From Elainella saxicola E1 (GTDB taxonomy: Bacteria; Cyanobacteriota; Cyanobacteriia; Elainellales; Elainellaceae), in NCBI GenBank assembly GCA_002796835.1, contig LUGL01000014.1, positions 1 to 64,000 on the forward strand: a DNA stretch of 64,000 nt, in the 5' to 3' direction. The notes under the pieces are model-generated. The model had not been told where the DNA came from and did no database searches. It saw nothing but the letters and a program-made list of their open reading frames with translations. Positions 1-64,000 of the stretch are shown one piece after another (position 1 is the stretch's first letter; every line of letters begins with the position of its first letter). The position numbers were made by a program, and so were the translations under genes.

Positions 1-433
1 AGAGGTAGCCGTACTTTTTTTGCTTCAATATCCGTTCTACTTGCCGACTACTCAATTGAATCTTCGTCACCTTCGCCAAATGCGTTGCTAAACGGGCTGT
101 TGTCCAACGGCCAAACTCATAGCCCAAGTCAGCAGGAGGATGTTCAACCACCTGCAATAATTGCTCAATGTACTCAGGTGTTGCTTTTCGATAATTCCCA
201 TGCCGTCGTTGATCTTTCAAACTCTCCAAATCCTCTGGGTTGCCCTGCACACACCAATGGGCCACACTGCGGTAGGAACATCCGATGAACGCACTGATTT
301 CCTCATAGGTTTTCCCATCATTTCTCAATAGCAACATGAGTGCCCGTTGGCGTTGATGCGGGTCGTTCCCCTCTCGCACGACGGTTTGGAGATTTTCTTT
401 TTGGGTTGGACTCAAATATGGTGAAACAGGCAT
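1..433 (-). CDS. IS630-like transposase, N-terminal part (runs off window)
   Basis: The ORF track misses this frame because its stop lies outside the window. On the minus strand an open frame starts at ATG 433-431 (MPVSPYLSPTQKENLQ) and stays open for about 144 codons to base 1. Residues about 28-60 (RQRALMLLL, TYEEISAFIGCSYRSVAHW) look like the first helix-turn-helix of IS630/Tc1-type transposases. A second basic DNA-binding region follows (RWTTARLATHL, SSRQVERILKQKKYGY). The DDE catalytic domain would lie to the left and is not visible, so I cannot say whether the element is intact. It sits 92 bases upstream of sfnG, so an insertion may have separated sfnG from former upstream sequence. An orphan HTH protein is the alternative reading. 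Confidence 0.75.
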   Translation of the reverse strand, partial: MPVSPYLSPTQKENLQTVVREGNDPHQRQRALMLLLRNDGKTYEEISAFIGCSYRSVAHWCVQGNPEDLESLKDQRRHGNYRKATPEYIEQLLQVVEHPPADLGYEFGRWTTARLATHLAKVTKIQLSSRQVERILKQKKYGYL

Positions 434-525
434 CACAAGCTTGGAGATATGGTTCCAATTCTTATTATGCACTCTAGCTGTCGGTCAGCTTACTTATCAC
501 TGACGCTCAGACAATTGGCCTCATT

Positions 526-1608
526 ATGGATATTCAATTTGCCTACTGGGCAACCAATTTAGGTGGATTAGTGTTTAGTCAAGTTCCTCAAAACACCGAT
601 TGGACCTTCCAATACAATGCCTGGTTAGCCCAAACTGCGGAAAATCTGGGCTTTGACTATACGCTAGTTGCCGCGCGGTTTATTCTGTCGTACGGCAAGG
701 GCGATCATCTTGAATCCCTGAGTACAACGGCTGCTTTGGCTGCTGTGACAAGGCGAATCAAGCTGATTTCAGCCATTCATCCCGGCTTATGGCATCCCGG
801 CGCAATTGCTAAGCTCGGCTCAACGATCGATCACATTTCCAATGGCCGATTTGGTGTGAATATTGTCAGTGGCTGGTTTCGCAAGGAATTTTACGCCTAT
901 GGAGAACCCTGGCTCGATCACGATGAACGCTATCGACGATCGGCAGAATTTATCCAGGTGCTCAAAGGACTGTGGACCCAGGAAGAGTTTTCGTTTGAAG
1001 GGGATTTCTACCGGATTCACGAAGCCTGGTTACAGCCCCGTTCTATTGCCCAACCCCATCCTGAAATTTTCCAGGGCGGCAATTCCAAGGCAGCCAGACA
1101 AATGGCGGCTCAATATTCCGACTGGTATTTCATGAATGGCAACACGGTCGAAGGGGCACGATCGCAAATTCAAGAAATCCTTGCCTTAGCTAAAGACTAT
1201 GGACGCCAACCTAAATTTGCAATCAATGCCTTTGTGATTGCACGAGACACAGAAAAGGAAGCAAAAGCCGAACTGGAGCACATTATCGCCAATGCAAATA
1301 CGGATGCCGTCACAGCCTTTGCCGATCAGATCAAAAATGCGGGTGCTTCCACCCAAGAACAAATTGGCATGTGGGCCAATTCAGATTTTGCTAATCTGGT
1401 TCAGCCCAATGATGGCTTCAAAACGGGGTTAATTGGCACAGCAGAACAGATCGCTGAAAAAATTCAGGCCTATTATGACGCGGGCGTCGATCTGATTCTC
1501 TGTGGCTTTTTGAATTACACAGATGAACTGCCAGAATTTGGGCGGCGTGTTATTCCTTTGGTGCGCCAAATTGACTCCCAACGTTTGCTCCTGGAAGAAG
1601 CGATTTAG
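526..1608 (+). CDS. sfnG: SfnG-type dimethylsulfone monooxygenase (LLM family)
   Basis: A 360-residue luciferase-like TIM-barrel monooxygenase. The known SfnG reaction is FMNH2-dependent oxidation of dimethylsulfone to methanesulfinate, a step in sulfur scavenging. Sequence marks that fit SfnG are FAYWATNLGGLVFS and NTDWTFQYN at the N-terminus, NIVSGWFRKEF and WLDHDERYRRS in the middle, and SDWYFMNGN and VQPNDGFKTGLIGT toward the end. Length matches the family. The ATG at 526 has no good Shine-Dalgarno sequence. It stands alone between the transposase edge and the permease train that starts at 1827, and no shared operator was found just upstream. A related alkanesulfonate monooxygenase is the alternative, but the SfnG-like blocks run the full length. 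Confidence 0.88.
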   Translation: MDIQFAYWATNLGGLVFSQVPQNTDWTFQYNAWLAQTAENLGFDYTLVAARFILSYGKGDHLESLSTTAALAAVTRRIKLISAIHPGLWHPGAIAKLGSTIDHISNGRFGVNIVSGWFRKEFYAYGEPWLDHDERYRRSAEFIQVLKGLWTQEEFSFEGDFYRIHEAWLQPRSIAQPHPEIFQGGNSKAARQMAAQYSDWYFMNGNTVEGARSQIQEILALAKDYGRQPKFAINAFVIARDTEKEAKAELEHIIANANTDAVTAFADQIKNAGASTQEQIGMWANSDFANLVQPNDGFKTGLIGTAEQIAEKIQAYYDAGVDLILCGFLNYTDELPEFGRRVIPLVRQIDSQRLLLEEAI

Positions 1609-1699
1609 CGATCGGATGCAATTCTGGAATTCCTACTTTTTCCTTAAGGCTCTTGTCTTGACCGGGGAGCTATGCAATAATTTTTGCAGCTAAAATCTA

Positions 1700-1721
1700 C
1701 GGTAAATTGATCGATTTTTAG
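1700..1721 (+). promoter_or_regulatory. Putative sulfur-island operator, copy 1
   Basis: The sequence CTACGGTAAATTGATCGATTT (CTAC begins at 1697) lies 106 bases before the APC permease start. It shares the CTACGGTAAAT core with the sites at 29063, 34971, 38290 and 50743. The right half ATTTTTAG is an imperfect mirror of CGGTAAAT with a 6-base spacer. The regulator is unknown; recurrence upstream of sulfur genes is the only support. Confidence 0.55.
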
Positions 1722-1826
1722 GTTTTTAATGCTCGGTTTCGCTGCTTGTGTGAACACTCGCTTCAGGTCTGGTCTACAACGCATCTTCAACAAAATTGAT
1801 TCTTATCCCGCTTCTCCTCAATTCCT

Positions 1827-3272
1827 ATGAGTGTACAAACCCCAAGAAAACGGATTGGTTCCGGTCTACGATCAGAATATTTGTCGTTTCCAGAAGTGTT
1901 AGCACAGTCGATCGCCAATATTGCTCCCACTGCCACCCCTGCATTCGTAATTCCGTTAGTTTATGCTTCTGCGGGAAATGGCACCTGGCTGGCCTATTTA
2001 ATTGCCACCGTTGGTTTGATTCTCATCAGCTTCAGCATCAATGAGTTTGCTCGCCATTCTGCCTCGGTGGGTTCACTTTATGCCTACATTGGCAAGGGTT
2101 TAGGACCGATCGTTGGCGTCATCGCAGGCTGGACCTTAGCAATTGCCTATCTCTTCACGGCAACTGCAGTGCTGCTGGGGTTTGTTAGCTATGGTGATAC
2201 GCTTTTTGGGACTAGTTCGCTGGGATTAACAGTATTTTTGGGGGCAACTGCCGCTGGAATTGCCTGGTGGATCGCTTACAAAGATATTAAGCTCTCAGCC
2301 AAATTGATGTTGGGTATTGAGTTAGTCTCTGCTGGACTGATTGTCTTGCTTGCATTAATTGTCTTAGTGCAAGAAGGATTTCAGATTGATGTCAGCCAAT
2401 TCACACTAGAAGGGGTATCGGCCGAGAACCTGCGGCTTGGCTTGGTGCTGGCTGTCTTTAGCTTTGTTGGGTTTGAAAGTGCCACTGCTCTGGGTGATGA
2501 GGCTAAGCATCCATTGCGATCGATTCCCCGTGCTGTACTGGCGAGCGTAATCATTCCAGGTCTTTTCTTTGTCCTCCTATCCTATACCGAAGTGTTGGGA
2601 TTCCGCAGCACAAACCTGAATTTGGGAGAGAGTGATGCGCCGTTATCCGTGTTGGCTGAGCAGGCTGGAATTGGTGGCTTTGGCATTTTGCTGTCGATTG
2701 GAGCTGCGATTAGCTTTTTTGCCTGTATTTTGGCATCGGTCAACGCGGGTTCCAGAATTTTGTTTGCCCTCAGCCGTCACGGAATATTGCATGCCAGGGT
2801 TGGGGCAGCCCATCAAATTAACGCTACGCCTCATATTGCCGTCACGCTCATTTCGATTTTGACTTTCATTATTCCAGTTGCATTGCTGGTTGCAGGCAAT
2901 GGAATTATGGATTCCTACGCCTATCTGGGCACGATCGCCACATTCGGATTCCTGACCGTCTATATTTTGATTGCGATTGCTGCACCCGTTTATCTCTACC
3001 GTCGCAATCAGCTTCAGGTTAAACATATTGTTGTTTCGGTTGTGGCCATCTTATTTATGTTGATTCCCCTGGTGGGCAGCCTCTATCCGATTCCTGCAGC
3101 TCCATACAATATCCTGCCCTATATCTTCCTAGCGCTGTTGTTGGCTGGGGCTATCTGGTTAGGCTCTGTTTGGCAGCGATCGCCGCAGGTGATTCAGGAC
3201 ATTGAGCAAGATTTAGAAGCGGTTAGCAGCCAATTTAGTGGAGTTTCTGAAGACGGACAGTCCCTTCTCTAA
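1827..3272 (+). CDS. APC-superfamily amino acid/amine permease
   Basis: A 481-residue polytopic membrane protein with about twelve hydrophobic segments, expected in the plasma membrane. The N-terminal FPEVLAQSIANIAPTATPAF and SFSINEFARHSASVGSLYAY regions are typical of the amino acid-polyamine-organocation family, where the unwound first helix binds the amino group of the substrate. Substrate cannot be read from the sequence. It is the first gene of the long plus-strand train and has a putative operator 106 bases upstream. It is followed after 73 bases by a glutamine-synthetase-like ligase. That pairing recalls amine import followed by gamma-glutamylation, but the link here is inference; a sulfur-containing amine or amino acid would fit the neighbours. 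Confidence 0.85.
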   Translation: MSVQTPRKRIGSGLRSEYLSFPEVLAQSIANIAPTATPAFVIPLVYASAGNGTWLAYLIATVGLILISFSINEFARHSASVGSLYAYIGKGLGPIVGVIAGWTLAIAYLFTATAVLLGFVSYGDTLFGTSSLGLTVFLGATAAGIAWWIAYKDIKLSAKLMLGIELVSAGLIVLLALIVLVQEGFQIDVSQFTLEGVSAENLRLGLVLAVFSFVGFESATALGDEAKHPLRSIPRAVLASVIIPGLFFVLLSYTEVLGFRSTNLNLGESDAPLSVLAEQAGIGGFGILLSIGAAISFFACILASVNAGSRILFALSRHGILHARVGAAHQINATPHIAVTLISILTFIIPVALLVAGNGIMDSYAYLGTIATFGFLTVYILIAIAAPVYLYRRNQLQVKHIVVSVVAILFMLIPLVGSLYPIPAAPYNILPYIFLALLLAGAIWLGSVWQRSPQVIQDIEQDLEAVSSQFSGVSEDGQSLL

Positions 3273-3345
3273 CCGAGTTGCATTCTCTCCTATCCAAAGC
3301 TAGTTTTTATCCCGTTAATCATCGATCTGTGCAAGGAGAATTCCA

Positions 3346-4737
3346 GTGGTTGCCATTGATATTCCGATTCACTCAAAATCTAGTCTTTCACCTGCCAGTG
3401 AAATTCATCGGTTAATTGAAAACGGAACGATCGAATTTATTCGGTTTGAACAATCGGATACCCACGGAATTGCGCGATCGAAAACGGTTCCCGTCCGTCA
3501 TTTTGAACGATTTGCGACCAAAGGACTAAATTTCCCGTTGCCCACCTTTGGTCTGGATGTACAGGGTGATACGGCACCCAATACGGGCGTGCTGGAAGAA
3601 ATTGTCTTTGGGGATGCCTATCTTTTCCCAGACATTAGCACGTTTCAAGTTTTGCCTTGGGTTGATAAAACGGCTCGTTTATTAGGTGAGCCCTACCATC
3701 TGGATGGGCGTCCGGTTACAGTTGCACCTCGCTATTTGGCCAAACGTCAATTGGCGGAATTAGAAGCTTTGGGCTATCAGCTACTGAGTGGCTATGAGTA
3801 TGAGTTTTATTTAGTCGATGCGGCGACTAGAAAGGCTTCTTACTCAGGCATTCAGCTCTTTGGCACTCTGCCACCTGCCGATCAGCCAGTCATCTATCAA
3901 ATTTTGCGATCGCTCTCATCCATTGGGGTAGATATCATCACGGCCGATCTGGAATATGCACCGGGACAAATTGAAATTAACTTTGCGCCAGGTTGGGGAA
4001 TCGATGGGGCCGATCGTGCCTTTACCTTCAAAAATACGATCAAGGAAATCGCTCAGCAACATGGCAAAATTGCTTCTTTCATGACGAAGCCGGATATCAA
4101 TCTCAGCGCAAATGGATGCCATTTCAATCAATCCCTTTGGGATGGAGAACGGAATGCTTTATTTGATCCCAGTCGAGAACATGGACTGTCAGAGGTAGGT
4201 GCCCATTATATTGCGGGCCAATTGGCCCATGCCCCCGCTTTAACAGCTTTACTCTCTCCGACCATCAACTGCTGGAAACGATTTAAGCCCAACGCATTTG
4301 CCCCCACGAACATCACCTGGGGCATTGATAACCGGACAACTGCGATCCGATTTAAGGCGTTCCAGGATGAGCGCACCTACATCGAAAATCGCTTAGGCAG
4401 CGGTGCTGCAAATCCTTACCTTGTATTAGCCGCACTGGTTGCAGCAGGCATTGATGGCATCAAACGCCAACTCGAACTTTCTGCTCCCATTCAAGTCGTT
4501 GCTGATGGATTACCCGATGTTCCCCAACTGCCCACTCATTTTGAAGCCGCCTTGCATGCCTTAGAACAAGATACGGTGATTCGGGAAGCGTTGGGAGAAG
4601 AATTTATTCAGCTCTTTACTTCCCTGAAAAAATACGAGATTGAGAAAGCCAGAAAAGCGATTCCCGACTACGGAACTCCTGAGTTCTCCGATCGCATAGA
4701 CGATTGGGAAATCCGCGAATTTTTTGAGCCATTGTAA
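3346..4737 (+). CDS. Glutamine-synthetase-like ligase (gamma-glutamylamine type)
   Basis: A 463-residue protein of the glutamine synthetase fold. The N-terminal beta-grasp part contains FIRFEQSDTHGIARSKTVP. The catalytic barrel contains GYEYEFYLVD (metal and ATP glutamate), YAPGQIEINF, GCHFNQSLWD (in place of the usual GSGMHxHxSL) and NCWKRFKPNAFAP. These match the GlnA-like/PuuA group, in which many members ligate glutamate to amines and not to ammonia. The GTG at 3346 is chosen because AAGGAG lies 7 bases upstream. Its place between an APC permease and sfnB suggests it acts on the imported compound; the true acceptor is unknown. Real glutamine synthetase is unlikely given the altered histidine block. 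Confidence 0.82.
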   Translation: MVAIDIPIHSKSSLSPASEIHRLIENGTIEFIRFEQSDTHGIARSKTVPVRHFERFATKGLNFPLPTFGLDVQGDTAPNTGVLEEIVFGDAYLFPDISTFQVLPWVDKTARLLGEPYHLDGRPVTVAPRYLAKRQLAELEALGYQLLSGYEYEFYLVDAATRKASYSGIQLFGTLPPADQPVIYQILRSLSSIGVDIITADLEYAPGQIEINFAPGWGIDGADRAFTFKNTIKEIAQQHGKIASFMTKPDINLSANGCHFNQSLWDGERNALFDPSREHGLSEVGAHYIAGQLAHAPALTALLSPTINCWKRFKPNAFAPTNITWGIDNRTTAIRFKAFQDERTYIENRLGSGAANPYLVLAALVAAGIDGIKRQLELSAPIQVVADGLPDVPQLPTHFEAALHALEQDTVIREALGEEFIQLFTSLKKYEIEKARKAIPDYGTPEFSDRIDDWEIREFFEPL

Positions 4738-4775
4738 GCCGAGCCACTGTAAGCTGCTTTTGCGATTTAGAATCT

Positions 4776-5978
4776 ATGACTTCGACTCTCCAACATGAAC
4801 GGCAAGCCCATATTATCCGCAGCGATGATGAAGCGATCGCCATTGCTCGCGATTTAGCGATCGAATTTGCCAAAGACGCCTCTGAACGCGATCGGGAACG
4901 ACGACTGCCGATCGAAGAAGTGCAGGCTTTTTCTGCGAGCGGCTTATGGGGAATTACCGTTCCGCAGGAATATGGTGGTGCTTTTGTTTCGCAGGTGACG
5001 CTGGCAGAAGTGATCAAGCTGATTGCTGAAGCCGATTCCAGTATCGGTCAAATTCCACAGAGCCACCTCTATTCCGTGGAAACCATTCGACTGGTTGGGA
5101 ACGAACAGCAGAAGCAGTTTTTCTTTGATCAGGTGCTTCAAGGCAAACGGTTCGGCAATGCTGCCACTGAGTTAGGTAAATCTTCTGTCGATATCCAAAC
5201 TCGGATCGATCGATCGGGCAATGGCTATGTGCTTAACGGTCGCAAGTTCTATTCCACAGGCGCTTTGTTGGCCGACTGGATTCCTGTGATCGCGAAAACA
5301 GAGGACGATCGAAAAGTGGTGGCGTTCGTTCCCAATGGGGCAGAAGGACTGACCTTGATTGACGACTGGTCCAGTTTTGGGCAACGGACTACGGCCAGCG
5401 GCACAACTGTTCTGGAAAATGTCTATGTGCCGGAAGAGCATGTTTTGCCTAACTATTTAGCCTATGAGTCTCCCACCGCATTAGGACCTTTTGCCCAAAT
5501 TATTCAGGCTGCTGTTGATGCAGGCATTGCCCGTGCTGCTCTCAAAGAGACAATTTATTTTGTGCGGAATCATACTCGTCCCTGGAGCGATAGTGGTGTA
5601 GAGCATGCCTATGAAGATCCACTTTTGATTTCCAGTTTTGGTCATCTGCAAATTGCAGTTCATGCCGCAGAAGCGCTTTTGCAGCGGGCTGGAGAAGTAT
5701 TAGATCAGGCCATTGCTAATCCCAATGAAACGACGGTTGCTGCTGCTTCGATCGCCGTTGCGGAAGCTAAGGTCTTAACCACCGAGGCAGCGTTGCAAAC
5801 GACCAATAAATTCTTTGAACTATCCGGCACGAAATCCACCTTACAGCAATTTAATTACGATCGCCATTGGCGGAATGCTCGCGCCCATACCCTGCATGAT
5901 CCGGTGCGCTGGAAATATTACGCGGTGGGGAATTACTACTTGAATCAGGTTTTGCCACCTCGGAATCCCTATCTTTAG
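4776..5978 (+). CDS. sfnB: SfnB-family sulfur-acquisition oxidoreductase, copy 1
   Basis: A 400-residue member of the acyl-CoA dehydrogenase fold, of the SfnB subgroup known from sulfone/sulfonate use. Family marks include ERDRERRLPIEEVQAFSASG, GLWGITVPQEYGGA, GNGYVLNGRKFYSTGAL, DDWSSFGQRTTASGTT and the C-terminal FNYDRHWRNARAHTLHDPVR. Such enzymes are thought to work as FMN-dependent monooxygenases on organosulfur compounds, as in the related DszC, and not as true acyl-CoA dehydrogenases. The substrate of SfnB itself is not settled. It lies 38 bases after the ligase and 11 bases before the TPR gene, so cotranscription is likely. A paralogue sits at 7759-8979. Confidence 0.85.
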   Translation: MTSTLQHERQAHIIRSDDEAIAIARDLAIEFAKDASERDRERRLPIEEVQAFSASGLWGITVPQEYGGAFVSQVTLAEVIKLIAEADSSIGQIPQSHLYSVETIRLVGNEQQKQFFFDQVLQGKRFGNAATELGKSSVDIQTRIDRSGNGYVLNGRKFYSTGALLADWIPVIAKTEDDRKVVAFVPNGAEGLTLIDDWSSFGQRTTASGTTVLENVYVPEEHVLPNYLAYESPTALGPFAQIIQAAVDAGIARAALKETIYFVRNHTRPWSDSGVEHAYEDPLLISSFGHLQIAVHAAEALLQRAGEVLDQAIANPNETTVAAASIAVAEAKVLTTEAALQTTNKFFELSGTKSTLQQFNYDRHWRNARAHTLHDPVRWKYYAVGNYYLNQVLPPRNPYL

Positions 5979-5989
5979 GAAAGTGACTC

Positions 5990-7189
5990 ATGCTAACGGA
6001 TGCCCAGGGGCTACCAGTATCGACAGACTCGCCTGAAGTCGTCACCTTGATCGATCGATTTACCGATCAGTTGCTGGGCTATGGCAATCAGCCAGAGATT
6101 ATCCTGAACGCGATCGATTTTGATCCGACTTGCGTACTTGCTAATGCTCATGTGGCTGCATTTTACCTGTTCGCTGAGGCGGCTAATTCAGTTGAGTTAG
6201 CAAGACCCTACTTACAAGCTGCTCAGAATCATCTTGCTGCGGCAACGGAAAGAGAACAGTGGTATGTCAAGGCGATTGCTGCTTGGGCTGAGGGTGATAT
6301 TCCAACGGCCTTAAGCTATCACGAAGCCCTGGCCGATCGCTGTCCTCGCGATTTAGTTTCAGCTCATATTGGTCAATATCACTATCTGTTTACGCAAGCC
6401 AGCAGTCAGGGGTTACTGCATCTGATCGAAAAGATCTTTCCAGCCAATCGTGAAAATCACTATGTTTATGGCATGTTGGCCTTTGCTTTAGAGCAAGCTC
6501 ATCGCCTGGAAGAAGCAGAGGCGGTTGGCCGGGAGGCTGTTCAGATCGATCGTCAGGATCCCTGGGCACATCATGCAGTTGCGCATGTCCTGGAAACACA
6601 GGGTAGAGCTGAGGACGGCATTGCCTGGATGGAATCTTTTGCAGAGACCTGGGAGAATTGTGGCTCTTTCTTGTGCCATAACTGGTGGCATCTCGCGCTT
6701 TATTACCTGAGACAAGATGATTTCGCGAAAGTACTGGAACTTTACGATCAAGAAATCTGGGGACGTGCGGTTAAAGATTACTTGCATTGTCAGATTAACG
6801 CGGTTGCGCTTTTAATTAAGCTGGAGCTGAAGGGAGTGGATGTTGGCGATCGGTGGTTGGAGCTTGCCCCCTATTTACTCCAGCAAATTCATCCGCACAT
6901 TCTGCCGCTTGCAGATTTACATATCATTTATGGCTTGGTGCGTTCTGAAAATTTTGAACAGGCCAATCTCATGCTAGAAAGCATTGCCTCCTATGCCACT
7001 CACGCAGCCCAGAAAAAACTGTGGGCAGATACGGTCTTGCCGGTTGCAAAAAGTATGGTTGCCCATGCGAAGGGCGATCGATCGAAAACGGTCGCGGAGA
7101 TAGAACCCGTTTTATCTCAATTACATCAGCTAGGTGGCAGCCATGCCCAGCGAGCCTTATTCAACCAGATTTACGCTGCCAGTCTTTGA
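5990..7189 (+). CDS. TPR protein, TTC38-like
   Basis: A 399-residue soluble protein made of helical repeats resembling the tetratricopeptide-38 family. Visible helix pairs include VYGMLAFALEQAHRLEEAEA, DPWAHHAVAHVLETQGRAEDGIAWM and the WWHLALYYLRQDDFAKVLELYD block; no catalytic motif or signal peptide is seen. AGGAA precedes the ATG by 7 bases, and it begins 11 bases after sfnB. TTC38-like proteins have no established biochemical role; the operon position suggests a scaffold or accessory part for the ligase/SfnB/OsmC set, which is inference only. Confidence 0.75.
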   Translation: MLTDAQGLPVSTDSPEVVTLIDRFTDQLLGYGNQPEIILNAIDFDPTCVLANAHVAAFYLFAEAANSVELARPYLQAAQNHLAAATEREQWYVKAIAAWAEGDIPTALSYHEALADRCPRDLVSAHIGQYHYLFTQASSQGLLHLIEKIFPANRENHYVYGMLAFALEQAHRLEEAEAVGREAVQIDRQDPWAHHAVAHVLETQGRAEDGIAWMESFAETWENCGSFLCHNWWHLALYYLRQDDFAKVLELYDQEIWGRAVKDYLHCQINAVALLIKLELKGVDVGDRWLELAPYLLQQIHPHILPLADLHIIYGLVRSENFEQANLMLESIASYATHAAQKKLWADTVLPVAKSMVAHAKGDRSKTVAEIEPVLSQLHQLGGSHAQRALFNQIYAASL

Positions 7190-7227
7190 TTAGTTCTCAT
7201 TAACCTCACACCCAAGGAGAATTCCCC

Positions 7228-7713
7228 ATGCCCGCTACGATTCAACCCAAAAGCAGCCTTGTCACCTTTCATCTACAATCTATTGGCAGTGGCGTTTCCC
7301 AAACCATTCAGCAGGAGGGATCGGTGCATACGATTCGAGTGGATGCCGCTCCTGTTTTTGGTGGAAAAGATGAGTATCCCAGCCCGATCGCCTATGCGCT
7401 GAGTGCGCTGATCTCTTGCTCTCAAGTCACAGCTCAATTGGTGGCAAAAGATCTGGGTTTAAAGCTCAACCAGTTTGAATTTGACATCAAAGCAACCCTG
7501 GATACCGCTATCCTAGTGAACGGTGCTTTAGAAGGGAATCCCAACTTTCAAACGATCGAACTTAATGCAATCGTTGATACAGACAGCACTGAGGCTCAAT
7601 TTGAACAATTGAGGCAAGAAACAGAACGTCGTTGCCCCATCTATCAGCTATTCCTCAGAAGCGGAGTTGCGATTACCAATCATTGGTCGATTCGTCATTC
7701 TGCACTTGTCTAA
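7228..7713 (+). CDS. OsmC-family protein
   Basis: A 161-residue OsmC/Ohr-type protein. Two conserved cysteines are visible, C64 in LISCSQVTAQLVAKDLG and C136 in ERRCPIYQLF, as in thiol-dependent peroxidases of this family. OsmC members reduce organic or fatty acid hydroperoxides, and some act as thiol hydrolases. The start is supported by AAGGAG 7-8 bases before ATG 7228. It sits between the TPR gene and the second sfnB, so it may protect against, or process, sulfenate or peroxide by-products of the flavin monooxygenases. That role is inferred from position. Confidence 0.82.
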   Translation: MPATIQPKSSLVTFHLQSIGSGVSQTIQQEGSVHTIRVDAAPVFGGKDEYPSPIAYALSALISCSQVTAQLVAKDLGLKLNQFEFDIKATLDTAILVNGALEGNPNFQTIELNAIVDTDSTEAQFEQLRQETERRCPIYQLFLRSGVAITNHWSIRHSALV

Positions 7714-7758
7714 AGTTGATTCTGCCTTCTATTCCGATCGCGTTCTATTTTGATTCCT

Positions 7759-8979
7759 ATGGTAACTACCAATCTCCCCGGCAAGATTGCGTCTGAACGA
7801 ACAGCCCATGTGATTATCAGCGATCAAGAAGCGATCGCCATCGCCCAGCAGTTAGCCACCGAATTTGCGCAGAACGCAGCAGAACGCGATCGGGACCGCA
7901 GGTTGCCCTATACGGAATTGGATCGGTTCTCTGCTAGCGGACTGTGGGGCATTACGGTTCCTCAGGAATATGGCGGAGCATTTGTGTCGAATGCCACGGT
8001 GGCAGAAGTGATCGCCACGATTGCCGCAGCAGATGGCAGCATTGGTCAAATTCCGCAGAATCACCTGTATATGGTGGAGGCAATCCGACTGAATGGAACC
8101 GAAGAACAGAAACAGCACTGGTTCAAATTGGTGCTGGAGGGAAAACGCTTTGGGAATGCTTTCTGTGAAGTGGGAACGAAAACCCCGGTTGCGTTCAAAA
8201 CTCGCGTGACTCGTCAAGATGATGGCTATATCCTGAATGGCAAAAAGTTCTACTCGACCGGCGCATTCTTTGCCGATGTTGTGCCCGTGGTAGCGCTTGA
8301 TGATGATGACAACGTGGTGGTTGTGTTTGTCGATCGCCATGCTGAAGGGTTAACGGTAATTGATGATTGGTCTGGAATCGGCCAACGCACAACCGCAAGC
8401 GGCACGACGATTCTCGAAAATGTGGTTGTTCAGGAACGTGATATTCTGCGACATTATCTGGCATTTGAACAACAGACAACTATGGGAGCTGTCGCTCAAA
8501 TCATTCATGCTGCCATTGATGTTGGAATTGCTCGTGGTGCTGCGCGAGATACCATCCAATTTGTCCGCAACTATACTCGCCCCTGGATTGAAACGGACTT
8601 TGAGCATGGCTATGAGGAACCCTTGATCATTTATGGGGTGGGTGAAATTCAAATTAAACTCCATGCTGCCGAAGCCTTACTCAAGCGTGCAGGTTTGTTC
8701 ATCGATCGAGCCATGGCTGATCCGACTGAACAACATGGAATGGAAGCGTCGATCGCAGTTGCCGAAGCCAAGGCTCTGGCCGATGAAGCCGCAATTTTCA
8801 TCACGAATAAACTGTTTGAACTGAGCGGCACTAAATCCACCTTGAGTCAATTTAACTACGATCGGCATTGGCGTAATGCTCGAACTCACACGTTGCATGA
8901 TCCCGTGCGCTGGAAGTATTTCAATATTGGCAATTACTTCCTCAATGGCGTGAATCCACCTCGTCATGGTGCTTTTTAA
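7759..8979 (+). CDS. sfnB: SfnB-family sulfur-acquisition oxidoreductase, copy 2
   Basis: A 406-residue paralogue of the gene at 4776, sharing the same blocks: ERDRDRRLPYTELDRFSASG, GLWGITVPQEYGGAFVS, ADGSIGQIPQNHLY, DGYILNGKKFYSTGAFF, DDWSGIGQRTTASGTT and FNYDRHWRNARTHTLHDPVR. I use ATG 7759 (MVTTNLPGKIA); the track's start at 7750 is a TTG three codons earlier. Two SfnB copies in one gene train probably serve different substrates. It lies 45 bases after osmC and is followed after 66 bases by the CmcJ/NvfI-like gene with its own strong ribosome binding site. Confidence 0.85.
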   Translation: MVTTNLPGKIASERTAHVIISDQEAIAIAQQLATEFAQNAAERDRDRRLPYTELDRFSASGLWGITVPQEYGGAFVSNATVAEVIATIAAADGSIGQIPQNHLYMVEAIRLNGTEEQKQHWFKLVLEGKRFGNAFCEVGTKTPVAFKTRVTRQDDGYILNGKKFYSTGAFFADVVPVVALDDDDNVVVVFVDRHAEGLTVIDDWSGIGQRTTASGTTILENVVVQERDILRHYLAFEQQTTMGAVAQIIHAAIDVGIARGAARDTIQFVRNYTRPWIETDFEHGYEEPLIIYGVGEIQIKLHAAEALLKRAGLFIDRAMADPTEQHGMEASIAVAEAKALADEAAIFITNKLFELSGTKSTLSQFNYDRHWRNARTHTLHDPVRWKYFNIGNYFLNGVNPPRHGAF

Positions 8980-9045
8980 GCTTGAAATGAGAGCAAACAT
9001 AACCTCTAACATTCAAATTGCAACTATGCCAAGGAGGCGTCAATA

Positions 9046-9909
9046 GTGAGTCAAACTAGCCAAGTCCTAGGTAGAGTGAATTCGATCGATCTACCCTTTG
9101 TTGAAGCCAACCTGACTTATCTGGTTCCACCCAAAGAGAAGCCCGTTAACTATACGTTTGAACCGCCTCCAGGTGTACCTCAGCGCAGTGGTATTCCTGA
9201 AGTCCATACCCTGCCAATTTATGATGCTCGATCGATCGCACCTGGTTTGTCGGTGGATCGGGAAGGATATGCGTTGCCGGATTATCCAACCGCAGTTCGA
9301 GATTTTTATGACGAAGCGGAAATTCGTCAGGTTTACTATTCTGAAGCGGAGCAGTTTTTGCAGGAATACACGGGTGCTGCCAGAGTCATCGTTTTTGATC
9401 ACATTGTTCGCAATGCTCAACGCGCACAGCCCGGTCGGAACACGATCCGAGAACCGGGGAAGATTGTTCACAACGACTTCACTGCCAATTCTGGCTATAC
9501 TCGCGGACAGCTCGTCCTGCAACTTCTGGGTGAATCAGATCCAGATGCATTACTGCAAAGACATTTCAGCATCATCAATATTTGGAGAGCGATCGCTGAT
9601 CCCATCCAAGAATCTCCCCTGGCAGTCTGTGATGCTCGCAGCATTGCGCCAACAGATTGGGTCGCCAGCGATCTGGTTTATCGCGATCGGGTGGGTGAAA
9701 CCTACGGGGTGACTTATAACCCGTCTCATCAATGGTTTTACTTCCCGTTCATGCATCGGGATCAGGCATTGCTGATTAAATGTTTTGATTCGGCAACCGA
9801 TGGCCGCGCCCGATTTTCGGCTCATTCTGCATTCGATGATCCCACCAGTCCTCCGAATGCTCCGCCGCGCGAAAGTATCGAACTCCGTACCTTGGTGTTT
9901 TACGAGTAA
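9046..9909 (+). CDS. CmcJ/NvfI-type Fe(II)/2-oxoglutarate oxygenase-like protein
   Basis: A 287-residue protein resembling the CmcJ/NvfI/AsaB group. The block KIVHNDFTANSGYT gives the H-x-D iron-ligand pair of 2-oxoglutarate-dependent oxygenases. NIWRAIADPIQESPLAVCDARSI is a characteristic family block, and the C-terminal HQWFYFPFMHRDQALLIKCFDS supplies candidate distal ligands. AAGGAGG at 9031-9037 fixes the GTG start at 9046. Members oxidise diverse natural products, so substrate cannot be assigned. It follows sfnB copy 2 and precedes a broken O-methyltransferase. Confidence 0.75.
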   Translation: MSQTSQVLGRVNSIDLPFVEANLTYLVPPKEKPVNYTFEPPPGVPQRSGIPEVHTLPIYDARSIAPGLSVDREGYALPDYPTAVRDFYDEAEIRQVYYSEAEQFLQEYTGAARVIVFDHIVRNAQRAQPGRNTIREPGKIVHNDFTANSGYTRGQLVLQLLGESDPDALLQRHFSIINIWRAIADPIQESPLAVCDARSIAPTDWVASDLVYRDRVGETYGVTYNPSHQWFYFPFMHRDQALLIKCFDSATDGRARFSAHSAFDDPTSPPNAPPRESIELRTLVFYE

Positions 9910-9920
9910 GGGAATTTTCC

Positions 9921-10592
9921 ATGTCTCAAGATCAATAGGCTGCGATCGACGATTACATTACTGAACTGTTTGTCCCGACGGACTCTGCCCTAGAAGCAAC
10001 GCTACAGTCTACGATCGATGCCGATTTACCTAAAATCAACGTTGCGCCGAACCAGGGAAAATTGCTCCAGATTCTAGCCCTCTCCCATCACGCCACCCGA
10101 ATTTTGGAGATTGGCACATTGGCAGGCTACAGCACAATCTGGTTGGCACGCGCATTACCCCAAAATGGCAAGCTGATCACGTTAGAGGCTAATCCGAAAC
10201 ATGCAGAGGTCGCTCGTGCCAATTTAAATCAGGCTGGACTAGAAGACACTGTGGAAATCCGGGTGGGTGCAGCGCTGGATACCTTACCTCAACTGGCTGC
10301 TGAAGGCCAAGCACCCTTCGATCTGGTTTTTATTGATGCAGATAAGGTGAATACGGCAGGTTATTTTGCCTGGGCGCTCAAGCTGACGCGACGCGGTAGT
10401 TTAATCATCACAGATAATGTTGTTCGCAAAGGAGGGGTGATTGATGCTACGAGTACTGACGAGAACGTTCAGGGAATTCGTCGCTTTAATGCTGCGTTAG
10501 CCTCGGAACCTCGTGTGACTGCAACTGTGGTTCAAACTGTTGGCAGCAAAGGACATGACGGATTAGCGATCGCGCTTGTGATCGCCGATTAA
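9921..10592 (+). pseudogene. O-methyltransferase interrupted by an early TAG stop
   Basis: The frame from ATG 9921 reads MSQDQ, then TAG at 9936-9938, then AAIDDYITELFVP and onward without another stop to 10592. Read through, it is 224 codons including the stop, the normal length for a caffeoyl-CoA-type class I O-methyltransferase. Related proteins begin MSQxQW, so the TAG is most simply a TGG (Trp) codon changed by one base. The downstream body is intact, with ILEIGTLAGYSTIWLARALP (SAM motif I), VTLEANPKHAE and FDLVFIDADKVNTAGYF (metal-binding block). The track's ORF begins at a TTG, 10062, which would remove the N-terminal helix. Options are a recent pseudogene, a sequencing error, or weak internal initiation. 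Confidence 0.75.
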
Positions 10593-10634
10593 TGGAACGT
10601 AGCGTACGAAACCATTTCTGCATTGAGAAAATAT

Positions 10635-11798
10635 ATGAATTCAAGACCATCTTTACGCTTTAAACCACAAAGTACGAATGTTCTGAGAAATTGGCTGTCG
10701 ATTAGCACGATCGCTCTATTAACTGCTTTGGCAGGTTGTGCTGCTTCAAATAATCAAAGTCAAACGGCGAGCAGTCCCGCAGCGAGTGCCAGTCCTGCGG
10801 CGAGCAGTCCCGCAGCCAGCGCCAGTCCGGTCCAGGTAGAACCAACGGGTTTACTGGCGCAGGTGCTCAGTCGCAGCAAAATTATTTGTGGCACAAGCGG
10901 GAAAGTTCCAGGCTTTAGTTTTGTCAACACGCAGGGTGAATACTCTGGATTTGATGTTGATATTTGTCGCGCAGTAGCCGTTGCAGTTTTCAATGATCCC
11001 AGCAAGGTAGAGTTTCGGCAATTGAGTGCGGCTCAGCGATTCACCTCATCACAAACAGGCAGCATTGATATTATTAGCCAAACTGCTACTGTGACAATTA
11101 GCCGTGAATCTACCGTTGGGGTTGCCTTTGGGCCTGTCATTCTCTATGACGGACAGGGATTAATGGTGAAGAAAAATAGTGGAATCACCAAAATTGAGCA
11201 ATTGGCCGGTAAGTCGGTTTGTGTGCAGACGGGTTCAACGACGATCCTCAATCTGACAGACCAGTTTCGTAAGCGAGGCATCGCCTATAAACCTGTTTCG
11301 TTTGATGATAACAACGCGACGTTTGCGGCTTATCAACAAGGTCGCTGTGAAGCGGTGACAGCCGATCGCTCTGGGTTAGTGTCGAATCGATCGAAACTCC
11401 CCAATCCCGATGAGCATACTATCTTAGATATCGTATTGTCTAAAGAGCCGCTCGCTCCTGGCGTGAAGCAAGGAGATCCACAGTGGGCTAATGTGTTGAA
11501 CTGGGTCGTCTATGTCTTGATTCAAGCCGATGAATTTGGGATTACTTCGAAAAATGTCGATCAAATTGCCCAGAGCACAAAAGATCCAGATATTCGACGT
11601 TTTCTAGGCTTGGAAGGAGATTTGGGTAAAGGGCTGGCCCTCAAGAATGATTATGCGCTACAGGTGATCAAACAAATTGGCAACTATAGCGAAGTGTACG
11701 ATCGCAACCTGGGCAAAGATTCTCCCCTCAAATTAGAGCGTGGTCCTAACAAACTCTGGACGGACGGAGGTTTGCTCTACTCTCCACCCTTCCGTTAA
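10635..11798 (+). CDS. General amino-acid ABC transporter binding lipoprotein (AapJ/BztA-like)
   Basis: A 387-residue periplasmic binding protein. ATG 10635 is preferred over TTG 10623; the N-terminus then reads as a lipoprotein signal, with TALAGC placing the lipid cysteine at about residue 35. An Ala/Ser/Pro-rich linker follows (about 40-72). The mature domain starts with VLSRSKIICGTSGKVPGFSF and continues YSGFDVDICRAVAVAVF, typical of the AapJ/BztA polar-amino-acid family. Two permease genes follow directly, but no ATPase gene is nearby, so it must borrow one. In this island the ligand could be a sulfur amino acid; that is inference. Confidence 0.87.
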   Translation: MNSRPSLRFKPQSTNVLRNWLSISTIALLTALAGCAASNNQSQTASSPAASASPAASSPAASASPVQVEPTGLLAQVLSRSKIICGTSGKVPGFSFVNTQGEYSGFDVDICRAVAVAVFNDPSKVEFRQLSAAQRFTSSQTGSIDIISQTATVTISRESTVGVAFGPVILYDGQGLMVKKNSGITKIEQLAGKSVCVQTGSTTILNLTDQFRKRGIAYKPVSFDDNNATFAAYQQGRCEAVTADRSGLVSNRSKLPNPDEHTILDIVLSKEPLAPGVKQGDPQWANVLNWVVYVLIQADEFGITSKNVDQIAQSTKDPDIRRFLGLEGDLGKGLALKNDYALQVIKQIGNYSEVYDRNLGKDSPLKLERGPNKLWTDGGLLYSPPFR

Positions 11799-11812
11799 TT
11801 GGGTCAGTTGTC

Positions 11813-12997
11813 ATGGCTATCCAAGTGTTTGGGTTTAAGAATGCCTTAGGACTGCTGCGAGATGTTCGCTTCTGGCGAATTGTGGGACAGCTTTTCTTTG
11901 TGCTTTTCCTGGTCTGGTTAGGCACAACCCTGTGGCATAACCTGACGCTCAATCTACAAAAAGCAGGTATTCAGATTGGACTGAATTTCATTCAATCCCA
12001 GGCCTCATTCGATATTGGCGAACGGATCATCACCTATAGCCCAACTGATAGTTTCGGTCGAGCATTATTTGTTGGATTCGTTAATACGTTGCGTGTGACG
12101 GGAATTGGAATGGTTCTTGCCACACTGTTGGGATTGGTGATCGGATTGGCTCGCTTATCCGACAATTGGTTGATTGAGCAACTTGCCAAGCTTTATGTGG
12201 AAGTCTTTCGCAATACCCCCCTGCTGTTGCAGCTGTTTTTCTGGTATTTTGCCGGATTTGCTAAACTGCCGTCGATTGACAGCAACACACCACCCTCCAG
12301 TTTATTTTACCTCACCAACCGTGGTTTAGCCCTCACCTGGGTTTCTGCCACTGCCGCCACTGGAATTTGGATTGGCCTATTAACTCTCGCTACCCTGATC
12401 GCGATCGGCCTATGGCAATGGCGACGATGGTTGAGAATTGAACGGGGTGTTGCTAGCCGCACCTGGCTCTGGGCTGGAGGGGCGATCGGTCTGGGGATAA
12501 TTCTCGCCTTTGCCATTACTCGCGCCAGTCCGTTTGAATGGAATGTGCCGCGACTCAATGCCACTGAGCTAGAAGGAGGATTACAGATTTCTCCAGAATT
12601 CACTTCCTTACTCCTGGGAGTGACTTTTTTCATTGCTAGCTTCATTGCTGAAATTGTTCGAGCTGGCATTCAATCGGTTCCTAAAGGGCAATGGGAAGCT
12701 GCTAAATCGCTGGGCCTGAAGCCAGGAGTGATGCTTTCCAAAGTGATTCTTCCCCAGGCCTTGCGGGTTATCATTCCGCCATTGACCAGCCAGTATCTTA
12801 ATTTAGCAAAAGGAACAAGCTTGGCGATTGCGATCGGCTATCCCGATATTTACTTTGTTGCAAACACAATTTTCAATCAAACTGGCCGTGTTGTTGAAGT
12901 GATGCTCATCCTGATGGCATCCTATCTCGGCGTCAACCTGATTATTTCTTTGATCATGAACCTGGTCAATTACAGTTTCCAGATTAAGGAACGATAG
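11813..12997 (+). CDS. Amino-acid ABC transporter permease 1 (AapQ/BztB-like)
   Basis: A 394-residue inner-membrane permease beginning 14 bases after the binding-protein gene. Hydrophobic segments are visible from residue 22 onward. VGFVNTLRVTGIGMVLATLLG is the start of the BPD transport domain, and the EAA loop is QWEAAKSLGLKPG, which contacts the ATPase. The long periplasmic insert between the first segments and the core, including LNFIQSQASFDIGERI, is typical of the AapQ/BztB group. It would pair with the next gene as a heterodimeric channel for polar amino acids. Confidence 0.88.
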   Translation: MAIQVFGFKNALGLLRDVRFWRIVGQLFFVLFLVWLGTTLWHNLTLNLQKAGIQIGLNFIQSQASFDIGERIITYSPTDSFGRALFVGFVNTLRVTGIGMVLATLLGLVIGLARLSDNWLIEQLAKLYVEVFRNTPLLLQLFFWYFAGFAKLPSIDSNTPPSSLFYLTNRGLALTWVSATAATGIWIGLLTLATLIAIGLWQWRRWLRIERGVASRTWLWAGGAIGLGIILAFAITRASPFEWNVPRLNATELEGGLQISPEFTSLLLGVTFFIASFIAEIVRAGIQSVPKGQWEAAKSLGLKPGVMLSKVILPQALRVIIPPLTSQYLNLAKGTSLAIAIGYPDIYFVANTIFNQTGRVVEVMLILMASYLGVNLIISLIMNLVNYSFQIKER

Positions 12998-13042
12998 CAT
13001 CATCTTGGTTTGTTCCCCCTCTTCCATCCCCTCTCCCTGCTC

Positions 13043-14251
13043 ATGTCTCTTGATCTTGCTCCTATCACCGACTCGCCGCCCGTTTCTACGTCACTCACCC
13101 CCTGGAATTGGGCTAGGAAACGGCTGTTCAATACCTGGTATAACATTATTCTGACTATTGCTGCACTGTTGGCGATCGGCCTGGGGCTCAAAGGCTTTCT
13201 AGTCTGGGCAACGACGCAAGCACAGTGGGCCGTTGTCAGCAACAATTTGAAGCTATTTGTTGCAGGGCGGTTTCCTGATCCCTTACTTTGGCGGCTCTGG
13301 ATAATTTTGGGCGTGATCATCGGCTTGAGCGGTTTGACTTGGGGGAAACTCCAGGCGAAGGAGCGACTCTGGACTCGCGATCGGTTGCTGATTGCAGCAG
13401 GAATTGCGGTGGCGATCGGTCTGATTCCCATAAGTTTTGCCTCGCGTTTGATTTCTGGCGGTTTGCTGCTGCTGCTCCTAGTTGCTTTCTGGCTGGGACG
13501 GTTGCTGCCCAGTCGGTTTAATCGCTGGCTGGCGGTGGCCTGGGCGCTCTCATTTCCGCTTGTGTTTTGGTTGCTGCGGGGAGGTTTTGGCCTGCAAGAA
13601 GTACAAACAACTGATTGGAGTGGTCTGTTGCTAACGCTTCTGGGAGCAGTGATTGGGATTGCCTTTGCTTTTCCGTTAGGCGTTCTGTTGGCGCTCGGTC
13701 GCCAGAGCACTTTGCCGATCGTTCGGCTTTTCTCTACGCTTTTCATTGAAGTGATGCGGGGGCTACCGTTGATTGGGGTTTTGTTTATTGGCCTGGTGAT
13801 GCTGCCGCTGCTGTTACCGCCAGAGTGGGGACAGCCTGATCAACTCCTGCGGGGACTGGTCGGATTAATCCTATTTAGTGCTGCCTATATTGCAGAAGTT
13901 GTGCGTGGCGGTTTGCAATCTGTTCCCAGAGGACAACTCGAAGCGGCGCGCGCTTTGGGACTGAATCCTCTGCTGGTGATTGGTTTGATTCTGCTACCGC
14001 AAGCCCTCAGAACAGTAATTCCGGCATTGGTGGGAGAATTTGTCAGCCTATTCAAAGAGACAACGCTGCTCTCTGTATTTGGTTTGATTGAGCTATTGGG
14101 CATTTCAGCTTCGATTTTGGCGAATCCAGATTACGTGGGCCGGTATGTTGAAGTGTATTTATTTGCAGGGGGCCTCTACTGGATTTTCTGTTACGTGATG
14201 TCGATCGCCAGCCAGCGTCTTGAAAACAGTTTGGGGGTCGATCAGCGTTAG
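13043..14251 (+). CDS. Amino-acid ABC transporter permease 2 (AapM/BztC-like)
   Basis: A 402-residue permease partner of the preceding gene. ATG 13043 (MSLDLAPITD) is chosen; the track's 13010 start is a TTG inside the spacer. Several hydrophobic helices precede the transport core, which contains TDWSGLLLTLLGAVIGIAFA, FIEVMRGLPLIGVLF and the EAA loop QLEAARALGLNPLLV. In other bacteria an AapP/BztD ATPase gene follows. Here the next gene is pncC on the opposite strand, so the set is missing its ATPase locally. Confidence 0.87.
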   Translation: MSLDLAPITDSPPVSTSLTPWNWARKRLFNTWYNIILTIAALLAIGLGLKGFLVWATTQAQWAVVSNNLKLFVAGRFPDPLLWRLWIILGVIIGLSGLTWGKLQAKERLWTRDRLLIAAGIAVAIGLIPISFASRLISGGLLLLLLVAFWLGRLLPSRFNRWLAVAWALSFPLVFWLLRGGFGLQEVQTTDWSGLLLTLLGAVIGIAFAFPLGVLLALGRQSTLPIVRLFSTLFIEVMRGLPLIGVLFIGLVMLPLLLPPEWGQPDQLLRGLVGLILFSAAYIAEVVRGGLQSVPRGQLEAARALGLNPLLVIGLILLPQALRTVIPALVGEFVSLFKETTLLSVFGLIELLGISASILANPDYVGRYVEVYLFAGGLYWIFCYVMSIASQRLENSLGVDQR

Positions 14252-14267
14252 ATCAGCCTTGAAGCGA

Positions 14268-14284
14268 AACCCTCGTTCAGGGTT
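14268..14284. terminator. Weak hairpin between convergent genes
   Basis: AACCCT-cgttc-AGGGTT forms a 6-bp stem with a 5-base loop between the ends of the permease gene and the pncC-like gene. No clear T-run follows in either direction, so its role as a bidirectional terminator is uncertain. Confidence 0.3.
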
Positions 14285-14775
14285 CATGTTTCAATCACAT
14301 TTAAGACCAATTTCAATGCCGCTTGAACAGCAGCTAGTCGAACGGCATCGCGATCCCCCTGAAACTGATATCGCTTCTCCAAGATTGGACCACCGCGTTG
14401 GGCTGCTGCAATAAAAACGGTGCCAACAGGTTTGTCAGGGCTGCCGCCGCCCGGCCCAGCATAGCCCGTGACAGCGATGCTAGCATCCGCATGGCTGTGA
14501 ACAAAAATAGCTTCTGCCAGGGCTTTAGTAATTTCAGCACTGACCGCACCATGAGTTTTTGCAATTTCAGCGGGAATATCCAATCCACCTGACTTCGCTT
14601 CATAACCATACAAAACGAATCCTCGCTCAAAGACTTCTGAGGCTCCAGAGGCTGAGGTGATGGCTGCGGAAACCAGACCGGCTGTTACAGTCTCGGCAGT
14701 GCTGAGATGAAATTTGCGGCTACGGGCTGCGATCAAAACCTGTTCTGCTGCACTGAGGATATCAGGAGAAAACAT
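14284..14775 (-). CDS. pncC: PncC/CinA-type NMN amidohydrolase
   Basis: A 163-residue stand-alone CinA C-terminal domain. The known activity is deamidation of nicotinamide mononucleotide to nicotinate mononucleotide. Visible family blocks are FERGFVLYGYEAKSGG, HGAVSAEITKALAEA, SIAVTGYAGPGGGSPDKPVGTV and GDRDAVRLAAVQAAL. The usual AES-C-TGG nucleophile block reads AETVTAG here, so the catalytic serine position appears to be threonine; whether activity is kept is unknown. It lies 51 bases downstream of the OMP-decarboxylase-like gene on the same strand and near nadV. Together with NadV it could form a nicotinamide to NMN to NaMN salvage route. Confidence 0.78.
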   Translation of the reverse strand: MFSPDILSAAEQVLIAARSRKFHLSTAETVTAGLVSAAITSASGASEVFERGFVLYGYEAKSGGLDIPAEIAKTHGAVSAEITKALAEAIFVHSHADASIAVTGYAGPGGGSPDKPVGTVFIAAAQRGGPILEKRYQFQGDRDAVRLAAVQAALKLVLNVIET

Positions 14776-14826
14776 AGGGGATACCTTGGATGAATTGCAG
14801 TTGTTTAGAGAATCAGATTGTCCAAA

Positions 14827-15552
14827 TTACAAGGTTGCGATCGCTTCACCAGACAAGCGTTTTGCGGCTTCGGCTGGATCATCTGCCTCACAAATGGCTC
14901 GCCCAACAATTGCGTAAGCTGACCAGTTGCCGATCGTCGCAAAAGTGTCGTGAATGTTGCCACCCAGCGCCCCAATTCCTGGTAAAAAGAGAGAGGCGTT
15001 CCCAATCTTGTTTCTCAATGTATGAATATGCTGAGCGAGCCGTTCAGGATCATTGGCTGGAAGAACAAAATGTTGCGCACCCAATCCAATGGCAAGATTG
15101 AAAATCCGTTCTAGCACGTCATCAATAACATAACCGCCATGACTCACTCGGTAGTCCGGAAAGGGGAGTTCACCGCCTACGATCGGTAAAATATCCTGTT
15201 CCAAGGCAGCACCAACAAAAGACTTTACCGATTGCTCCCCTGCCAACGGAAACAGAATGACGGCTTGTACACCTGATTCAGTGCATAGGGAGATAAATTT
15301 CTTTGCCATACTGGGAACATCGGGGCCAGCTTTTTGGTGATCATAGATCAGCGGCAAATCAGTCTCCTCACGCAGTGCCTTGACTGCACCCGCTAACCCA
15401 AGGCGGAGTACGCTAGCCAACCCAAGCTTGTAGCCAGCGATGCCAGGAATGTCTGTAGTTGCTGCCACAATCCGGCGGCTTTGATCAAAACTATCGCCAT
15501 CTAGGGCAGGGATAATGCCCCGTGAAACTGGAAACTCTAGGGCTTTAGACAT
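14827..15552 (-). CDS. Orotidine 5'-phosphate decarboxylase-like protein
   Basis: A 241-residue TIM-barrel protein of the OMP decarboxylase superfamily. The N-terminus GIIPALDGDSF, the GYKLGLASVLRLGL block and YDHQKAGPDVP (active-site Asp-Lys-Asp with slightly longer spacing than the classic DxKxxDIP), followed by PGIGALGG and AIVGRAIC (phosphate loop), support this. The same DHQKAG variant occurs in a described subgroup annotated as PyrF, so decarboxylation of OMP to UMP is likely but not certain. It is transcribed with the pncC-like gene. A weak copy of the island's operator core lies about 50 bases upstream (15604). Confidence 0.75.
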   Translation of the reverse strand: MSKALEFPVSRGIIPALDGDSFDQSRRIVAATTDIPGIAGYKLGLASVLRLGLAGAVKALREETDLPLIYDHQKAGPDVPSMAKKFISLCTESGVQAVILFPLAGEQSVKSFVGAALEQDILPIVGGELPFPDYRVSHGGYVIDDVLERIFNLAIGLGAQHFVLPANDPERLAQHIHTLRNKIGNASLFLPGIGALGGNIHDTFATIGNWSAYAIVGRAICEADDPAEAAKRLSGEAIATL

Positions 15553-16115
15553 AATCCAGTATTTCCTATCTATGATGCAAGAGTTCAGCCTGCCATACGC
15601 TCAGTCTACCGTAAATCACAACTACATATACGATTGACATTTTCATATAACGTTTTAGAGAAAACATGTTTCTAGCTCAATCAATTCTGATATTAAAGAA
15701 ATTCATAGTTGCATCCTGTACTTTTTGAGTGACTCATATTTCAACTCAAGCGGAGTTTGTTCTCAAAAAACTTGTGTCTCAAATAGGAATATGATATGTT
15801 CTCGAAAATCCAGTGTAAATCAATCAACGAACTGGATGGATGTCGCAACAAGCTAAACGGCCTGTTTGTTAGATTGCGTTCTGGGCATTTTTTCACTGAT
15901 GTGGTGCTGCATCTCTAAGACCGAGTTTTCAGGCAGAGTTTCTCCTTGCAGAAGCTTTATGGTTGTTTTTTTCTAAACATTCCAGTAGAAAACGTTCCAG
16001 TAGAACCATAGATCTCACACCAAATTTGACGGTGACTACTTGCTACTTGACTGATAAACGTTCACAGATCCGTTGGCATTCCAATAAAAACCCATTGAAC
16101 TAGGAGCGAATTGAC
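15553..16115. other. Intergenic region between pyrF-like gene and nadV
   Basis: A 563-base divergent promoter region. It contains a weak operator-like CTACCGTAAATC at 15605-15616 and a short direct repeat TTCCAGTAGAA at 15980-15990 and 15995-16005. The segment is AT-rich from about 15640 to 15800. No credible gene was seen. Confidence 0.5.
15604..15630 (+). promoter_or_regulatory. Weak operator-like sequence
   Basis: CTACCGTAAATCACAACTAC differs from the core CTACGGTAAATC by one base, and its right half is poorly conserved. It is placed about 50 bases before the pyrF-like start. It may be chance. Confidence 0.25.
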
Positions 16116-17576
16116 ATGGGCACAAGGATCGCAGACTTTGGGAATATTATTCTCAATACGGACAGCTACAAACATTCGCACCATGTGCTCTATCCGCCAG
16201 GAACAGAGTATGTTTCAAGCTACATTGAAGCTCGGGGAGGTCCTTATCCGGCCCATCTGGTGGTTGGGTTGCAAGCATACCTGCGGGAGTATCTCCTGAA
16301 GCCAATTACACTTGAGGATATTGACGAAGCTGAGCGGGTGACTCGTGAGCACCGCATTCCCTTTAATCGTGAGGGATGGCTGGGGATTGTCAATGACTAC
16401 GACGGCTACCTGCCGTTGGAAATCGAAGCTGTTCCTGAAGGGACGGTTCTGCCAATCAATAATGTTTTGGTACAGGTAATCAACACCGATCCTAAATACT
16501 TTTGGGTAACGAGTTTTATTGAGACCTCATTGCTGCGGGGAGTCTGGTATCCAACTTCCGTTGGCACGCTGAGTTGGTATGGCAAACAGATTATCCGTCA
16601 GGCACTGGAGAAGACTTCCGATCATCCTGAAATTATTCGCGATGTGCTGCATGATTATGGAGCTCGCGGCGTGAGTTCTCAACAGTCAGCGGCACTGGGT
16701 GGATTAGCTCACTTAGTCAACTTTGAGCAAACAGATACGATTTCCGGATCCCTTGCTGCATCCCGTTATTATAATGCGATCGCCCCAGGAGCATCCGGAC
16801 CGAACTCTGAGCACTCGACGATGACAGCATGGGGACGCGAAAATGAAGCTGAAGCCTATGCTAACGTAATCAGACAGTACCATAATTGGGACATTAAGGT
16901 CATCGTTGCTGATTCCTATGATCTAAAGCATGCCGTTGATGTTATTTTTGGCAACGAACTTAAGGATCTCGTTGACAATCAGCCAGGTACCGTCTTTGTT
17001 CGCCCAGATTCAGGGGATCCGGTTGAAACAACTGCTGATACCGTCGAAGGGCTGACCAAACATTACGGCTATGAAATTAATAGCAAGGGATACAAGGTGC
17101 TGCCGAATCAGATCCGGGCTTGCCAGGGAGATGGCATTACCCTCGATAGCCTGCGTCGGATCTACGAAGAGCTAGACCGTCGTAAGTTGGCCGCAGACAA
17201 CGTCTACTTTGGGATGGGAGGTGGTTTGCTACAGCAGATTAACCGAGATACCCTCCATTTCGCCATGAAGGCAAATGCTGTGCAAGTGAACGGAGAGTGG
17301 CGGGAGATCTACAAGCGGCCCAGCCTTCAAGCCCTGAAAAATTCAAAACCGGGTCGATTAGCGCTCCGCTACAAAGACGGTGAATATGAAACCGTGCCGA
17401 GGGACTCCATCCCTGCTGATGAAAATCTCCTGGTTCCAGTGTTCCGCAACGGTAAGTTGCTCAAGCGATGGGATTTTAAGGAACTGATCGAGCGTAGCGA
17501 AAGACCTGTACCGTCGCACTATTACAGCGGTATTGTCAAACCACAAATTGAGCGGATCGTGGCGGCTGTTAAATAA
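16116..17576 (+). CDS. nadV: Nicotinamide phosphoribosyltransferase
   Basis: A 486-residue NAMPT/NadV protein, which joins nicotinamide and PRPP to give NMN. Strong family blocks run through the protein: NIILNTDSYKHSHHVLYPPG at the N-terminus, YPTSVGTLSW, HDYGARGVSSQQSAALGG, FEQTDTISGSLAASRYY, PNSEHSTMTAWGRENEAEAY, FVRPDSGDPVET and YFGMGGGLLQQINRDTLHFA. Length matches the family. The ATG at 16116 has upstream AGGAG (16101-16105). Together with the nearby PncC-like amidohydrolase it would feed NMN into NAD synthesis by way of NaMN. A sulfur link is not apparent. Confidence 0.95.
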   Translation: MGTRIADFGNIILNTDSYKHSHHVLYPPGTEYVSSYIEARGGPYPAHLVVGLQAYLREYLLKPITLEDIDEAERVTREHRIPFNREGWLGIVNDYDGYLPLEIEAVPEGTVLPINNVLVQVINTDPKYFWVTSFIETSLLRGVWYPTSVGTLSWYGKQIIRQALEKTSDHPEIIRDVLHDYGARGVSSQQSAALGGLAHLVNFEQTDTISGSLAASRYYNAIAPGASGPNSEHSTMTAWGRENEAEAYANVIRQYHNWDIKVIVADSYDLKHAVDVIFGNELKDLVDNQPGTVFVRPDSGDPVETTADTVEGLTKHYGYEINSKGYKVLPNQIRACQGDGITLDSLRRIYEELDRRKLAADNVYFGMGGGLLQQINRDTLHFAMKANAVQVNGEWREIYKRPSLQALKNSKPGRLALRYKDGEYETVPRDSIPADENLLVPVFRNGKLLKRWDFKELIERSERPVPSHYYSGIVKPQIERIVAAVK

Positions 17577-17683
17577 GCGAATGGCTGTTGAATAACCGAT
17601 CAATAAAAGCGTTTCTGGATATTGGAAACATGTTCCAGAGATATTACCTTGGCAGCAAAAAAGAATGCATGATTTGAGAACCC

Positions 17684-17718
17684 GGGTTGTGTGGCGCGCT
17701 CCGCGCGCCACACAACCC
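17684..17718. repeat. Perfect 16-bp inverted-repeat hairpin
   Basis: GGGTTGTGTGGCGCGC, loop TCC, then its exact complement form a very stable stem between nadV and the HAD phosphatase gene. No T-run follows on the plus strand. It looks like a REP-type palindromic unit; it could also stop transcription from nadV or stabilise its mRNA. Confidence 0.7.
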
Positions 17719-17766
17719 AATCTCTTTAATTGCCGAGGCAATAAAGATCTAGTTCTGAGGAATGAG

Positions 17767-18423
17767 ATGAGCAGGGAACCAATACAAGGTCTTGTTGTAT
17801 TTGATCTTGATGGAACCCTGCTTCGTGGTTTGACCGTTTGTGAAGTGGTTGCTGAATCTCTGGGCTACAGTTCTCGGATGCGTGAACTTGAGTCTGTGAT
17901 TGCCAAAGGGGATATTGTGAACGCCCGTTTGGAAATGGTTCATTGGTACGAAGATAAATCAATAGAAGATCTTCTTTGTCTTTTACCTAAAGCAACCTTG
18001 GCTCCTGGAGCTTGTGAAGGCATTGCTTATCTTCAGGAATCTAGGATTGAAGTTGCGATCGCTTCACTCACCTGGGAATGGGCGGTTGAATGGTTTGCGC
18101 AGCAGTTCAATATTCAATATTATTTGGGAACTCAGCTAAAACCGACTGGAGAGATTAGTCACGTCTTTCCTCAGGATAAAGCCCAATGGTTGAGACAATT
18201 GGCAGTTAAACTGAATATTCCTACCCAAAATATTGTGGCGGTGGGAGACTCACAAGGCGATGTTGATCTCTTGCTAGAAGCAACGCACGCCTTCTTTGTG
18301 GGATCTACTGTGCCAGCAAATCTGGAGCATGTGACCCATCTTCCCAACGCTAATATTATGCTCCTTGCAGATCGGATACTCCACAAACTGGGCGTTCAGA
18401 CGTTGAGATCGAGCAGATATTAA
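17767..18423 (+). CDS. HAD-superfamily phosphatase (SerB-like fold)
   Basis: A 218-residue haloacid-dehalogenase hydrolase. Motif I is VVFDLDGTLLRG, motif II is AIASLTWEW, a candidate motif III lysine is QDKAQWLRQLA, and motif IV is VAVGDSQGDVDLL. The helical cap between motifs I and II fits subfamily IB (phosphoserine phosphatase-like). I use ATG 17767 (MSREPIQGLV). The track's start at 17665 would force translation through the GC-rich hairpin, which is not credible. Substrate is unknown; it lies downstream of nadV in the same direction. Confidence 0.8.
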   Translation: MSREPIQGLVVFDLDGTLLRGLTVCEVVAESLGYSSRMRELESVIAKGDIVNARLEMVHWYEDKSIEDLLCLLPKATLAPGACEGIAYLQESRIEVAIASLTWEWAVEWFAQQFNIQYYLGTQLKPTGEISHVFPQDKAQWLRQLAVKLNIPTQNIVAVGDSQGDVDLLLEATHAFFVGSTVPANLEHVTHLPNANIMLLADRILHKLGVQTLRSSRY

Positions 18424-18450
18424 AAAAAGGGTGAGCATGGCATTCACCCT
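18421..18450 (-). terminator. Rho-independent terminator of the aldo/keto reductase gene
   Basis: On the minus strand AGGGTGA-ATGCCATGC-TCACCCT is followed by TTTTTTTA, a 7-bp stem with a U-tract. It lies just past the end of the aldo/keto reductase gene and overlaps the stop codon of the convergent HAD gene. Confidence 0.7.
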
Positions 18451-18478
18451 AAAGTCCCTAGAAGTATTGACCGTTCGA

Positions 18479-19516
18479 TTAAGGCGCTGGATTCGGATAT
18501 CGACTATGAACCCGATCGATCTCTGTCAGAATATCCGGGTCAAGCGTCACATCCAGACTGCCTAAATTTTCCTGCAATTGTTCCAACGTGGTTGCTCCAA
18601 TGATGGTGCTGCTGACAAACCACCGGCTGCGAACAAATGCCAGTGCAAGCTGACTGGGTTTGAGATTGTGTGCATGGGCAATTTCTGCATAGGCTGCGAC
18701 TGCTTCAGCCACATTCGGTTTTTGATAGCGTCCGCCAAAGCCCTCAAATTTCGTCAGGCGCGTGTTGGTTGGCGACGCGTTGATATATTTTCCAGAAAGC
18801 AACCCGAACGCTAGTGAACTATAGGCGAGCAGACCGACATTTTCTTTGCGGCTGGCCTCTGCCAGGGCAGAATCGAAAACACGATTAATCAAACTGTAGG
18901 CATTTTGAATTGAGACGACTTTGGGCAGCCCAAGCTGTTTGGCAATCCGACTAAATTCAGCGATGCCCCAGGGCGTTTCATTACTCAGCCCCAGGTAGCG
19001 AATTTTGCCAGCTTCGATCAAATCAGCAAAACTGGTGAGCTGTTCTGCGATCGGGACGGTTTCCCGTTCTTTAGCCAGATCGTAAACGGTTTCGCCAAAT
19101 TGGGGCACATAGCGATCGGGCCAGTGGATTTGATACAGGTCAACATAGTCCGTCTGCAACCGGGTCAAACTGTCATGCAGGGCTTGCTCCACATTTTTGC
19201 GATCGATCGCCTGTTTGCCGCTTCTGAGCCAGTGGAAGTTACGGCCCGGTCCGGCAATTTTCGTTGCAACAATGACCTGGTCGCGCGGTTGTCGAACCAG
19301 CCATTCTCCAATATAGGATTCGGTCAATCCCTGTGTTGCTTCATAGACAGGCACCGGATACATTTCTGCGGCATCAATAAAATTGATACCCCGATCACGC
19401 GCGTAGTCAAGCTGTTGATGGGCTTCTTCGATCGTATTTTGCTGCCCAAAAGTCATGGTGCCGAGGCAAATCTCCGACACATTCAGATCACTTTCACCAA
19501 GCTGGTTATATTTCAT
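18479..19516 (-). CDS. Aldo/keto reductase, Tas-like
   Basis: A 345-residue NADPH-dependent reductase. The N-terminal MKYNQLGESDLNVSEICLGT, catalytic Asp-Tyr in FIDAAEMYPVP, Lys in VIVATKIAG and His in DLYQIHWPDR are all present. C-terminal cofactor-binding residues appear in SSTIIGATTLEQLQENL. The extra loop around YEATQGLTESYIG is typical of the Tas group. Physiological substrate is unknown. It follows the nitroreductase gene on the same strand with a 38-base gap and ends at a good terminator. Confidence 0.88.
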   Translation of the reverse strand: MKYNQLGESDLNVSEICLGTMTFGQQNTIEEAHQQLDYARDRGINFIDAAEMYPVPVYEATQGLTESYIGEWLVRQPRDQVIVATKIAGPGRNFHWLRSGKQAIDRKNVEQALHDSLTRLQTDYVDLYQIHWPDRYVPQFGETVYDLAKERETVPIAEQLTSFADLIEAGKIRYLGLSNETPWGIAEFSRIAKQLGLPKVVSIQNAYSLINRVFDSALAEASRKENVGLLAYSSLAFGLLSGKYINASPTNTRLTKFEGFGGRYQKPNVAEAVAAYAEIAHAHNLKPSQLALAFVRSRWFVSSTIIGATTLEQLQENLGSLDVTLDPDILTEIDRVHSRYPNPAP

Positions 19517-19554
19517 AGAAAGGAAATGGGACGAATGGAATTAGGAAATCGTAT

Positions 19555-20409
19555 TTAGCGTAATTCAAAGCCAAGCTGTTGCAGGATCTCTCGCAAATGT
19601 GCCCGATTTCGCAACGCGTCTCCATTCGCAATTCGATCGCTAGAGTGCTGTGCCCAATCTCCCACAACATTCATTTGCTGTGCTGTATAAAATGCTGCCA
19701 TGATTTCGTTATAGTAATCGATCGCCGCATCCTGAGTTTCTAGCTGATAGGTTTCCCGATGCAACACTGCTGCCTGAGACAGACGAGGCTTTACAGCTGG
19801 AATTTCTGCCGGATCCGCATAGCCGACACATAAGCCAAACACGGCAAAGATGCGCTTGGGCAGTTCTAATTCGGCAGCAACCGCTAGGGGCTGGTTTCGC
19901 AATGCGCCGATGTAAACCGTGCTCAATCCCAACGATTCGGCTGCAATCACTGCATTTTGAGCTGCAAGGCTAGCATCGATCGCCGCCATCAAAAACATTT
20001 CTAGATAGTTCGCTCCGTCATAGGGTAATCCTCGCTGTTGCGCAACATGAGAAAGGCGAGCCAAATCGGCTAACCAGACCAGAAAGAGAGGGGCCTGCTG
20101 GATATGGATTTGATTATTGGCCAGCTTTGAGAGCCGTTCCTTGCGAGCCGCATCTTCGACGGCAACGACACTCCAGGTTTGAAGATTTGAGGAGGTTGCA
20201 GCGGATTGCGCTGCCGCAACTAAAGTCTCCAGCGTTCCGGCTGGCAGCGGGTCAGACCGATATGCCCGAACAGAACGATGAGAGAGTAGGGTTGTTAAGC
20301 TGTCATTCCAGGCAGCATCCAACCCAAATTCAACCGCAGTTCCGTAGCGATCGGCAAGTAGATGAGACGGTGCGGTTTGAAGACTCGCAGGATTCGCAGT
20401 AAAAGTCAT
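19555..20409 (-). CDS. NADPH-dependent nitroreductase (NfsA/FRP-like flavoprotein)
   Basis: A 284-residue FMN protein of the nitroreductase fold. SHRSVRAYRSDPLPAGTLE and AAQSAATSSNLQTWSVVAVED bind FMN. YLEMFLMAAIDASLAAQNAVIAAESLGLSTVYIGALRN and FGLCVGY complete the family pattern. I use ATG 20409; the track start at 20415 is a TTG two codons earlier. NfsA/FRP relatives can supply free reduced FMN. No SsuE-like flavin reductase is visible in this window although it has twelve probable FMNH2 users, so this is a local candidate donor. That function is inference; nitro or quinone reduction is the default. Confidence 0.85.
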   Translation of the reverse strand: MTFTANPASLQTAPSHLLADRYGTAVEFGLDAAWNDSLTTLLSHRSVRAYRSDPLPAGTLETLVAAAQSAATSSNLQTWSVVAVEDAARKERLSKLANNQIHIQQAPLFLVWLADLARLSHVAQQRGLPYDGANYLEMFLMAAIDASLAAQNAVIAAESLGLSTVYIGALRNQPLAVAAELELPKRIFAVFGLCVGYADPAEIPAVKPRLSQAAVLHRETYQLETQDAAIDYYNEIMAAFYTAQQMNVVGDWAQHSSDRIANGDALRNRAHLREILQQLGFELR

Positions 20410-20521
20410 AGTCAATTTTGATTAGGTTGTGAGGGGTGAATCAGTGCTTGATCACAGTAACCTCATAGCACCTCAACATCGCATTTTAGTATAATACTGT
20501 TTGTCTATCGATTTAGCGTAT

Positions 20522-21058
20522 TTATTTTTTCAAATCTGCCAGCTGCCAGAAGCGTTTTAACTGAACTCGCAGATGAATTCTCAAAAAGCGAAGCCAACGC
20601 AGCCAAAGAATGGCGGGTTGCTCAAAAAAGGTAAAAATATCGCCATAGCCTACATGGGTATTCCGATGATGCAACCAGTGGCGTTCAGGCGTCGTAATCC
20701 ACAATACTTGACAAATGAGATCGATCGGCTGAGGAGTTTGCCAGCCTAGAGCACTGACATGTCGCCACCATACATGAAATTGTCCCAATAGTAGTCCAAC
20801 AATAACCCCTGTCGGTGAGTAAGGCCACAACAGTGTGGATACCGCAAAATAAGGGAGTGCGCCCAGAAGCCCATCCATCAGAACCCAAAAATCGGGTATC
20901 AAGATTGCATAATAGCGGAATGTTTTTCGGGGGGAATGATGAGTTGTGAGATGCAGGCGACCAAAGACATGTTCTGGGATGTGATAGATAAAGGTAGATA
21001 GAAAATCGCCTAAGAAAAGTAAAGCCCAGGCAACTAGAGCTATTTCAAATACTTCCAT
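20522..21058 (-). CDS. Small desaturase/hydroxylase-like membrane protein
   Basis: A 178-residue membrane protein with histidine clusters like those of the fatty-acid hydroxylase/sterol desaturase superfamily: HIPEH, HLTTHH near residues 25-45, then FHVWWRHV and ERHWLHHRNTHVGYGD. These would ligate a diiron site at the cytoplasmic face. It is short for the superfamily but has the full set of clusters and about four hydrophobic segments. Lipid or carotenoid hydroxylation is possible. No link to the sulfur genes is visible. Confidence 0.65.
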   Translation of the reverse strand: MEVFEIALVAWALLFLGDFLSTFIYHIPEHVFGRLHLTTHHSPRKTFRYYAILIPDFWVLMDGLLGALPYFAVSTLLWPYSPTGVIVGLLLGQFHVWWRHVSALGWQTPQPIDLICQVLWITTPERHWLHHRNTHVGYGDIFTFFEQPAILWLRWLRFLRIHLRVQLKRFWQLADLKK

Positions 21059-21794
21059 GTATTTTGACGCATATGTAAAGAGAATAAAATAAAACCTAAA
21101 ATGAATTTAAGTCGTTTCATCAAAAGCAGAAAAAGAGAATGAAAATTTAAATAAAATAAAATAAGGCTTTAAAGACCACCTTCAAACATCCGAATCGATC
21201 GTTTGGTCGATCAAATTGTTGAATTCCAAATGATTGAATTTAGGTTGTCATAAGCCGCTGCAAAGTGTCGGTCGTCCAGAATACACTCTTAGATGACTCG
21301 ATAGTCAGCTAGGAGTGGAGGCTTGCTTTCTCCAGCCAAGTATGCGATACTCCTTTTCAACCTAAAATACGGTAACTTTATCGATGAACCGTATTTAGAG
21401 GCAGGCACGGATCTGGTACATCAACCCAGTGGAGTCGGACTCTAGCGCCAGTAACTGTTTTATTCCCGTCTAAATCTCAGAATCAACATGATGATTTTTG
21501 ACGATCCCCTTAGTTAGGATTTCGAGGGATAAGGTTACTGGTTTGCTAGTTTCTATTGACTGGGCATATCTATTAAGTGCACTGATTACCTGACTGGAAT
21601 GGTCATCGAATTCGAGTCATTCAAGCGTTTGTGATGGCTAGAAGTTAACTGTGGCGTATATTTATCGAGTTCACATTTGTTGGCCAGTTTCACGAAGCAT
21701 AACTTTGCCACAGAGAAGTTGTGGTGGCTAGGAAGCAGGAATTAAGGGATTTCAAGATTTAGGGAAAATCTTAACTTTGTAGAGGAACCGAATT
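21059..21794. other. Long divergent intergenic region
   Basis: A 736-base region between the desaturase-like gene and the amidohydrolase. The left end (21060-21180) is very AT-rich. A palindrome related to the island operator sits at 21365-21396. Nothing else with clear coding or RNA character was seen; AGAGGAA at 21781-21787 is the ribosome binding site of the amidohydrolase. Confidence 0.5.
21365..21396. promoter_or_regulatory. Palindromic operator-like site in long intergenic region
   Basis: AAATACGGT and ACCGTATTT form 9-bp perfect arms 14 bases apart. The inner part CGGTAACT-N6-ATGAACCG has the spacing and outer bases of CGGTAAAT-N6-ATTTACCG. It lies 399 bases before the amidohydrolase start and 307 bases before the desaturase-like start, so the target is unclear. 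Confidence 0.45.
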
Positions 21795-23333
21795 ATGGTG
21801 GAATTCAGCCGTTTGAAAACTTCTCGCTCTGCAGCAATTCGAGCTAAGCTCGATTACCCGGTGATTGATACTGATGTTCACACCAATGATTTCACACCCG
21901 TCTTTGAGGATTACATTGCCAATTATGGGGGTGCAAAATTAGTTGATGAATTGCGCAAATCGGAGAATTCTCGACTCAATTCTAAGAGCCAGGGTAAAGA
22001 CTGGTATCAACAGACCCCAGAAGAGCGGCAATATTACCGCACGATTCGATCGCCCTGGTGGGCCAGAGTGACTCGCAACACGCTCGAACTGGCAACCTAT
22101 ACCCTGCCCGAACTGCTCTATGAGCGTCAAGCAGAACAGGGATCAGACTATTCCGTACTCTTCCCGAATAATGCGCTGGCAGCAGCCGGAGCCCATCCAG
22201 AACACCGTCAGGCATTGCAGCGAGCGATCAACCACTACCACGCCGATCTCTATCGCAAATATAGCGATCGACTGACTCCTGTGGCAGGTATTACGCTGAC
22301 CACACCGCAAGAGGGTATTGAGGAACTAGAGTTTGCTGTCAATGTCTTAGGATTAAAAGTTATCAACATTCCAGGTGGCGTTAAGCGTCCGGTTCGAGCG
22401 ATCGCTGATAAGTATCCACCCGATCAGTATCCAGAAATCGCGAAGTACGCATCTTATATTGATTTCTACGGTATTGATAGCGAATATGATTACGATCCCT
22501 TCTGGGCCAAGGTGGTCGAATTGGGCGTGCCGATTACCACGCACTATGGCAGCCAAGGCTGGACGGGCCGGTCTTCCATCACCAGCTACATGAATAACCA
22601 TATTGGTCACTTTGCGGATGGCTCACAAGCCTTTGCCAAAGCGCTGTTCTTTGGAGGGGTAACGCGACGCTTCCCGAAATTACGGGCGGCTTTTCTGGAA
22701 GGAGGCGCAGATTGGGGGTCTCATGTCTATATTCATCTGGTCGATCGCTTCCTGAAGCGAAATCCCGAAGGGCTGCAAAACTACAATCCCGCCTTGACTG
22801 ATGCGGATGAACTTTATGAGCTATTCGAACGCTATGGTCGTGAGATCACAAAAGGATACGCGCTCAGTAAGGAAGAATTGGTGACGACTGTTCTGGGCTC
22901 ATCGTTCACTCGCTTTAGTCGCGATCCAGCTGAAGATGAGCTGAATGATTTTGCAGCAGCCGGAATTGAGGCCGTTGAAGATATTCGCGATCGCTGGGTC
23001 AATCCTTTCTTCTTTGGCTCGGAATCGGACGATCGGACCATTGCCGCCGCATTTAACGATAAGGCGAATCCACTGAATGTCAAGATCAATGCTATCTACT
23101 CTTCGGATGTGGGTCACTGGGATGTGCCCGATCTGACTTCTCCTTTAGCAGAAAGTTGGGAACTGGTGGAAGAAGGCGTGATTTCGGAAGCGGACTTCAA
23201 AGCCTATGTCTTCTCGAATCCTTATAAGCTTTACACCGAAGCCAATCCTGATTTCTTTAAGGGCACTGCGATCGAGTCGAAGCTCGGCAATTCCGCTACT
23301 CCAGTCAAGGATAAAAGCCTTGTGACGGCTTAA
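21795..23333 (+). CDS. Amidohydrolase-2 family protein (ACMSD-like)
   Basis: A 512-residue metal-dependent TIM-barrel hydrolase or decarboxylase. The start YPVIDTDVHTNDFTPVFEDY carries the first metal-ligand block. PITTHYGSQGW, LRAAFLEGGADWGSHVYIHL and the C-terminal NAIYSSDVGHWDVPD supply the later His, Glu and Asp positions. The family includes decarboxylases and ring-cleavage hydrolases; the substrate here is unknown. AGAGGAA precedes ATG 21795. A flavin monooxygenase starts 14 bases downstream, so the two probably act in sequence, as oxidation followed by hydrolysis. Confidence 0.83.
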   Translation: MVEFSRLKTSRSAAIRAKLDYPVIDTDVHTNDFTPVFEDYIANYGGAKLVDELRKSENSRLNSKSQGKDWYQQTPEERQYYRTIRSPWWARVTRNTLELATYTLPELLYERQAEQGSDYSVLFPNNALAAAGAHPEHRQALQRAINHYHADLYRKYSDRLTPVAGITLTTPQEGIEELEFAVNVLGLKVINIPGGVKRPVRAIADKYPPDQYPEIAKYASYIDFYGIDSEYDYDPFWAKVVELGVPITTHYGSQGWTGRSSITSYMNNHIGHFADGSQAFAKALFFGGVTRRFPKLRAAFLEGGADWGSHVYIHLVDRFLKRNPEGLQNYNPALTDADELYELFERYGREITKGYALSKEELVTTVLGSSFTRFSRDPAEDELNDFAAAGIEAVEDIRDRWVNPFFFGSESDDRTIAAAFNDKANPLNVKINAIYSSDVGHWDVPDLTSPLAESWELVEEGVISEADFKAYVFSNPYKLYTEANPDFFKGTAIESKLGNSATPVKDKSLVTA

Positions 23334-23347
23334 AAAAGAGGAAATCT

Positions 23348-24790
23348 ATGACAACAGCAATTGATCCCGATATCGGGGCGCGCGAAGCTTTGCGTCTATT
23401 GGGACCCGATCCGGATAACTGGGTACCCGATCGTCTCGACATTGATCATAATGTCACCATAATTGGGGGCAGCGGTACAGGTAGTGTCTTTGCCTTTGCC
23501 CTGCGACGAGCAGGAATTGGGCACGTGACGGTGATTGATGCCGCCGAGGATGAAGTGCATGCTGGATTATGGTTGAACCGTGCCCGCATGAATAAGCTTC
23601 GCACCCCTAAGAATTTGCCCGGTCCCGAATTGGGGATTCCTGCTCTATCGTTTCAAGCCTGGTATGAGGCTCGGCATGGGATTGAGGCCTACGAAGCGAT
23701 CGATCGGATTCCCCGCGTGCTTTGGGCAGAATATCTTAGCTGGTATCGCCAATTTCTGGGGATCCAGGTGCGGTATGGCACAAGATTGGTGCGGATTGAG
23801 CCAGCCGATGGCTTCCTGCGTCTGCATCTAGAAGTCAATGGCGAACCCAAAGTAGAAACCAGCCGCAAAGTCATTTTGGGCAATGGCGTGGGCGGCGGCG
23901 GTGGCCCTTATATTCCGACCGTATTAAGCAAGAACTTACCTCGTCATTTATATGCCCATACAGCTGATGCAATTGATTTTGCCGCATTGCAGGGCAAGAC
24001 CGTAGCGGTTTTGGGAGGAGCTGCCTCCGCGTTCGATGCCGCCGGGGTCGCCTTAGAAGCAGGGGCAAAGGCGGTGCATTTATTTGCGCGTCGATCGGCC
24101 ATTGCGTCTGTCCCGGTGATACGAGTTCGGGGCTATCCAGGGGCTTATGACAATTACCCCTCGGTTTCTGATGAGGCTCGCTGGTTTCAGGCTTGGCGGT
24201 TCCGTCAGGCTGGTTCAACACCACCGCCGGATGCGATCGAGCGTGTCATCAAATTTCCGAATTTCCATCTGCATCTGGCTGCTCCCTGGACTTCAGTGGA
24301 AGAACGGCATGGGCAAATTATTAGCTATGTCAATGGCGAGACATTCGAGTTTGATTTTGCGATCGCAGGTACGGGCTATTTTGTCGATCCAGTTGCACGG
24401 CCTGAATTAGCTGATTTCTCTCAGCATATTCTCCGTTGGCGCGATCGATATCAGCCCCCCGCAGACCTGCGCGACGATGAACTGGGTGCCTATCCCTATT
24501 TGGGTCGTGGACATGAATATCAGGAGAAAGAGCCAGGAACGGCTCCCTATCTGAAAAATATTCATGTCTACAATCCAACGGGCTTCGTCAGCTTCGGCTT
24601 ACCGATTGGCGATATTCCCAGCATTAAGCGCGATGTTCCTGCTGTCGTCTCCCGCATTAGCCATGATCTCTTCTTTGAAGATTGGGATCACCATCAAACT
24701 CGGATCACCGGGGATATTGCCCCCGACTTTGAAGATTCGCTTTATGCGGCGGCTGTGTGGAAACAGAATGTCGGAGCTTTAGTGAGCTAA
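23348..24790 (+). CDS. FAD/NAD(P)-binding monooxygenase-like oxidoreductase
   Basis: A 480-residue flavoprotein of the flavin-containing/N-hydroxylating monooxygenase type. VTIIGGSGTGSVFAFALRRAG is the FAD Rossmann motif near residue 36-56, and VAVLGGAASAFDAAGVALEAG near 220 is the NAD(P)H motif. FAIAGTGYFVDP is the ATG-like linker motif of the class. It overlaps functionally with the amidohydrolase 14 bases upstream and carries its own AGAGGAA. It may oxidise an N or S atom of the substrate passed to the amidohydrolase. The exact reaction is unknown. Confidence 0.82.
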   Translation: MTTAIDPDIGAREALRLLGPDPDNWVPDRLDIDHNVTIIGGSGTGSVFAFALRRAGIGHVTVIDAAEDEVHAGLWLNRARMNKLRTPKNLPGPELGIPALSFQAWYEARHGIEAYEAIDRIPRVLWAEYLSWYRQFLGIQVRYGTRLVRIEPADGFLRLHLEVNGEPKVETSRKVILGNGVGGGGGPYIPTVLSKNLPRHLYAHTADAIDFAALQGKTVAVLGGAASAFDAAGVALEAGAKAVHLFARRSAIASVPVIRVRGYPGAYDNYPSVSDEARWFQAWRFRQAGSTPPPDAIERVIKFPNFHLHLAAPWTSVEERHGQIISYVNGETFEFDFAIAGTGYFVDPVARPELADFSQHILRWRDRYQPPADLRDDELGAYPYLGRGHEYQEKEPGTAPYLKNIHVYNPTGFVSFGLPIGDIPSIKRDVPAVVSRISHDLFFEDWDHHQTRITGDIAPDFEDSLYAAAVWKQNVGALVS

Positions 24791-24946
24791 AGAGTGGGCT
24801 AAAGTCTGTAGAGTGTAAGCAGAATACTAAAATTCAGCCATGCCCGATCGCCTGTATGCCATTGCCAAAATTTACCAAATTATTGAAAGCAACGCCCCTT
24901 CAACAGGACTGGACGTAACATAACAATGGTTACAATCTAAATTGCT

Positions 24947-25567
24947 ATGTCAGACGTTCGTCAAGAGATTCGGGTTTGTTTTATTGGTGAATCATTTGTC
25001 AACGGCACGGGCGATCCAGAGTTTCTGGGTTGGACGGGTCGGGTTTGTCGCCATATTGCGTCAAAAGGCTATGAAATTACCTACTACAACCTAGGGGTGC
25101 GGGCTGAAACCAGTCGATATCTCAAACAGCGTTGGCGATCGGAAGTTTCCTATCGGCTCGCATCAGAGTATGACGGTCGAGTAGTCTTTTCCTTTGGAGT
25201 CAACGATTCAGGTTGTGCCGGGAAACAGCAGGGCATTGATCTCGCAGAATCAATTGCAAATACGTGCAGCTTCCTGGCTGAAGCTCAGGAGCTTTATCCA
25301 GTTTTGATGGTTGGTCCACCCCCTTGTGGTGATGCTGATCAAGAACAAAGGAATCAAACGATCGCCAATTTATCACAGGAGTTTGCATCCGTTTGCATTC
25401 AACTGAATGTTCCGTATCTTGATGTGTTTTCCAGTTTAGTGCAGTCACCAATCTGGCTCTCAGAAGCGAAAGCCAATGATGGTGCACATCCTAGAGCGGC
25501 TGGTTATGCAGAATTTGCAGCACTTGTGCAAACTTGGGACGGTTGGTTGAATTGGTTTCCGTCTTAG
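24947..25567 (+). CDS. SGNH/GDSL-type hydrolase
   Basis: A 206-residue esterase-fold protein. Block I is FIGESFVNGTGD, with the nucleophile Ser about residue 16 in a GES variant of GDS. Block III is FSFGVNDSG and block V is NDGAHPRAAGY, with Asp and His. No signal peptide is seen, so it is probably cytoplasmic. It stands alone after the FMO gene with a 156-base promoter region. Substrate unknown. Confidence 0.8.
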   Translation: MSDVRQEIRVCFIGESFVNGTGDPEFLGWTGRVCRHIASKGYEITYYNLGVRAETSRYLKQRWRSEVSYRLASEYDGRVVFSFGVNDSGCAGKQQGIDLAESIANTCSFLAEAQELYPVLMVGPPPCGDADQEQRNQTIANLSQEFASVCIQLNVPYLDVFSSLVQSPIWLSEAKANDGAHPRAAGYAEFAALVQTWDGWLNWFPS

Positions 25568-25644
25568 TGGGACTGAAACAAAGTTGCCAAAATCCATTTG
25601 CAATCTACTGATAAGTAGGTCGGTCAAATGAATTTTCAGATAGA

Positions 25645-25680
25645 GTGCGAGCGTCCCGCTCGCGGGCAAGATGCCCGCAC
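25645..25680. repeat. Interspersed double-hairpin repeat, copy A
   Basis: GTGCGAGCGTCCCGCTCGC continues into GCGGGCAAGATGCCCGCAC. The unit holds two overlapping perfect 7-bp stems with 3-base loops (25647-25663 and 25662-25678). It matches a repeat common in cyanobacterial intergenic regions and recurs, inverted, at 52548-52572. Confidence 0.75.
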
Positions 25681-25715
25681 TATTGTCATCTACAACTTAA
25701 TCATACCTACTTGCT

Positions 25716-26714
25716 ATGACCTTACCTACGACTTCGCTTGGCACAACTGGGCTTACAGTTTCACGCTTTTGCCTGGGCACGATGACCTTTGGCTTACAGT
25801 CTGATGAAACAACCTCAAGAGCGATCCTGGATACTGCTGCCGCTGCCGGAATCAACTTTCTGGATACTGCCGATGTCTATCCTTTGGGTGGCACGCTGGA
25901 GACCGTTGGATGTACGGAAGAGATTATTGGGCGTTGGCTAAAAGGTAAACGCAGTCAGTTTATTCTGGCGACTAAATGTGTTGGTCAAGTTGGGCCTGCT
26001 CCATGGGATCAGGGATCGTCGCGCAAACATATTCTGGATGCGATCGATGCTTCCCTGCGGCGACTCGACACGGATTATGTTGATCTGTATCAGTTACATG
26101 CTGACGATCCTGCTACCCCATTGGATGAAACCTTAGAGGCGCTGGATACGATCGTGCGAGCAGGCAAGGTGCGCTACATTGGTGTTTCTAACTTTCTGGC
26201 CTATCGTCTCAGCCGCGCTCTAGGTCGGGCCGATGTCCGCAATTTGACTCGCTTTGTTTCAGTGCAGCCCCGCTACAATTTGCTATTCCGTGAAATTGAA
26301 CGAGAATTGCTGCCGCTGGCTCAGGAAGAAGGATTAGCGGTGATTCCCTATAATCCCCTGGCAGGCGGATTGCTGACGGGCAAACACAATCTTGAGCAAG
26401 GTCCGACGGCAGAGACGCGGTTCACGCTGGGTACCACTGCTGAACGGTATCAAGATCGGTACTGGCACGATCGCGAATTTAAGACGGTTGAAGAACTCCG
26501 CACAGTTGCCGATGCGGCTGGACTGTCGCTAACCACTTTGGCGATCGCCTGGGTATTGGCGAACCCGATCATTACCGCGCCAATTATTGGGGCCAGTCGT
26601 CCAGAGCAATTAGTGGATGTGTTAAAGGCGATCGAGATTAACCTGGATAATGGCTTGAAGCAGAAACTCGATGATCTGACGGCGGAATATCGCAAAGGAG
26701 ATGCGGTGCGTTAG
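25716..26714 (+). CDS. Aldo/keto reductase
   Basis: A 332-residue aldo/keto reductase. Catalytic residues are visible: Asp and Tyr in NFLDTADVYPLG, Lys in FILATKCVG and His in DLYQLHADDP. Cofactor residues are in TAPIIGASRPEQLVDVL. It ends 29 bases before threonine synthase on the same strand. It is distinct from the Tas-like gene at 18479. Substrate is unknown; the nearby double-hairpin repeat separates it from the SGNH hydrolase. Confidence 0.88.
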   Translation: MTLPTTSLGTTGLTVSRFCLGTMTFGLQSDETTSRAILDTAAAAGINFLDTADVYPLGGTLETVGCTEEIIGRWLKGKRSQFILATKCVGQVGPAPWDQGSSRKHILDAIDASLRRLDTDYVDLYQLHADDPATPLDETLEALDTIVRAGKVRYIGVSNFLAYRLSRALGRADVRNLTRFVSVQPRYNLLFREIERELLPLAQEEGLAVIPYNPLAGGLLTGKHNLEQGPTAETRFTLGTTAERYQDRYWHDREFKTVEELRTVADAAGLSLTTLAIAWVLANPIITAPIIGASRPEQLVDVLKAIEINLDNGLKQKLDDLTAEYRKGDAVR

Positions 26715-26743
26715 AAATAGAGAGTCCTGGCCCTATCACCGTT

Positions 26744-27910
26744 ATGAACGTCACCCATCTCTATTGTTCAGCCTGCAACCAATCCTATCCGCCGCGTCGC
26801 CTTTACAACCTGTGCGATTGTGGTAAGCCGTTACTGGTCGCTTACGATCTCGATCGGGCTGCCAGCACCCTGACTCAGTCTGCATTATCGACTCGTCCTC
26901 CGACGCTGTGGCGCTATGCGGAAGTTTTGCCGGTGGATGATCGGGTGAATCGGGTCAGTTTGGGAGAAGGGATGACTCCGTTACTCCGGGCTGAACGGCT
27001 GGGGCAAGCGCTAGGGCTGAAAAATCTCTATATCAAAGATGAATCGCAGAATCCTACTGGATCTTTTAAGGCACGTGGCATGACTGCGGCAGTCTCCATG
27101 GCCAAGGAATTAGGGGTGAAAAAAATTGCTGTTCCTTCTGCTGGAAATGCTGCCGGAGCATTAGCGGCCTATGCGGCCAGAGCTGGACTGGAAGCATTTA
27201 TTTTCATGCCCAAGGATACGCCTCTCGCCAATATCATTGAATGTCAGCAGAATGGTGCCCATGTCACCTTAATCGATGGATTCATTACTGACTGCGGACG
27301 GATTGTGGCAGAACGAAAAGCCGCAGAAGGGTGGTTTGATGTTTCTACCCTAAAAGAACCCTATCGGGTTGAAGGGAAGAAAACCATGGGCTATGAGCTG
27401 GCGGAACAATTAGACTGGCAGCTACCCGACGTGATTCTCTATCCAACCGGAGGCGGCACCGGGTTAATTGGCATGTGGAAGGCATTTGACGAAATGGAAC
27501 GTATGGGTTGGATTGGGTCCCATCGGCCTCGCATGGTTAGCGTTCAGGCTGCTGGTTGTGCTCCGATCGCTCAAGCGTTTGCATCTGGCTTATCCGCAGG
27601 CGCAGACATTGCTAACCCTCATACGATCGCCTCTGGATTGCGTGTGCCTAGAGCGATCGGCGATTTTATCATGCTCGATATTCTCCGTCAGAGTCATGGA
27701 ACTGCTATTGCTGTGACTGATGAACAATTGCTGGCTGGGGTGAAGCAACTGGGAATTGCTGAGGGAATTTTTGCTGCGCCTGAAGGGGGAGCCTGTGTGC
27801 CTGCGCTTCAGCAGTTGATCGATCAGGGTAAGGTCGATCGATCGGAGCGCATTGTTTTGTTTAACACCGGCTCTGGGTTGAAATATCTGGAAGCATTTCA
27901 CAGCAAATAA
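26744..27910 (+). CDS. thrC: Threonine synthase
   Basis: A 388-residue PLP enzyme converting O-phosphohomoserine to threonine. A zinc-ribbon-like N-terminus is visible (C8, C11, C24, C26). The PLP lysine is in NPTGSFKARGM, phosphate contacts are in SAGNAAGALAAYAARAG and YPTGGGTGLIGMWKAF, and the C-terminal region is LFNTGSGLKYLE. The N-terminal cysteine set and length fit the plant/cyanobacterial-type ThrC. It may be a second copy; in sulfur islands such paralogues can act on other phosphorylated or sulfur amino acids, but nothing here shows that. Confidence 0.87.
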   Translation: MNVTHLYCSACNQSYPPRRLYNLCDCGKPLLVAYDLDRAASTLTQSALSTRPPTLWRYAEVLPVDDRVNRVSLGEGMTPLLRAERLGQALGLKNLYIKDESQNPTGSFKARGMTAAVSMAKELGVKKIAVPSAGNAAGALAAYAARAGLEAFIFMPKDTPLANIIECQQNGAHVTLIDGFITDCGRIVAERKAAEGWFDVSTLKEPYRVEGKKTMGYELAEQLDWQLPDVILYPTGGGTGLIGMWKAFDEMERMGWIGSHRPRMVSVQAAGCAPIAQAFASGLSAGADIANPHTIASGLRVPRAIGDFIMLDILRQSHGTAIAVTDEQLLAGVKQLGIAEGIFAAPEGGACVPALQQLIDQGKVDRSERIVLFNTGSGLKYLEAFHSK

Positions 27911-27934
27911 CTGATCCATGGCGGCTCAAATGCT

Positions 27935-28144
27935 TCAGCCTTGAAAAGCACGAATCAAGACTCTGAACAGGAAATGAGGAGCTTTACGCTGCCGTGCCCC
28001 AGGTTCAGGCTTGAAAGGCGGCTTTGTCGGCTCAGGCGGATTTTCATCCTTGTCTTGCTGTAAATCGATCGCAGATGGATCGATCGACGCTTGAAGTGGC
28101 AGATCTTCGAACCAGAGACGTTCAATTTGTCCAAATTGCATCAC
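27935..28144 (-). CDS. Small hypothetical protein
   Basis: A 69-residue ORF (MMQFGQIERLWFEDLPLQ) with a Pro/Glu-rich centre and a basic C-terminus. It starts 37 bases after the methyltransferase stop on the same strand, so it may be the second gene of that unit. No family recognised. Chance ORF remains possible. Confidence 0.4.
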   Translation of the reverse strand: MMQFGQIERLWFEDLPLQASIDPSAIDLQQDKDENPPEPTKPPFKPEPGARQRKAPHFLFRVLIRAFQG

Positions 28145-28181
28145 TTAACCTCGCAGTTTGCCACTTTACAAGCCACAGAAA

Positions 28182-28853
28182 TTAGCGAACCGGCTGGATC
28201 TGGTATTTATCGGGTTTTCCAATGAATTCAAAAAGTTGTTCCTCATTCGGGACAGGTGTATTCTCACCCAAGTGTCGGTGAATACCAACACCCATATCGC
28301 CAGTTTGGGTCAAGCGAAAGTCAACTTCTTCAAATCCAGCTTCCTGAAACAATCGACGAACGGTTTCGGAATGGGTAACACCATCTAAATGTCCGCGTGT
28401 CCAGAGAACGAACGCACCCGATTTGCTCAGATAGCTCAGGTTGCGGATCAATCGCTGTAGCTCCGCCTCATTGGCTAAGTTGCCAAAGATACCACAAACA
28501 ATCACGATATCTGCCGGAACAGCACCGCTGTATGCTGCGGCCAGGGTTGCATCGCCATTGATAAATTCGATTTGCTTGGTTAGACCGATCGCCTCAAGCG
28601 TTGCTCTCCCTCGTTCTACTAGCTGCGGATTCAGCTCCACCAAACGAGCCTGAACGTCTTGAGCACGGGGATGATTCGCGAGAGCCCCCAATAAGTCTCG
28701 ACCATCGCCTGCACAGGCACTCACGACCTGAATTTGTCCGGATGGTGCAGCATCCAGGCTACGGGTAATATATTCTCGAACAATCTCTAATCGCTGTTGT
28801 AACCTGGCATCAGTTTGGTATAAATCATGCCACTCGAACCAGTCTTTCGCCAT
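28182..28853 (-). CDS. Class I SAM-dependent methyltransferase
   Basis: A 223-residue protein. The SAM-binding motif is VVSACAGDGRDLLGAL, followed by acidic LVELNPQLV and FINGDATLAAAY, and the catalytic strand ADIVIVCGIFGNL. I use ATG 28853 (MAKDWFEWHDLY), which has AAGGAA about ten bases before it; the track's start at 28889 adds 12 residues from an imperfectly repeated upstream sequence. The WFEWHDLYQTDARLQQRL N-terminus is seen in an uncharacterised methyltransferase group. Substrate unknown. Confidence 0.78.
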   Translation of the reverse strand: MAKDWFEWHDLYQTDARLQQRLEIVREYITRSLDAAPSGQIQVVSACAGDGRDLLGALANHPRAQDVQARLVELNPQLVERGRATLEAIGLTKQIEFINGDATLAAAYSGAVPADIVIVCGIFGNLANEAELQRLIRNLSYLSKSGAFVLWTRGHLDGVTHSETVRRLFQEAGFEEVDFRLTQTGDMGVGIHRHLGENTPVPNEEQLFEFIGKPDKYQIQPVR

Positions 28854-28878
28854 AGAAAAGCATTCCTTGATCAATTCC

Positions 28879-28937
28879 TTAATTTGCACTTGCTAGCTGT
28901 AATTTCTGGTGTCTTTAATTTGCACTTGCTAGCTGTA
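28879..28937. repeat. 23-bp direct repeat, 36-bp period
   Basis: TTAATTTGCACTTGCTAGCT followed by GTA is present twice, exactly, at 28879-28901 and 28915-28937. The flanks are also similar, suggesting a local slippage duplication. The first copy overlaps the track's longer start of the methyltransferase. Confidence 0.8.
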
Positions 28938-29062
28938 GTTTATGATGTAATTCATTGATGCAATGATTAACATCCTATTCCTGATTGCGAGTTGCAAAAT
29001 ACAACAAATATTTTTGCTTGTTTTTTACAGGCAATTATGTAATACTCGCTATTGTTAATCTA

Positions 29063-29084
29063 CGGTAAATCGGTAGATTTAAAG
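29063..29084 (+). promoter_or_regulatory. Putative sulfur-island operator, copy 2
   Basis: AATCTACGGTAAATCGGTAG continues into ATTTAAAG. The core is CGGTAAAT-N6-ATTTAAAG; the same bases also read as AATCTAC-N9-GTAGATT. It lies 118 bases before the LLM start at 29202. Confidence 0.65.
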
Positions 29085-29201
29085 TATTTTTTAACAAAAG
29101 TTAGTGATACCCTGATTCAATGCGACGTTCTATCTCTGCAATTGGTTAGTCACCTCTATTCATCTTGGACTGAACTCATCTTGAACTTAACAAGGTCGCT
29201 T

Positions 29202-30251
29202 ATGTCCGAACCACGCTATGGGATCTGGATTCCGGTCTACGGCAATTGCGGGGCAATGAATCATCCCAACGAACCTCGTGATGCGAGCTATGCCCGCGCC
29301 AAGTCGTTAATTCAACTCGCAGAAGCTTATGGTTTCACCACAACTTTGATCGCTGAACATATCATTAATCCCCGAAATGCTGAACTCGATCAGCTAGAAA
29401 CCTGGACGGCAGCAGCAGCCTTAGCAGAAGCTACCAATTCGATCGAAATTATTGCGGCAGTGAAGCCCCTTTTGTTTCATCCTGTGGTGCTGGCTAAGAT
29501 GGCGTTGGGGATTGATGCAATTAGCAACGGACGGTTTGCGATCAATTTGGTGAGCGCCTGGTTTAAACCAGAGATCGAAAAATCCGGCATTCCTTTTTTG
29601 CCACATGACGATCGCTATCAATATTCCAGAGAATGGATTTCGATTGTGAAACGCCTCTGGCGAGGAGAGCGCATTAATTTTGAAGGTGAATATTTTCACA
29701 TTACTGATCTAAATTTATCTCCTCCTGCGATCGCCCAACCATACCCAAGAGTTTATTTGGGTGGTGAATCGGATCCGGCCAAACAATTAGCCGCAGAGAT
29801 TGCTGATGTATTTTTTCTCAACGGTCGTCCGATCGATGTGATTCGAGAAACGATCGCTGAAGTGAGCCGTTTACCTCGTCCCCTGGCAAGACCCATTCGC
29901 TTTGCCATGTCAGCATTTGTGATTGCCCGATCAACGGATGAAGAGGCCCAAGCAGAATTTCAATATTTGACGACTTTAGCAGCCCAGGACGATCGTTCCG
30001 AGCTGATGAAAGGGGTCGATGCAGAGGTGGTGATGTTTAAAAATCTGGTGAAATATCCAGCAGTTGGCAGTAATGGCGGCACGGCAGCCGGACTCGTCGG
30101 AAGTTATGACACAGTTGCCACCCGGATTGCAGACTTTGTTGCAGCCGGGATCGACACATTTATGCTGCAATTTCAGCCCTTTACTCCCGAGATGCAACGG
30201 TTCGCAACTGAGGTGATGCCTCGTGTTCGATCCGTTGCTCTCGTTTCCTAA
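29202..30251 (+). CDS. LLM flavin-dependent monooxygenase (SsuD-like), diiron block copy 1
   Basis: A 349-residue luciferase-like monooxygenase. ATG 29202 (MSEPRYGIWIPVYG) is chosen because the paralogue at 31170 begins the same way; the track's 29052 start lies before the operator. Blocks include GFTTTLIAEHI, NSIEIIAAVKPLLFHP, ISNGRFAINLVSAWFKPE, LPHDDRYQYSREWI and NGGTAAGLVGSYDTVATRI. It probably uses FMNH2 and oxygen to cleave a C-S bond as in SsuD. The substrate cannot be told. It precedes a putative diiron protein by 41 bases, then a close paralogue of itself. Confidence 0.85.
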   Translation: MSEPRYGIWIPVYGNCGAMNHPNEPRDASYARAKSLIQLAEAYGFTTTLIAEHIINPRNAELDQLETWTAAAALAEATNSIEIIAAVKPLLFHPVVLAKMALGIDAISNGRFAINLVSAWFKPEIEKSGIPFLPHDDRYQYSREWISIVKRLWRGERINFEGEYFHITDLNLSPPAIAQPYPRVYLGGESDPAKQLAAEIADVFFLNGRPIDVIRETIAEVSRLPRPLARPIRFAMSAFVIARSTDEEAQAEFQYLTTLAAQDDRSELMKGVDAEVVMFKNLVKYPAVGSNGGTAAGLVGSYDTVATRIADFVAAGIDTFMLQFQPFTPEMQRFATEVMPRVRSVALVS

Positions 30252-30292
30252 TCTGTTTAACTTGATTTCCATTCACTTCAAAGGATTCCATC

Positions 30293-31114
30293 ATGACTGC
30301 AACTTTAGTGCGTCCAGCCTGGACAACCGACTACGAAGTTGAAACATTCAACCGTTTAATCGCCCAATATGCGCCGCATCTACCCACGCAAAAACTGCAT
30401 GATCCGCGACCGATCGCCAGTGCAGCGGAACTAGAAAACTTCTATCCCTATCGGGTTTCTGGTGCTGCGCATGATCTGTTTATTGTTCAACTTTGTGCGA
30501 AGGCGATCGATCGGCTGTTTCTCCAGGATGCAGAAGTGCAGCTGTTTCTGAGTCGCCAAATTGGAGATGATGGTGCCCATGCGCTGGATACCTATCAGCG
30601 AGTGCAAGAATTATCGGGCCAGGATCCGATCGAACAGATCAATCAGCAAGTGCAATATCACTGGGATTATCTGGGGGATGCCCCAACGCGTAATTGGATA
30701 GGTTTTCTGGCATGGCAATTACATTACGAGCTGCATATCGTCTCGACTTTACTGTTAACTAGCCGCCTGACTCGCATCAATGATCCTGGCTCAGCGAGTT
30801 TTGCTGCGGAGCGTATTCTTCCCGATGAATTTGTGCATCGTCAAGCCGTTGTGCAGTGGTGGCAGCGCAAATATGATCAGGCTTCTTTGGCTGAGCGATC
30901 GGAGTGGTCGGCTCAACTGCTGGCGCTCGATGAAGAAATTCAAAAGCGGCGCAATCCTTACTTGAAAGACTTCTGGCAGCGCGCCCAACGTGCACTGGGT
31001 TTTGAGGTTGAGGGATTTGAAGTGATTTATGATGCTTGGCGACGGGAGGTGCTGGCCTACTTCCTGAATATTCCAACCGAGCAACTGCCAAAACTGGTTA
31101 GCCTAAACGATTAA
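30293..31114 (+). CDS. Uncharacterised ferritin-like putative diiron protein, copy 1
   Basis: A 273-residue, helical, soluble protein that I do not recognise from a named family. Compared with the paralogue at 61632, the best-kept blocks are AAHDLFIVQ, LSRQIGDDGAHALD, FLAWQLHYELH, ILPDEFVHRQAVVQWW and YDAWRRE. The DDGAH, YELH and DEFVH blocks place Asp/Glu and His three residues apart on successive predicted helices, as in ferritin-like diiron carboxylate proteins. That is inference. Both copies sit beside LLM monooxygenases, so a partner oxygenase or hydroxylase role in sulfur release is plausible. AAAGGA precedes the ATG. Confidence 0.6.
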   Translation: MTATLVRPAWTTDYEVETFNRLIAQYAPHLPTQKLHDPRPIASAAELENFYPYRVSGAAHDLFIVQLCAKAIDRLFLQDAEVQLFLSRQIGDDGAHALDTYQRVQELSGQDPIEQINQQVQYHWDYLGDAPTRNWIGFLAWQLHYELHIVSTLLLTSRLTRINDPGSASFAAERILPDEFVHRQAVVQWWQRKYDQASLAERSEWSAQLLALDEEIQKRRNPYLKDFWQRAQRALGFEVEGFEVIYDAWRREVLAYFLNIPTEQLPKLVSLND

Positions 31115-31125
31115 GTTGATTGTTC

Positions 31126-31168
31126 TTTGAATATGGAGTAGGGCACTTTTGAATATGGGGCAGGGCAC
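31126..31168. repeat. 21-bp imperfect tandem repeat at an LLM start
   Basis: TTTGAATATGGAGTAGGGCAC and TTTGAATATGGGGCAGGGCAC (two differences, 22-bp period) end one base before ATG 31170. The unit resembles the 27-bp tandem repeat at 52497-52550. The second copy's GGGGCAGGG may serve as ribosome-binding sequence. Confidence 0.7.
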
Positions 31169-31169
31169 T

Positions 31170-32225
31170 ATGGTTGAACCCCGCTATGGCATTTGGGCTC
31201 CGGTGGGTGGTAATTTTGGGCCACTGGATACACTTGAAGAACCGATCGATGCTAGCTATCAACGAACGCAACGGCTGGTTCTTCAGGCGGAGCAACTGGG
31301 ATTTACCACGACATTGGTGGCGCAACACATCGCCAATCCACGCGGTCTGGAGCTAGATCAGCTCGAAACCTGGACTACCTCCGCTGCATTGGCCGCAGTC
31401 ACCCACCGGATTGAAATCATCGCGGCAATCAAGCCCTTGCTGTTTCATCCAGCCGTGTTAGCAAAAATGGCCTTGGGCATTGATGAGATTAGTCAGGGCC
31501 GCTTTGCCATTAACTTAATTAGCGCTTGGTTTCGTCCAGAGCTAGAGCGGATTAATGTGCCATTTCTGCCCCATGACGATCGCTATCGCTATTCAGGAGA
31601 ATGGTTACAGGTGGTGAGGGCGCTCTGGAGTGGCGATCGCGTTAACTTTGAAGGCGATCATTTCAAAATTCAAAATTTACAGCTGCGTCCCACTCCGGTT
31701 TCTCAACCGTATCCCCGCATTTATCTGGGAGGAGCCTCTGATCCTGCCCAAATTCTGGCCGCAGAACAGTCCGATGTTTATTTCATCAATGGTCAACCGA
31801 TCGAAGATGTGCGGCAGGTAATTCAGCAGGTGTTAGGTCGATCGCGTCCTCTGCCTCTGCCAGTTCGGTTTGGTTTGGCTGCTTTTGTGATTGCGCGTGC
31901 TACAGATGCCGAAGCCCAGCAGGAATTGGAGCGTCTGCAAGTTTTGCAAGATCGGGAAGAACAATGGCAACTCAGCATTGGCAAAGGGGTTGATCCCGAT
32001 GCAGTGATGTTTCGTCTGTTCGCCAAAAATAAAGCGGTAGGTGGCAATGGCGGCACGGCTGCGGGGCTGGTGGGCAGTTACGATACGGTTGCCTCACGAA
32101 TTGCAGCGTTTCGGGAGATTGGCATCGAAACCTTCATGCTGCAATTCAATCCGTTTGAAATCGAAATGCAGCGCTTTGCGGATGAGGTGATGCCGCGTGT
32201 TAAACGCCTGCAAACTGTCGCTTAG
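31170..32225 (+). CDS. LLM flavin-dependent monooxygenase (SsuD-like), diiron block copy 2
   Basis: A 351-residue close paralogue of the 29202 gene. It shares EPRYGIW, FTTTLVAQHIANPRGLELDQ, IEIIAAIKPLLFHP, GRFAINLISAWFRPE, LPHDDRYRYSGEW and NGGTAAGLVGSYDTVASRI. ATG 31170 (MVEPRYGIWAP) is preferred; the track start at 31149 is a TTG inside the tandem repeat. Having two such enzymes flank the putative diiron protein suggests a block made by duplication. FMNH2 use follows from the family. Substrate unknown. Confidence 0.85.
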   Translation: MVEPRYGIWAPVGGNFGPLDTLEEPIDASYQRTQRLVLQAEQLGFTTTLVAQHIANPRGLELDQLETWTTSAALAAVTHRIEIIAAIKPLLFHPAVLAKMALGIDEISQGRFAINLISAWFRPELERINVPFLPHDDRYRYSGEWLQVVRALWSGDRVNFEGDHFKIQNLQLRPTPVSQPYPRIYLGGASDPAQILAAEQSDVYFINGQPIEDVRQVIQQVLGRSRPLPLPVRFGLAAFVIARATDAEAQQELERLQVLQDREEQWQLSIGKGVDPDAVMFRLFAKNKAVGGNGGTAAGLVGSYDTVASRIAAFREIGIETFMLQFNPFEIEMQRFADEVMPRVKRLQTVA

Positions 32226-32252
32226 GAAACCCATATTACCGGAATTGTCGCT

Positions 32253-33563
32253 ATGAAGCAGATGCATTTAGCTGGGTTTATGATTGCCTCGCAGGTGATT
32301 CATTCCCATGCCGTTTGGCGACATCCTCAGACTGAATTTGGGTTTCTCGACGCTGAATTCTATCAAAAGATTGCGCAAGTTCTGGAGCGGGGCAAGTTTG
32401 ATCTACTGTTCTTTGCGGATGTGCTGTCCTTGCCCGATCGCTATAGCGGACATTTTGAACCCAGTGTTAAATATGGTGCACAGGGAGCGATAATGCTGGA
32501 TGCGCTGGTGGTAGCGACGGCGATCGCAGTAGCCACGAAACACATTGGCATTGGCATCACCCGTTCCACAACCTATTTTCAGCCTTACGATCTGGCGCGC
32601 AGTTTTGCCACATTAGACCATCTGAGTCGGGGAAGAGTGGCATGGAATGTGGTGACATCCGGAAAAGATAGTGAAGCGCAAAACTTTGGGCTAGATCAGC
32701 ACCTGGATCATGAATTGCGCTATGAACGGGCGGATGAATTTATTCAGGTAGCTGCGAAGCTTTGGGACAGTTGGCAAGACGATGCGTTGATTTTAGATAA
32801 AGAAACGGGAATCTTTGCCGATCCCGAAAAAGTCGACTATGTTCATCATGCTGGGGATTGGTTTAAAGTGCGGGGACCGTTGACTGTGCCGCGATCGCCC
32901 CAAGGTCGTCCGGTGATTATTCAGGCCGGATCCTCTACCCAGGGCCGCGAATTTGCTGCGAAATGGGCAGAAGTGATCTTTGAGATTAGCCCCCTGCCTG
33001 AACTGATGAAGGCTTATTATCAAGATGTGAAATCGCGGATGGCTCGGTATGGTCGCGATCCCAATACCTGCAAAATTCTGCCTGCGATCATGCCGTTTGT
33101 GGGAGAAACCGAGGCGATCGCCCAGGAAAAACAGGCATTGCACAATGAGTTGGTGCATCCGCTCACGGGCCTACTAATGTTCTCGAATAGTTCGGGTGTG
33201 GATTTATCGGACTATGATCTGGATGCGCCACTGGAGAAAGTTGAGGTGCAGGGATCGCGAGGACAGTTTAACATGATTCAAAAACTTAGTCAGGAACAAG
33301 GATTAACCCTGCGAGATATCGGCAAAGCATACGGTCAGAGTGTTTTAGTGCCCCAAATTGCCGGAACGCCAGCACAAATTGCTGATTATCTGGAAGACTT
33401 GTTCCGCCAGGAAGCCGGAGATGGATTCATTATTTCACCGGCCTATCTTCCAGGCTCATTTGAGGATTTTGTCGATGGAGTTGTCCCAGAATTACAGCAA
33501 CGGGGTCTATTCCGTCGAGATTATCCGGGGACAACGCTGAGAGAAACATTGATATTGAATTGA
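32253..33563 (+). CDS. LLM monooxygenase, NtaA/SnaA/DszA-type
   Basis: A 436-residue member of the longer LLM group that includes nitrilotriacetate monooxygenase and the sulfone monooxygenase DszA. Blocks: MKQMHLAGFM, HSHAVWRHP, FDLLFFADVLSLPDRY, RSTTYFQPYDLARSFATLDH, GRVAWNVVTSGKDSEAQNFG, GRPVIIQAGSSTQGREFAAK and FIISPAYLPGSFEDFVDGVV. It starts 27 bases after the preceding LLM and would use FMNH2. A close paralogue is at 44024. Substrate may be a sulfone, sulfide or amine; the context favours sulfur. Confidence 0.87.
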   Translation: MKQMHLAGFMIASQVIHSHAVWRHPQTEFGFLDAEFYQKIAQVLERGKFDLLFFADVLSLPDRYSGHFEPSVKYGAQGAIMLDALVVATAIAVATKHIGIGITRSTTYFQPYDLARSFATLDHLSRGRVAWNVVTSGKDSEAQNFGLDQHLDHELRYERADEFIQVAAKLWDSWQDDALILDKETGIFADPEKVDYVHHAGDWFKVRGPLTVPRSPQGRPVIIQAGSSTQGREFAAKWAEVIFEISPLPELMKAYYQDVKSRMARYGRDPNTCKILPAIMPFVGETEAIAQEKQALHNELVHPLTGLLMFSNSSGVDLSDYDLDAPLEKVEVQGSRGQFNMIQKLSQEQGLTLRDIGKAYGQSVLVPQIAGTPAQIADYLEDLFRQEAGDGFIISPAYLPGSFEDFVDGVVPELQQRGLFRRDYPGTTLRETLILN

Positions 33564-33583
33564 TTTTTGGATAATTTGCTGCT

Positions 33584-34909
33584 TCAACCTGCTTCTGCTT
33601 CAGACGATATGGGAATCCGGAATGTCGTAACATCCACCGTCTGAACCGCCTGTTCCGATCGCGCGGTATCTGCTGGAACCCAATCATAGGGAACGGGCTG
33701 AGCACGGTATACCCAGTTTGAGGAGAGCACTTTGCCAGCCCGCAGTGGCACCTGTCCAAAGTAAGGGCTAACATATTCCCAGACAATATCGCCCTCTGGC
33801 GTAATCTGGAAGATGCGGCCATACATGCCTTCGTCGATTAGAGTATTGCCATTCGGTAAGCGTCTGGCACTGCTGATGAACGAACTGTGGAATGACCAGA
33901 CTGGCTGACCGGAACTTTCGCCCGTATATTGCCAGAGAATGGTCCGATCGATCGGATCAATTTCCAGCACCCGCGATCCGGTGAACATACCCAGGTAAGC
34001 AGGTGGAAATCCGGCGCTGCCCTGATTATCAAAAACCAGCAGGTTTCCTGCTCCAGGCAGTCCCTCTGGAATAATATGGGCATCATGCTGCCCAATGATT
34101 TGATCGACCGATCGCGGCACCTGCGGATTTTGCAAGCGGCTGTGGGGCGAGTTTTTACTATCGGGAAAGTCGGGGCCGAGTCGCCAAACAATTTTTCCAG
34201 TTGCTTTTTCAATAATGGCGATAAAGTTACCTTCGCGAGAATCGATCACAAGATTGTCGGGGTGAAAGCGTTGATCTCCGGCAGCAAACCAGCGATTAGG
34301 GCCAATCACCTCCATGTTATTAATCGTGATAAATCCGCCGTTATGGGCGTCCAGCTGTTTGACGAATCGGCTCAGATACTCAAATCCTTCCTGAGAAATT
34401 CCAAATTCATCAATATGGTCTCCCACCGTCCATTTCCAAACGATTTCTCCAACAGGTGTGATCTCATAAATCACCTGATCGGTGATCGCTTCGTTCGTAA
34501 TGGCCGGAATCGTTTGCTCTAAAGAACTGACAATTAATGTATTGCCATTGGCTAGACGATGCCAATCGTGATTTTGACGGGCTGCACCTCCGGGAGCCTG
34601 TTCGCCCCAGGACCACACGACATTGCCATCCCAATCCAGTTCCCCAAAGGTCTTGTTATTAAAAATGCCGCTCCAGGGACCTGGCTCTGTGCTGGAAAGC
34701 TGCACCAAAATATGTCCCTTTTCTCCATGGGCGCGATCGGGCGCGAGCAACTCACTGGGAAAGCCCAGGAATGGCCAAGCATGAACTTCATTGCCGTTCA
34801 TATCAATCAAGTGACTGGTGCCATCCGGCGAGCCAAACAACACATAGCCATTCCAGGCGCGGGACGGATCATAGAGAGTAACGCCAGTTGGAAAAACACT
34901 ATAGGGCAT
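33584..34909 (-). CDS. Arylsulfotransferase (ASST)-like protein
   Basis: A 441-residue protein made of repeated beta-propeller blades (LDWDGNVVWSWGEQ, GEIVWKWTVGDH, ATGKIVWRLGPDF, DRTILWQYTGES, GDIVWEYVSPYF). Conserved histidine blocks RQNHDWHRLANGN, GQHDAHIIP and WSFHSS match the arylsulfate sulfotransferase family, where a His carries the sulfo group. No signal peptide is seen, unlike classic periplasmic ASST, so it may be cytoplasmic. It is convergent with the LLM train and has a perfect palindromic operator 62 bases before its start. It could move sulfate groups from aryl sulfate esters. Confidence 0.8.
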   Translation of the reverse strand: MPYSVFPTGVTLYDPSRAWNGYVLFGSPDGTSHLIDMNGNEVHAWPFLGFPSELLAPDRAHGEKGHILVQLSSTEPGPWSGIFNNKTFGELDWDGNVVWSWGEQAPGGAARQNHDWHRLANGNTLIVSSLEQTIPAITNEAITDQVIYEITPVGEIVWKWTVGDHIDEFGISQEGFEYLSRFVKQLDAHNGGFITINNMEVIGPNRWFAAGDQRFHPDNLVIDSREGNFIAIIEKATGKIVWRLGPDFPDSKNSPHSRLQNPQVPRSVDQIIGQHDAHIIPEGLPGAGNLLVFDNQGSAGFPPAYLGMFTGSRVLEIDPIDRTILWQYTGESSGQPVWSFHSSFISSARRLPNGNTLIDEGMYGRIFQITPEGDIVWEYVSPYFGQVPLRAGKVLSSNWVYRAQPVPYDWVPADTARSEQAVQTVDVTTFRIPISSEAEAG

Positions 34910-34970
34910 ATTCTTGATCTGCTTGTTTCGCTGCTGCCAGCGACTGAAGGGGACAAGCTGAAATTATATC

Positions 34971-34992
34971 CGGTAAATTGACCGATTTACCG
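34971..34992. promoter_or_regulatory. Putative sulfur-island operator, perfect palindrome
   Basis: CGGTAAATTGACCGATTTACCG is an exact inverted repeat, CGGTAAAT-N6-ATTTACCG, followed by TAG. It lies between the divergent ASST-like gene (start 34909) and the MFS gene (start 35034). It is the best symmetrical copy and defines the dyad reading of the motif. Confidence 0.7.
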
Positions 34993-35033
34993 TAGTATTA
35001 TGAATATGGCTCAGGTAGCATAGGAGGCCACGG

Positions 35034-36467
35034 TTGTCACATCCACAGGCACAACCCCATGTTCGATCGGTCAGGCAGAAGACATGGGTGTTGTTGGGCA
35101 TCGGCCTGGGTGCATTCATGTCTACGCTCGATGTTGGCATCATCAACGTGGCGCTACCAACATTGGTGCAATCCTTACAAACCAACTTTCCCACCGCTCA
35201 GTGGACGGTTTTAAGCTATTCCCTGATTAGCTCCAGTTTTGTGTTAGGGGCAACCCGTTTAGGAGATATTGCTAGCAAAAAGCCACTGTACTTAGGGGGG
35301 CTGATCCTGTTTACTGTCAGTTCGCTGCTTTGCGGACTTGCACCCGGAATTAATTGGCTGATTGCTTTTCGCGTTTTACAAGGGCTGGGAGCGGTCTGCA
35401 TTTCTGGCCTTGGGTTAGCCATCATCACCGAAGTGTTTCCCAATTCAGAACGGGGTCGGGCCGTGGGCATGATTGGCGGCGTTGTGTCGATGGGCATTGC
35501 GTTGGGACCGTCGATCGGCGGACTGTTGCTCGACTGGGTTGGCTGGCGCAGCATTTTCTTAGTCAACGTGCCGCTCGGTCTGCTGGCCAGTATTTTGATT
35601 GCTCGCTTAGTGCCCGCTTCAATTAAGGCAAAAACTCGGCAGAAATTTGATCTGGCCGGGGCCTTACTGGCATTGATCACCCTGAGTAGCTTTGCATTGG
35701 GGATGACGCAGGGCCAGCGGCAGGGCTTTACCAGTTTTGCCTCGATCGCCCTATTGGGAGTTGCAGCAGTCACCCTCGTCAGTTTTCTGGTATTGGAAAC
35801 TCGCCTCAAGTATCCCTTAGTCGAACTCCAGTTGTTCCAGAATCAGCAACTAAGCCTTAATCTCTTGTGTAACTGGCTGGTGTTTATGGTGTTGTCGGGT
35901 TCGCTGCTCGTCACGCCGTTTTTCCTGGAGCAGGTAATGCATTATCCCACTACGAAAGTCGGATTATTGCTGGCGGTTTCTCCCGTGATGAGTGCCTTGA
36001 TCGCTCCATTATCAGGCGCTTTGTCCGATCGCATCGGCTCCCACTGGATTAGCTTGATGGGACTCAGTCTAATGATTAGCGGCTGTTTGGCGATCGGTAC
36101 GCTTAGTCCTCAAATGACTGATTGGGATTGTCTCTGGCGCTATGGGCTGTTTGGGACAGGATTAGGACTCTTTCGATCACCTACCGATAGTGCGGTGATG
36201 GGATCAGTCCCTAGAGAGCGGTTGGGCATTGCCTCTGGCTTACTCTCACTGTCGCGCACCTCTGGCGTAACGGTCGGGGTTTCGATCCTGGGGGCAGTCT
36301 TTGGAGCAATCAGTATGCAGGCAGCCCAAGGCTCAGATGTGGCAGTGGCCCCCATTACAGCGGTTGTCGCAGGATTTCAGGCCAGCTTTCACGTGGCGGC
36401 TGTCATTCTCATGGGAGCGGTGATCGCATCTCTCGCTCAGCTTCGCAGCATGAAGCCCGTTCGCTAG
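35034..36467 (+). CDS. MFS transporter, DHA2-type (14 segments)
   Basis: A 477-residue permease of the drug:H+ antiporter-2 group (EmrB/QacA-like), in the plasma membrane. Motifs: FMSTLDVGIINVALPTL in helix 1, GATRLGDIASKKPLYLGG in loop 2-3, WLIAFRVLQGLGA, and GMIGGVVSMGIALGPSIGGLL (motif C). The TTG at 35034 is accepted because AGGAGG lies 6 bases before it and no better start exists. It likely exports products or toxic intermediates. It is divergent from the ASST-like gene with a shared operator; the DMT exporter follows. Confidence 0.87.
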   Translation: MSHPQAQPHVRSVRQKTWVLLGIGLGAFMSTLDVGIINVALPTLVQSLQTNFPTAQWTVLSYSLISSSFVLGATRLGDIASKKPLYLGGLILFTVSSLLCGLAPGINWLIAFRVLQGLGAVCISGLGLAIITEVFPNSERGRAVGMIGGVVSMGIALGPSIGGLLLDWVGWRSIFLVNVPLGLLASILIARLVPASIKAKTRQKFDLAGALLALITLSSFALGMTQGQRQGFTSFASIALLGVAAVTLVSFLVLETRLKYPLVELQLFQNQQLSLNLLCNWLVFMVLSGSLLVTPFFLEQVMHYPTTKVGLLLAVSPVMSALIAPLSGALSDRIGSHWISLMGLSLMISGCLAIGTLSPQMTDWDCLWRYGLFGTGLGLFRSPTDSAVMGSVPRERLGIASGLLSLSRTSGVTVGVSILGAVFGAISMQAAQGSDVAVAPITAVVAGFQASFHVAAVILMGAVIASLAQLRSMKPVR

Positions 36468-36523
36468 GCATCCCTCATTTCTGCTGATTCAATAAACCTT
36501 TCGTTATTGCAACTAAAACTATT

Positions 36524-37477
36524 GTGCTTGGCATTCTCACTGTTTTATTTGGCGCTTTGACGCTCGGGCTCCACAACATCATCGTTCGAATTCTCTTTTC
36601 AGAGCAGACGGTTTTCGGGCTACTGTCAGTAGGCGGATATGTTACGCCTACTCTGCAAAATTCATTTCTGCTGATGTTCATGCGAATGCTGACGGCAGTT
36701 CCACTGATGGCATTGCTGTCAGCCAAGCTCTATCCAAATGCCTCGAAGGAGCTGAGGCAACTCCTCCAGCCTGAATCCAAATCTGTGCTGAGGCAAGCCC
36801 TGATTTGTGGGGTGCTGATGTTTGTGAATATTGCCGGATTGTATATTGCGATCGGTTCGATTCCGACCGGCATTGCCTTGACCCTATTTGGCACCTATCC
36901 GGTTATGACTGCATTGCTCTCCTGGCGATTTTTTGGCGATCGACCGACGCTGTTCCGCTGGGGCGTGATTCTGGTGATCCTCCTGGGCACATTCCTCACG
37001 ATTCCCCAATCTTCTCCCACCAGCGATAGCCGCATGATTGCGATCGGAGTATTTGCAAGTGTGGGATCGGGTGTCATTTATGCTTTTTATTCAATCATTG
37101 CCCAAAAATCCTTTGAAAAACTCCATCCCGTTCCCTTTACCTGGATCAGTTTTGCCATGACCCTCCTGCTTTCAGGGATTAGTTTATTGTTTTCTCCGAT
37201 CGCCGATTTGCAGCTTGACTGGACACCTTTATGGTTAGGCGGTTTATTTTCGGGTTTATTCAGCTTTGTAGGTCACTCGATGAATAACTTGGGAATTCGC
37301 TTTGTGGGAGCCACTGCTGCTGCAATCATTGGGTCTAGCGGTCCAGCCATTACTGCCCTGATCGCCTGGATCATTATCCATGAAACCCTGGATCTGGTTC
37401 AAGTCATCGGCATTGTCATTGTCACTCTAGGAATCGCCCTTTTGAGTGGAGAGCGGAGATTCATGCGGCGATCCTGA
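36524..37477 (+). CDS. DMT-superfamily (EamA-like) transporter
   Basis: A 317-residue membrane protein with about ten hydrophobic helices in two EamA halves. IYIAIGSIPTGIALTLFGTYPVMTALLSW closes the first half; LGIRFVGATAAAIIGSSGPAITALIAW and the ETLDLVQVIGIVIVTLGIALL end are typical of the second. Start is GTG 36524, without a strong ribosome site. It lies 56 bases after the MFS gene and could export metabolites. Its last 79 bases overlap the oppositely oriented uspA gene. Confidence 0.83.
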   Translation: MLGILTVLFGALTLGLHNIIVRILFSEQTVFGLLSVGGYVTPTLQNSFLLMFMRMLTAVPLMALLSAKLYPNASKELRQLLQPESKSVLRQALICGVLMFVNIAGLYIAIGSIPTGIALTLFGTYPVMTALLSWRFFGDRPTLFRWGVILVILLGTFLTIPQSSPTSDSRMIAIGVFASVGSGVIYAFYSIIAQKSFEKLHPVPFTWISFAMTLLLSGISLLFSPIADLQLDWTPLWLGGLFSGLFSFVGHSMNNLGIRFVGATAAAIIGSSGPAITALIAWIIIHETLDLVQVIGIVIVTLGIALLSGERRFMRRS

Positions 37478-37935
37478 ACCGTCAGGACAGGACAGGGAGC
37501 ATGATGCAGCACATAGTTACTGACGCTACCAACGAGCATTTCGGCAACTCCCCGCAGCCCGCGTCGCCCAACCACAATTAAGTCGGCTCCCCATTGTTGT
37601 GCCACACGGCAAATGGAAGCTTCTGGCACACCCACGCTGCAATTCAGTTCGACCGTAACCCCTTGAGCAGTGGCCTGCTGTTGATAGGTGGATAGCCACT
37701 GTTGCGCTGCTTCTAACTCTGCCTGAACTTCCTGCTCCTGAACCTGCCACAGAACCGAAATTGCGCTAGGATCGACTGCCATTGCAGTTCCCCAAGCAAT
37801 AATTGGAGAAATCGGCAAAGTGTGCAGGAGGAGCAACTGACCCTTCACAGGGTGGGTTTGCGCTAGCGCTTGCTCGAAAACTGCTGAAGTTTGGGCCGAT
37901 CGATCGAGTGCAACCAGAACCTTTTGAAAAGCCAT
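37399..37935 (-). CDS. Universal stress protein, UspA family
   Basis: A 178-residue UspA-domain protein. The N-terminus is FQKVLVALDRSAQTSAVFEQA, and the ATP-binding loop is DLIVVGRRGLRGVAEMLVGSVSNYVLHHAPCPVLTV, close to the G-2x-G-9x-G(S/T) pattern. About 25 extra C-terminal residues result from the frame running into the end of the DMT gene. Role unknown; general stress is the family default. Confidence 0.87.
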   Translation of the reverse strand: MAFQKVLVALDRSAQTSAVFEQALAQTHPVKGQLLLLHTLPISPIIAWGTAMAVDPSAISVLWQVQEQEVQAELEAAQQWLSTYQQQATAQGVTVELNCSVGVPEASICRVAQQWGADLIVVGRRGLRGVAEMLVGSVSNYVLHHAPCPVLTVQDRRMNLRSPLKRAIPRVTMTMPMT

Positions 37936-38498
37936 TAGTCATCCCTCCTGGCGAGGTACAGCGATTTAATATTGGGTGTGAAAGTAAAGTGTGCTAATGA
38001 GAATATGCTCAATTATGACCCCGAATACTGAAAGAGAAAGTATTCTCAACAACTTTGGCAATGATTGTAAAGGAAAAGTTAAGAAATAACATAGAAGGCT
38101 GAGCAAGCAGACTGGTGCGGAGCGGATTGACCGACAAAAGTACCAAAAAAACGCATTCTACTGTAGGTATCGGTTTTACAGAAAGTGATTTGGGCAACAA
38201 AAAAGCAGTTCGCAGCGATTTTTTTATCCATTTTTGTTAGAAATTCCTTGATTTCTACAGAGGTTCATGAGATTATTTTGCTTAATCTACGGTAAATCGG
38301 TCGATATACAGATATTAACTATTTAGGTTTGTTGATTCATCTTTCTGGACTGTAAAAAGGTATAGCTTTTCTCAATGAATTGAATAGGTTTTGGTTGGAT
38401 GAACAGAAGTATTTGAGATTACAAAAAGACCGCCATCAATTTTTAACTCATTAATTCGAGCGTATTTTGCAAACAGCAGGTTTCTTGGGTCAAATTTT
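37936..38498. other. Intergenic region upstream of met operon
   Basis: A 563-base divergent region between uspA and metQ copy 1. The operator at 38290-38311 is the only structure I can support. The rest is AT-rich, and the 63-codon ORF at 38009-38200 looks like chance. Confidence 0.55.
38290..38311 (+). promoter_or_regulatory. Putative sulfur-island operator, copy 3
   Basis: AATCTACGGTAAATCGGTCG continues into ATATACAG. The 15-base CTACGGTAAATCGGT is identical to that at 29060. It lies 188 bases before metQ copy 1. Confidence 0.65.
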
Positions 38499-39392
38499 AT
38501 GCAGTATCAACATCGATCGAACAAATTCGGCTCTGGAAAATTGAATCGCCGCTTTTTTATCCTGGCTGCCGCCTCTTTGAGTGCCTCCTTAATCTTTTCT
38601 AGCTGTGCAGCACCTCAAGCTCCAACTGCATCCAGTTCTCCATCAGCAGCTTCCCCTTCTCCTGTAGCCCAGAAAATCAAGGTCGGTGTTTCGCCTGTTC
38701 CGGCTGGGGAAATTATGGAGTTTGTGAAAAAGGATCTGGCTCCTGCCGCAGGATTAGAAATCGAGATTGTCACCTTTAATGACCCAGTGCAGAATAATAC
38801 AGCTCTAAAAGATGGGGCGATCGATGCCAACTATTTCCAACATATTCCGTTCATGGAGGACTATGGCAAGCGCAAAGGGGTAGAGATGTACGCTTTTACA
38901 CCTCAAGTCCATCTCAATCCAGTTGGCCTGTTCTCCAAGAAACATAAGTCGATCGCTGACATCCCGCAGAATGCGCTTGTCTCTATTCCTGATGATGTGA
39001 GCAATGCCCATCGCGCTTTAAAAGTGCTGGAATCGACGGGACTGATTAAGCTCAAGCCTGATGCTAAGCCCGCCAGCCCCAAAGATATTATCGAAAATCC
39101 GAAGAATATCACGATCAAGGAAATTCCTGGTGCACAATCGATTCCAACCTTGCCTGATGTCGATCTGGCTGGTATTACAGGCAATTGGGTCGTGCAGTCG
39201 GGCATGAAGACGGACAAAGATGCTCTGGCTTTAGAGACGGCCCAAGATCCAATCTATGCAGTCACCCTGACCACCTTGAAGGGGAAAGAAAACGAGCCAA
39301 ATATTCAGCAACTCTACCAGTTACTCCGAGACGATCGCGTCAAAGAATTCATTCGTGAAAAATATCAAGGTGCAGTCCTCCCGATCCCCTAA
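38499..39392 (+). CDS. metQ: MetQ/NlpA-type binding lipoprotein, copy 1
   Basis: A 297-residue solute-binding lipoprotein. NRRFFILAAA (about 16-25) looks like a twin-arginine signal; LIFSSC places the lipid cysteine at about 36. Mature blocks are KVGVSPVPAGEIMEFV, VTFNDPVQNNTALKDGAIDANYFQH and IPDDVSNAHRALKVLE. The ligand-pocket segment corresponding to E. coli FVYPIAGYS reads VHLNPVGLFS here, so the ligand may not be methionine. It heads the metN-metI operon behind an operator. Confidence 0.85.
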   Translation: MQYQHRSNKFGSGKLNRRFFILAAASLSASLIFSSCAAPQAPTASSSPSAASPSPVAQKIKVGVSPVPAGEIMEFVKKDLAPAAGLEIEIVTFNDPVQNNTALKDGAIDANYFQHIPFMEDYGKRKGVEMYAFTPQVHLNPVGLFSKKHKSIADIPQNALVSIPDDVSNAHRALKVLESTGLIKLKPDAKPASPKDIIENPKNITIKEIPGAQSIPTLPDVDLAGITGNWVVQSGMKTDKDALALETAQDPIYAVTLTTLKGKENEPNIQQLYQLLRDDRVKEFIREKYQGAVLPIP

Positions 39393-39432
39393 ATCTTATG
39401 AATGGCAAAGCATATTGCTGGAGAGTGACCCG

Positions 39433-40473
39433 ATGATTACATTTACCCAAGACTCTGTGTCCAGTTTCTTTCAAACTGAGAATGAGACAGAGAATGCCAT
39501 TACCTTTACAGATGTTCGTAAAGTCTATCAGCAAGGAGATCATGCGATTGCGGCGTTGGATGGTGTGACTTTACAGGTCAAGCCGGGTGAAATCTATGGT
39601 GTATTGGGGCAAAGTGGAGCTGGAAAAAGCACCCTGATTCGCTGTGTAAATCAACTCGAAAAGCCCACCTCTGGCTCCGTTCAAGTGAATGGACAGGAAA
39701 TGACTCGGTTATCTGGCAAAGAGCTGCGTCAGTCGCGACAGCACATCGGCATGATTTTTCAGCACTTTAATTTGTTGAGCTGCCGCACAGTCGCACAAGA
39801 TGTAGCATTCCCTCTGGAAATTATCGGATATAGTAAACTTCAGCGTAAGGCAAAAGTTGAGGAATTGCTGGCTCTGGTTGGATTAGAAGGGAAAGCGAAT
39901 GCCTATCCTGCTCAATTGTCGGGGGGGCAAAAGCAGCGAGTTGGCATTGCAAGGGCATTGGCTGGAGAACCCAAAGTGTTGTTGTCAGATGAAGCGACCT
40001 CGGCGCTCGATCCTCAAACTACCCGATCGATCCTGGATCTGCTGCGTGATTTGAATCGGCGGATGGGATTAACGATTTTGCTGATTACCCATGAGATGGG
40101 AGTGGTCAAATATATTTGCGACAGCGTGGCAATTTTAAATGCGGGGCGAATTGTGGAACAAGGACCTGTTTCTGATTTGATTACGAAGCCGGAATCATTG
40201 CTCTCTCAGGAATTCTTTCCGCGTCGAGTGCAGCGTCAGCCTCGTGCGGGTGCAGTGATTGCAACGATCGCTTTTGATGAAGCACTGGCCGATGAGCCCA
40301 TTTTTTCTGCTCTGACTCGTCATTTTGATGTGAATGTTAGTATTCTCAGCGGTAGCGTCGAGCCTGTGGGCGATCGGCGAGTCGGACAATTTCAGATCGA
40401 ATTAGTGGGTGAAAGAGCTGCGGATGCCCTGAAATATTTACATGAGCTGAACTATGCCGTGGAGGTTCACTAA
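39433..40473 (+). CDS. metN: Methionine-type ABC transporter ATPase
   Basis: A 346-residue ATPase. ATG 39433 is chosen over the track's 39355, which overlaps metQ. Walker A is GQSGAGKST (about 59-67), the signature is LSGGQKQRVGIARAL and Walker B is VLLSDEATSALDP. The C-terminal NIL domain (from about residue 270, VIATIAFDEALADEPIF) is the regulatory methionine-binding domain of MetN. Its stop overlaps the metI ATG by one base. It is the only ABC ATPase in the window and could serve all four MetQ-type lipoproteins. Confidence 0.92.
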   Translation: MITFTQDSVSSFFQTENETENAITFTDVRKVYQQGDHAIAALDGVTLQVKPGEIYGVLGQSGAGKSTLIRCVNQLEKPTSGSVQVNGQEMTRLSGKELRQSRQHIGMIFQHFNLLSCRTVAQDVAFPLEIIGYSKLQRKAKVEELLALVGLEGKANAYPAQLSGGQKQRVGIARALAGEPKVLLSDEATSALDPQTTRSILDLLRDLNRRMGLTILLITHEMGVVKYICDSVAILNAGRIVEQGPVSDLITKPESLLSQEFFPRRVQRQPRAGAVIATIAFDEALADEPIFSALTRHFDVNVSILSGSVEPVGDRRVGQFQIELVGERAADALKYLHELNYAVEVH

Positions 40474-41129
40474 TGCAGGGACAAGAACTGATTGATGGTT
40501 TGTGGGTTGCAACGGTCGAAACCTTTTACATGGTGGGTATCTCGGTTCTGATCGCGGTTATCCTGGGTTTGCCGCTGGGTTTATTACTCGTGATGCTGAG
40601 TCCCGGTAATATTCTGGATAATCCTAAGCTGCATAAGCCGCTAAGTGCGATCGTCAATACGGGACGTTCTTTCCCGTTTATCATTCTTCTGGTCGTCCTC
40701 ACGCCTTTCACCCGACTGGTGGTAGGTACATCGATCGGCAGTACGGCAGCGTTAGTTCCTCTTACTCTCGCTGCTATTCCTTTTTTTGCTCGCCTAGCGG
40801 AAACTAGCATTCTTGAAGTCGATAAAGGTCTGATTGAGGCCGCAGAAGCCATGGGTTGCAACTATTGGCAGATCGTTCTCAAGGTGCTGGTTCCGGAGGC
40901 GTTGCCGTCGATTGTTCTAGGTGTCACCATTTTGATCGTCAATTTGCTGAGTGCATCAGCAATGGCAGGGGCGGTTGGCGGGGGTGGATTAGGCAATCTG
41001 GCCATCCAATATGGCTATCAGCGCTTTGATGTGGCGGTGATGTTTGCCACGATTATTGTGTTGATCATTTTGGTGCAATTAATTCAGCTATTTGGCGATC
41101 GAATCTCGCAAAGCTTGAGAAAGAAATAG
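40473..41129 (+). CDS. metI: Methionine-type ABC transporter permease
   Basis: A 218-residue inner-membrane permease with about five hydrophobic helices. Family blocks are GLWVATVETFYMVGISVLI at the N-terminus, NTGRSFPFIILLVVL and the EAA coupling loop LIEAAEAMGCNYWQIVLKVLVPEALP. Translationally coupled to metN through a TAATG overlap and followed by a second metQ after 36 bases. Confidence 0.93.
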   Translation: MQGQELIDGLWVATVETFYMVGISVLIAVILGLPLGLLLVMLSPGNILDNPKLHKPLSAIVNTGRSFPFIILLVVLTPFTRLVVGTSIGSTAALVPLTLAAIPFFARLAETSILEVDKGLIEAAEAMGCNYWQIVLKVLVPEALPSIVLGVTILIVNLLSASAMAGAVGGGGLGNLAIQYGYQRFDVAVMFATIIVLIILVQLIQLFGDRISQSLRKK

Positions 41130-41165
41130 TGGTTGCAGTTTTTGAGGTGTGAGACTGGTTCAGGT

Positions 41166-42056
41166 ATGAAAAACAATCAATCCTTCAATTTAACTGGTGT
41201 TCATCGTCGATTTGTTCTAACTGCGATCAGCTCGTTTGCAGCATCCTTGATGGTTGCCAGCTGCACGACGAGCAATCCCTCTGCTGGATCCCAAGCGTCA
41301 AACCCAGCCGCTAACACCTCTGCACCAGCGAAAGAAGAGATCAAAGTCGGGGTTTGGTTCTTTGTCGCCGATGACATCTTGAAGTTTCTTGGGGATAGCG
41401 GCTTGGCAGCTCAGGAAGGTTTGGAGATTAAGGTTGTCCAGTTCAATGACTGGGTGCAGCCTAATCAGGCCCTTAAGAATGGAGATATTGATGCCAATCT
41501 CTTCCAGAACAGGCCCTTCTTGGAAGACTCTTCGAAAAAGCTGAATGTTAACCTCAAGTTGCTGAATCTCTCCTATCTCACCCCAATGGGAATTTATTCT
41601 AAAAGATACAAAACGTTGGATATTATCCCAGATGGTGGAACGATCGCAATTCCTAGCGATGCCACCAATGGCGATCGGGCATTGAGGTTACTTCAAGCAA
41701 ATAATGTGATCAAGTTGAAAGCTGGATTAGATGATAAGCTAGCTACAGTAAAAGATATCGATGAGAATCCTAAAAAATTGCAGGTTAAAGAAGTGGAAGG
41801 TCCAAACTTGGCGCGTGCCGTAGATGATTTGGATTTATCTGTCTTTGCCACTAGTGTCCGCCTGCAGGCCAAACTCGATCTGGAACCGATCGTGCAGGAA
41901 ACAGGAACAGCTAGCAAGTATGCAGTTGGACTAGCGACGGTTGAAGGGAAAGAGAATGATCCCCGCATTCAAAAACTGAATCGGTTGATCAACGATTCCA
42001 AGGTCAAAAAATTTATTGAAGAGAAGTACAAAGGCGCAGTGCTAGCCGTTTTTTAG
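41166..42056 (+). CDS. metQ: MetQ/NlpA-type binding lipoprotein, copy 2
   Basis: A 296-residue binding lipoprotein. ATG 41166 replaces the track's TTG 41133. The signal has HRRFVLTAIS (twin-arginine-like) and MVASC with lipid cysteine about 33. Mature blocks include VGVWFFVADDILKFLG, VVQFNDWVQPNQALKNGDID and IPSDATNGDRALRLL. FQNRPF replaces the usual FQHKPY, so a conserved pocket-side His is Asn. Adjacent to metNI, so it is probably a working alternate binding protein with its own ligand preference. Confidence 0.85.
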   Translation: MKNNQSFNLTGVHRRFVLTAISSFAASLMVASCTTSNPSAGSQASNPAANTSAPAKEEIKVGVWFFVADDILKFLGDSGLAAQEGLEIKVVQFNDWVQPNQALKNGDIDANLFQNRPFLEDSSKKLNVNLKLLNLSYLTPMGIYSKRYKTLDIIPDGGTIAIPSDATNGDRALRLLQANNVIKLKAGLDDKLATVKDIDENPKKLQVKEVEGPNLARAVDDLDLSVFATSVRLQAKLDLEPIVQETGTASKYAVGLATVEGKENDPRIQKLNRLINDSKVKKFIEEKYKGAVLAVF

Positions 42057-42102
42057 GCGAGTGACTGATTGAATGTGACGCTGCCCAATTTCCTGATACC
42101 GA

Positions 42103-43320
42103 ATGAATTCCGAAAAACAAGTCGTTTCCCTATCTGCCAGTTCGCTGTTCAACAAACGGGGAACTGTTTTTCTTTTATCAGTGGCCTGTGGCCTTGCTGT
42201 TGCCAACCTGTATTACAACCAACCCCTGCTCGCAGATATGGGGCGAAACTTTCAGGTTTCGGTGCGAGAAATTGGCTTTGTCCCGATGCTGGCGCAAATT
42301 GGTTATGCATTGGGTTTGCTATTTCTGGTGCCGCTGGGCGACATGGTGGAGCGACGTAGACTGATTGTGTTGTTGTTGCTGGCTTCTGCAGTCGCGTTGG
42401 CTGCCGCTGCGCTATCGCCTCATCTGATCGGATTAGCTGTCTTCAGTTTGATATTAGGTCTGGTGAATGTCTCAGCTCAGGTAATTATCCCTTTTGTCGC
42501 CCAACTAACTCCCACCGCAGAAAGGGGAAAAGTGATCGGTGTGCTGATCAGTGGGGCCTTGATGGGTGTTCTGCTGGCTCGTACGATCAGCGGCATTATT
42601 GGTGGCTATTGGGGTTGGCGATCGATGTACTGGATTGCTGCCGTTCTGATGGTTGGTTTAGCGCTCATCCTGCATTATTGGCTGCCTCGTTATCCACCTC
42701 ACTTAAAACTCTCCTACGGCCAGTTGATGCGCAGTCTGGGGCAACTTTTCCAGAAAGAACCGGAATTGCGGGCTGCCAGTCTGAATGCGGCCTTCTTGTT
42801 TGGCACCTATAGCGCTTTCTGGTCTACGCTGATCTTTTTTGTGGAAGGTCCGCCCTACTTCTATGGCAGTCAAGCTGCTGGACTGTTTGGATTATTGGGA
42901 ATTGCCTCTGCGATCTATTCTCCCTGGGTAGGACAACTGGCCGATCGCCATAATCCCAGAACGGTTGTTACGGCTGGCGTGCTGAATATGCTATTGGCCT
43001 TTCTGATTTACTGGATTGCGGGCCACCATTTAGCCGGTCTGATCATTGGCATTTTGATCATGGATGTCGGGAAAGTTTTTACCTTTGTGTCTAACCAGAT
43101 TCGAATTTACCGTTTAGTACCTGATGCAGCCAGCCGCGTGAATACGGTATTTATGGTCTCAACTTTTGTGGGTGGTGCGATCGGATCATTCTCGGGTGCA
43201 TATTGCTGGGAAAATTGGCAGTGGAATGGCGTCTGTGCCTTGGCTGTCATCTCATTGACGATCGCACTCATTGCCCATCTCACGGCTAATAAAATGGCTG
43301 CGATCGCGAAATTAATGTAA
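42103..43320 (+). CDS. MFS permease (12 segments), paralogue A
   Basis: A 405-residue major-facilitator permease. Helix 1 reads VACGLAVANLYYNQPLLADMG, and loop 2-3 reads PLGDMVERRRLIVLLLLAS. Helix 11 region SRVNTVFMVSTFVGGAIGSF and GAYCWENWQWNGVC are shared almost exactly with the gene at 52593. The pair defines a small subfamily in this island. It may import or export organosulfur compounds or their products. It follows metQ copy 2 after 46 bases. Confidence 0.85.
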   Translation: MNSEKQVVSLSASSLFNKRGTVFLLSVACGLAVANLYYNQPLLADMGRNFQVSVREIGFVPMLAQIGYALGLLFLVPLGDMVERRRLIVLLLLASAVALAAAALSPHLIGLAVFSLILGLVNVSAQVIIPFVAQLTPTAERGKVIGVLISGALMGVLLARTISGIIGGYWGWRSMYWIAAVLMVGLALILHYWLPRYPPHLKLSYGQLMRSLGQLFQKEPELRAASLNAAFLFGTYSAFWSTLIFFVEGPPYFYGSQAAGLFGLLGIASAIYSPWVGQLADRHNPRTVVTAGVLNMLLAFLIYWIAGHHLAGLIIGILIMDVGKVFTFVSNQIRIYRLVPDAASRVNTVFMVSTFVGGAIGSFSGAYCWENWQWNGVCALAVISLTIALIAHLTANKMAAIAKLM

Positions 43321-43346
43321 CCACCAATGTACTCATCTCAAAGGGC

Positions 43347-43985
43347 TTACAGTAATTCCAGCAGGTCCGACATTTGATCGAAAATAAGATGTGCCCCAGC
43401 CGCCGCCAAGGCATCGCGATCGCTTTGTTGCGCATAGCCAAACACCTTCATTCCAGCCGCAGATCCGGCTTGCACACCGGGTACAGAATCTTCAATCACC
43501 ACACACCGATCGGGACTGGTTCCCATTTGTTCTGCTGCATAGAGATAGACATCAGGGAATGGCTTGGGTCGTGCGACTTGAGCGGCGCTAAATAATTGAT
43601 CTTTAAAGTGATGGAGCAGGCTCGTGATCCGCAGGACCAGATGAACATGGCGCAGGCTGCTATTGGATGCGACGCATTTGGGGTAGGGGAGATTTTCTAA
43701 TACCGATTCAATGCCCAAAACAGGCTTGAGTTCTCGATTTAAGGCATCTACCTCGCGTTCTCGACAGCGATCCAAAAAATCTGCGGGAACGGGTCTGCCG
43801 AGTTTCTGTTCAACGATCGCCACACAGCTTGCCGATGATTTACCCACAAAGATTTGGGCTGCTTCTTCGTAGGTTAGATTCCAGCCAATCTCGCTCAGCA
43901 GCTCGACAAATACCCGGTTCACGATCGGTTCGCTGTCTACCAACACACCATCGCAATCAAAAATGACAAGTTTGTCGTCTGCCAT
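43347..43985 (-). CDS. HAD phosphatase (beta-phosphoglucomutase-like)
   Basis: A 212-residue HAD subfamily IA protein. Motif I is VIFDCDGVLVDSEPI, motif II CVASNSSLRHV, motif III KPFPDVYLYAAEQM and motif IV CVVIEDSVPGVQAG. A small helical cap lies between motifs I and II. The close relatives act on sugar phosphates or phosphogluconate. It is convergent with the MFS gene (26-base gap) and lies 38 bases beyond the LLM gene on the same strand. Confidence 0.86.
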   Translation of the reverse strand: MADDKLVIFDCDGVLVDSEPIVNRVFVELLSEIGWNLTYEEAAQIFVGKSSASCVAIVEQKLGRPVPADFLDRCREREVDALNRELKPVLGIESVLENLPYPKCVASNSSLRHVHLVLRITSLLHHFKDQLFSAAQVARPKPFPDVYLYAAEQMGTSPDRCVVIEDSVPGVQAGSAAGMKVFGYAQQSDRDALAAAGAHLIFDQMSDLLELL

Positions 43986-44023
43986 ACTGCTTCCAACCCA
44001 CTATCCGATCAGCCTATACCCGA

Positions 44024-45358
44024 TCAGCCTACCTCAGCGAGGGACTTGGTCGTCAATCCCAGATGATCTTTTAAGGTAGACCCGGTATATTCGGTGCGGA
44101 ACAGTCCTCGCTTCTGAAGTTCTGGCACCACTGTATCTACAAATTCGGTGAAGGTTCCCGGCAAATGAGCTGGAGAAATCACAAAACCATCGCAGGTGCC
44201 ATCCCGGAATAGGGCTTCCAGATAGTCAGCAATCTGTTTCGGTGTTCCAACGACATGAGGCGTCAACACGCCCTGGCCATACAGTTTGCCAATGTCTCGT
44301 AGCGTCAAACCATCAGACTGGCTCAACTCCCTGGCCGCTTGCAAAATACTTTGGCTGCCATTCACATGAATATCAGCGATCGGCGCATCCAGATCATGCT
44401 GAGAAAAGTCATAATCCATGTGACTGGACAAGGTGAAAAGGCCGACTTCTGGATGAATCAACTCATTGTGTAATGCCTGTTTCTCCCTGGCGATCGCCTC
44501 TGTTTCTCCAATAAACGGCGTGATCGCAGGCAGAATTTTACAGTCATCGGGATGCCGTCCAAACTTGCTTAAGCGGGACTTTAAGTCCTGATAAAATGCC
44601 TTCATTTGAGCAGGCGTGTGTTTAATCTCAAAAATCACCTCGCCCCACTGCGCCGCAAAATCTTTGCCCCGTTCAGAGCCGCCTGCCTGGACCAACACCG
44701 GACGACCCTGGGGCGATCGCGGCACAGTCAGTGGTCCCCGTACCTTAAACCACTCGCCAACATGGTGGATATAATCCACTTTTTCAGGATCGGCAAATAT
44801 CCCGGTTGATTTGTCTAAAATCAGCGCATTCTCCTGCCAGCTATTCCAGAGCTTGTCGGCAACCTCTACAAATTCAGCTGCTCGTTCATAACGACGATCA
44901 TGTTCAAGATGCTGTTCCAACCCAAAATTCTGGGCTTCTGAGTTGCGGCTAGAGGTGACGATGTTCCAGGCGGCTCGCCCTTTTGAAAGATGATCGAGTG
45001 TCGCGAAAGTACGAGCAACATCATAGGGTTGGTAGTAAGTTGTAGAGCGCGTGATGCCCACTCCGATCGATCGCGTTGCAACAGCCATTGCGGTTGCAGT
45101 CAACATGGGATCGAGTCGAACGACTCCTTGGGCTCCATACTTGAGTCCCAGATCAAACCGATTGTCATGGCGATCGGGAAAGGCCAGCGCATCGGCAAAA
45201 AAGACCATGTCAAATTTGCCACGCTCCAAGGTTTGAGCAATGGTCTGGTAAAACTCAGGCGTTAAAAAATCCAGTACAGTTTGAGGATGCCGCCAGATTG
45301 CATGGCTAAGAACGACATGGGACGAGTGCATGAAGCCAACCAGATGCATTTGTTTCAT
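44024..45358 (-). CDS. LLM monooxygenase, NtaA/SnaA/DszA-type
   Basis: A 444-residue close paralogue of the 32253 gene: MKQMHLVGFM, SHAIWRHPQTVLDFL, FDMVFFADALAFPDRHDNRF, RSTTYYQPYDVARTFATLDH, GRAAWNIVTSSRNSEAQNFG, FKVRGPLTVPRSPQGRPVLVQAGGS and VISPAHLPGTFTEFVDTVV. Probably FMNH2-dependent. It is the third gene of a block DszC-like, MetQ, LLM (gaps 23 and 14 bases). The context implies import and oxidation of one organosulfur substrate. Confidence 0.87.
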   Translation of the reverse strand: MKQMHLVGFMHSSHVVLSHAIWRHPQTVLDFLTPEFYQTIAQTLERGKFDMVFFADALAFPDRHDNRFDLGLKYGAQGVVRLDPMLTATAMAVATRSIGVGITRSTTYYQPYDVARTFATLDHLSKGRAAWNIVTSSRNSEAQNFGLEQHLEHDRRYERAAEFVEVADKLWNSWQENALILDKSTGIFADPEKVDYIHHVGEWFKVRGPLTVPRSPQGRPVLVQAGGSERGKDFAAQWGEVIFEIKHTPAQMKAFYQDLKSRLSKFGRHPDDCKILPAITPFIGETEAIAREKQALHNELIHPEVGLFTLSSHMDYDFSQHDLDAPIADIHVNGSQSILQAARELSQSDGLTLRDIGKLYGQGVLTPHVVGTPKQIADYLEALFRDGTCDGFVISPAHLPGTFTEFVDTVVPELQKRGLFRTEYTGSTLKDHLGLTTKSLAEVG

Positions 45359-45372
45359 CGTATCGTTGGCCC

Positions 45373-46272
45373 CTAAAATACAGGAACTACCGTGCCGCTA
45401 AATGTGGTTTGAATAAACTCCTTGACTTTTGGCTGAACGACAAGTTGATTCAGTTTTTGGATGTTTGGATCGTTCTGCTTGGATCGCACTGTGACTAAAC
45501 CAGTTGCGTAGAATCTATCATCTGTAGGGGCTTGTAGAATCGGGGTGAGATCAAGTTTTGCCAATTTTAGGAGCGTTGCATAAGTTACTCCGATATCAAC
45601 ATCATCCAGCGCTCTTGCTAGAGCAGGACCTTCGACTTCTTTAACATCGAGTTTTTTAGGATGATCGGTAATGTCTTTGAGCGTGAATAATCCGTCTGGA
45701 TTATCCTTTAAATTGATCAAGCCATTATCTCTCAGCAACTTCAACCCTCGATCGCGATTAATTGGATCGCTATGCACGGCGACTGTTGCCCCGTCAGGAA
45801 TTTCATCAACGGATTTGAGATTGAGCTGCTTTGAATAAATACCAAACACACTAATGTAAATCCGGTTGAGCAGCACCAAATCTAGATTCTGTCGCTTAGC
45901 GGCATCCTCCATATAGGCTTGATGTTGGAAGAAATTGACGTCAATTTCTCCGCTCTGCAATGCATTGTTAATTTGCACCCAATCGCTGATTTTGACAATC
46001 TCAACTTCTAGATTTTGACTGGGTGCAATCTCTTTCTGAACAAATTTCAGAATATCTTCAGGAACGACAACTGCAACCCCAACTTTGACTTTACTTACTG
46101 GCTGAGGAGAAGTCGTTGTGCTGGCTGAATTCTGGTTTCTTGTACAGCTTGAAAATAGAATTGAGGCGATCGAAGCAGCTCCACCCAACAGGACAGAACG
46201 ACGACTGCTTGACCTGAGAAGAGCGTGATGATTTTGATGAGCCGATCGATTGAGGGGATGTGGAATGGTCAT
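45373..46272 (-). CDS. MetQ/NlpA-type binding lipoprotein, copy 3
   Basis: A 299-residue binding lipoprotein with SSRRSVLLGG (twin-arginine-like) and ILFSSC (lipid cysteine about 43). Mature blocks are VGVAVVVPEDILKFVQ, IVKISDWVQINNALQSGEID, FFQHQAYMEDAAKR and VHSDPINRDRGLKLL. The pocket segment reads IYISVFGIYS, unlike methionine-binding MetQ. No metNI beside it; it lies between a DszC-like and an LLM gene, so its ligand is probably their substrate and it likely uses the MetNI at 39433-41129. Confidence 0.82.
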   Translation of the reverse strand: MTIPHPLNRSAHQNHHALLRSSSRRSVLLGGAASIASILFSSCTRNQNSASTTTSPQPVSKVKVGVAVVVPEDILKFVQKEIAPSQNLEVEIVKISDWVQINNALQSGEIDVNFFQHQAYMEDAAKRQNLDLVLLNRIYISVFGIYSKQLNLKSVDEIPDGATVAVHSDPINRDRGLKLLRDNGLINLKDNPDGLFTLKDITDHPKKLDVKEVEGPALARALDDVDIGVTYATLLKLAKLDLTPILQAPTDDRFYATGLVTVRSKQNDPNIQKLNQLVVQPKVKEFIQTTFSGTVVPVF

Positions 46273-46295
46273 TTTGATGTTCTTTGCGGATACTT

Positions 46296-47537
46296 TTAGA
46301 AAAAGCCTTTTGTGGGTAAAGCGATATCATTCAGTTCGTAATTACCGATCGCCCTTGCCTTCAAAGGATTAGGATTGTGGGAGGACAGCGTACGTGCATT
46401 ACGCCAATGTCGATCGAGGTTATAGCTTTTCTTGGTGGTAGAAGCGCCGCCCACATCAAACAGCAGGGTCGCTGAACGCAGAGTCAGCTCATCCACAATC
46501 AATTTTGCTTTCGCGGCACTCAGAGAGGCTTCCAGAGCAGCTTTCTCCTCTGCGACTTCCCCTTCCTGTTCTCGAATGGTATCCAGTCGTCCAAAGGCAG
46601 CAGCAGCGGCCAGAACGATCGATTCAGCGGCAAAAGCATTCGCAGAAATTTGGCCGATCGTTTGCTGCAACAGCGGATCTTCTGTAGCTTGTTCAGACAC
46701 TGCATGGTAGAAGGTGCGAGGACGTTTGTGAACAAGATTGATCGCGTCATGCAGAACACTACGAATAATTCCCGCATTGACTGCCGTTAAGAACAGTTGC
46801 GGCACAATGTTGTAGGGCAAATAATCTTTGTCTGAATCGCTGTCCAGGATGACCTCGTCTGCCTCTACATGCACATCTGTAAAGGTGGTAGTGCCTGTTC
46901 CAGTTAATCGTTGGCCAAAACCATCCCAATCATCGACCAATTCAATACCTTCGCGATGAGAAGGGAGAATCACAAACGCAGTCTCATCATTTGGAGTTAA
47001 TACACTGACAAAGATCAGGTCCGAGAACAAACTGCCGGTACTGTAATACTTCGTCCCGTTTAACCGATAGCCATTCTGGTCAGGCGTTAATTTCGTATTC
47101 ACAACCTGTCCACCGCCTGCTCGCTTCACTTCCAACTCAGTAAAGGCGAGTCCAATAATTGCACCCTCGGCGACTGCTTTCAGCCATCGACGATTACGTT
47201 CACTCCGCTGCGATCGCAAAATTCGTTCGGTGACAGAGAAATGATTCCGTACAATATGGGCAACATTCGGATCTGCCTCTCCCAGGCGAATCACAAGCTC
47301 AAACAGCTCACGGGCCGTGCTGCCACCTCCCCCTTCAGCCAGTGGAATGCGTAGGGCACCTAACTTTGACTGCCGAATTAGATTGATCGCGTCATAGGGA
47401 AGAATTCGATCGCGATCGCGTTCAGCAGCACCCAGAGCAATATAGTCAAACAGCTTTTGCAGTTCGGGAGAGCTAGCCGTGACAGGCGTTGGGAAGTGAA
47501 ATGTGGCGTCTAAAACTTTTTCGGCGGTCTGAGTCAT
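46296..47537 (-). CDS. DszC-like FMN-dependent monooxygenase (acyl-CoA dehydrogenase fold), copy 1
   Basis: A 413-residue flavoprotein. ATG 47537 (MTQTAEKVLDATF) is preferred; the track adds 31 residues. Family blocks: AERDRDRILPYDAINLIRQS, LGALRIPLAEGGGGSTARE, DPNVAHIVRNHF, NGYRLNGTKYYSTGSLFSD, DDWDGFGQRLTGTGTT and TLLFDVGGASTTKKSYNLDRHW. The C-terminal DRHWRNARTLSSHNP is characteristic of DszC/TdsC sulfur oxygenases, which use FMNH2 and O2. It is a likely S-oxidation enzyme; the substrate is unknown. A close relative begins beyond the right window edge. Confidence 0.83.
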   Translation of the reverse strand: MTQTAEKVLDATFHFPTPVTASSPELQKLFDYIALGAAERDRDRILPYDAINLIRQSKLGALRIPLAEGGGGSTARELFELVIRLGEADPNVAHIVRNHFSVTERILRSQRSERNRRWLKAVAEGAIIGLAFTELEVKRAGGGQVVNTKLTPDQNGYRLNGTKYYSTGSLFSDLIFVSVLTPNDETAFVILPSHREGIELVDDWDGFGQRLTGTGTTTFTDVHVEADEVILDSDSDKDYLPYNIVPQLFLTAVNAGIIRSVLHDAINLVHKRPRTFYHAVSEQATEDPLLQQTIGQISANAFAAESIVLAAAAAFGRLDTIREQEGEVAEEKAALEASLSAAKAKLIVDELTLRSATLLFDVGGASTTKKSYNLDRHWRNARTLSSHNPNPLKARAIGNYELNDIALPTKGFF

Positions 47538-47902
47538 GGTACTTCTCACTAGAATGGTTGGGCCTGTTGCCCCAATTTCATGCATCTGAAGCACAAGTGA
47601 ATGTTCCTGTAAGGACAGGTTGCAAGACATCCCTACAAAAGTGCTTTTACTGATCAGAACTGATGGTTACTTGAGGATGTCAACAGGACCGATCGACTTG
47701 TGCACATGAAAAAATCAAGGCAGATGCCGACATCTATAAAAATAAATGCAGCTACCTATTTTAAGATGTTCAATTGGTGGGAGCAACGAGAGAGATCAGC
47801 AATTAAAATTGATGCTGTATTAGAATAAGTTGCTCTAAACTATTAGCATAGTTCAGCCAAAAAAGCAGGTATATCGAGTCACAAATTTCTGAATTGGCTA
47901 AT
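47538..47902. other. Intergenic region between LLM and DszC-like genes
   Basis: 365 bases on the minus-strand path from the LLM gene (end 47903) to the DszC-like start. No operator copy, hairpin or gene was found; the promoter of the DszC-MetQ-LLM unit must lie here. Confidence 0.5.
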
Positions 47903-49240
47903 TTATCCAACTTCAGGCTTAAAGAAACGATTAACTGGCCGCGCTAGCCCCAGGTTTTCGCGCAGTGTCTTGCCTTCATATTCTTTGCGGAAGATGCCCC
48001 GTCGCTGAAGTTCTGGAATCACCTGATCGACAAAATCATTCAGTCCTTCAGGCAGGAAGGGAAACATAATATTGAAACCATCAGATCCTTCTTCCGTCAG
48101 CCATTGCTCCATCTCATCTGCAATTGTTTGAGGAGTACCCACAAAGGCAAGCCCCCCGTAACTGCCAATCCGTTGAGCCAACTGGCGAATTGTCAAATTC
48201 TCCCGTTCTGCCAGCGCCAAAACCCGATCGCGCGCACTGTGACTGGCGTTAGTGGGTGGAATTTCCGGTAAAGGTCCATCCGGATCAAACTTTGACACAT
48301 CATAGCCAAGGGCACTATTCAGGCTGCCAATCCCGCTATCGTAGTGCACCAGACTATCTAAATGATTTCGCTTGGCCTGAGCGGCTTCTACCGTTTGCCC
48401 CACCACCACCAGTGCACCCGGCAGAATTTTAATCGTGTCTGGATCCCGTCCGATCGCTTTTGCCCGTCCCTTAACATCTGCAAAGAATAACTTGCCTGCT
48501 TCCAGCGTGCTGACTCCGGCAAACACAACCTCGGCGGTTTCTGCGGCAAGCTGTCGTCCTGCTTCAGACGCACCAGCCTGAACGATCACGGGCCAGCCTT
48601 GAACAGGGCGGGCAATGTGCAAGGGACCACGCACCGAGAAATATTTGCCTTTGTGATCGAGCACATGAATTTTGGTTGGATCAAAATAGATGCCAGCTTC
48701 CACGTCTCGGATGAACGCATCGTCAGCAAAGGAATCCCAGAGTCCAGTGACGACATCATAGAATTCACGTGCCCGACCATAGCGTTCGTCATGTTCAATC
48801 TCTTCTTCCAGACCAAAATTGCGAGCTGCATCTGGATTTGAGGTGGTGACAATATTCCAGCCTGCCCGACCGCCACTGATATGATCCAGAGATGCAAAAC
48901 GACGAGCAATATGGAACGGTTGGTCGTAAGTAGTTGAGGCGGTTGCCACTAATCCGATGTGTTCGGTGACACTGGCCAAGGCAGAGAGCAGGGTAAATGG
49001 TTCAAATGAGGTAACGGTATGGCTGCGTTTCAAAGCATCGATCGGCATATTCAGCAATGCCAGATGATCGGCCATGAAGAATGCATCGAATTTTCCCTGC
49101 TCTAATTTTTGGATAAATTGTTTGAGCGCAGGAAAATTGAAATTAGCATCCGGTAAAGCTCCAGGATAGCGCCATGCTCCCGTGTGGATACTGACCGGAC
49201 GCATAAATGCACCCAACTTCAATTGCTTTAATTTACTCAT
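47903..49240 (-). CDS. LLM monooxygenase, NtaA/DmoA-type
   Basis: A 445-residue LLM protein of the NtaA/DmoA/SnaA group, distinct from the 32253/44024 pair. Blocks: KLGAFMRPVSIHTGAWRYPG, FDAFFMADHLALLNMP, STTYDQPFHIARRFASLDH, GRAGWNIVTTSNPDAARNFG, EHDERYGRAREFYDVVTGLW, GWPVIVQAGASEAGRQLAAE and IMFPFLPEGLNDFVDQVIP. Probably FMNH2-dependent oxidation of a sulfide or sulfone. It lies 158 bases after ssuA on the same strand, so the binding protein and enzyme may form a unit. Confidence 0.87.
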   Translation of the reverse strand: MSKLKQLKLGAFMRPVSIHTGAWRYPGALPDANFNFPALKQFIQKLEQGKFDAFFMADHLALLNMPIDALKRSHTVTSFEPFTLLSALASVTEHIGLVATASTTYDQPFHIARRFASLDHISGGRAGWNIVTTSNPDAARNFGLEEEIEHDERYGRAREFYDVVTGLWDSFADDAFIRDVEAGIYFDPTKIHVLDHKGKYFSVRGPLHIARPVQGWPVIVQAGASEAGRQLAAETAEVVFAGVSTLEAGKLFFADVKGRAKAIGRDPDTIKILPGALVVVGQTVEAAQAKRNHLDSLVHYDSGIGSLNSALGYDVSKFDPDGPLPEIPPTNASHSARDRVLALAERENLTIRQLAQRIGSYGGLAFVGTPQTIADEMEQWLTEEGSDGFNIMFPFLPEGLNDFVDQVIPELQRRGIFRKEYEGKTLRENLGLARPVNRFFKPEVG

Positions 49241-49398
49241 GAGTGTAGTTTAATTCATTGGCGCTTGATTAATCAGCACTGTCCTGATTATGTCATAACT
49301 CACTGACAAAGCCAGAAAGGGGCATTGATTCTGCCCCATCGTTCCTACCCCTGGTTAATCAATCGGTTGCTGCTTGCAGTTAAAACGCTGCGATCGTT

Positions 49399-50514
49399 CT
49401 AATTCCACCCTTTAGAAGCAAACCAATTGTAATTTTTGTCTTTGACATCGATCTTTTTCGGAATGACTTTAAGGTCTGTGAATGTATCCGCCATGTTTTG
49501 TAGTGCTGTGAGCACCTCATCTGTCAGTGGTTCGATGCGGCGATCGCCCTGGCGATTCTGAACGGTATCCATAATGTCTTTGGGCAGCTTATAGCGATCG
49601 GCCAATAGCGTCACCACATCACTGGGATTATTCTTCGCCCAGGCACCGGCTTTATTCACCTCATCCAGCAGCGCATCGAGCAGCTCTGGCTGATCGCGCA
49701 CAAAATCAGGCGCGGCATAATAAAAGGCTGGACTTTCGATCGTAATTTTGTTGCCAAATATGGTCCCTGCATCGGCAATTCGCCGTACCTTCAGACTCTT
49801 TTCAGCTTCGGCAGTGTAGGGATCCCAGATCACCCAGGCATCAAAGTCACCCCGTTCAAAGGCAGGACGAGCATCCTGAGGCGACAAGTAAACAGGCTCA
49901 ATGTCACTGAAACTCAGCCCTGCTTGCTTTAGCGCCCGTACGATCAGGTATTGGGAACTCGCACCTTTGGCAAATCCCACTTTCTTGCCCTTCAGATCGG
50001 CCAGGGTTTTGATGGGCGAACTATCCAGCACTAAAATCGGCTGGCCCTTTGGACTGGAGGTAATTTCCTTGGCAACTCGGACAAACGGTTTGTCTCCCGC
50101 TTGCGCAAACACGCTCCCCGTTGCGCCACCGCCACCAAATACGATCGAACCGACGCCCATTGCTTCCAATAAGGGAGCCGTAGAGGGAAATTCAGACCAC
50201 TCTACAGAAATTCCCTGGGGTTCAAATCGTTTCTCCAGACTCCCTCTCGCTTTCAGGATTTCCAGATTTGCCATTCCCTTCTGGTGTGCGACCTTGAGCA
50301 CCTTCACCTGTGGGGCGGCAGGAGAGGATGGGGAGGCTGGACTATTTGAACTTGCGGTTGGTGAGGCATTGGTGCAAGCTGTAATCACGAGACTGAGGAT
50401 TAAACCCACTGCAAACAATAGTCCAAAGGATTTTGCGTGGGAAGGCTGCAGTCGGAAAGGGAATTTTTTGCTATGTGCCCAAACCCGAAATCGATTCACC
50501 AGCTGAGATAGCAT
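49399..50514 (-). CDS. ssuA: Aliphatic sulfonate binding lipoprotein (SsuA-like)
   Basis: A 371-residue periplasmic binding protein. ATG 50514 has CAGGAG 7 bases upstream. Hydrophobic GLLFAVGLILSLVITAC gives a lipoprotein signal with cysteine about 47, then a Ser/Ala/Pro-rich linker. Mature blocks are KVLKVAHQKGMANLEILKA, LLEAMGVGSIVFGGGGATGS, DLKGKKVGFAKGASSQYLIV and FDAWVIWDPYTAEAEKSLKVR, typical of SsuA/TauA. No ssuB or ssuC lies nearby, so transport partners must be elsewhere. Confidence 0.87.
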   Translation of the reverse strand: MLSQLVNRFRVWAHSKKFPFRLQPSHAKSFGLLFAVGLILSLVITACTNASPTASSNSPASPSSPAAPQVKVLKVAHQKGMANLEILKARGSLEKRFEPQGISVEWSEFPSTAPLLEAMGVGSIVFGGGGATGSVFAQAGDKPFVRVAKEITSSPKGQPILVLDSSPIKTLADLKGKKVGFAKGASSQYLIVRALKQAGLSFSDIEPVYLSPQDARPAFERGDFDAWVIWDPYTAEAEKSLKVRRIADAGTIFGNKITIESPAFYYAAPDFVRDQPELLDALLDEVNKAGAWAKNNPSDVVTLLADRYKLPKDIMDTVQNRQGDRRIEPLTDEVLTALQNMADTFTDLKVIPKKIDVKDKNYNWFASKGWN

Positions 50515-50859
50515 AGTTACTCCTGAAAGTAGAAAACTGAGTACGAAAAATTGAGTGAAGAATAGACAGCAGGATCAATTCCTTAAAAGAAAATTTTGAG
50601 GAGTGCAAAAGCACTGGAACTCAAGCAGTATCCAGGGAAATGCTGTGGCTCTAACTTTTCTGGATAGGCAAGATAATGTAATGCAAGTACCTCACTCACA
50701 TTTGATTGTGGGCAAGATACTTGCGAAGTGGTTGAAAGGCTACGGTAAATCTATGACATGCGAGCATAGATCTATAACGAGAACTATCGCACAGGTAAAG
50801 CGGGAAGTAAGGTATTTTGAGTAACAATCCTAAAATAGATTTAATCCAATTTGTGAAAG
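50515..50859. other. Intergenic region upstream of ssuA
   Basis: 345 bases between the ssuA start and the end of the CMD gene. It contains a half-site of the island operator at 50740-50750. The 73-codon plus-strand ORF (50603-50824) has no family features and is probably chance. Confidence 0.5.
50740..50764 (+). promoter_or_regulatory. Operator half-site upstream of ssuA
   Basis: CTACGGTAAATC is exact to the left half of the motif; the right half CATGCGAG does not match. It is 229 bases upstream of ssuA. Possibly a degenerate copy. Confidence 0.4.
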
Positions 50860-51192
50860 TTATACTTCGTGTTGACTGAACACTTCTTTTGCTAATTTTG
50901 CGGCAGATACCGCAGTTGGCCAGCCCGAATAGAATGCCAGGTGAGTGATCAACTCAATTAGTTCATCCTGCGTGACACCATTGCCGATCGCTCGCTTCAA
51001 ATGTCCCGGCAATTGCTCCGTGCGATTAAGGGCAACTAAGGCTGCAACAGTGATCAGACTGCGATCGCGTTTCGAAAGTCCGGGGCGTTCCCAAATGTCC
51101 CCGAACAAGACCTGTTCTGTTAATTCAACAAATTTTGGGGCAACATCCCCTAACGTATCTCGCAATGGTGATTTGGGCTGTTGTGAAACCAT
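50860..51192 (-). CDS. Carboxymuconolactone decarboxylase-family protein
   Basis: A 110-residue CMD/AhpD-fold protein with blocks LTEQVLFGDIWERPGLSKRD, LITVAALVALNRTEQLPGHL and GNGVTQDELIELITHLAFYSGW. It lacks the CxxC of AhpD, so it is a CMD-type and not a thiol peroxidase. AGGAGA precedes ATG 51192. It begins 47 bases after the LLM gene at 51240 on the same strand. Members in degradation loci act as decarboxylases or lactone enzymes; the role here is unknown. Confidence 0.85.
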   Translation of the reverse strand: MVSQQPKSPLRDTLGDVAPKFVELTEQVLFGDIWERPGLSKRDRSLITVAALVALNRTEQLPGHLKRAIGNGVTQDELIELITHLAFYSGWPTAVSAAKLAKEVFSQHEV

Positions 51193-51239
51193 TTTTTCTC
51201 TCCTATATACAATATTGCTGATGCTGACTTGGTCAGGTG

Positions 51240-52424
51240 TTAGAGCCGTAATCCTGCCTGCTTCATCAAGGGAAGAATGCGATCGCCAAAAAATTCCAGA
51301 TCCGGCTGAAAGTCGTAAAAACTGAGCTGCAACCCATCAATTCCAGCTTTATGCAGTTGCACAAACTGTTCCACCACCTGTTCTGGAGTGCCAATCACTT
51401 CAATGTTGCCGCCGATCGCCGTTCGTTTCGGCGCATCCTTGCCCACGCGCCCTTTCCAGGCATGAGCATCGCTATCAAATCGGCTAAATCCTTTGCGAGA
51501 GGAGGAGTCAGCATGAGCCACGATCGCGTCATGATAGGCCCAGGTTTCCTGTTCGGTCTCCCGACTGATTACCATGGGATTAAGCAACGTTCGCACCTGA
51601 CGACCGATTTTCTGCGCTTCTCCTTTCACACGAGCCGTATGGTCTGGCAGAAGGGCGATCGTGCTCTCAAAATCAGAAGCCCCCGGACTGGTGACAAACA
51701 CAATATCTGAATAGCGGGCAGCAAAGGAAATCCCTGCATCGGATCCGGTGGCATTCACCAGCACAGGCCGACCGTATTTGGGTTTGGGCGTGACAAAGGC
51801 CTCTTTTAATTTCCAGGAAGACTGACCTGAAAACGAAAAATTTTCGTTCTCTGACCACAACCGCTGAACGACCTCAATGAATTCAGCCGCCAATTCATAG
51901 CGCCGATCATGCTCAATTCGTTCCCAACCAAACATTTCATGCTCGATCGCCCGATGACCCGTGACGATATTAATCCCCCAACGTCCGTTAGAAATGTGAT
52001 CCAGCGTCGCACCATACTTAGCGAGATGCAGCGGATGAATCGGACCATACAGCACATGGATCGTGGAAATTAGCAGAATGGATTTTGTCAGACTGGTCAA
52101 TGCGGCGGTCGTGATAAAAGAATCAAGAGCCTGTCCGTTAAATACACCGCCATAGCCCCCCTTGGGCAACCATTGAGATAGGGCAAAAATCAGATCAAAT
52201 CCCAAAGTTTCACAGCGGAGGACCAGCTCCTTATTGTATTCAAACTGCCAATCGGTTGTGCGGGGTAAGGTGGAAGAACTCCATCCGCCGGCCTGGATGG
52301 GCAGAAATAAGCCGAGCAGAATCGGCTGCTGGAGGGCAAGCGAGAGAGGACTGTCGGGAAAGTCGGTGGGGGCGGGAAAGCGATCGCTGCCAACAATGGA
52401 ACCGGGGTAATGAAGAAGAGCCAT
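51240..52424 (-). CDS. LLM monooxygenase (SfnG/RutA/SsuD-like)
   Basis: A 394-residue LLM protein. The N-terminal tail of about 30 residues precedes PILLGLFLPIQAGGWSSSTL and TTDWQFEYNKELV. Later blocks are FDLIFALSQWLPKGG, LDHISNGRWGINIVTGHRA, EHDRRYELAAEFIEVVQRLW, YGRPVLVNATGSDAGISFAA and NPMVISRETEQE. It resembles SfnG and RutA and is a close paralogue of the 60341 gene. Probably FMNH2-dependent; the substrate is unknown. It is followed by the CMD gene. Confidence 0.85.
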   Translation of the reverse strand: MALLHYPGSIVGSDRFPAPTDFPDSPLSLALQQPILLGLFLPIQAGGWSSSTLPRTTDWQFEYNKELVLRCETLGFDLIFALSQWLPKGGYGGVFNGQALDSFITTAALTSLTKSILLISTIHVLYGPIHPLHLAKYGATLDHISNGRWGINIVTGHRAIEHEMFGWERIEHDRRYELAAEFIEVVQRLWSENENFSFSGQSSWKLKEAFVTPKPKYGRPVLVNATGSDAGISFAARYSDIVFVTSPGASDFESTIALLPDHTARVKGEAQKIGRQVRTLLNPMVISRETEQETWAYHDAIVAHADSSSRKGFSRFDSDAHAWKGRVGKDAPKRTAIGGNIEVIGTPEQVVEQFVQLHKAGIDGLQLSFYDFQPDLEFFGDRILPLMKQAGLRL

Positions 52425-52496
52425 GGCTGATGGTGAATATGGATATGAATGACCTGAGTGAAGTGGGGTGCTACTTACAGCAATCCTATTTGAATT

Positions 52497-52572
52497 TTAA
52501 AGATGGAGTATGGGCATTTTGCCTTAAAAATGGAGTATGGGCATTTTGCCCGCGAGCGAGACGCTCGCACTA
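52497..52572. repeat. 27-bp tandem duplication joined to interspersed hairpin repeat, copy B
   Basis: TTAAARATGGAGTATGGGCA followed by TTTTGCC occurs twice in tandem (52497-52523 and 52524-52550; one difference). It runs directly into CGCGAGCGAGACGCTCGCAC, a 7-bp stem (52552-52558, 52562-52568). Read on the minus strand it is the same repeat as 25645-25680, GTGCGAGCGTCTCGCTCGCG. It lies between the MFS and LLM genes. Confidence 0.75.
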
Positions 52573-52592
52573 TAAGAAAGAAATTTCATATA

Positions 52593-53840
52593 TTATTTGG
52601 GACTGTTATATTTCTTCCGAAATAGGGTGAGCCAACCATTTTTTCTGTGGCTGAAATGGGTGATCACAGCCAAACTGAGCAGCAAGCATCCCAAGCCACA
52701 AACGCCATTCCATTGCCAATGCGCCCAAAAGTAAGCCCCTAACAGAGATCCTGTTGCACCACCGCTGTAGTTGATCACCATGAAGACTGTGTTGACTCGA
52801 CTTTCCGCATTGGGAATTAAACTGTAAACGCGGACTTGGTTTGAAAGATAACCAATATGCATTGCCAGATCGAGAACGGCAACGCCCAGCAGTAATCCAG
52901 ACAGATGGTTGCCTGCAATCCACAAAAAGACGTAGGAAGATAATGCTAAGGTCGTTGCGATCCCCACCAATGTGCTTGAACCATGGCGATCGATTAATCG
53001 GCCCACGACTGGACTGGCAAACGCGCCAAGAATGCCAATTAGCCCAAACAGTCCGGCGACATTGCTGCCATAGTCATAGGCTGGCGATTCCAGAAAAAAG
53101 ATCAGCGTAGACCAGAATACATTAAACGAACCAAAGACTAACGCATTATTCAAGGCTGCTTCTCGCAGAACTGGCTGCTCTCGCGTAAACTTGACCAGCG
53201 TCGCCATCAGTTTTTGATAGCTGAGTTTGGAGGCCGGGGGACAGACTGGAAGACACTTCCAGAGGATGAATGCGCCGATTAAAAACAGGACTGACACACC
53301 CCAGTACATGACTCGCCAATTCCACAGATTGCCTACTACGCCGCTCACTGCACGGGCCATCAGCAAACTGGTGACGACCCCACCCATCAACATCCCAATC
53401 ACCTTGCCCCGTTCCGTAGGGCTAGTAATCTGTGCGACCAGTGGAATGATCAGATGGGAGGACATTGTGGTGAATCCCAGCAGCAAACTGGCTACACATA
53501 GCCAGATCAACGTTGGCGAGATAGCGACTGCCGCAAGTGCACAGGCAATCAGTATCATCATCGTCACGATCAATTTGCGCCGTTCCAGCCGATCGCCTAA
53601 AGGAGCCAACAGCAGCAATCCTGTTGCATAACCAATTTGCGTCGAGGTGGGAATAAACCCAATCCGTGCCACCGGAATATTAAAGGTTCGCCCCATATCC
53701 GCCAGAAGGGGCTGGTTGAAATACACGTTCCCCACTGATAAGCCACAAATAATCGCCAGAATTAAAACCATGCCTCCATTCAAAAAGTTGGGCTGACTGA
53801 CGGAAGGTGAAGGCAATGCAGCAGTCTCGTGGGAATCCAT
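52593..53840 (-). CDS. MFS permease (12 segments), paralogue B
   Basis: A 415-residue permease closely related to the gene at 42103. Shared blocks are IICGLSVGNVYFNQPLLADMG, GDRLERRKLIVTMMIL, IIPLVAQITSPTERGKVIG, SAESRVNTVFMVINYSGGATGS-like helix 11 and FWAHWQWNGVCGLG. ATG 53840 begins MDSHETAALPSP. Its last codons enter the segment next to the hairpin repeat. Substrate unknown; two copies in one sulfur island favour a role in organosulfur flux. Confidence 0.85.
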   Translation of the reverse strand: MDSHETAALPSPSVSQPNFLNGGMVLILAIICGLSVGNVYFNQPLLADMGRTFNIPVARIGFIPTSTQIGYATGLLLLAPLGDRLERRKLIVTMMILIACALAAVAISPTLIWLCVASLLLGFTTMSSHLIIPLVAQITSPTERGKVIGMLMGGVVTSLLMARAVSGVVGNLWNWRVMYWGVSVLFLIGAFILWKCLPVCPPASKLSYQKLMATLVKFTREQPVLREAALNNALVFGSFNVFWSTLIFFLESPAYDYGSNVAGLFGLIGILGAFASPVVGRLIDRHGSSTLVGIATTLALSSYVFLWIAGNHLSGLLLGVAVLDLAMHIGYLSNQVRVYSLIPNAESRVNTVFMVINYSGGATGSLLGAYFWAHWQWNGVCGLGCLLLSLAVITHFSHRKNGWLTLFRKKYNSPK

Positions 53841-53939
53841 GCAGCGTAATGAAGAGGGAATGGGTGGTCTATTGCCTGAGAGAATGGGTGATCAGCCGAT
53901 CGCGCAACGATATTCTAGATTCTAGCGTTCTGAATTTAC

Positions 53940-54648
53940 CTAATTGCCTGGACTGGACTGTTTCAGCCAGAGCTGAACTGAGGGATGCTGCCATTGTTCA
54001 TTGGCGTAGGTAACTAAATGGTTCGGTACGGGATCCCCATTGAAAATCAGGCGATTCAGCGTCACTGCCAGATCGACATCTGCGATCGACCATTGTTCAA
54101 ACAGAGTTTTGGCATTGTCAGGCAGCAAGAACTCGGCAGCAGAAATCAGCTTCTCTGCGGCTCGTTGCGCCTCTGGAGAGAGGGGTGGCCAGGTTTCTCC
54201 CGCAAATACCACTTCAGTGGGGCGTTCCTGTTTTAAGGGCGTCAGATCACTGCGGATCCAGGCCTGAATCTGACGAGCTCTGGCTCGATTCTGAGTATCG
54301 GCTGGATATAAGGCAGTGCCTGGAAATACTTCATCGACATATTCTGCGATCGCTGAAGATTCAGATAGCGCAAATCCATCGTGAATCAAAGTTGGAACGC
54401 GATGGGTGAGCGACTTGGCGGCATAGTCAGGGTCATGCTGGGCTTTGGCTCCTAGATCGACCGGTTGAATGTCGAATGGTAATGCTTTTTCATGCAGAGC
54501 CACAAAGGCAGACAGCGCATATGGCTCCTAGATCGACCGGTTGAATGTCGAATGGTAATGCTTTTTCATGCAGAGCCACAAAGGCAGACAGCGCATAGGG
54601 GCTGAAGTATTCGGAATCGACATAAAGAATCAGCGATGGAGATGACAT
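53940..54648 (-). pseudogene. Glutathione S-transferase gene broken by a 76-bp tandem duplication
   Basis: The N-terminal part starts at ATG 54648 (MSSPSLILYVDSEYFSPYALSAFVALHEKALPF), carrying the thioredoxin-fold start. A 76-base unit is then repeated in tandem and shifts the frame. The rest continues as the 53940-54503 ORF (KAQHDPDYAAKSLTHRVPTLI, SSAIAEYVDEVFPG, C-terminal helical domain). Removing one 76-base copy leaves 633 bases, an in-frame 210-residue GST with no stop. The track's GTG 54503 ORF would lack the catalytic N-terminal strand and helix. Confidence 0.88.
54447..54597. repeat. Tandem duplication, 76-bp period, inside the GST gene
   Basis: GGCTCCTAGATCGACCGGTT through GACAGCGCATA is present twice with 75 identical bases (54447-54521 and 54523-54597). 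The exact identity implies a very recent event or an assembly artefact. Confidence 0.92.
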
Positions 54649-54785
54649 AGAGACTCTGGTAATACTCCGGTGCAACAAAGCGGGGCCGTTCGATCGTCCA
54701 AATCTGTTAGAAAACAAAAAAGGGGCAGTTCTGGAGACTGACCGAAAAACCCCACGGAAATATTAATTGATGTGCGATCGATTGA

Positions 54786-55859
54786 TCAAGCGGTTGGCTT
54801 TGCCGCTGGTTTTGCTGGAGATGGATCGCTTCCTACCCCATTCAAAGCCTTCTCGATGCGGCTGAAATCAAATCCTAATGCCCGCAGTGCATGCCAAAGA
54901 TGCCCTTGCAGGAAGAAGAACGCCAGGAAGAAGTGAGCATTGGCCAGCCAGGCACGAGATGTATGAGCTCCCAGAGGTAGCTTGATTGTATCTGCGAAAT
55001 AAGGGGTAATTCCAAATTTGATATCTAAAGGAGGACCATAAAACTCAACAGGGTACGCCAGCGTATTTACTGCCGAGAAATAAGCTGCTACGAATCCAGC
55101 TAGGGCGATGCCTCCCAATGAATAGGATAAAATAGCTTCTCCTGAGAAAATCAAAGCTTTTTTAGCCCAGTCCAAGGGTGGAACCAGGATATGCCAGATG
55201 CCTCCAGCAATTAATACAATCCCGACGTAAATGTGGCCGCCGACCAAGTCTTCCAAGCTGCTAATGCTGGCGAAGTGAGTTTGATAACCATAAATCACCC
55301 ATGGATTCAAGGTTGGGTTACTGACCAGACGCACCGTTTGGGTTGTTGCATCATACAGACCGCCAAAATACACCGCTTTTGCAGCCAGTAATAACGCCCC
55401 TGCGCCTAAAAACAGCAGGTGATGCCCTAGAATCAGACCCAACTTAGCAGGATCATTCCATTCAAAATGAAAATTGCGAGCTGCACCAGAAGCATCCTTG
55501 AGGCTTGGGGGCACTCTCAAGGTATGGAACAAGGCTCCTGCTCCCAACACAGCTGAAGATATTAAATGGATAACGCCAATGACAAAGTATGGATAAGTAT
55601 CGATGACCTGACCGCCATCCCCAATCCCCAACCCTAAGGTTGCCAGGTGAGGTAACAGGATGAGCCCTTGTTCTCCTAATGGCAGATCGGGTGAAAATTG
55701 AGAAATTTCAAACAGCGTAAATGAACCGGCCCAAAAGGCAATCAGTGCAGCTTGGGCGACATGTGCTGCGATGAATAATCCTGAAGAATCTGCAAAGCGG
55801 GCATTACCAGCCCACCATTCATACTTGATGTCGGGATCACCGTAGTTTTGCAAAGACAT
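54786..55859 (-). CDS. IsiA/CP43'-type chlorophyll-binding antenna protein
   Basis: A 357-residue membrane protein of the IsiA/Pcb family with six helices. ATG 55859 is used because AAGGAG lies just upstream; the track adds 10 residues. Matching blocks are [88 protein letters not shown] and [19 protein letters not shown]. The buried histidines ligate chlorophyll. It has no PsaL fusion. IsiA is normally induced by iron lack; its place in a sulfur island is unusual. Whether it is classical IsiA or a Pcb paralogue cannot be told. Confidence 0.87.
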
Positions 55860-56205
55860 GAATTTTTCTCCTTCATTGTTGACCAGCATAATCTTGTGCA
55901 GACTATTTGACGGTTCAATCCTCCTCTACTAGTTGGAAAACAGTAGAGCAACCCAAACTCAAACAGCGAGACATATTATACTGATGCGTGCAGTGTAATC
56001 TTGCAAGCCACGAAGCATCAAGATCTGGAGATACAAAATTATGATTACTATTTTTTATAATTAGTTGAATAATTAGCGGTATTGCCTGTTTTGGCAAGGA
56101 TGTTATTGGATATACAATTTCAGTGAGTATTTAGGCTGTGAAATCGATCGCCTCAATTGGCAGAGAACCCCCCTTATTTTGCGATCGATCTTGAATTTCT
56201 GATTA
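55860..56205. other. Intergenic region upstream of the isiA-like gene
   Basis: 346 bases between the antenna gene and the end of the ferredoxin gene. It holds the antenna ribosome binding site, a possible Fur-box-like sequence (56037-56055), and otherwise AT-rich DNA without a gene. Confidence 0.5.
56037..56055. promoter_or_regulatory. Possible Fur-box-like sequence upstream of the isiA-like gene
   Basis: AATTATGATTACTATTTTT matches 13 of 19 positions of the GATAATGATWATCATTATC Fur consensus. It is about 180 bases upstream of the antenna start. Local AT-richness makes a chance match likely enough to keep confidence low. Confidence 0.3.
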
Positions 56206-56535
56206 CTACGGCTCGTAGTTAAAGAATTTGGCAGATTCTTCTCTTTGGGCAGCAGGAGTACGTCCTTTTCCCCAGCCGAGATGTTGACGATATGAACCCA
56301 TCAATCCGGTTTGGACCAATGTTGCTTCATCGACCTCAATAGACTGATCGGCATAGGGCGCAACAAACAGCGCATCAACCGGACAGTAGACTTCGCAAAG
56401 ATAGCAGGTCTGGCAATCGCTTTGACGGGCAATTTGTGGTGCTGCGTCAGGCACTGGATCAAATACGTTAGTTGGACAAACGCTCACGCAAAGATTACAG
56501 GCAATGCAGCGTGACTCGCTCACTAATTCAATCAC
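56206..56535 (-). CDS. Ferredoxin with two 4Fe-4S clusters (flavoprotein partner)
   Basis: A 109-residue ferredoxin with two CX2CX2CX3CP motifs: C10, C13, C16, C20 (CIACNLCVSVCP) and C41, C44, C47, C51 (CQTCYLCEVYCP). A C-terminal tail of about 50 residues follows. Its ATG overlaps the flavoprotein stop by 4 bases (ATGA), so translation is coupled. The pair resembles AprA-AprB in layout: a flavoprotein oxidoreductase plus dicluster electron carrier. The reaction is unknown. Confidence 0.85.
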   Translation of the reverse strand: MIELVSESRCIACNLCVSVCPTNVFDPVPDAAPQIARQSDCQTCYLCEVYCPVDALFVAPYADQSIEVDEATLVQTGLMGSYRQHLGWGKGRTPAAQREESAKFFNYEP

Positions 56536-58172
56536 AGCTTCACAAACTCCCGATTTGAAACAGCCTGTTCAGGTTGGACCCAAACGCGATCGAGCCCACC
56601 GCTCAGCAACCGATATTGATAGTTATCATCTAAATCGGGATAATCTTCATGCTGGTGCATTCCCCGCGACTCTTTGCGTTCCAGTGCCGTAGCATACATC
56701 CAGCGTGCGGTTGCCACCATCGCCGCCACCTCCCTCGCTTGAACGGCCCGATCGAAAGAAGCAACCGTTTGATGGCGCAGGTAATCCCATAGGGTATGCA
56801 GTCGCTCCAGCGAAGCCGATAAGCCCTGCTCTGTGCGGAACAGATTGCGATCGTAAGGCAAGACTTCGTCCTGTACCGCCTGAATCATTTCTGCTGGGTT
56901 GATCGGATTTTGATTTCCCACTCGCAGAGCTGTTTGACCGGCGGGTTGGAGCGATCGATGATGGATTCCGGCCCCCAACTGACGAGCAAACGTTGCTGCC
57001 GCTGCCCCTGACCAACAGCCCGATGCGCTAGCCCAGGCTGCGTTTGGACTCCCTCCGCCCGATGCACCGCCGCAAATCAACTCTCGTGAGGCTGCATCCC
57101 CAGCGGCATAGAGTCCAGGAACGCTCGTCGCGCAGGTTTGATCGATAACGCGCAGTCCGCCCGAACCTCGCACTGTGCCCTCCAGCCGTAACGTAACTGG
57201 AAACCGTTGTGTGAATGGATCAAGTCCCAATCGCTCGAACGGTAAGAAGAAGTTATGTTGAATGGTGCGCATCCACTGCTGTTCTTCCGGCGAGGCTTTG
57301 TCGATGCGGGCATAAACAGGCTGCTGCTTGACTAATATCCGGGCAATGGTGCGGCGATCGCCCGGTTCAACCACAGACCCATCTTCGGTTGTAAAGGTGG
57401 CATAGCGATAATATGCGCCTTTTGTGACTGTGGCAAAGGCAGGAGATAAGCCGTATACGTTAGAGAACTCCATTCCCGATAGATGTGCCCCAGCTTCAGC
57501 CGCCATTAGGTAGCCATCGCCCGTCAGCACATTGCAGCCCAGCGTTTTACTGAGAAAGGCGCAGCCCCCGCTTGCCAAAATGACAGCTCCGGCCCGAATG
57601 GTCCAACGTCTTCCTAACTGGCGTGAAACCCCATTGGCTCCGGCCACTCTTCCCTCTGAATCGAGCAGTAATTCTAGGGCCGGACTATGGTCCAAAATAG
57701 TGACGCCTGCTTTCTTTACCTGCTTGCGCATCAGCCGCATATATTCTGGGCCTTGATGGAGAGAAGGAAGATAAGGTGCACCCGTCGCATCTCGTGAAAA
57801 GGGATAACCCCAGTCTGCTAAACGATGCAAGTTGATCCGGGTTTGATCTAAAACGCGCTCCATCCAGCCCCGATCGGAGAGATACCCGCCCTTAAGCTCT
57901 CGTTGGTGCAACTCTGCCTCGCGATCGTCTGGATCAGCGACATACCAAACGGTTGTTCCGGCAGCGGCGGTAGCTCCACTCGTCCCGCAATAGCCTTTAT
58001 CGACCAGAATCACTTTGGCTCCCTGCTGCGCGGCGCTCCAGGCAGCCCAGGTCCCTGCCGGACCACCCCCAATCACGAGCACCTCTGTTTCAAGGGTCAA
58101 ACCCGGCTCACCCGTCGATGTGGTTTTTGTAGCGGTATGGATGCTCACAAGGATGAATCTCCTCAGCGTCAA
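56532..58172 (-). CDS. FAD oxidoreductase, AprA/fumarate-reductase-like
   Basis: A 546-residue flavoprotein. FAD-binding begins with EVLVIGGGPAGTWAAWSAAQ (about residues 30-50) and KVILVDKGYCGTSGATAAAG. Substrate-domain blocks are ASGGCAFLSKTLGCNVLTGDG and SGGLRVIDQTCATSVPGLYAAGDAASREL. The capping domain ends with a helical region (WDYLRHQTVASFDRAVQARE). It belongs to the broad succinate/fumarate/APS reductase flavoprotein family. Coupling to the dicluster ferredoxin and an operator 100 bases upstream make a sulfur redox role plausible. True AprA identity is not shown. Confidence 0.82.
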   Translation of the reverse strand: MTLRRFILVSIHTATKTTSTGEPGLTLETEVLVIGGGPAGTWAAWSAAQQGAKVILVDKGYCGTSGATAAAGTTVWYVADPDDREAELHQRELKGGYLSDRGWMERVLDQTRINLHRLADWGYPFSRDATGAPYLPSLHQGPEYMRLMRKQVKKAGVTILDHSPALELLLDSEGRVAGANGVSRQLGRRWTIRAGAVILASGGCAFLSKTLGCNVLTGDGYLMAAEAGAHLSGMEFSNVYGLSPAFATVTKGAYYRYATFTTEDGSVVEPGDRRTIARILVKQQPVYARIDKASPEEQQWMRTIQHNFFLPFERLGLDPFTQRFPVTLRLEGTVRGSGGLRVIDQTCATSVPGLYAAGDAASRELICGGASGGGSPNAAWASASGCWSGAAAATFARQLGAGIHHRSLQPAGQTALRVGNQNPINPAEMIQAVQDEVLPYDRNLFRTEQGLSASLERLHTLWDYLRHQTVASFDRAVQAREVAAMVATARWMYATALERKESRGMHQHEDYPDLDDNYQYRLLSGGLDRVWVQPEQAVSNREFVKL

Positions 58173-58271
58173 GGGATCGGAAACTGGGCGATCGCCAAAT
58201 TCAAACCGAACGGCTACCCAACTGCAACGATGTCATATCAAAAACTTGCCGTAGACAGCGATCGGAAACTA

Positions 58272-58293
58272 CGGCATGTCGGTAGATTATAAG
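58272..58293 (+). promoter_or_regulatory. Putative sulfur-island operator, copy upstream of flavoprotein
   Basis: CTACGGCATGTCGGTAGATT followed by ATAAG aligns with 29060 (identical CTACGG and CGGTAGATT). It is 100 bases upstream of the flavoprotein start. A further GCCGTAG at 58248-58254 is the exact inverse of the CTACGGC at 58269-58275, hinting at two adjacent sites. Confidence 0.55.
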
Positions 58294-58381
58294 GATTTTA
58301 ACCTTTGAACTCTATCATGCCCCTTTTTGAAACACAAGCGATTGCCAGCACAATGCTTCAACTGAAGGCTTGCAGGGGATT

Positions 58382-59176
58382 TCAGGGATCGATGAATGCT
58401 AAAACAGCCTGATTAAACGCGGCAGGTGTTTCCCAGAGAAAATTATGTCCGGCTTGAGCAACCCATTGTAGTTGAGCGTTGGGAATGTCTGTGGCGAGTT
58501 TGTGCGCCTGTGCGGTTGGGATGAGACGATCTGCTGCTGCTGCCAGGACTAGCGTGGGTGCTGAAATCTGCTGGAGTTGATTTCGCGTATCGTGAGTCAG
58601 ACAGGCGGCAAGTTGCCCCGCAAAACCCGCAGTTGTTTGAGGATAGGGATACTGTAACGAGTCCTGAATGAGTTGATCAACCTGCTGGGGATCCCCAAAG
58701 AATCGATCGGTGAATAGCCAGGGAAGTTGCGATCGCATCCGCGTGGCAGGTCTAACTTTGTCTTGCATCATCTGCAACCAATTCTGAAGAATATGTTGAG
58801 TGACTGGCGGCAGATAAGCTGCTGTATTTACCAATAGCAATCGGTTTACTCGCTCAGGATGGTGCAATGCCAAAATTTGAGCGATCAGTCCACCCATGGA
58901 AAATCCCAAAACATCAGCCTGATCGATTTCTAGAGCATCGAGTAGCGCGATCGCATCTTCAGCCATCTCCTCAGTGGTATAGCTCGCTGCAGGCTGATCC
59001 GTTCTCCCAACGCCGCGATGATCTGGCAAGATCAGCTGGTGCTGCTGCGATAAAGCCGGAATCTGATAAACCCAGGCTGCACTGTCTAACCCCAATCCCT
59101 GAAGCAGCAGAATTGGATTGCCTGTTCCCTGGATTTCGTAGTACAGGTTGATTCCGCGCAGGTGAATGGTGGGCAT
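58382..59176 (-). CDS. Alpha/beta-hydrolase
   Basis: A 264-residue hydrolase. The oxyanion block is LLLQGLGLDSAAWVYQ, the nucleophile Ser is in VLGFSMGGLIAQ, the acidic residue is in VLAAAADRLIP and the His is in QAGHNFLWETPAAF. The family covers esterases and C-C hydrolases, so the substrate is unknown. It lies 175 bases after tauD on the same strand. It may remove an ester or hydrolyse an aldehyde product. Confidence 0.87.
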   Translation of the reverse strand: MPTIHLRGINLYYEIQGTGNPILLLQGLGLDSAAWVYQIPALSQQHQLILPDHRGVGRTDQPAASYTTEEMAEDAIALLDALEIDQADVLGFSMGGLIAQILALHHPERVNRLLLVNTAAYLPPVTQHILQNWLQMMQDKVRPATRMRSQLPWLFTDRFFGDPQQVDQLIQDSLQYPYPQTTAGFAGQLAACLTHDTRNQLQQISAPTLVLAAAADRLIPTAQAHKLATDIPNAQLQWVAQAGHNFLWETPAAFNQAVLAFIDP

Positions 59177-59351
59177 GGGCTGGAGCGGGCTTTAGCTGGG
59201 TAAGGCGACAATGGGGGCGATCGCTCCCTCAAAGTGATATTTTCTCACCTAATCCAGGATTTGCTCAAGATAATGGGCATCGACGTCTGAAAAGTCATTC
59301 AAGACATCGCTATCAATATCCAATACCAGCCGAACTTCAGCTTCAAACCTA

Positions 59352-60236
59352 TTAGAACGGGCGACTTCCCTGGATGCTAACCCGCTTCAAAATCCGGGTG
59401 GCGTTGGACGCAAACGCAGGCCGATAATGTGCCGTTGCCTGATTGTCCCAATAGAGCAGATCGCCTTCGCTCCAATGGTGGCTATAGGCCAGATGAGGCT
59501 GCGTGATATGTTCCCGCAGACGTGCGATCAGTTTTTCGCCTGCTGCATGGTCATAATCCACAATGTCAACATCACCTGCTGCATTCAGGTAGAGAATTTT
59601 CTTACCCGTATCTGGGTGAGTCCGTACAAGAGGATGAATCGCCACTCGTTCACCCGGCTCAAGGGTGCGACCTGCCGCATAGTTCGGTGTAGCATATTCA
59701 TCTCGATGCTTGCCGTAAAAGTTGATATGGCGAAGCTGCAAGTCTGCAATTTGCTGTTTTGTGGCCTCATCCAGCTCATCGTAAGCCTGAATCAAATTGA
59801 ACCAGGTCGTGTCAGGGCCACCATCTTCTGGTAATTTGATTGCTTGCAGCAAAGAACCGCTGGACGGCACGGGTAGCCAATCGTGATCAATATGGGGCAA
59901 TAAGGCTCGGTGGTTAGGAATGGTATTCACCGAACTCTCTTCTGTGGCCGCATTCGCCAACGTTAAAACCAGGGGCGGCAAATAAGGTTCGGTTTCGCCT
60001 TTGCGAACGTAGGCTGGCTGCTGGAGGATATCGCCAAAATAGCTGGCAAAAGCGATCTGCTGCTCATCGGTTAGTTTTTGATTCTTAAAGATCAGGAGGG
60101 AATGATCGCGCCATGCCTGTTTGAGTTGCAGAACTACTTCAGGTGCAAGCGGACGGCTGACATCTAGGCCTGTGACGATCGCACCCAGCGCTTTGCCAGT
60201 TGGCGTAATTTCAATTTGGGTTGCAGTAAAGGTCAT
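59352..60236 (-). CDS. TauD/TfdA-family dioxygenase
   Basis: A 294-residue Fe(II)/2-oxoglutarate dioxygenase. Iron ligands are in LPHIDHDWLP (HxD) and NQATAHYRPAF (distal His); the 2-oxoglutarate Arg is in ATRILKRVSIQG. The N-terminus TPTGKALGAIVTGLDVSRPL and SLLIFKNQKLTDEQ are also typical. Known TauD releases sulfite from taurine; other members act on sulfate esters or aryloxy acids. AAAGGAG fixes ATG 60236. Within this block a sulfonate or sulfate ester is likely. Confidence 0.88.
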   Translation of the reverse strand: MTFTATQIEITPTGKALGAIVTGLDVSRPLAPEVVLQLKQAWRDHSLLIFKNQKLTDEQQIAFASYFGDILQQPAYVRKGETEPYLPPLVLTLANAATEESSVNTIPNHRALLPHIDHDWLPVPSSGSLLQAIKLPEDGGPDTTWFNLIQAYDELDEATKQQIADLQLRHINFYGKHRDEYATPNYAAGRTLEPGERVAIHPLVRTHPDTGKKILYLNAAGDVDIVDYDHAAGEKLIARLREHITQPHLAYSHHWSEGDLLYWDNQATAHYRPAFASNATRILKRVSIQGSRPF

Positions 60237-60340
60237 TGGAACATCTCCTTTCGTATGAATTTCAGTAAGTAAATTTCAGTCAATCCAGCTTGTACATGCC
60301 ATACAACCAGAAATCTATTCTTCAAGGAGCGATCGCCCGC

Positions 60341-61555
60341 TCAAAGTCTCAGACCTGCTTGTTTCAGCAAGGGCAAAACCCGCCGACCAAATAATTCCAG
60401 ATCGGGTTCAAAATCATAGAAGGCGATTTGAAACCCATCCACTCCAGCCTGACGCAGCTGTACAAATTGTTCGGCAATCTGTTCTGGGGAACCAATCAAC
60501 TGAACATTGCCGCCGATCGCGCTGCCGACGCCGTGCCGCAAGTTGCCGCGCTGGTGACCTCTCCAGGCATGGGCATCGCCATAGGACCGGGAACGAGCAG
60601 CGATCGATTCATGATCGGCGTGATCGATAATGTCCTGGGCATATTGTTGTGCTTCCCGTTCCGTTTCGCGAACGATAATTAGCGGATTCAGCAATGTTCG
60701 CACCTGTCTCCCTTGCGCGATCGCCGACTGTTTCACCCGTTCGGTATGAGCTGGCAAAGAGGACAGCGCACTGTCAATATCACTGCCGCCGGGACTGGTG
60801 ATGAACACAATGTCAGAATGACGGCCCGCATAGTCGATGCCCGCATCCGAACCCGTCGCATTCACCAGAATTGGGCGACCGTAGAGCGATCGAGGACTAA
60901 TATAGGCATCTTTGAACTGCCAGGAAGACAGTTGACTTTGATAAGAAAAGCTCTCTGTTTCAGCCCATAATCGCTTCAGCACCGTCACGAACTCATCGGC
61001 CATGGCATAGCGGCGATCGTGCTCGATCTGATTCCAGCCAAACAGCTCATGCTCATAGGCCCGGAATCCCGTCACCACATTAATGCCCCAGCGACCTTTG
61101 GAAATGTGATCGAGCGTTGCTCCAAATTTCGCCAGATGAATCGGATGCCAGGGGCCGTACAGGACATGAAGGGTCGAGATCAGCAGAATTCGTGATGTGA
61201 TGCTGGCTAAGGAGGCGATCGCGATGAAGGCATCTAATCCTGCTTCGGTGCGGGTGGGTCCCTGTCCTCCTTTGGGCTGCCAGTGAGCATAGCCAAACAC
61301 CAGATCAAAACCCAGTGCTTCTGCGGTTTGGGTTAATTTGGCGTTATAGTCAAACGACCAGTCCGTCCCGCGTGGCAAAGTGGAGGAACTCCAGCCGCCA
61401 TGATGAATTGGCAGAAACAATCCCAGCAGGATGGGTTGACGCAGCGCCTGTGAGAGTGGACTATCAGGATAATCGGCGGGACCCAATGCAACACTACTAC
61501 CTGCGGCATGATTTACTTTGAAAGCAGCCGTATCTGCCGTATCTATTGCTGTCAT
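60341..61555 (-). CDS. LLM monooxygenase (SfnG/RutA/SsuD-like), paralogue of 51240
   Basis: A 404-residue LLM protein. ATG 61555 (MTAIDTADTAAF) has AAAGGAG before it; the track adds 18 residues. The N-terminal YPDSPLSQALRQPILLGLFL and HHGGWSSSTLPRGTDWSFDY match the 51240 gene, as do DHISKGRWGINVVTGFRAYE, IEHDRRYAMADEFVTVLKRL and ILVNATGSDAGIDYAG. FMNH2-dependent by family. It lies between tauD and the second putative diiron gene. A C-S cleaving role is likely. Confidence 0.85.
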   Translation of the reverse strand: MTAIDTADTAAFKVNHAAGSSVALGPADYPDSPLSQALRQPILLGLFLPIHHGGWSSSTLPRGTDWSFDYNAKLTQTAEALGFDLVFGYAHWQPKGGQGPTRTEAGLDAFIAIASLASITSRILLISTLHVLYGPWHPIHLAKFGATLDHISKGRWGINVVTGFRAYEHELFGWNQIEHDRRYAMADEFVTVLKRLWAETESFSYQSQLSSWQFKDAYISPRSLYGRPILVNATGSDAGIDYAGRHSDIVFITSPGGSDIDSALSSLPAHTERVKQSAIAQGRQVRTLLNPLIIVRETEREAQQYAQDIIDHADHESIAARSRSYGDAHAWRGHQRGNLRHGVGSAIGGNVQLIGSPEQIAEQFVQLRQAGVDGFQIAFYDFEPDLELFGRRVLPLLKQAGLRL

Positions 61556-61631
61556 CGCCAAGTCTCCTTTCTGTGACTCATTTTGTATTGAAATCGATGA
61601 AGTTACCACCGCTCAGTCATGAGCTTGCTGT

Positions 61632-62462
61632 TCAGGCGTCATCATGCACACTCACCAATGGAGGCAACTGATCGATCGGAATATCCAGCAGATAGGACAG
61701 ATCTTCCCTACGCCAAGCGTCGTAAATATCCCCAATTTCCTCAATATCATCAATTCCGGCAGCTAAGTAGCCCTTATGCCAATAGTTGTTTTTAAGGTTG
61801 GCACTGCGTCTCCGCTGAAATTCATTGTCAACCTCTAGTAGCTTGGCCGCCAATTCAGCTTTTTCATCTACTGAGGCCGCATCGTACCGTTCTTTCCACC
61901 AGTCAATCACCGCATAGCGATGCACTGCCTCATCGGGTATGACTTTGTCAGCAAAGTAGCTTGATGTTTCTGGATCCTTGATGCGGCCAACTTTGCCATT
62001 CAGCAGAAATGGAGCCACATTGTGAAGTTCGTAATGCAGCTGGAATGCAGCAAATCCAAACCAGTCCCGAATCGGTAAATCGCCCAAGTCGTCCCACTGA
62101 GCCTGGATGAGCTGATTCACTTCATCGATCGGATCGTAGCCCAATAATTCTCGCGCTCGCAGCACGCTATCGAGGGCATGCACCCCATCATCTCCAAGTT
62201 GTCGGCTGAGGATGAGTTGCCAATGCGGGTCATCAATAATCGGACCGATGGCTTTAGCAATGGCCTGGACAATAAACAAGTCATGGGCCGCAGCAAAGAC
62301 TCGATATTGGCCGATGTTTTTGATTTCTTCTGGTGTCTCTGGTGGACGAGTCTCGGAGCGATCGACAACGGGTAAATTGGGAGCATGTTGTGCAACTAGG
62401 CGATCGAGCAGCTGGGTTTCATATTCAAAGTCCCAGGCAGGTTTGGTTAAGGTTGCAGTCAT
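61632..62462 (-). CDS. Uncharacterised ferritin-like putative diiron protein, copy 2
   Basis: A 276-residue paralogue of the 30293 gene. ATG 62462 (MTATLTKPAWDFEYE) has AGGAG 8 bases before it; the track start adds a TTG and one codon. It keeps AAHDLFIVQAIAKA, LSRQLGDDGVHALDS, FAAFQLHYELHN, VIPDEAVHRYAVIDWW and IYDAWRRED. The DDGVH, YELH and DEAVH blocks are the basis for calling it diiron-like, which is inference. It lies between metQ copy 4 and an LLM gene, so a role with LLM oxygenases recurs independently of the 30293 block. Confidence 0.6.
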   Translation of the reverse strand: MTATLTKPAWDFEYETQLLDRLVAQHAPNLPVVDRSETRPPETPEEIKNIGQYRVFAAAHDLFIVQAIAKAIGPIIDDPHWQLILSRQLGDDGVHALDSVLRARELLGYDPIDEVNQLIQAQWDDLGDLPIRDWFGFAAFQLHYELHNVAPFLLNGKVGRIKDPETSSYFADKVIPDEAVHRYAVIDWWKERYDAASVDEKAELAAKLLEVDNEFQRRRSANLKNNYWHKGYLAAGIDDIEEIGDIYDAWRREDLSYLLDIPIDQLPPLVSVHDDA

Positions 62463-62549
62463 AGTCAATCTCCTATCCTAATTTCCAATCGAGTCCGTTA
62501 ATTGGGCAGCATCGCCTTTCAGCTCCTTGTGGATCCGAAGGACAGCCCC

Positions 62550-63467
62550 CTAGAAAGCAGAAGGCAAAATCGTTCCCTTAAAATTGGTGGCGATGAAGTC
62601 CTTTAACTTTTGATCGGTCAGCAATTGATTTAATTTCTGAATGTCCGGATCATTTTCTTTTTCCTTGACAGTTGCTAACCCGATCGCATATTTTTTCTCT
62701 GCAATGCCTGCCTCATCCAATAAGATCGGATCCAATTGCAACTTAGCTTGAGCCAGAATCAGCGCATAGCTGACGCCATAGTCCAGGTCATCTAAACCTC
62801 TGGCGATCGCATAGTTATCCAATTCCTGGAGCTTAATTTTCTTAGGATGATCGACGACGTCCTTAACGGTGAAGAAACCATCTGCCTTGTCCTTCAAATT
62901 GATCAGCCCGATCGTTTTCAGGAATTTCAAAGATCGATCCTGGTTGCTGTCGTCATTGGAGATGCCGATCGTGGAACCTTCTGTCACTTCATCTGCTGAT
63001 TTAATGGCATGTTTCTTGGAATAGAGGCCAAAGATCGGCGTATAGGCTCGATTCAGCATCACGAAGTCTGCGCTGAGCCGCTTGGCTGCCTGATTCATAA
63101 ACAGCTGATGTTGGAAAAGGTTCGCATCCACTTCTCCATTCTTCAAGGCATCATTGATCTTGACTGAATCCCCAATCGTCACGATGTCGAACTTCACGCC
63201 CTGGCTGGGTGCAAGCTCAGTTTGAATAAATTTCAAAATATCGTCACTGGTGCTGTTACGGGAACCTATTTTCAGCGTTTTGGCAGGTGCAGCAGCACTT
63301 GGACTTGCAGCCACACTTGGACTGGCCGTTGAACTTTGGCTAGCGGACTGATTCTGAGAATTGGTGCAGCTTGCAAACAGGACAGAAGCGATCGCTGACC
63401 CTGCTCCCATAAGAAAGTAGCGCCGCTGTATTCCAACTGAATAGATGTTGTTGCGTTTTGCGCTCAT
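62550..63467 (-). CDS. MetQ/NlpA-type binding lipoprotein, copy 4
   Basis: A 305-residue binding lipoprotein. ATG 63467 (MSAKRNNIYS) is chosen over the track's 63491. IQRRYFLMGAG is a twin-arginine-like signal, and SVLFASC gives lipid cysteine about 34, followed by a Ser/Ala-rich linker. Mature blocks: IGSRNSTSDDILKFIQTE, VTIGDSVKINDALKNGEVD, LFQHQLFMNQAAKR and ISNDDSNQDRSLKFLK. The pocket segment reads AYTPIFGLYS. It is closest to copy 3 and follows a DszC-like gene, as copy 3 does. Likely binds the substrate of this block. Confidence 0.82.
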   Translation of the reverse strand: MSAKRNNIYSVGIQRRYFLMGAGSAIASVLFASCTNSQNQSASQSSTASPSVAASPSAAAPAKTLKIGSRNSTSDDILKFIQTELAPSQGVKFDIVTIGDSVKINDALKNGEVDANLFQHQLFMNQAAKRLSADFVMLNRAYTPIFGLYSKKHAIKSADEVTEGSTIGISNDDSNQDRSLKFLKTIGLINLKDKADGFFTVKDVVDHPKKIKLQELDNYAIARGLDDLDYGVSYALILAQAKLQLDPILLDEAGIAEKKYAIGLATVKEKENDPDIQKLNQLLTDQKLKDFIATNFKGTILPSAF

Positions 63468-63560
63468 ATCATCGGTTTCTCCAAAACACAAATTTGAGGT
63501 TGATTGTATTGGTGACGCTAAGACGAAAATTGGTGCATCATCAAGCTGACAGCATGACGA

Positions 63561-64000
63561 TTAGAAAAATCCACCCTGGGGTAAAAGAGTGCCATTGATT
63601 TCGTAGTCACCGATCGCCTTTGCTTTGAAGGAGGGCGGATTATGAGAAGACAGGGTGCGGGCGTTGCGCCAATGGCGATCGAGGTTATAGGTAGTCTTTG
63701 TGGTGGAAGCTCCACCCACATCGAACAAGAGTGTGGCAGAACGGAGCGTCAGGTCATCTACCACCAATTTGGCTTTTGCAGCCTGTAAAGATGCTTCTAG
63801 AGAGGCTGCCAACTTCGCATCTTCATCCGTTAGTGTCACCGCAAACCGATCGAGCGCATCTGCTGCGGCCAACACAATGGCTTCTGCCGCAAAGGCATTC
63901 GCGGCAATTTGGCCCACAGTTTGCTGCAGCAAGGGATCTGCGGACGCTTGTTCAGAAACCGCATGGTAGAACGTCCGAGGACGGGTGTGCACCAGATTTT
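63561..64000 (-). CDS. DszC-like FMN-dependent monooxygenase, C-terminal part (cut by window)
   Basis: The frame runs past the window edge; codons upstream of the track's GTG 63992 continue NLV, matching the paralogue's INLVHKRPRTFYHA. Blocks kept are TFYHAVSEQASADPLLQQTV, GQIAANAFAAEAIVLAAADA, LRSATLLFDVGGASTTKTTY and NLDRHWRNARTLSSHNP. It is a second copy of the 46296 enzyme and begins a block DszC-like, MetQ, diiron-like, LLM, TauD. The N-terminal domain cannot be judged. Confidence 0.85.
   Translation of the reverse strand, partial: NLVHTRPRTFYHAVSEQASADPLLQQTVGQIAANAFAAEAIVLAAADALDRFAVTLTDEDAKLAASLEASLQAAKAKLVVDDLTLRSATLLFDVGGASTTKTTYNLDRHWRNARTLSSHNPPSFKAKAIGDYEINGTLLPQGGFF

Follow-up and report, generated by a model that had tools for sequence, protein, structure and literature searches.

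Introduction

The Bacillus subtilis ytmI operon serves cysteine salvage with N-acetyl protection. By description, it shares with the gene train analyzed here an amino-acid importer, protection of an amine and flavin monooxygenases acting on sulfur, but it relies on acetylation where the train would rely on glutamylation. A near system is the assimilation of DMS, DMSO and dimethylsulfone by Acinetobacter baylyi ADP1 and Pseudomonas (dms1-dms2-dms3, sfnG, msuC, msuD, msuE). In ADP1, dms1 and dms2 are adjacent, and DMS is converted to DMSO and on to dimethyl sulfone by enzymes in tandem that share the fold class of SfnB (PMC13352529). Rhizobial plasmids carry LLM-SfnB-SfnB clusters together with ssuD. 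Gamma-glutamylation of the Puu type, which includes IpuC, combines a permease, a ligase, an oxidase, a dehydrogenase and a hydrolase. Finally, the Anabaena N-II transporter NatFGH-BgtA uses BgtA, a component that different systems have in common (PMC4500139).

We analyzed a locus of Elainella saxicola E1 that has features in common with these systems, within a window comprising a whole stretch of 64,000 nucleotides (Table 1). The train is best read, from its sequence, as a sulfur-limitation operon. On balance we favor the view that the genes at 1827-14251 are switched by a 26-bp palindrome and draw sulfur from small organosulfur compounds, including amine-bearing ones.

Table 1. Features of the gene train and of related sites, numbered along the window.
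Feature	Position	Strand	Basis or remark
sfnG, dimethylsulfone monooxygenase	526..1608	+	TIGR04021, 539.2 bits (cut-off 382.95)
Promoter-like element TTGTCT-17-AATAAT, TG before -10	1653..1681	+	sequence pattern
Operator	1698..1723	+	26-bp palindrome copy; core 1700-1721, 3 mismatches
APC-family amino acid/amine permease	1827..3272	+	PF00324/PF13520; AA_permease, 106 bits
Glutamine-synthetase-like gamma-glutamyl ligase	3346..4737	+	PF00120 (Gln-synt_C), 306 bits
SfnB1, flavin-dependent S-oxygenase family	4776..5978	+	TIGR04022, 630.7 bits (cut-off 430.9)
TPR protein	5990..7189	+	weak Pfam TPR matches only
OsmC-family protein	7228..7713	+	PF02566, 63.5 bits (cut-off 27.5)
SfnB2, second SfnB	7759..8979	+	TIGR04022, 618.2 bits (cut-off 430.9)
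CmcJ/NvfI-family Fe(II)/2-oxoglutarate oxygenase	9046..9909	+	NF041278, 318.9 bits (cut-off 80)
Class I-type O-methyltransferase frame	9921..10592	+	PF01596, 143 bits (cut-off 22)
NatF-like periplasmic amino-acid-binding protein (family 3)	10623..11798	+	PF00497
NatG-like ABC permease	11813..12997	+	47% to C60 copy
NatH-like ABC permease	13010..14251	+	48% to C60 copy
Same operator	21368..21393	+	before amidohydrolase-like gene at 21795
Same operator	29061..29086	+	before or at start of flavin monooxygenase, about 29052-30251
Same operator, perfect core	34969..34994	+	before MFS transporter at 35034
Same operator	38288..38313	+	before MetQ-like gene at 38499

Results and discussion

Eleven codirectional genes form a predicted transcript

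A first-pass annotation had described eight same-strand ORFs at 1827-10592, and all of them, with their coordinates, strand and families, were recovered. Its end point was too early, as the train runs on for three further genes into an amino-acid ABC importer, making eleven codirectional, closely packed genes. The gaps in the eight-ORF part measure 73, 38, 11, 38, 45, 66 and 32 bp (the last counted up to 9942, the first codons past the in-frame stop of the O-methyltransferase frame), and those leading to the family-3 binding protein and the two permeases measure 30, 14 and 12 bp. No terminator-like match lies inside any train gap, and such matches occur at chance level overall (16 versus 16.3 in shuffles). 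Together with an operator common to other sulfur loci, this layout supports the earlier proposal that the genes are probably transcribed as one unit from the operator at 1700. The adjacent upstream sfnG gene is probably its own transcript, because a 218-bp promoter/operator gap separates it from the train.

The train merges two modules that occur apart in relatives, namely the permease with the ligase and a sulfone/thioether module (SfnG, SfnB, OsmC). Within what could be searched, the full combination occurs in one genome only and no described pathway contains it, as had been claimed.

By arrangement, the importer resembles NatFGH-BgtA in its order, a binding protein and then two large permeases. 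It differs in that three of the four components are in the train and no ATPase gene follows the NatH-like permease on this strand. A complete second set is located at G000:C60, where the binding protein is 49-52% identical and an ATPase gene follows the NatH-like copy. This importer had been absent from the first-pass annotation, as had the TAG that interrupts the methyltransferase frame, the wide regulon and the place of sfnG at the front of the module.

A palindromic operator precedes organosulfur genes

The palindrome has the consensus TACGGTAAATCGATCGATTTACCGTA and precedes organosulfur genes (SsuA, TauD, SfnG and flavin monooxygenases) both in this genome and in other cyanobacteria. Allowing up to 3 mismatches, we counted five CGGTAAAT-N6-ATTTACCG palindromes in the window versus 0.14 expected, which bears out the operator postulated at 1700. 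With its 3 mismatches this copy ranks among the weaker ones, a point against the operon reading. Spacer enrichment was confined to 6 bp (17 sites versus 0-2). Loci of other cyanobacteria totaling 619 kb, fetched around train homologues and hence not a random sample, contained 86 sites versus 3.3 in shuffles, mostly preceding SsuA, TauD, SfnG, flavin monooxygenase or TPR genes. None was found at a score of at least 18 in 377 kb of non-cyanobacterial loci. In this genome, SfnG, TPR and OsmC each have a second family member behind the operator. With this control site any genome can be scanned, and uncharacterized genes (TPR, OsmC, CmcJ and one for a PhnD-like binding protein) become sulfur genes open to testing.

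An extended -10 pattern similar to the element at 1653..1681, TRTGn(n)ATAMT, picked after the sequences had been viewed, precedes 11 of 36 operators versus 0.16 in shuffles. A stricter two-element pattern was present at 1 of 36, and TANNNT upstream of operators was not significantly enriched (25 of 37 versus a shuffled mean of 20.6). Regulator candidates near the sites differed by genome (LysR-SsuA fusions, a Crp-like protein, TetR proteins) and none was consistent. A literature search on a cyanobacterial sulfur operator returned nothing relevant.

The flavin monooxygenases point to sulfur oxidation

As in the ADP1/Pseudomonas system, likened here by fold class, SfnG adjoins flavin monooxygenases of the acyl-CoA-dehydrogenase fold, of which one operon contains two, and the flavin reductase is encoded elsewhere in the genome, where SsuE lies beside an sfnG paralogue. 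Of the components of DMS/DMSO2 assimilation, SfnG, group D S-oxygenases and a flavin reductase are present in the genome; the fourth component would be MsuD or SsuD, which cleave sulfonates. The train differs from that system by adding the permease, the GS-like ligase, TPR, OsmC, CmcJ and the amino-acid importer, and by its palindromic operator; no sfnR-type regulator was recognized in the window. The S-oxidation earlier ascribed to SfnB gains support from its closest solved relatives, DszC and MsuC, and from the same-fold tandem enzymes that oxidize DMS (PMC13352529). Further biochemistry also favors a sulfur-scavenging reading (PMC8234197). Of the eight LLM proteins of the window that were scanned, one is SfnG and the other seven scored below every SsuD cut-off.

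SfnB1 clusters with cyanobacterial sfnG-linked SfnB (clade support 98/97). Since SfnB1 and SfnB2 belong to different lineages in the tree, a recent tandem duplication was rejected. An sfnG-SfnB pair occurs in five other cyanobacteria, genome G009 has transporter-sfnG-sfnG-OsmC-LLM behind operators, and an Aeromicrobium MAG has SfnB-like, OsmC and SfnB genes. The rhizobial plasmid clusters likewise have two SfnB genes along with sulfur monooxygenases. They lack the permease-ligase pair, and their SfnB genes are immediate neighbors, whereas TPR and OsmC separate those of the train.

It is possible, though we would not bet on it, that the locus is a regulon island, a collection of mutually independent tools for sulfur scavenging under a common operator, each with its own substrate: DMS, DMSO and sulfone for SfnB and SfnG, a different sulfur compound for CmcJ, and a free amine for the permease and ligase. 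The window in its entirety is a sulfur island rich in LLM monooxygenase, MetQ, TauD and SsuA genes, the train genes are dispersed in other genomes but frequently preceded by this operator, and the ADP1 sulfur monooxygenases are redundant and promiscuous (PMC13352529). Such an island would sit less well with the tight 11-73 bp spacing and with the intact permease-ligase pair inserted in front, both of which hint at selection for coexpression.

The ligase lacks the ammonia-site residues of a glutamine synthetase

The metal, ATP and glutamate ligands are intact in the ligase. Relative to GlnA from this genome, it has lost the ammonium-site Asp and carries Phe in place of the flap Glu, so that neither residue marking an ammonia-using glutamine synthetase is present. 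This loss is as expected of an amine ligase, which the protein probably is, and agrees with the glutamylating activity first suggested for it. The ligase reached no equivalog cut-off, scoring 270.9 bits against the gamma-glutamylputrescine synthetase profile NF045547 (cut-off 650). From the GS-like amine ligases already known, a sulfur amine cannot be deduced as substrate, which weighs against the operon reading. The ligase had seemed unique to this genome after a strict phylum search (E <= 1e-90, few candidates scored per genome), a result of threshold and sampling; a looser family search rejected this by finding relatives of 38-42% identity in 10 of 36 genomes. Plasmid relatives in Thermomicrobium and Rhizobium had no sulfur context.

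The proposal that permease and ligase form an amine-uptake pair is upheld by their adjacency in four relatives (permeases 52-55% identical), next to a class-I amidotransferase, Fe/2OG (PhyH) dioxygenases and aldehyde dehydrogenase. No operator and no sulfur genes were found at these loci, so the role of the pair may lie in nitrogen and not in sulfur supply. The train could be an operon of the Puu type for nitrogen or amine catabolism, with the SfnB proteins working as dehydrogenases on a glutamylated amine. The company that the pair keeps in relatives is in line with this idea. We nevertheless regard it as very improbable: the SfnB proteins score well above the sulfur-acquisition cut-off and have S-oxygenases as nearest solved relatives, the operator is that of sulfur genes, and no amidotransferase or aldehyde dehydrogenase was recognized in the train. 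Compared with Puu-type gamma-glutamylation, the train shares an APC permease adjoining a GS-like ligase and an aromatic residue in place of the flap Glu, as in IpuC; it differs in that the ligase falls below the equivalog cut-offs and that no hydrolase, amine oxidase or aldehyde dehydrogenase was recognized. The lack of a gamma-glutamyl hydrolase (class-I amidotransferase) among the annotated train genes also leaves product release unexplained, which counts against the sulfur-limitation operon that we prefer.

A possible route to organic sulfur

The gene set suggests a previously undescribed route to sulfur from small organic molecules, for which we infer the substrate, the order of reactions and the direction of regulation. 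A repressor would bind the palindrome just downstream of the -10 element and probably leave when sulfur is scarce. Substrates would enter through the APC permease and the NatFGH-type importer, the latter using an ATPase encoded elsewhere, and the ligase would capture the amine as a gamma-glutamyl amide. SfnB1 and SfnB2 might then carry out FMNH2-dependent oxidation of a thioether or sulfoxide sulfur, followed by further C-H or C-S oxidation to sulfinate or sulfite by the CmcJ-type Fe/2OG oxygenase, SfnG and other flavin monooxygenases. OsmC may deal with reactive thiol or peroxide by-products. The functional reading first given to the train finds partial support: sulfur oxidation and amine glutamylation are each plausible, and their union in a single pathway is hypothetical.

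If the sulfur-limitation reading is right, some cyanobacteria have a coordinated program for mining organic sulfur from thioethers, sulfones and sulfonates. Should the permease and ligase belong to that route, sulfur would be taken from amines by way of glutamylation, a handle not described before.

TPR, OsmC and the oxidative end of the train

The TPR protein has two helical HxxxH pairs, at residues 195/199 and 230/234. These, along with E89, D121, E168 and a C-terminal GGS, do not vary across 28 sequences from cyanobacteria, alphaproteobacteria and actinobacteria. The operator precedes most cyanobacterial homologues of the gene. TPR neighborhoods were rejected as a guide to the train, which is absent around TPR in other cyanobacteria while the operator is present. 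A single-sequence structure model had a mean pLDDT of 64.7, too weak for a fold search. We consider it a rather unlikely, speculative idea that the TPR protein is an unrecognized metal-dependent enzyme at the core of a cyanobacterial sulfur-limitation regulon, giving glutamylation-dependent desulfurization of sulfur amines together with the ligase and the SfnB pair.

OsmC has both cysteines, C64 and C136; in the alignment C136 is invariant and C64 is missing in Chlorobiaceae members. OsmC loci of Gordonia and Rhodococcus showed no tight sulfur cluster, and a literature search on OsmC in sulfur limitation yielded nothing relevant.

Aligned to NvfI, the CmcJ-type oxygenase keeps the HxD...H iron ligands. 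CmcJ/NvfI family members are known, by family names, from cephamycin and meroterpenoid biosynthesis, and the oxygenase, the O-methyltransferase and the GS-like ligase could conceivably build a modified amine product as a small biosynthetic cluster. We give this extremely little credence, as no scaffold-building enzyme was recognized in the train, the O-methyltransferase frame is interrupted, and CmcJ relatives in Nostocaceae and Burkholderiales are often near TauD, SsuA or LLM genes. In Nostocaceae, the operator often precedes the CmcJ gene or a GST gene ahead of it.

The interruption of the O-methyltransferase frame is an in-frame TAG at codon 6 (9936-9938), after which the next in-frame ATG/GTG/TTG start is the TTG at 10062. 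The gene may be broken, or the TAG may possibly stem from an assembly error; a relative of 65% identity reads through this position.

The gene train and its operator

The first-pass annotation had proposed an unassigned gene train of eight ORFs at 1827-10592. All eight are present on the + strand, with families assigned by Pfam and NCBIfam, and the two SfnB proteins, at 631 and 618 bits, clear the 431-bit threshold of TIGR04022. The train extends three genes further, to 14251, with a family-3 binding protein followed by two ABC permeases. Intergenic gaps measure 11-73 bp and hold no terminator-like matches, the total number of which was at chance level. The upstream sfnG gene (539 bits, cut-off 383) is separated from the train by 218 bp containing a promoter-like element and the operator. 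The methyltransferase frame read from ATG 9921 carries a TAG as codon 6 and is otherwise open; a 65% identical relative in another genome (G176) has tryptophan at this position. The gene may be a recent pseudogene, may encode a shorter protein from TTG 10062 or may reflect an assembly error.

Features discussed in the text (window positions unless a contig or locus is named)
Feature	Position	Remark
Operator palindrome	1700, 21370, 29063, 34971, 38290	CGGTAAAT-N6-ATTTACCG; 34971 perfect
sfnG	526-1608	
Promoter-like element	1653-1681	
Operators ahead of second OsmC gene	C27: 9158, 9333	own genome
Permease-ligase-PhyH-amidotransferase loci	L148, L149, L150, L152; L151	L151 without permease
Crp/Fnr-type protein	L098:1286-1873; L021:11968-12642	L098 in G000 (this genome), C180
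LysR-SsuA/NMT1-like fusion	L022:14003-16048; L075, L077, L078, L079	L022 in G000, C180
MetQ-, MetN- and MetI-type genes	38499-42056, 45373-46272, 62550-63491	
IsiA/Pcb-like antenna protein	54786-55889	
Two similar proteins	30293-31114; 61632-62468	~275 aa each
Transposase-like sequence	1-430; L104:10700-11923	L104 on C74, beyond 64000

Five operator sites occur in the window at ≤3 mismatches, against 0.14 expected. Genome-wide, 47 places were found vs 26 with a reversed control, and the best of them concentrate in sulfur loci of contigs C27, C59, C74 and C180. In the window and six own-genome loci taken together, enrichment was confined to the 6-bp spacer (17 sites vs 0-2 at other spacers); because these loci were picked for holding sites, it is the contrast between spacers that carries the information. 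With a matrix built on 17 own-genome sites, 86 sites were detected across 619 kb of loci from other cyanobacteria vs 3.3 in shuffled sequence; as these loci had been retrieved for their train-gene homologues, this is no genome-wide rate. These sites precede SsuA, TauD, SfnG, LLM, GST-CmcJ and TPR genes. No site scoring ≥18 was found in 377 kb of non-cyanobacterial loci.

The data favour a sulfur-limitation operon, and we consider it very likely that the train belongs to the regulon of this operator. A single route that would import, glutamylate and oxidise a sulfur amine is less strongly supported and appears doubtful. Taking the sulfur-limitation operon and its general function as one statement, we lean slightly in its favour. 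The component families and the general theme are already known; the gene combination, the operator and the TPR-sulfur link were absent from the searchable literature, whose reach excludes most subscription journals.

An extended -10-like element, a pattern defined after inspection, stands ahead of 11 of 36 operators. Since the operators follow this element, regulation is probably exerted via a repressor, with regulators at candidate level. One candidate is a Crp/Fnr-type protein (45% identical between two genomes) encoded in operator-bearing sulfur loci. A fusion of a LysR DNA-binding domain with an SsuA/NMT1-like substrate-binding domain (~680 aa) adjoins sulfone genes and is possibly a cytosolic sulfonate sensor.

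The TPR gene

Among 21 cyanobacterial TPR homologues from outside the window, one being a paralogue in this genome, 9 carry an operator site within 700 bp upstream at ≤3 mismatches and 16 at ≤4 (means with permuted palindromes, 0.07 and 0.74); gene L010, scored at the wrong spot in this count owing to a truncated locus, does have upstream sites. In Pseudanabaena the site lies 80 bp upstream. H195, H199, H230, H234, E89, D121, E168 and G382-G383-S384 are common to all 28 aligned sequences, and a weak single-sequence model places the four histidines on two helices. The protein may resemble the TTC38/StaR-like TPR group. A PhnD-like binding protein recurs near cyanobacterial TPR genes, adjacent in L016, L019, L020, L021 and L127 and nearby in L105, L106, L114 and L115; in several loci its gene has its own operator-like site.

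Sulfur and amine modules

In five other cyanobacteria sfnG lies next to or near SfnB, often together with an LLM gene and the LysR-SsuA-like fusion. SfnB1 joins these sfnG-linked proteins in the tree (support 98/97) and SfnB2 falls outside. Among solved structures, SfnB is closest to DszC and the methanesulfinate monooxygenase MsuC. The adjacent Dms1 and Dms2 of Acinetobacter baylyi, which share the fold class of SfnB (PMC13352529), convert DMS via DMSO to dimethyl sulfone, on which SfnG acts (PMC13352529; PMC8234197). An OsmC 77% identical to that of the train is found in G009, of the same family, in the run transporter-sfnG-sfnG-OsmC-LLM behind two operators, and the second OsmC gene of this genome directly follows two sites. 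In an Aeromicrobium MAG, OsmC has on one side a DszC/SfnB-like gene, which at 253 bits falls short of the SfnB cut-off, and on the other an SfnB gene that exceeds it at 461 bits; LLM and MetQ-like genes come next. An SsuE flavin reductase gene on C180 (235 bits vs 164) adjoins an sfnG paralogue.

In four genomes (G015, G021, G023, G028) a permease 52-55% identical to that of the window adjoins a ligase homologue (40-42%). Upstream lie two PhyH genes, of which one appears in G023 as a frame-shifted ORF, and the opposite strand carries a class-I amidotransferase gene. In G018 the ligase and PhyH genes are present but the permease is missing, and the G021 and G018 loci additionally contain an aldehyde dehydrogenase. 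These loci look like a Puu-type amine glutamylation pathway with Fe/2OG dioxygenases, maybe an undescribed one; no operator was found in them. The window ligase forms a deeper branch grouped with these homologues (96/92). Its metal, ATP and glutamate ligands are conserved but the ammonium-site Asp is lost, and its flap Glu is replaced by Phe, the residue being likewise aromatic in IpuC and most ligase relatives.

Of 386 cyanobacterial genomes, 10 encode CmcJ relatives at 61-70% identity; these genomes belong to a single Nostocaceae-like family, and the genes often lie near TauD, SsuA, GST or LLM genes. In Burkholderiales, LLM, TauD, ssu or CysB genes are nearby in three of the loci read. The ABC genes of the train resemble a complete NatF-NatG-NatH plus ATPase set on C60 (47-49%). 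In Anabaena, two systems share the BgtA ATPase (PMC4500139).

Other features of the sulfur island

The island also encodes a chlorophyll-binding antenna protein (TIGR03041, 482 bits vs 335) and two similar proteins that each adjoin an LLM monooxygenase gene. Transposase-like sequence lies near both contig ends, which may point to a mobile island or to an assembly broken at repeats. Four MetQ-like binding proteins accompany one MetN and one MetI, which suggests several methionine-type or organosulfur import substrates.
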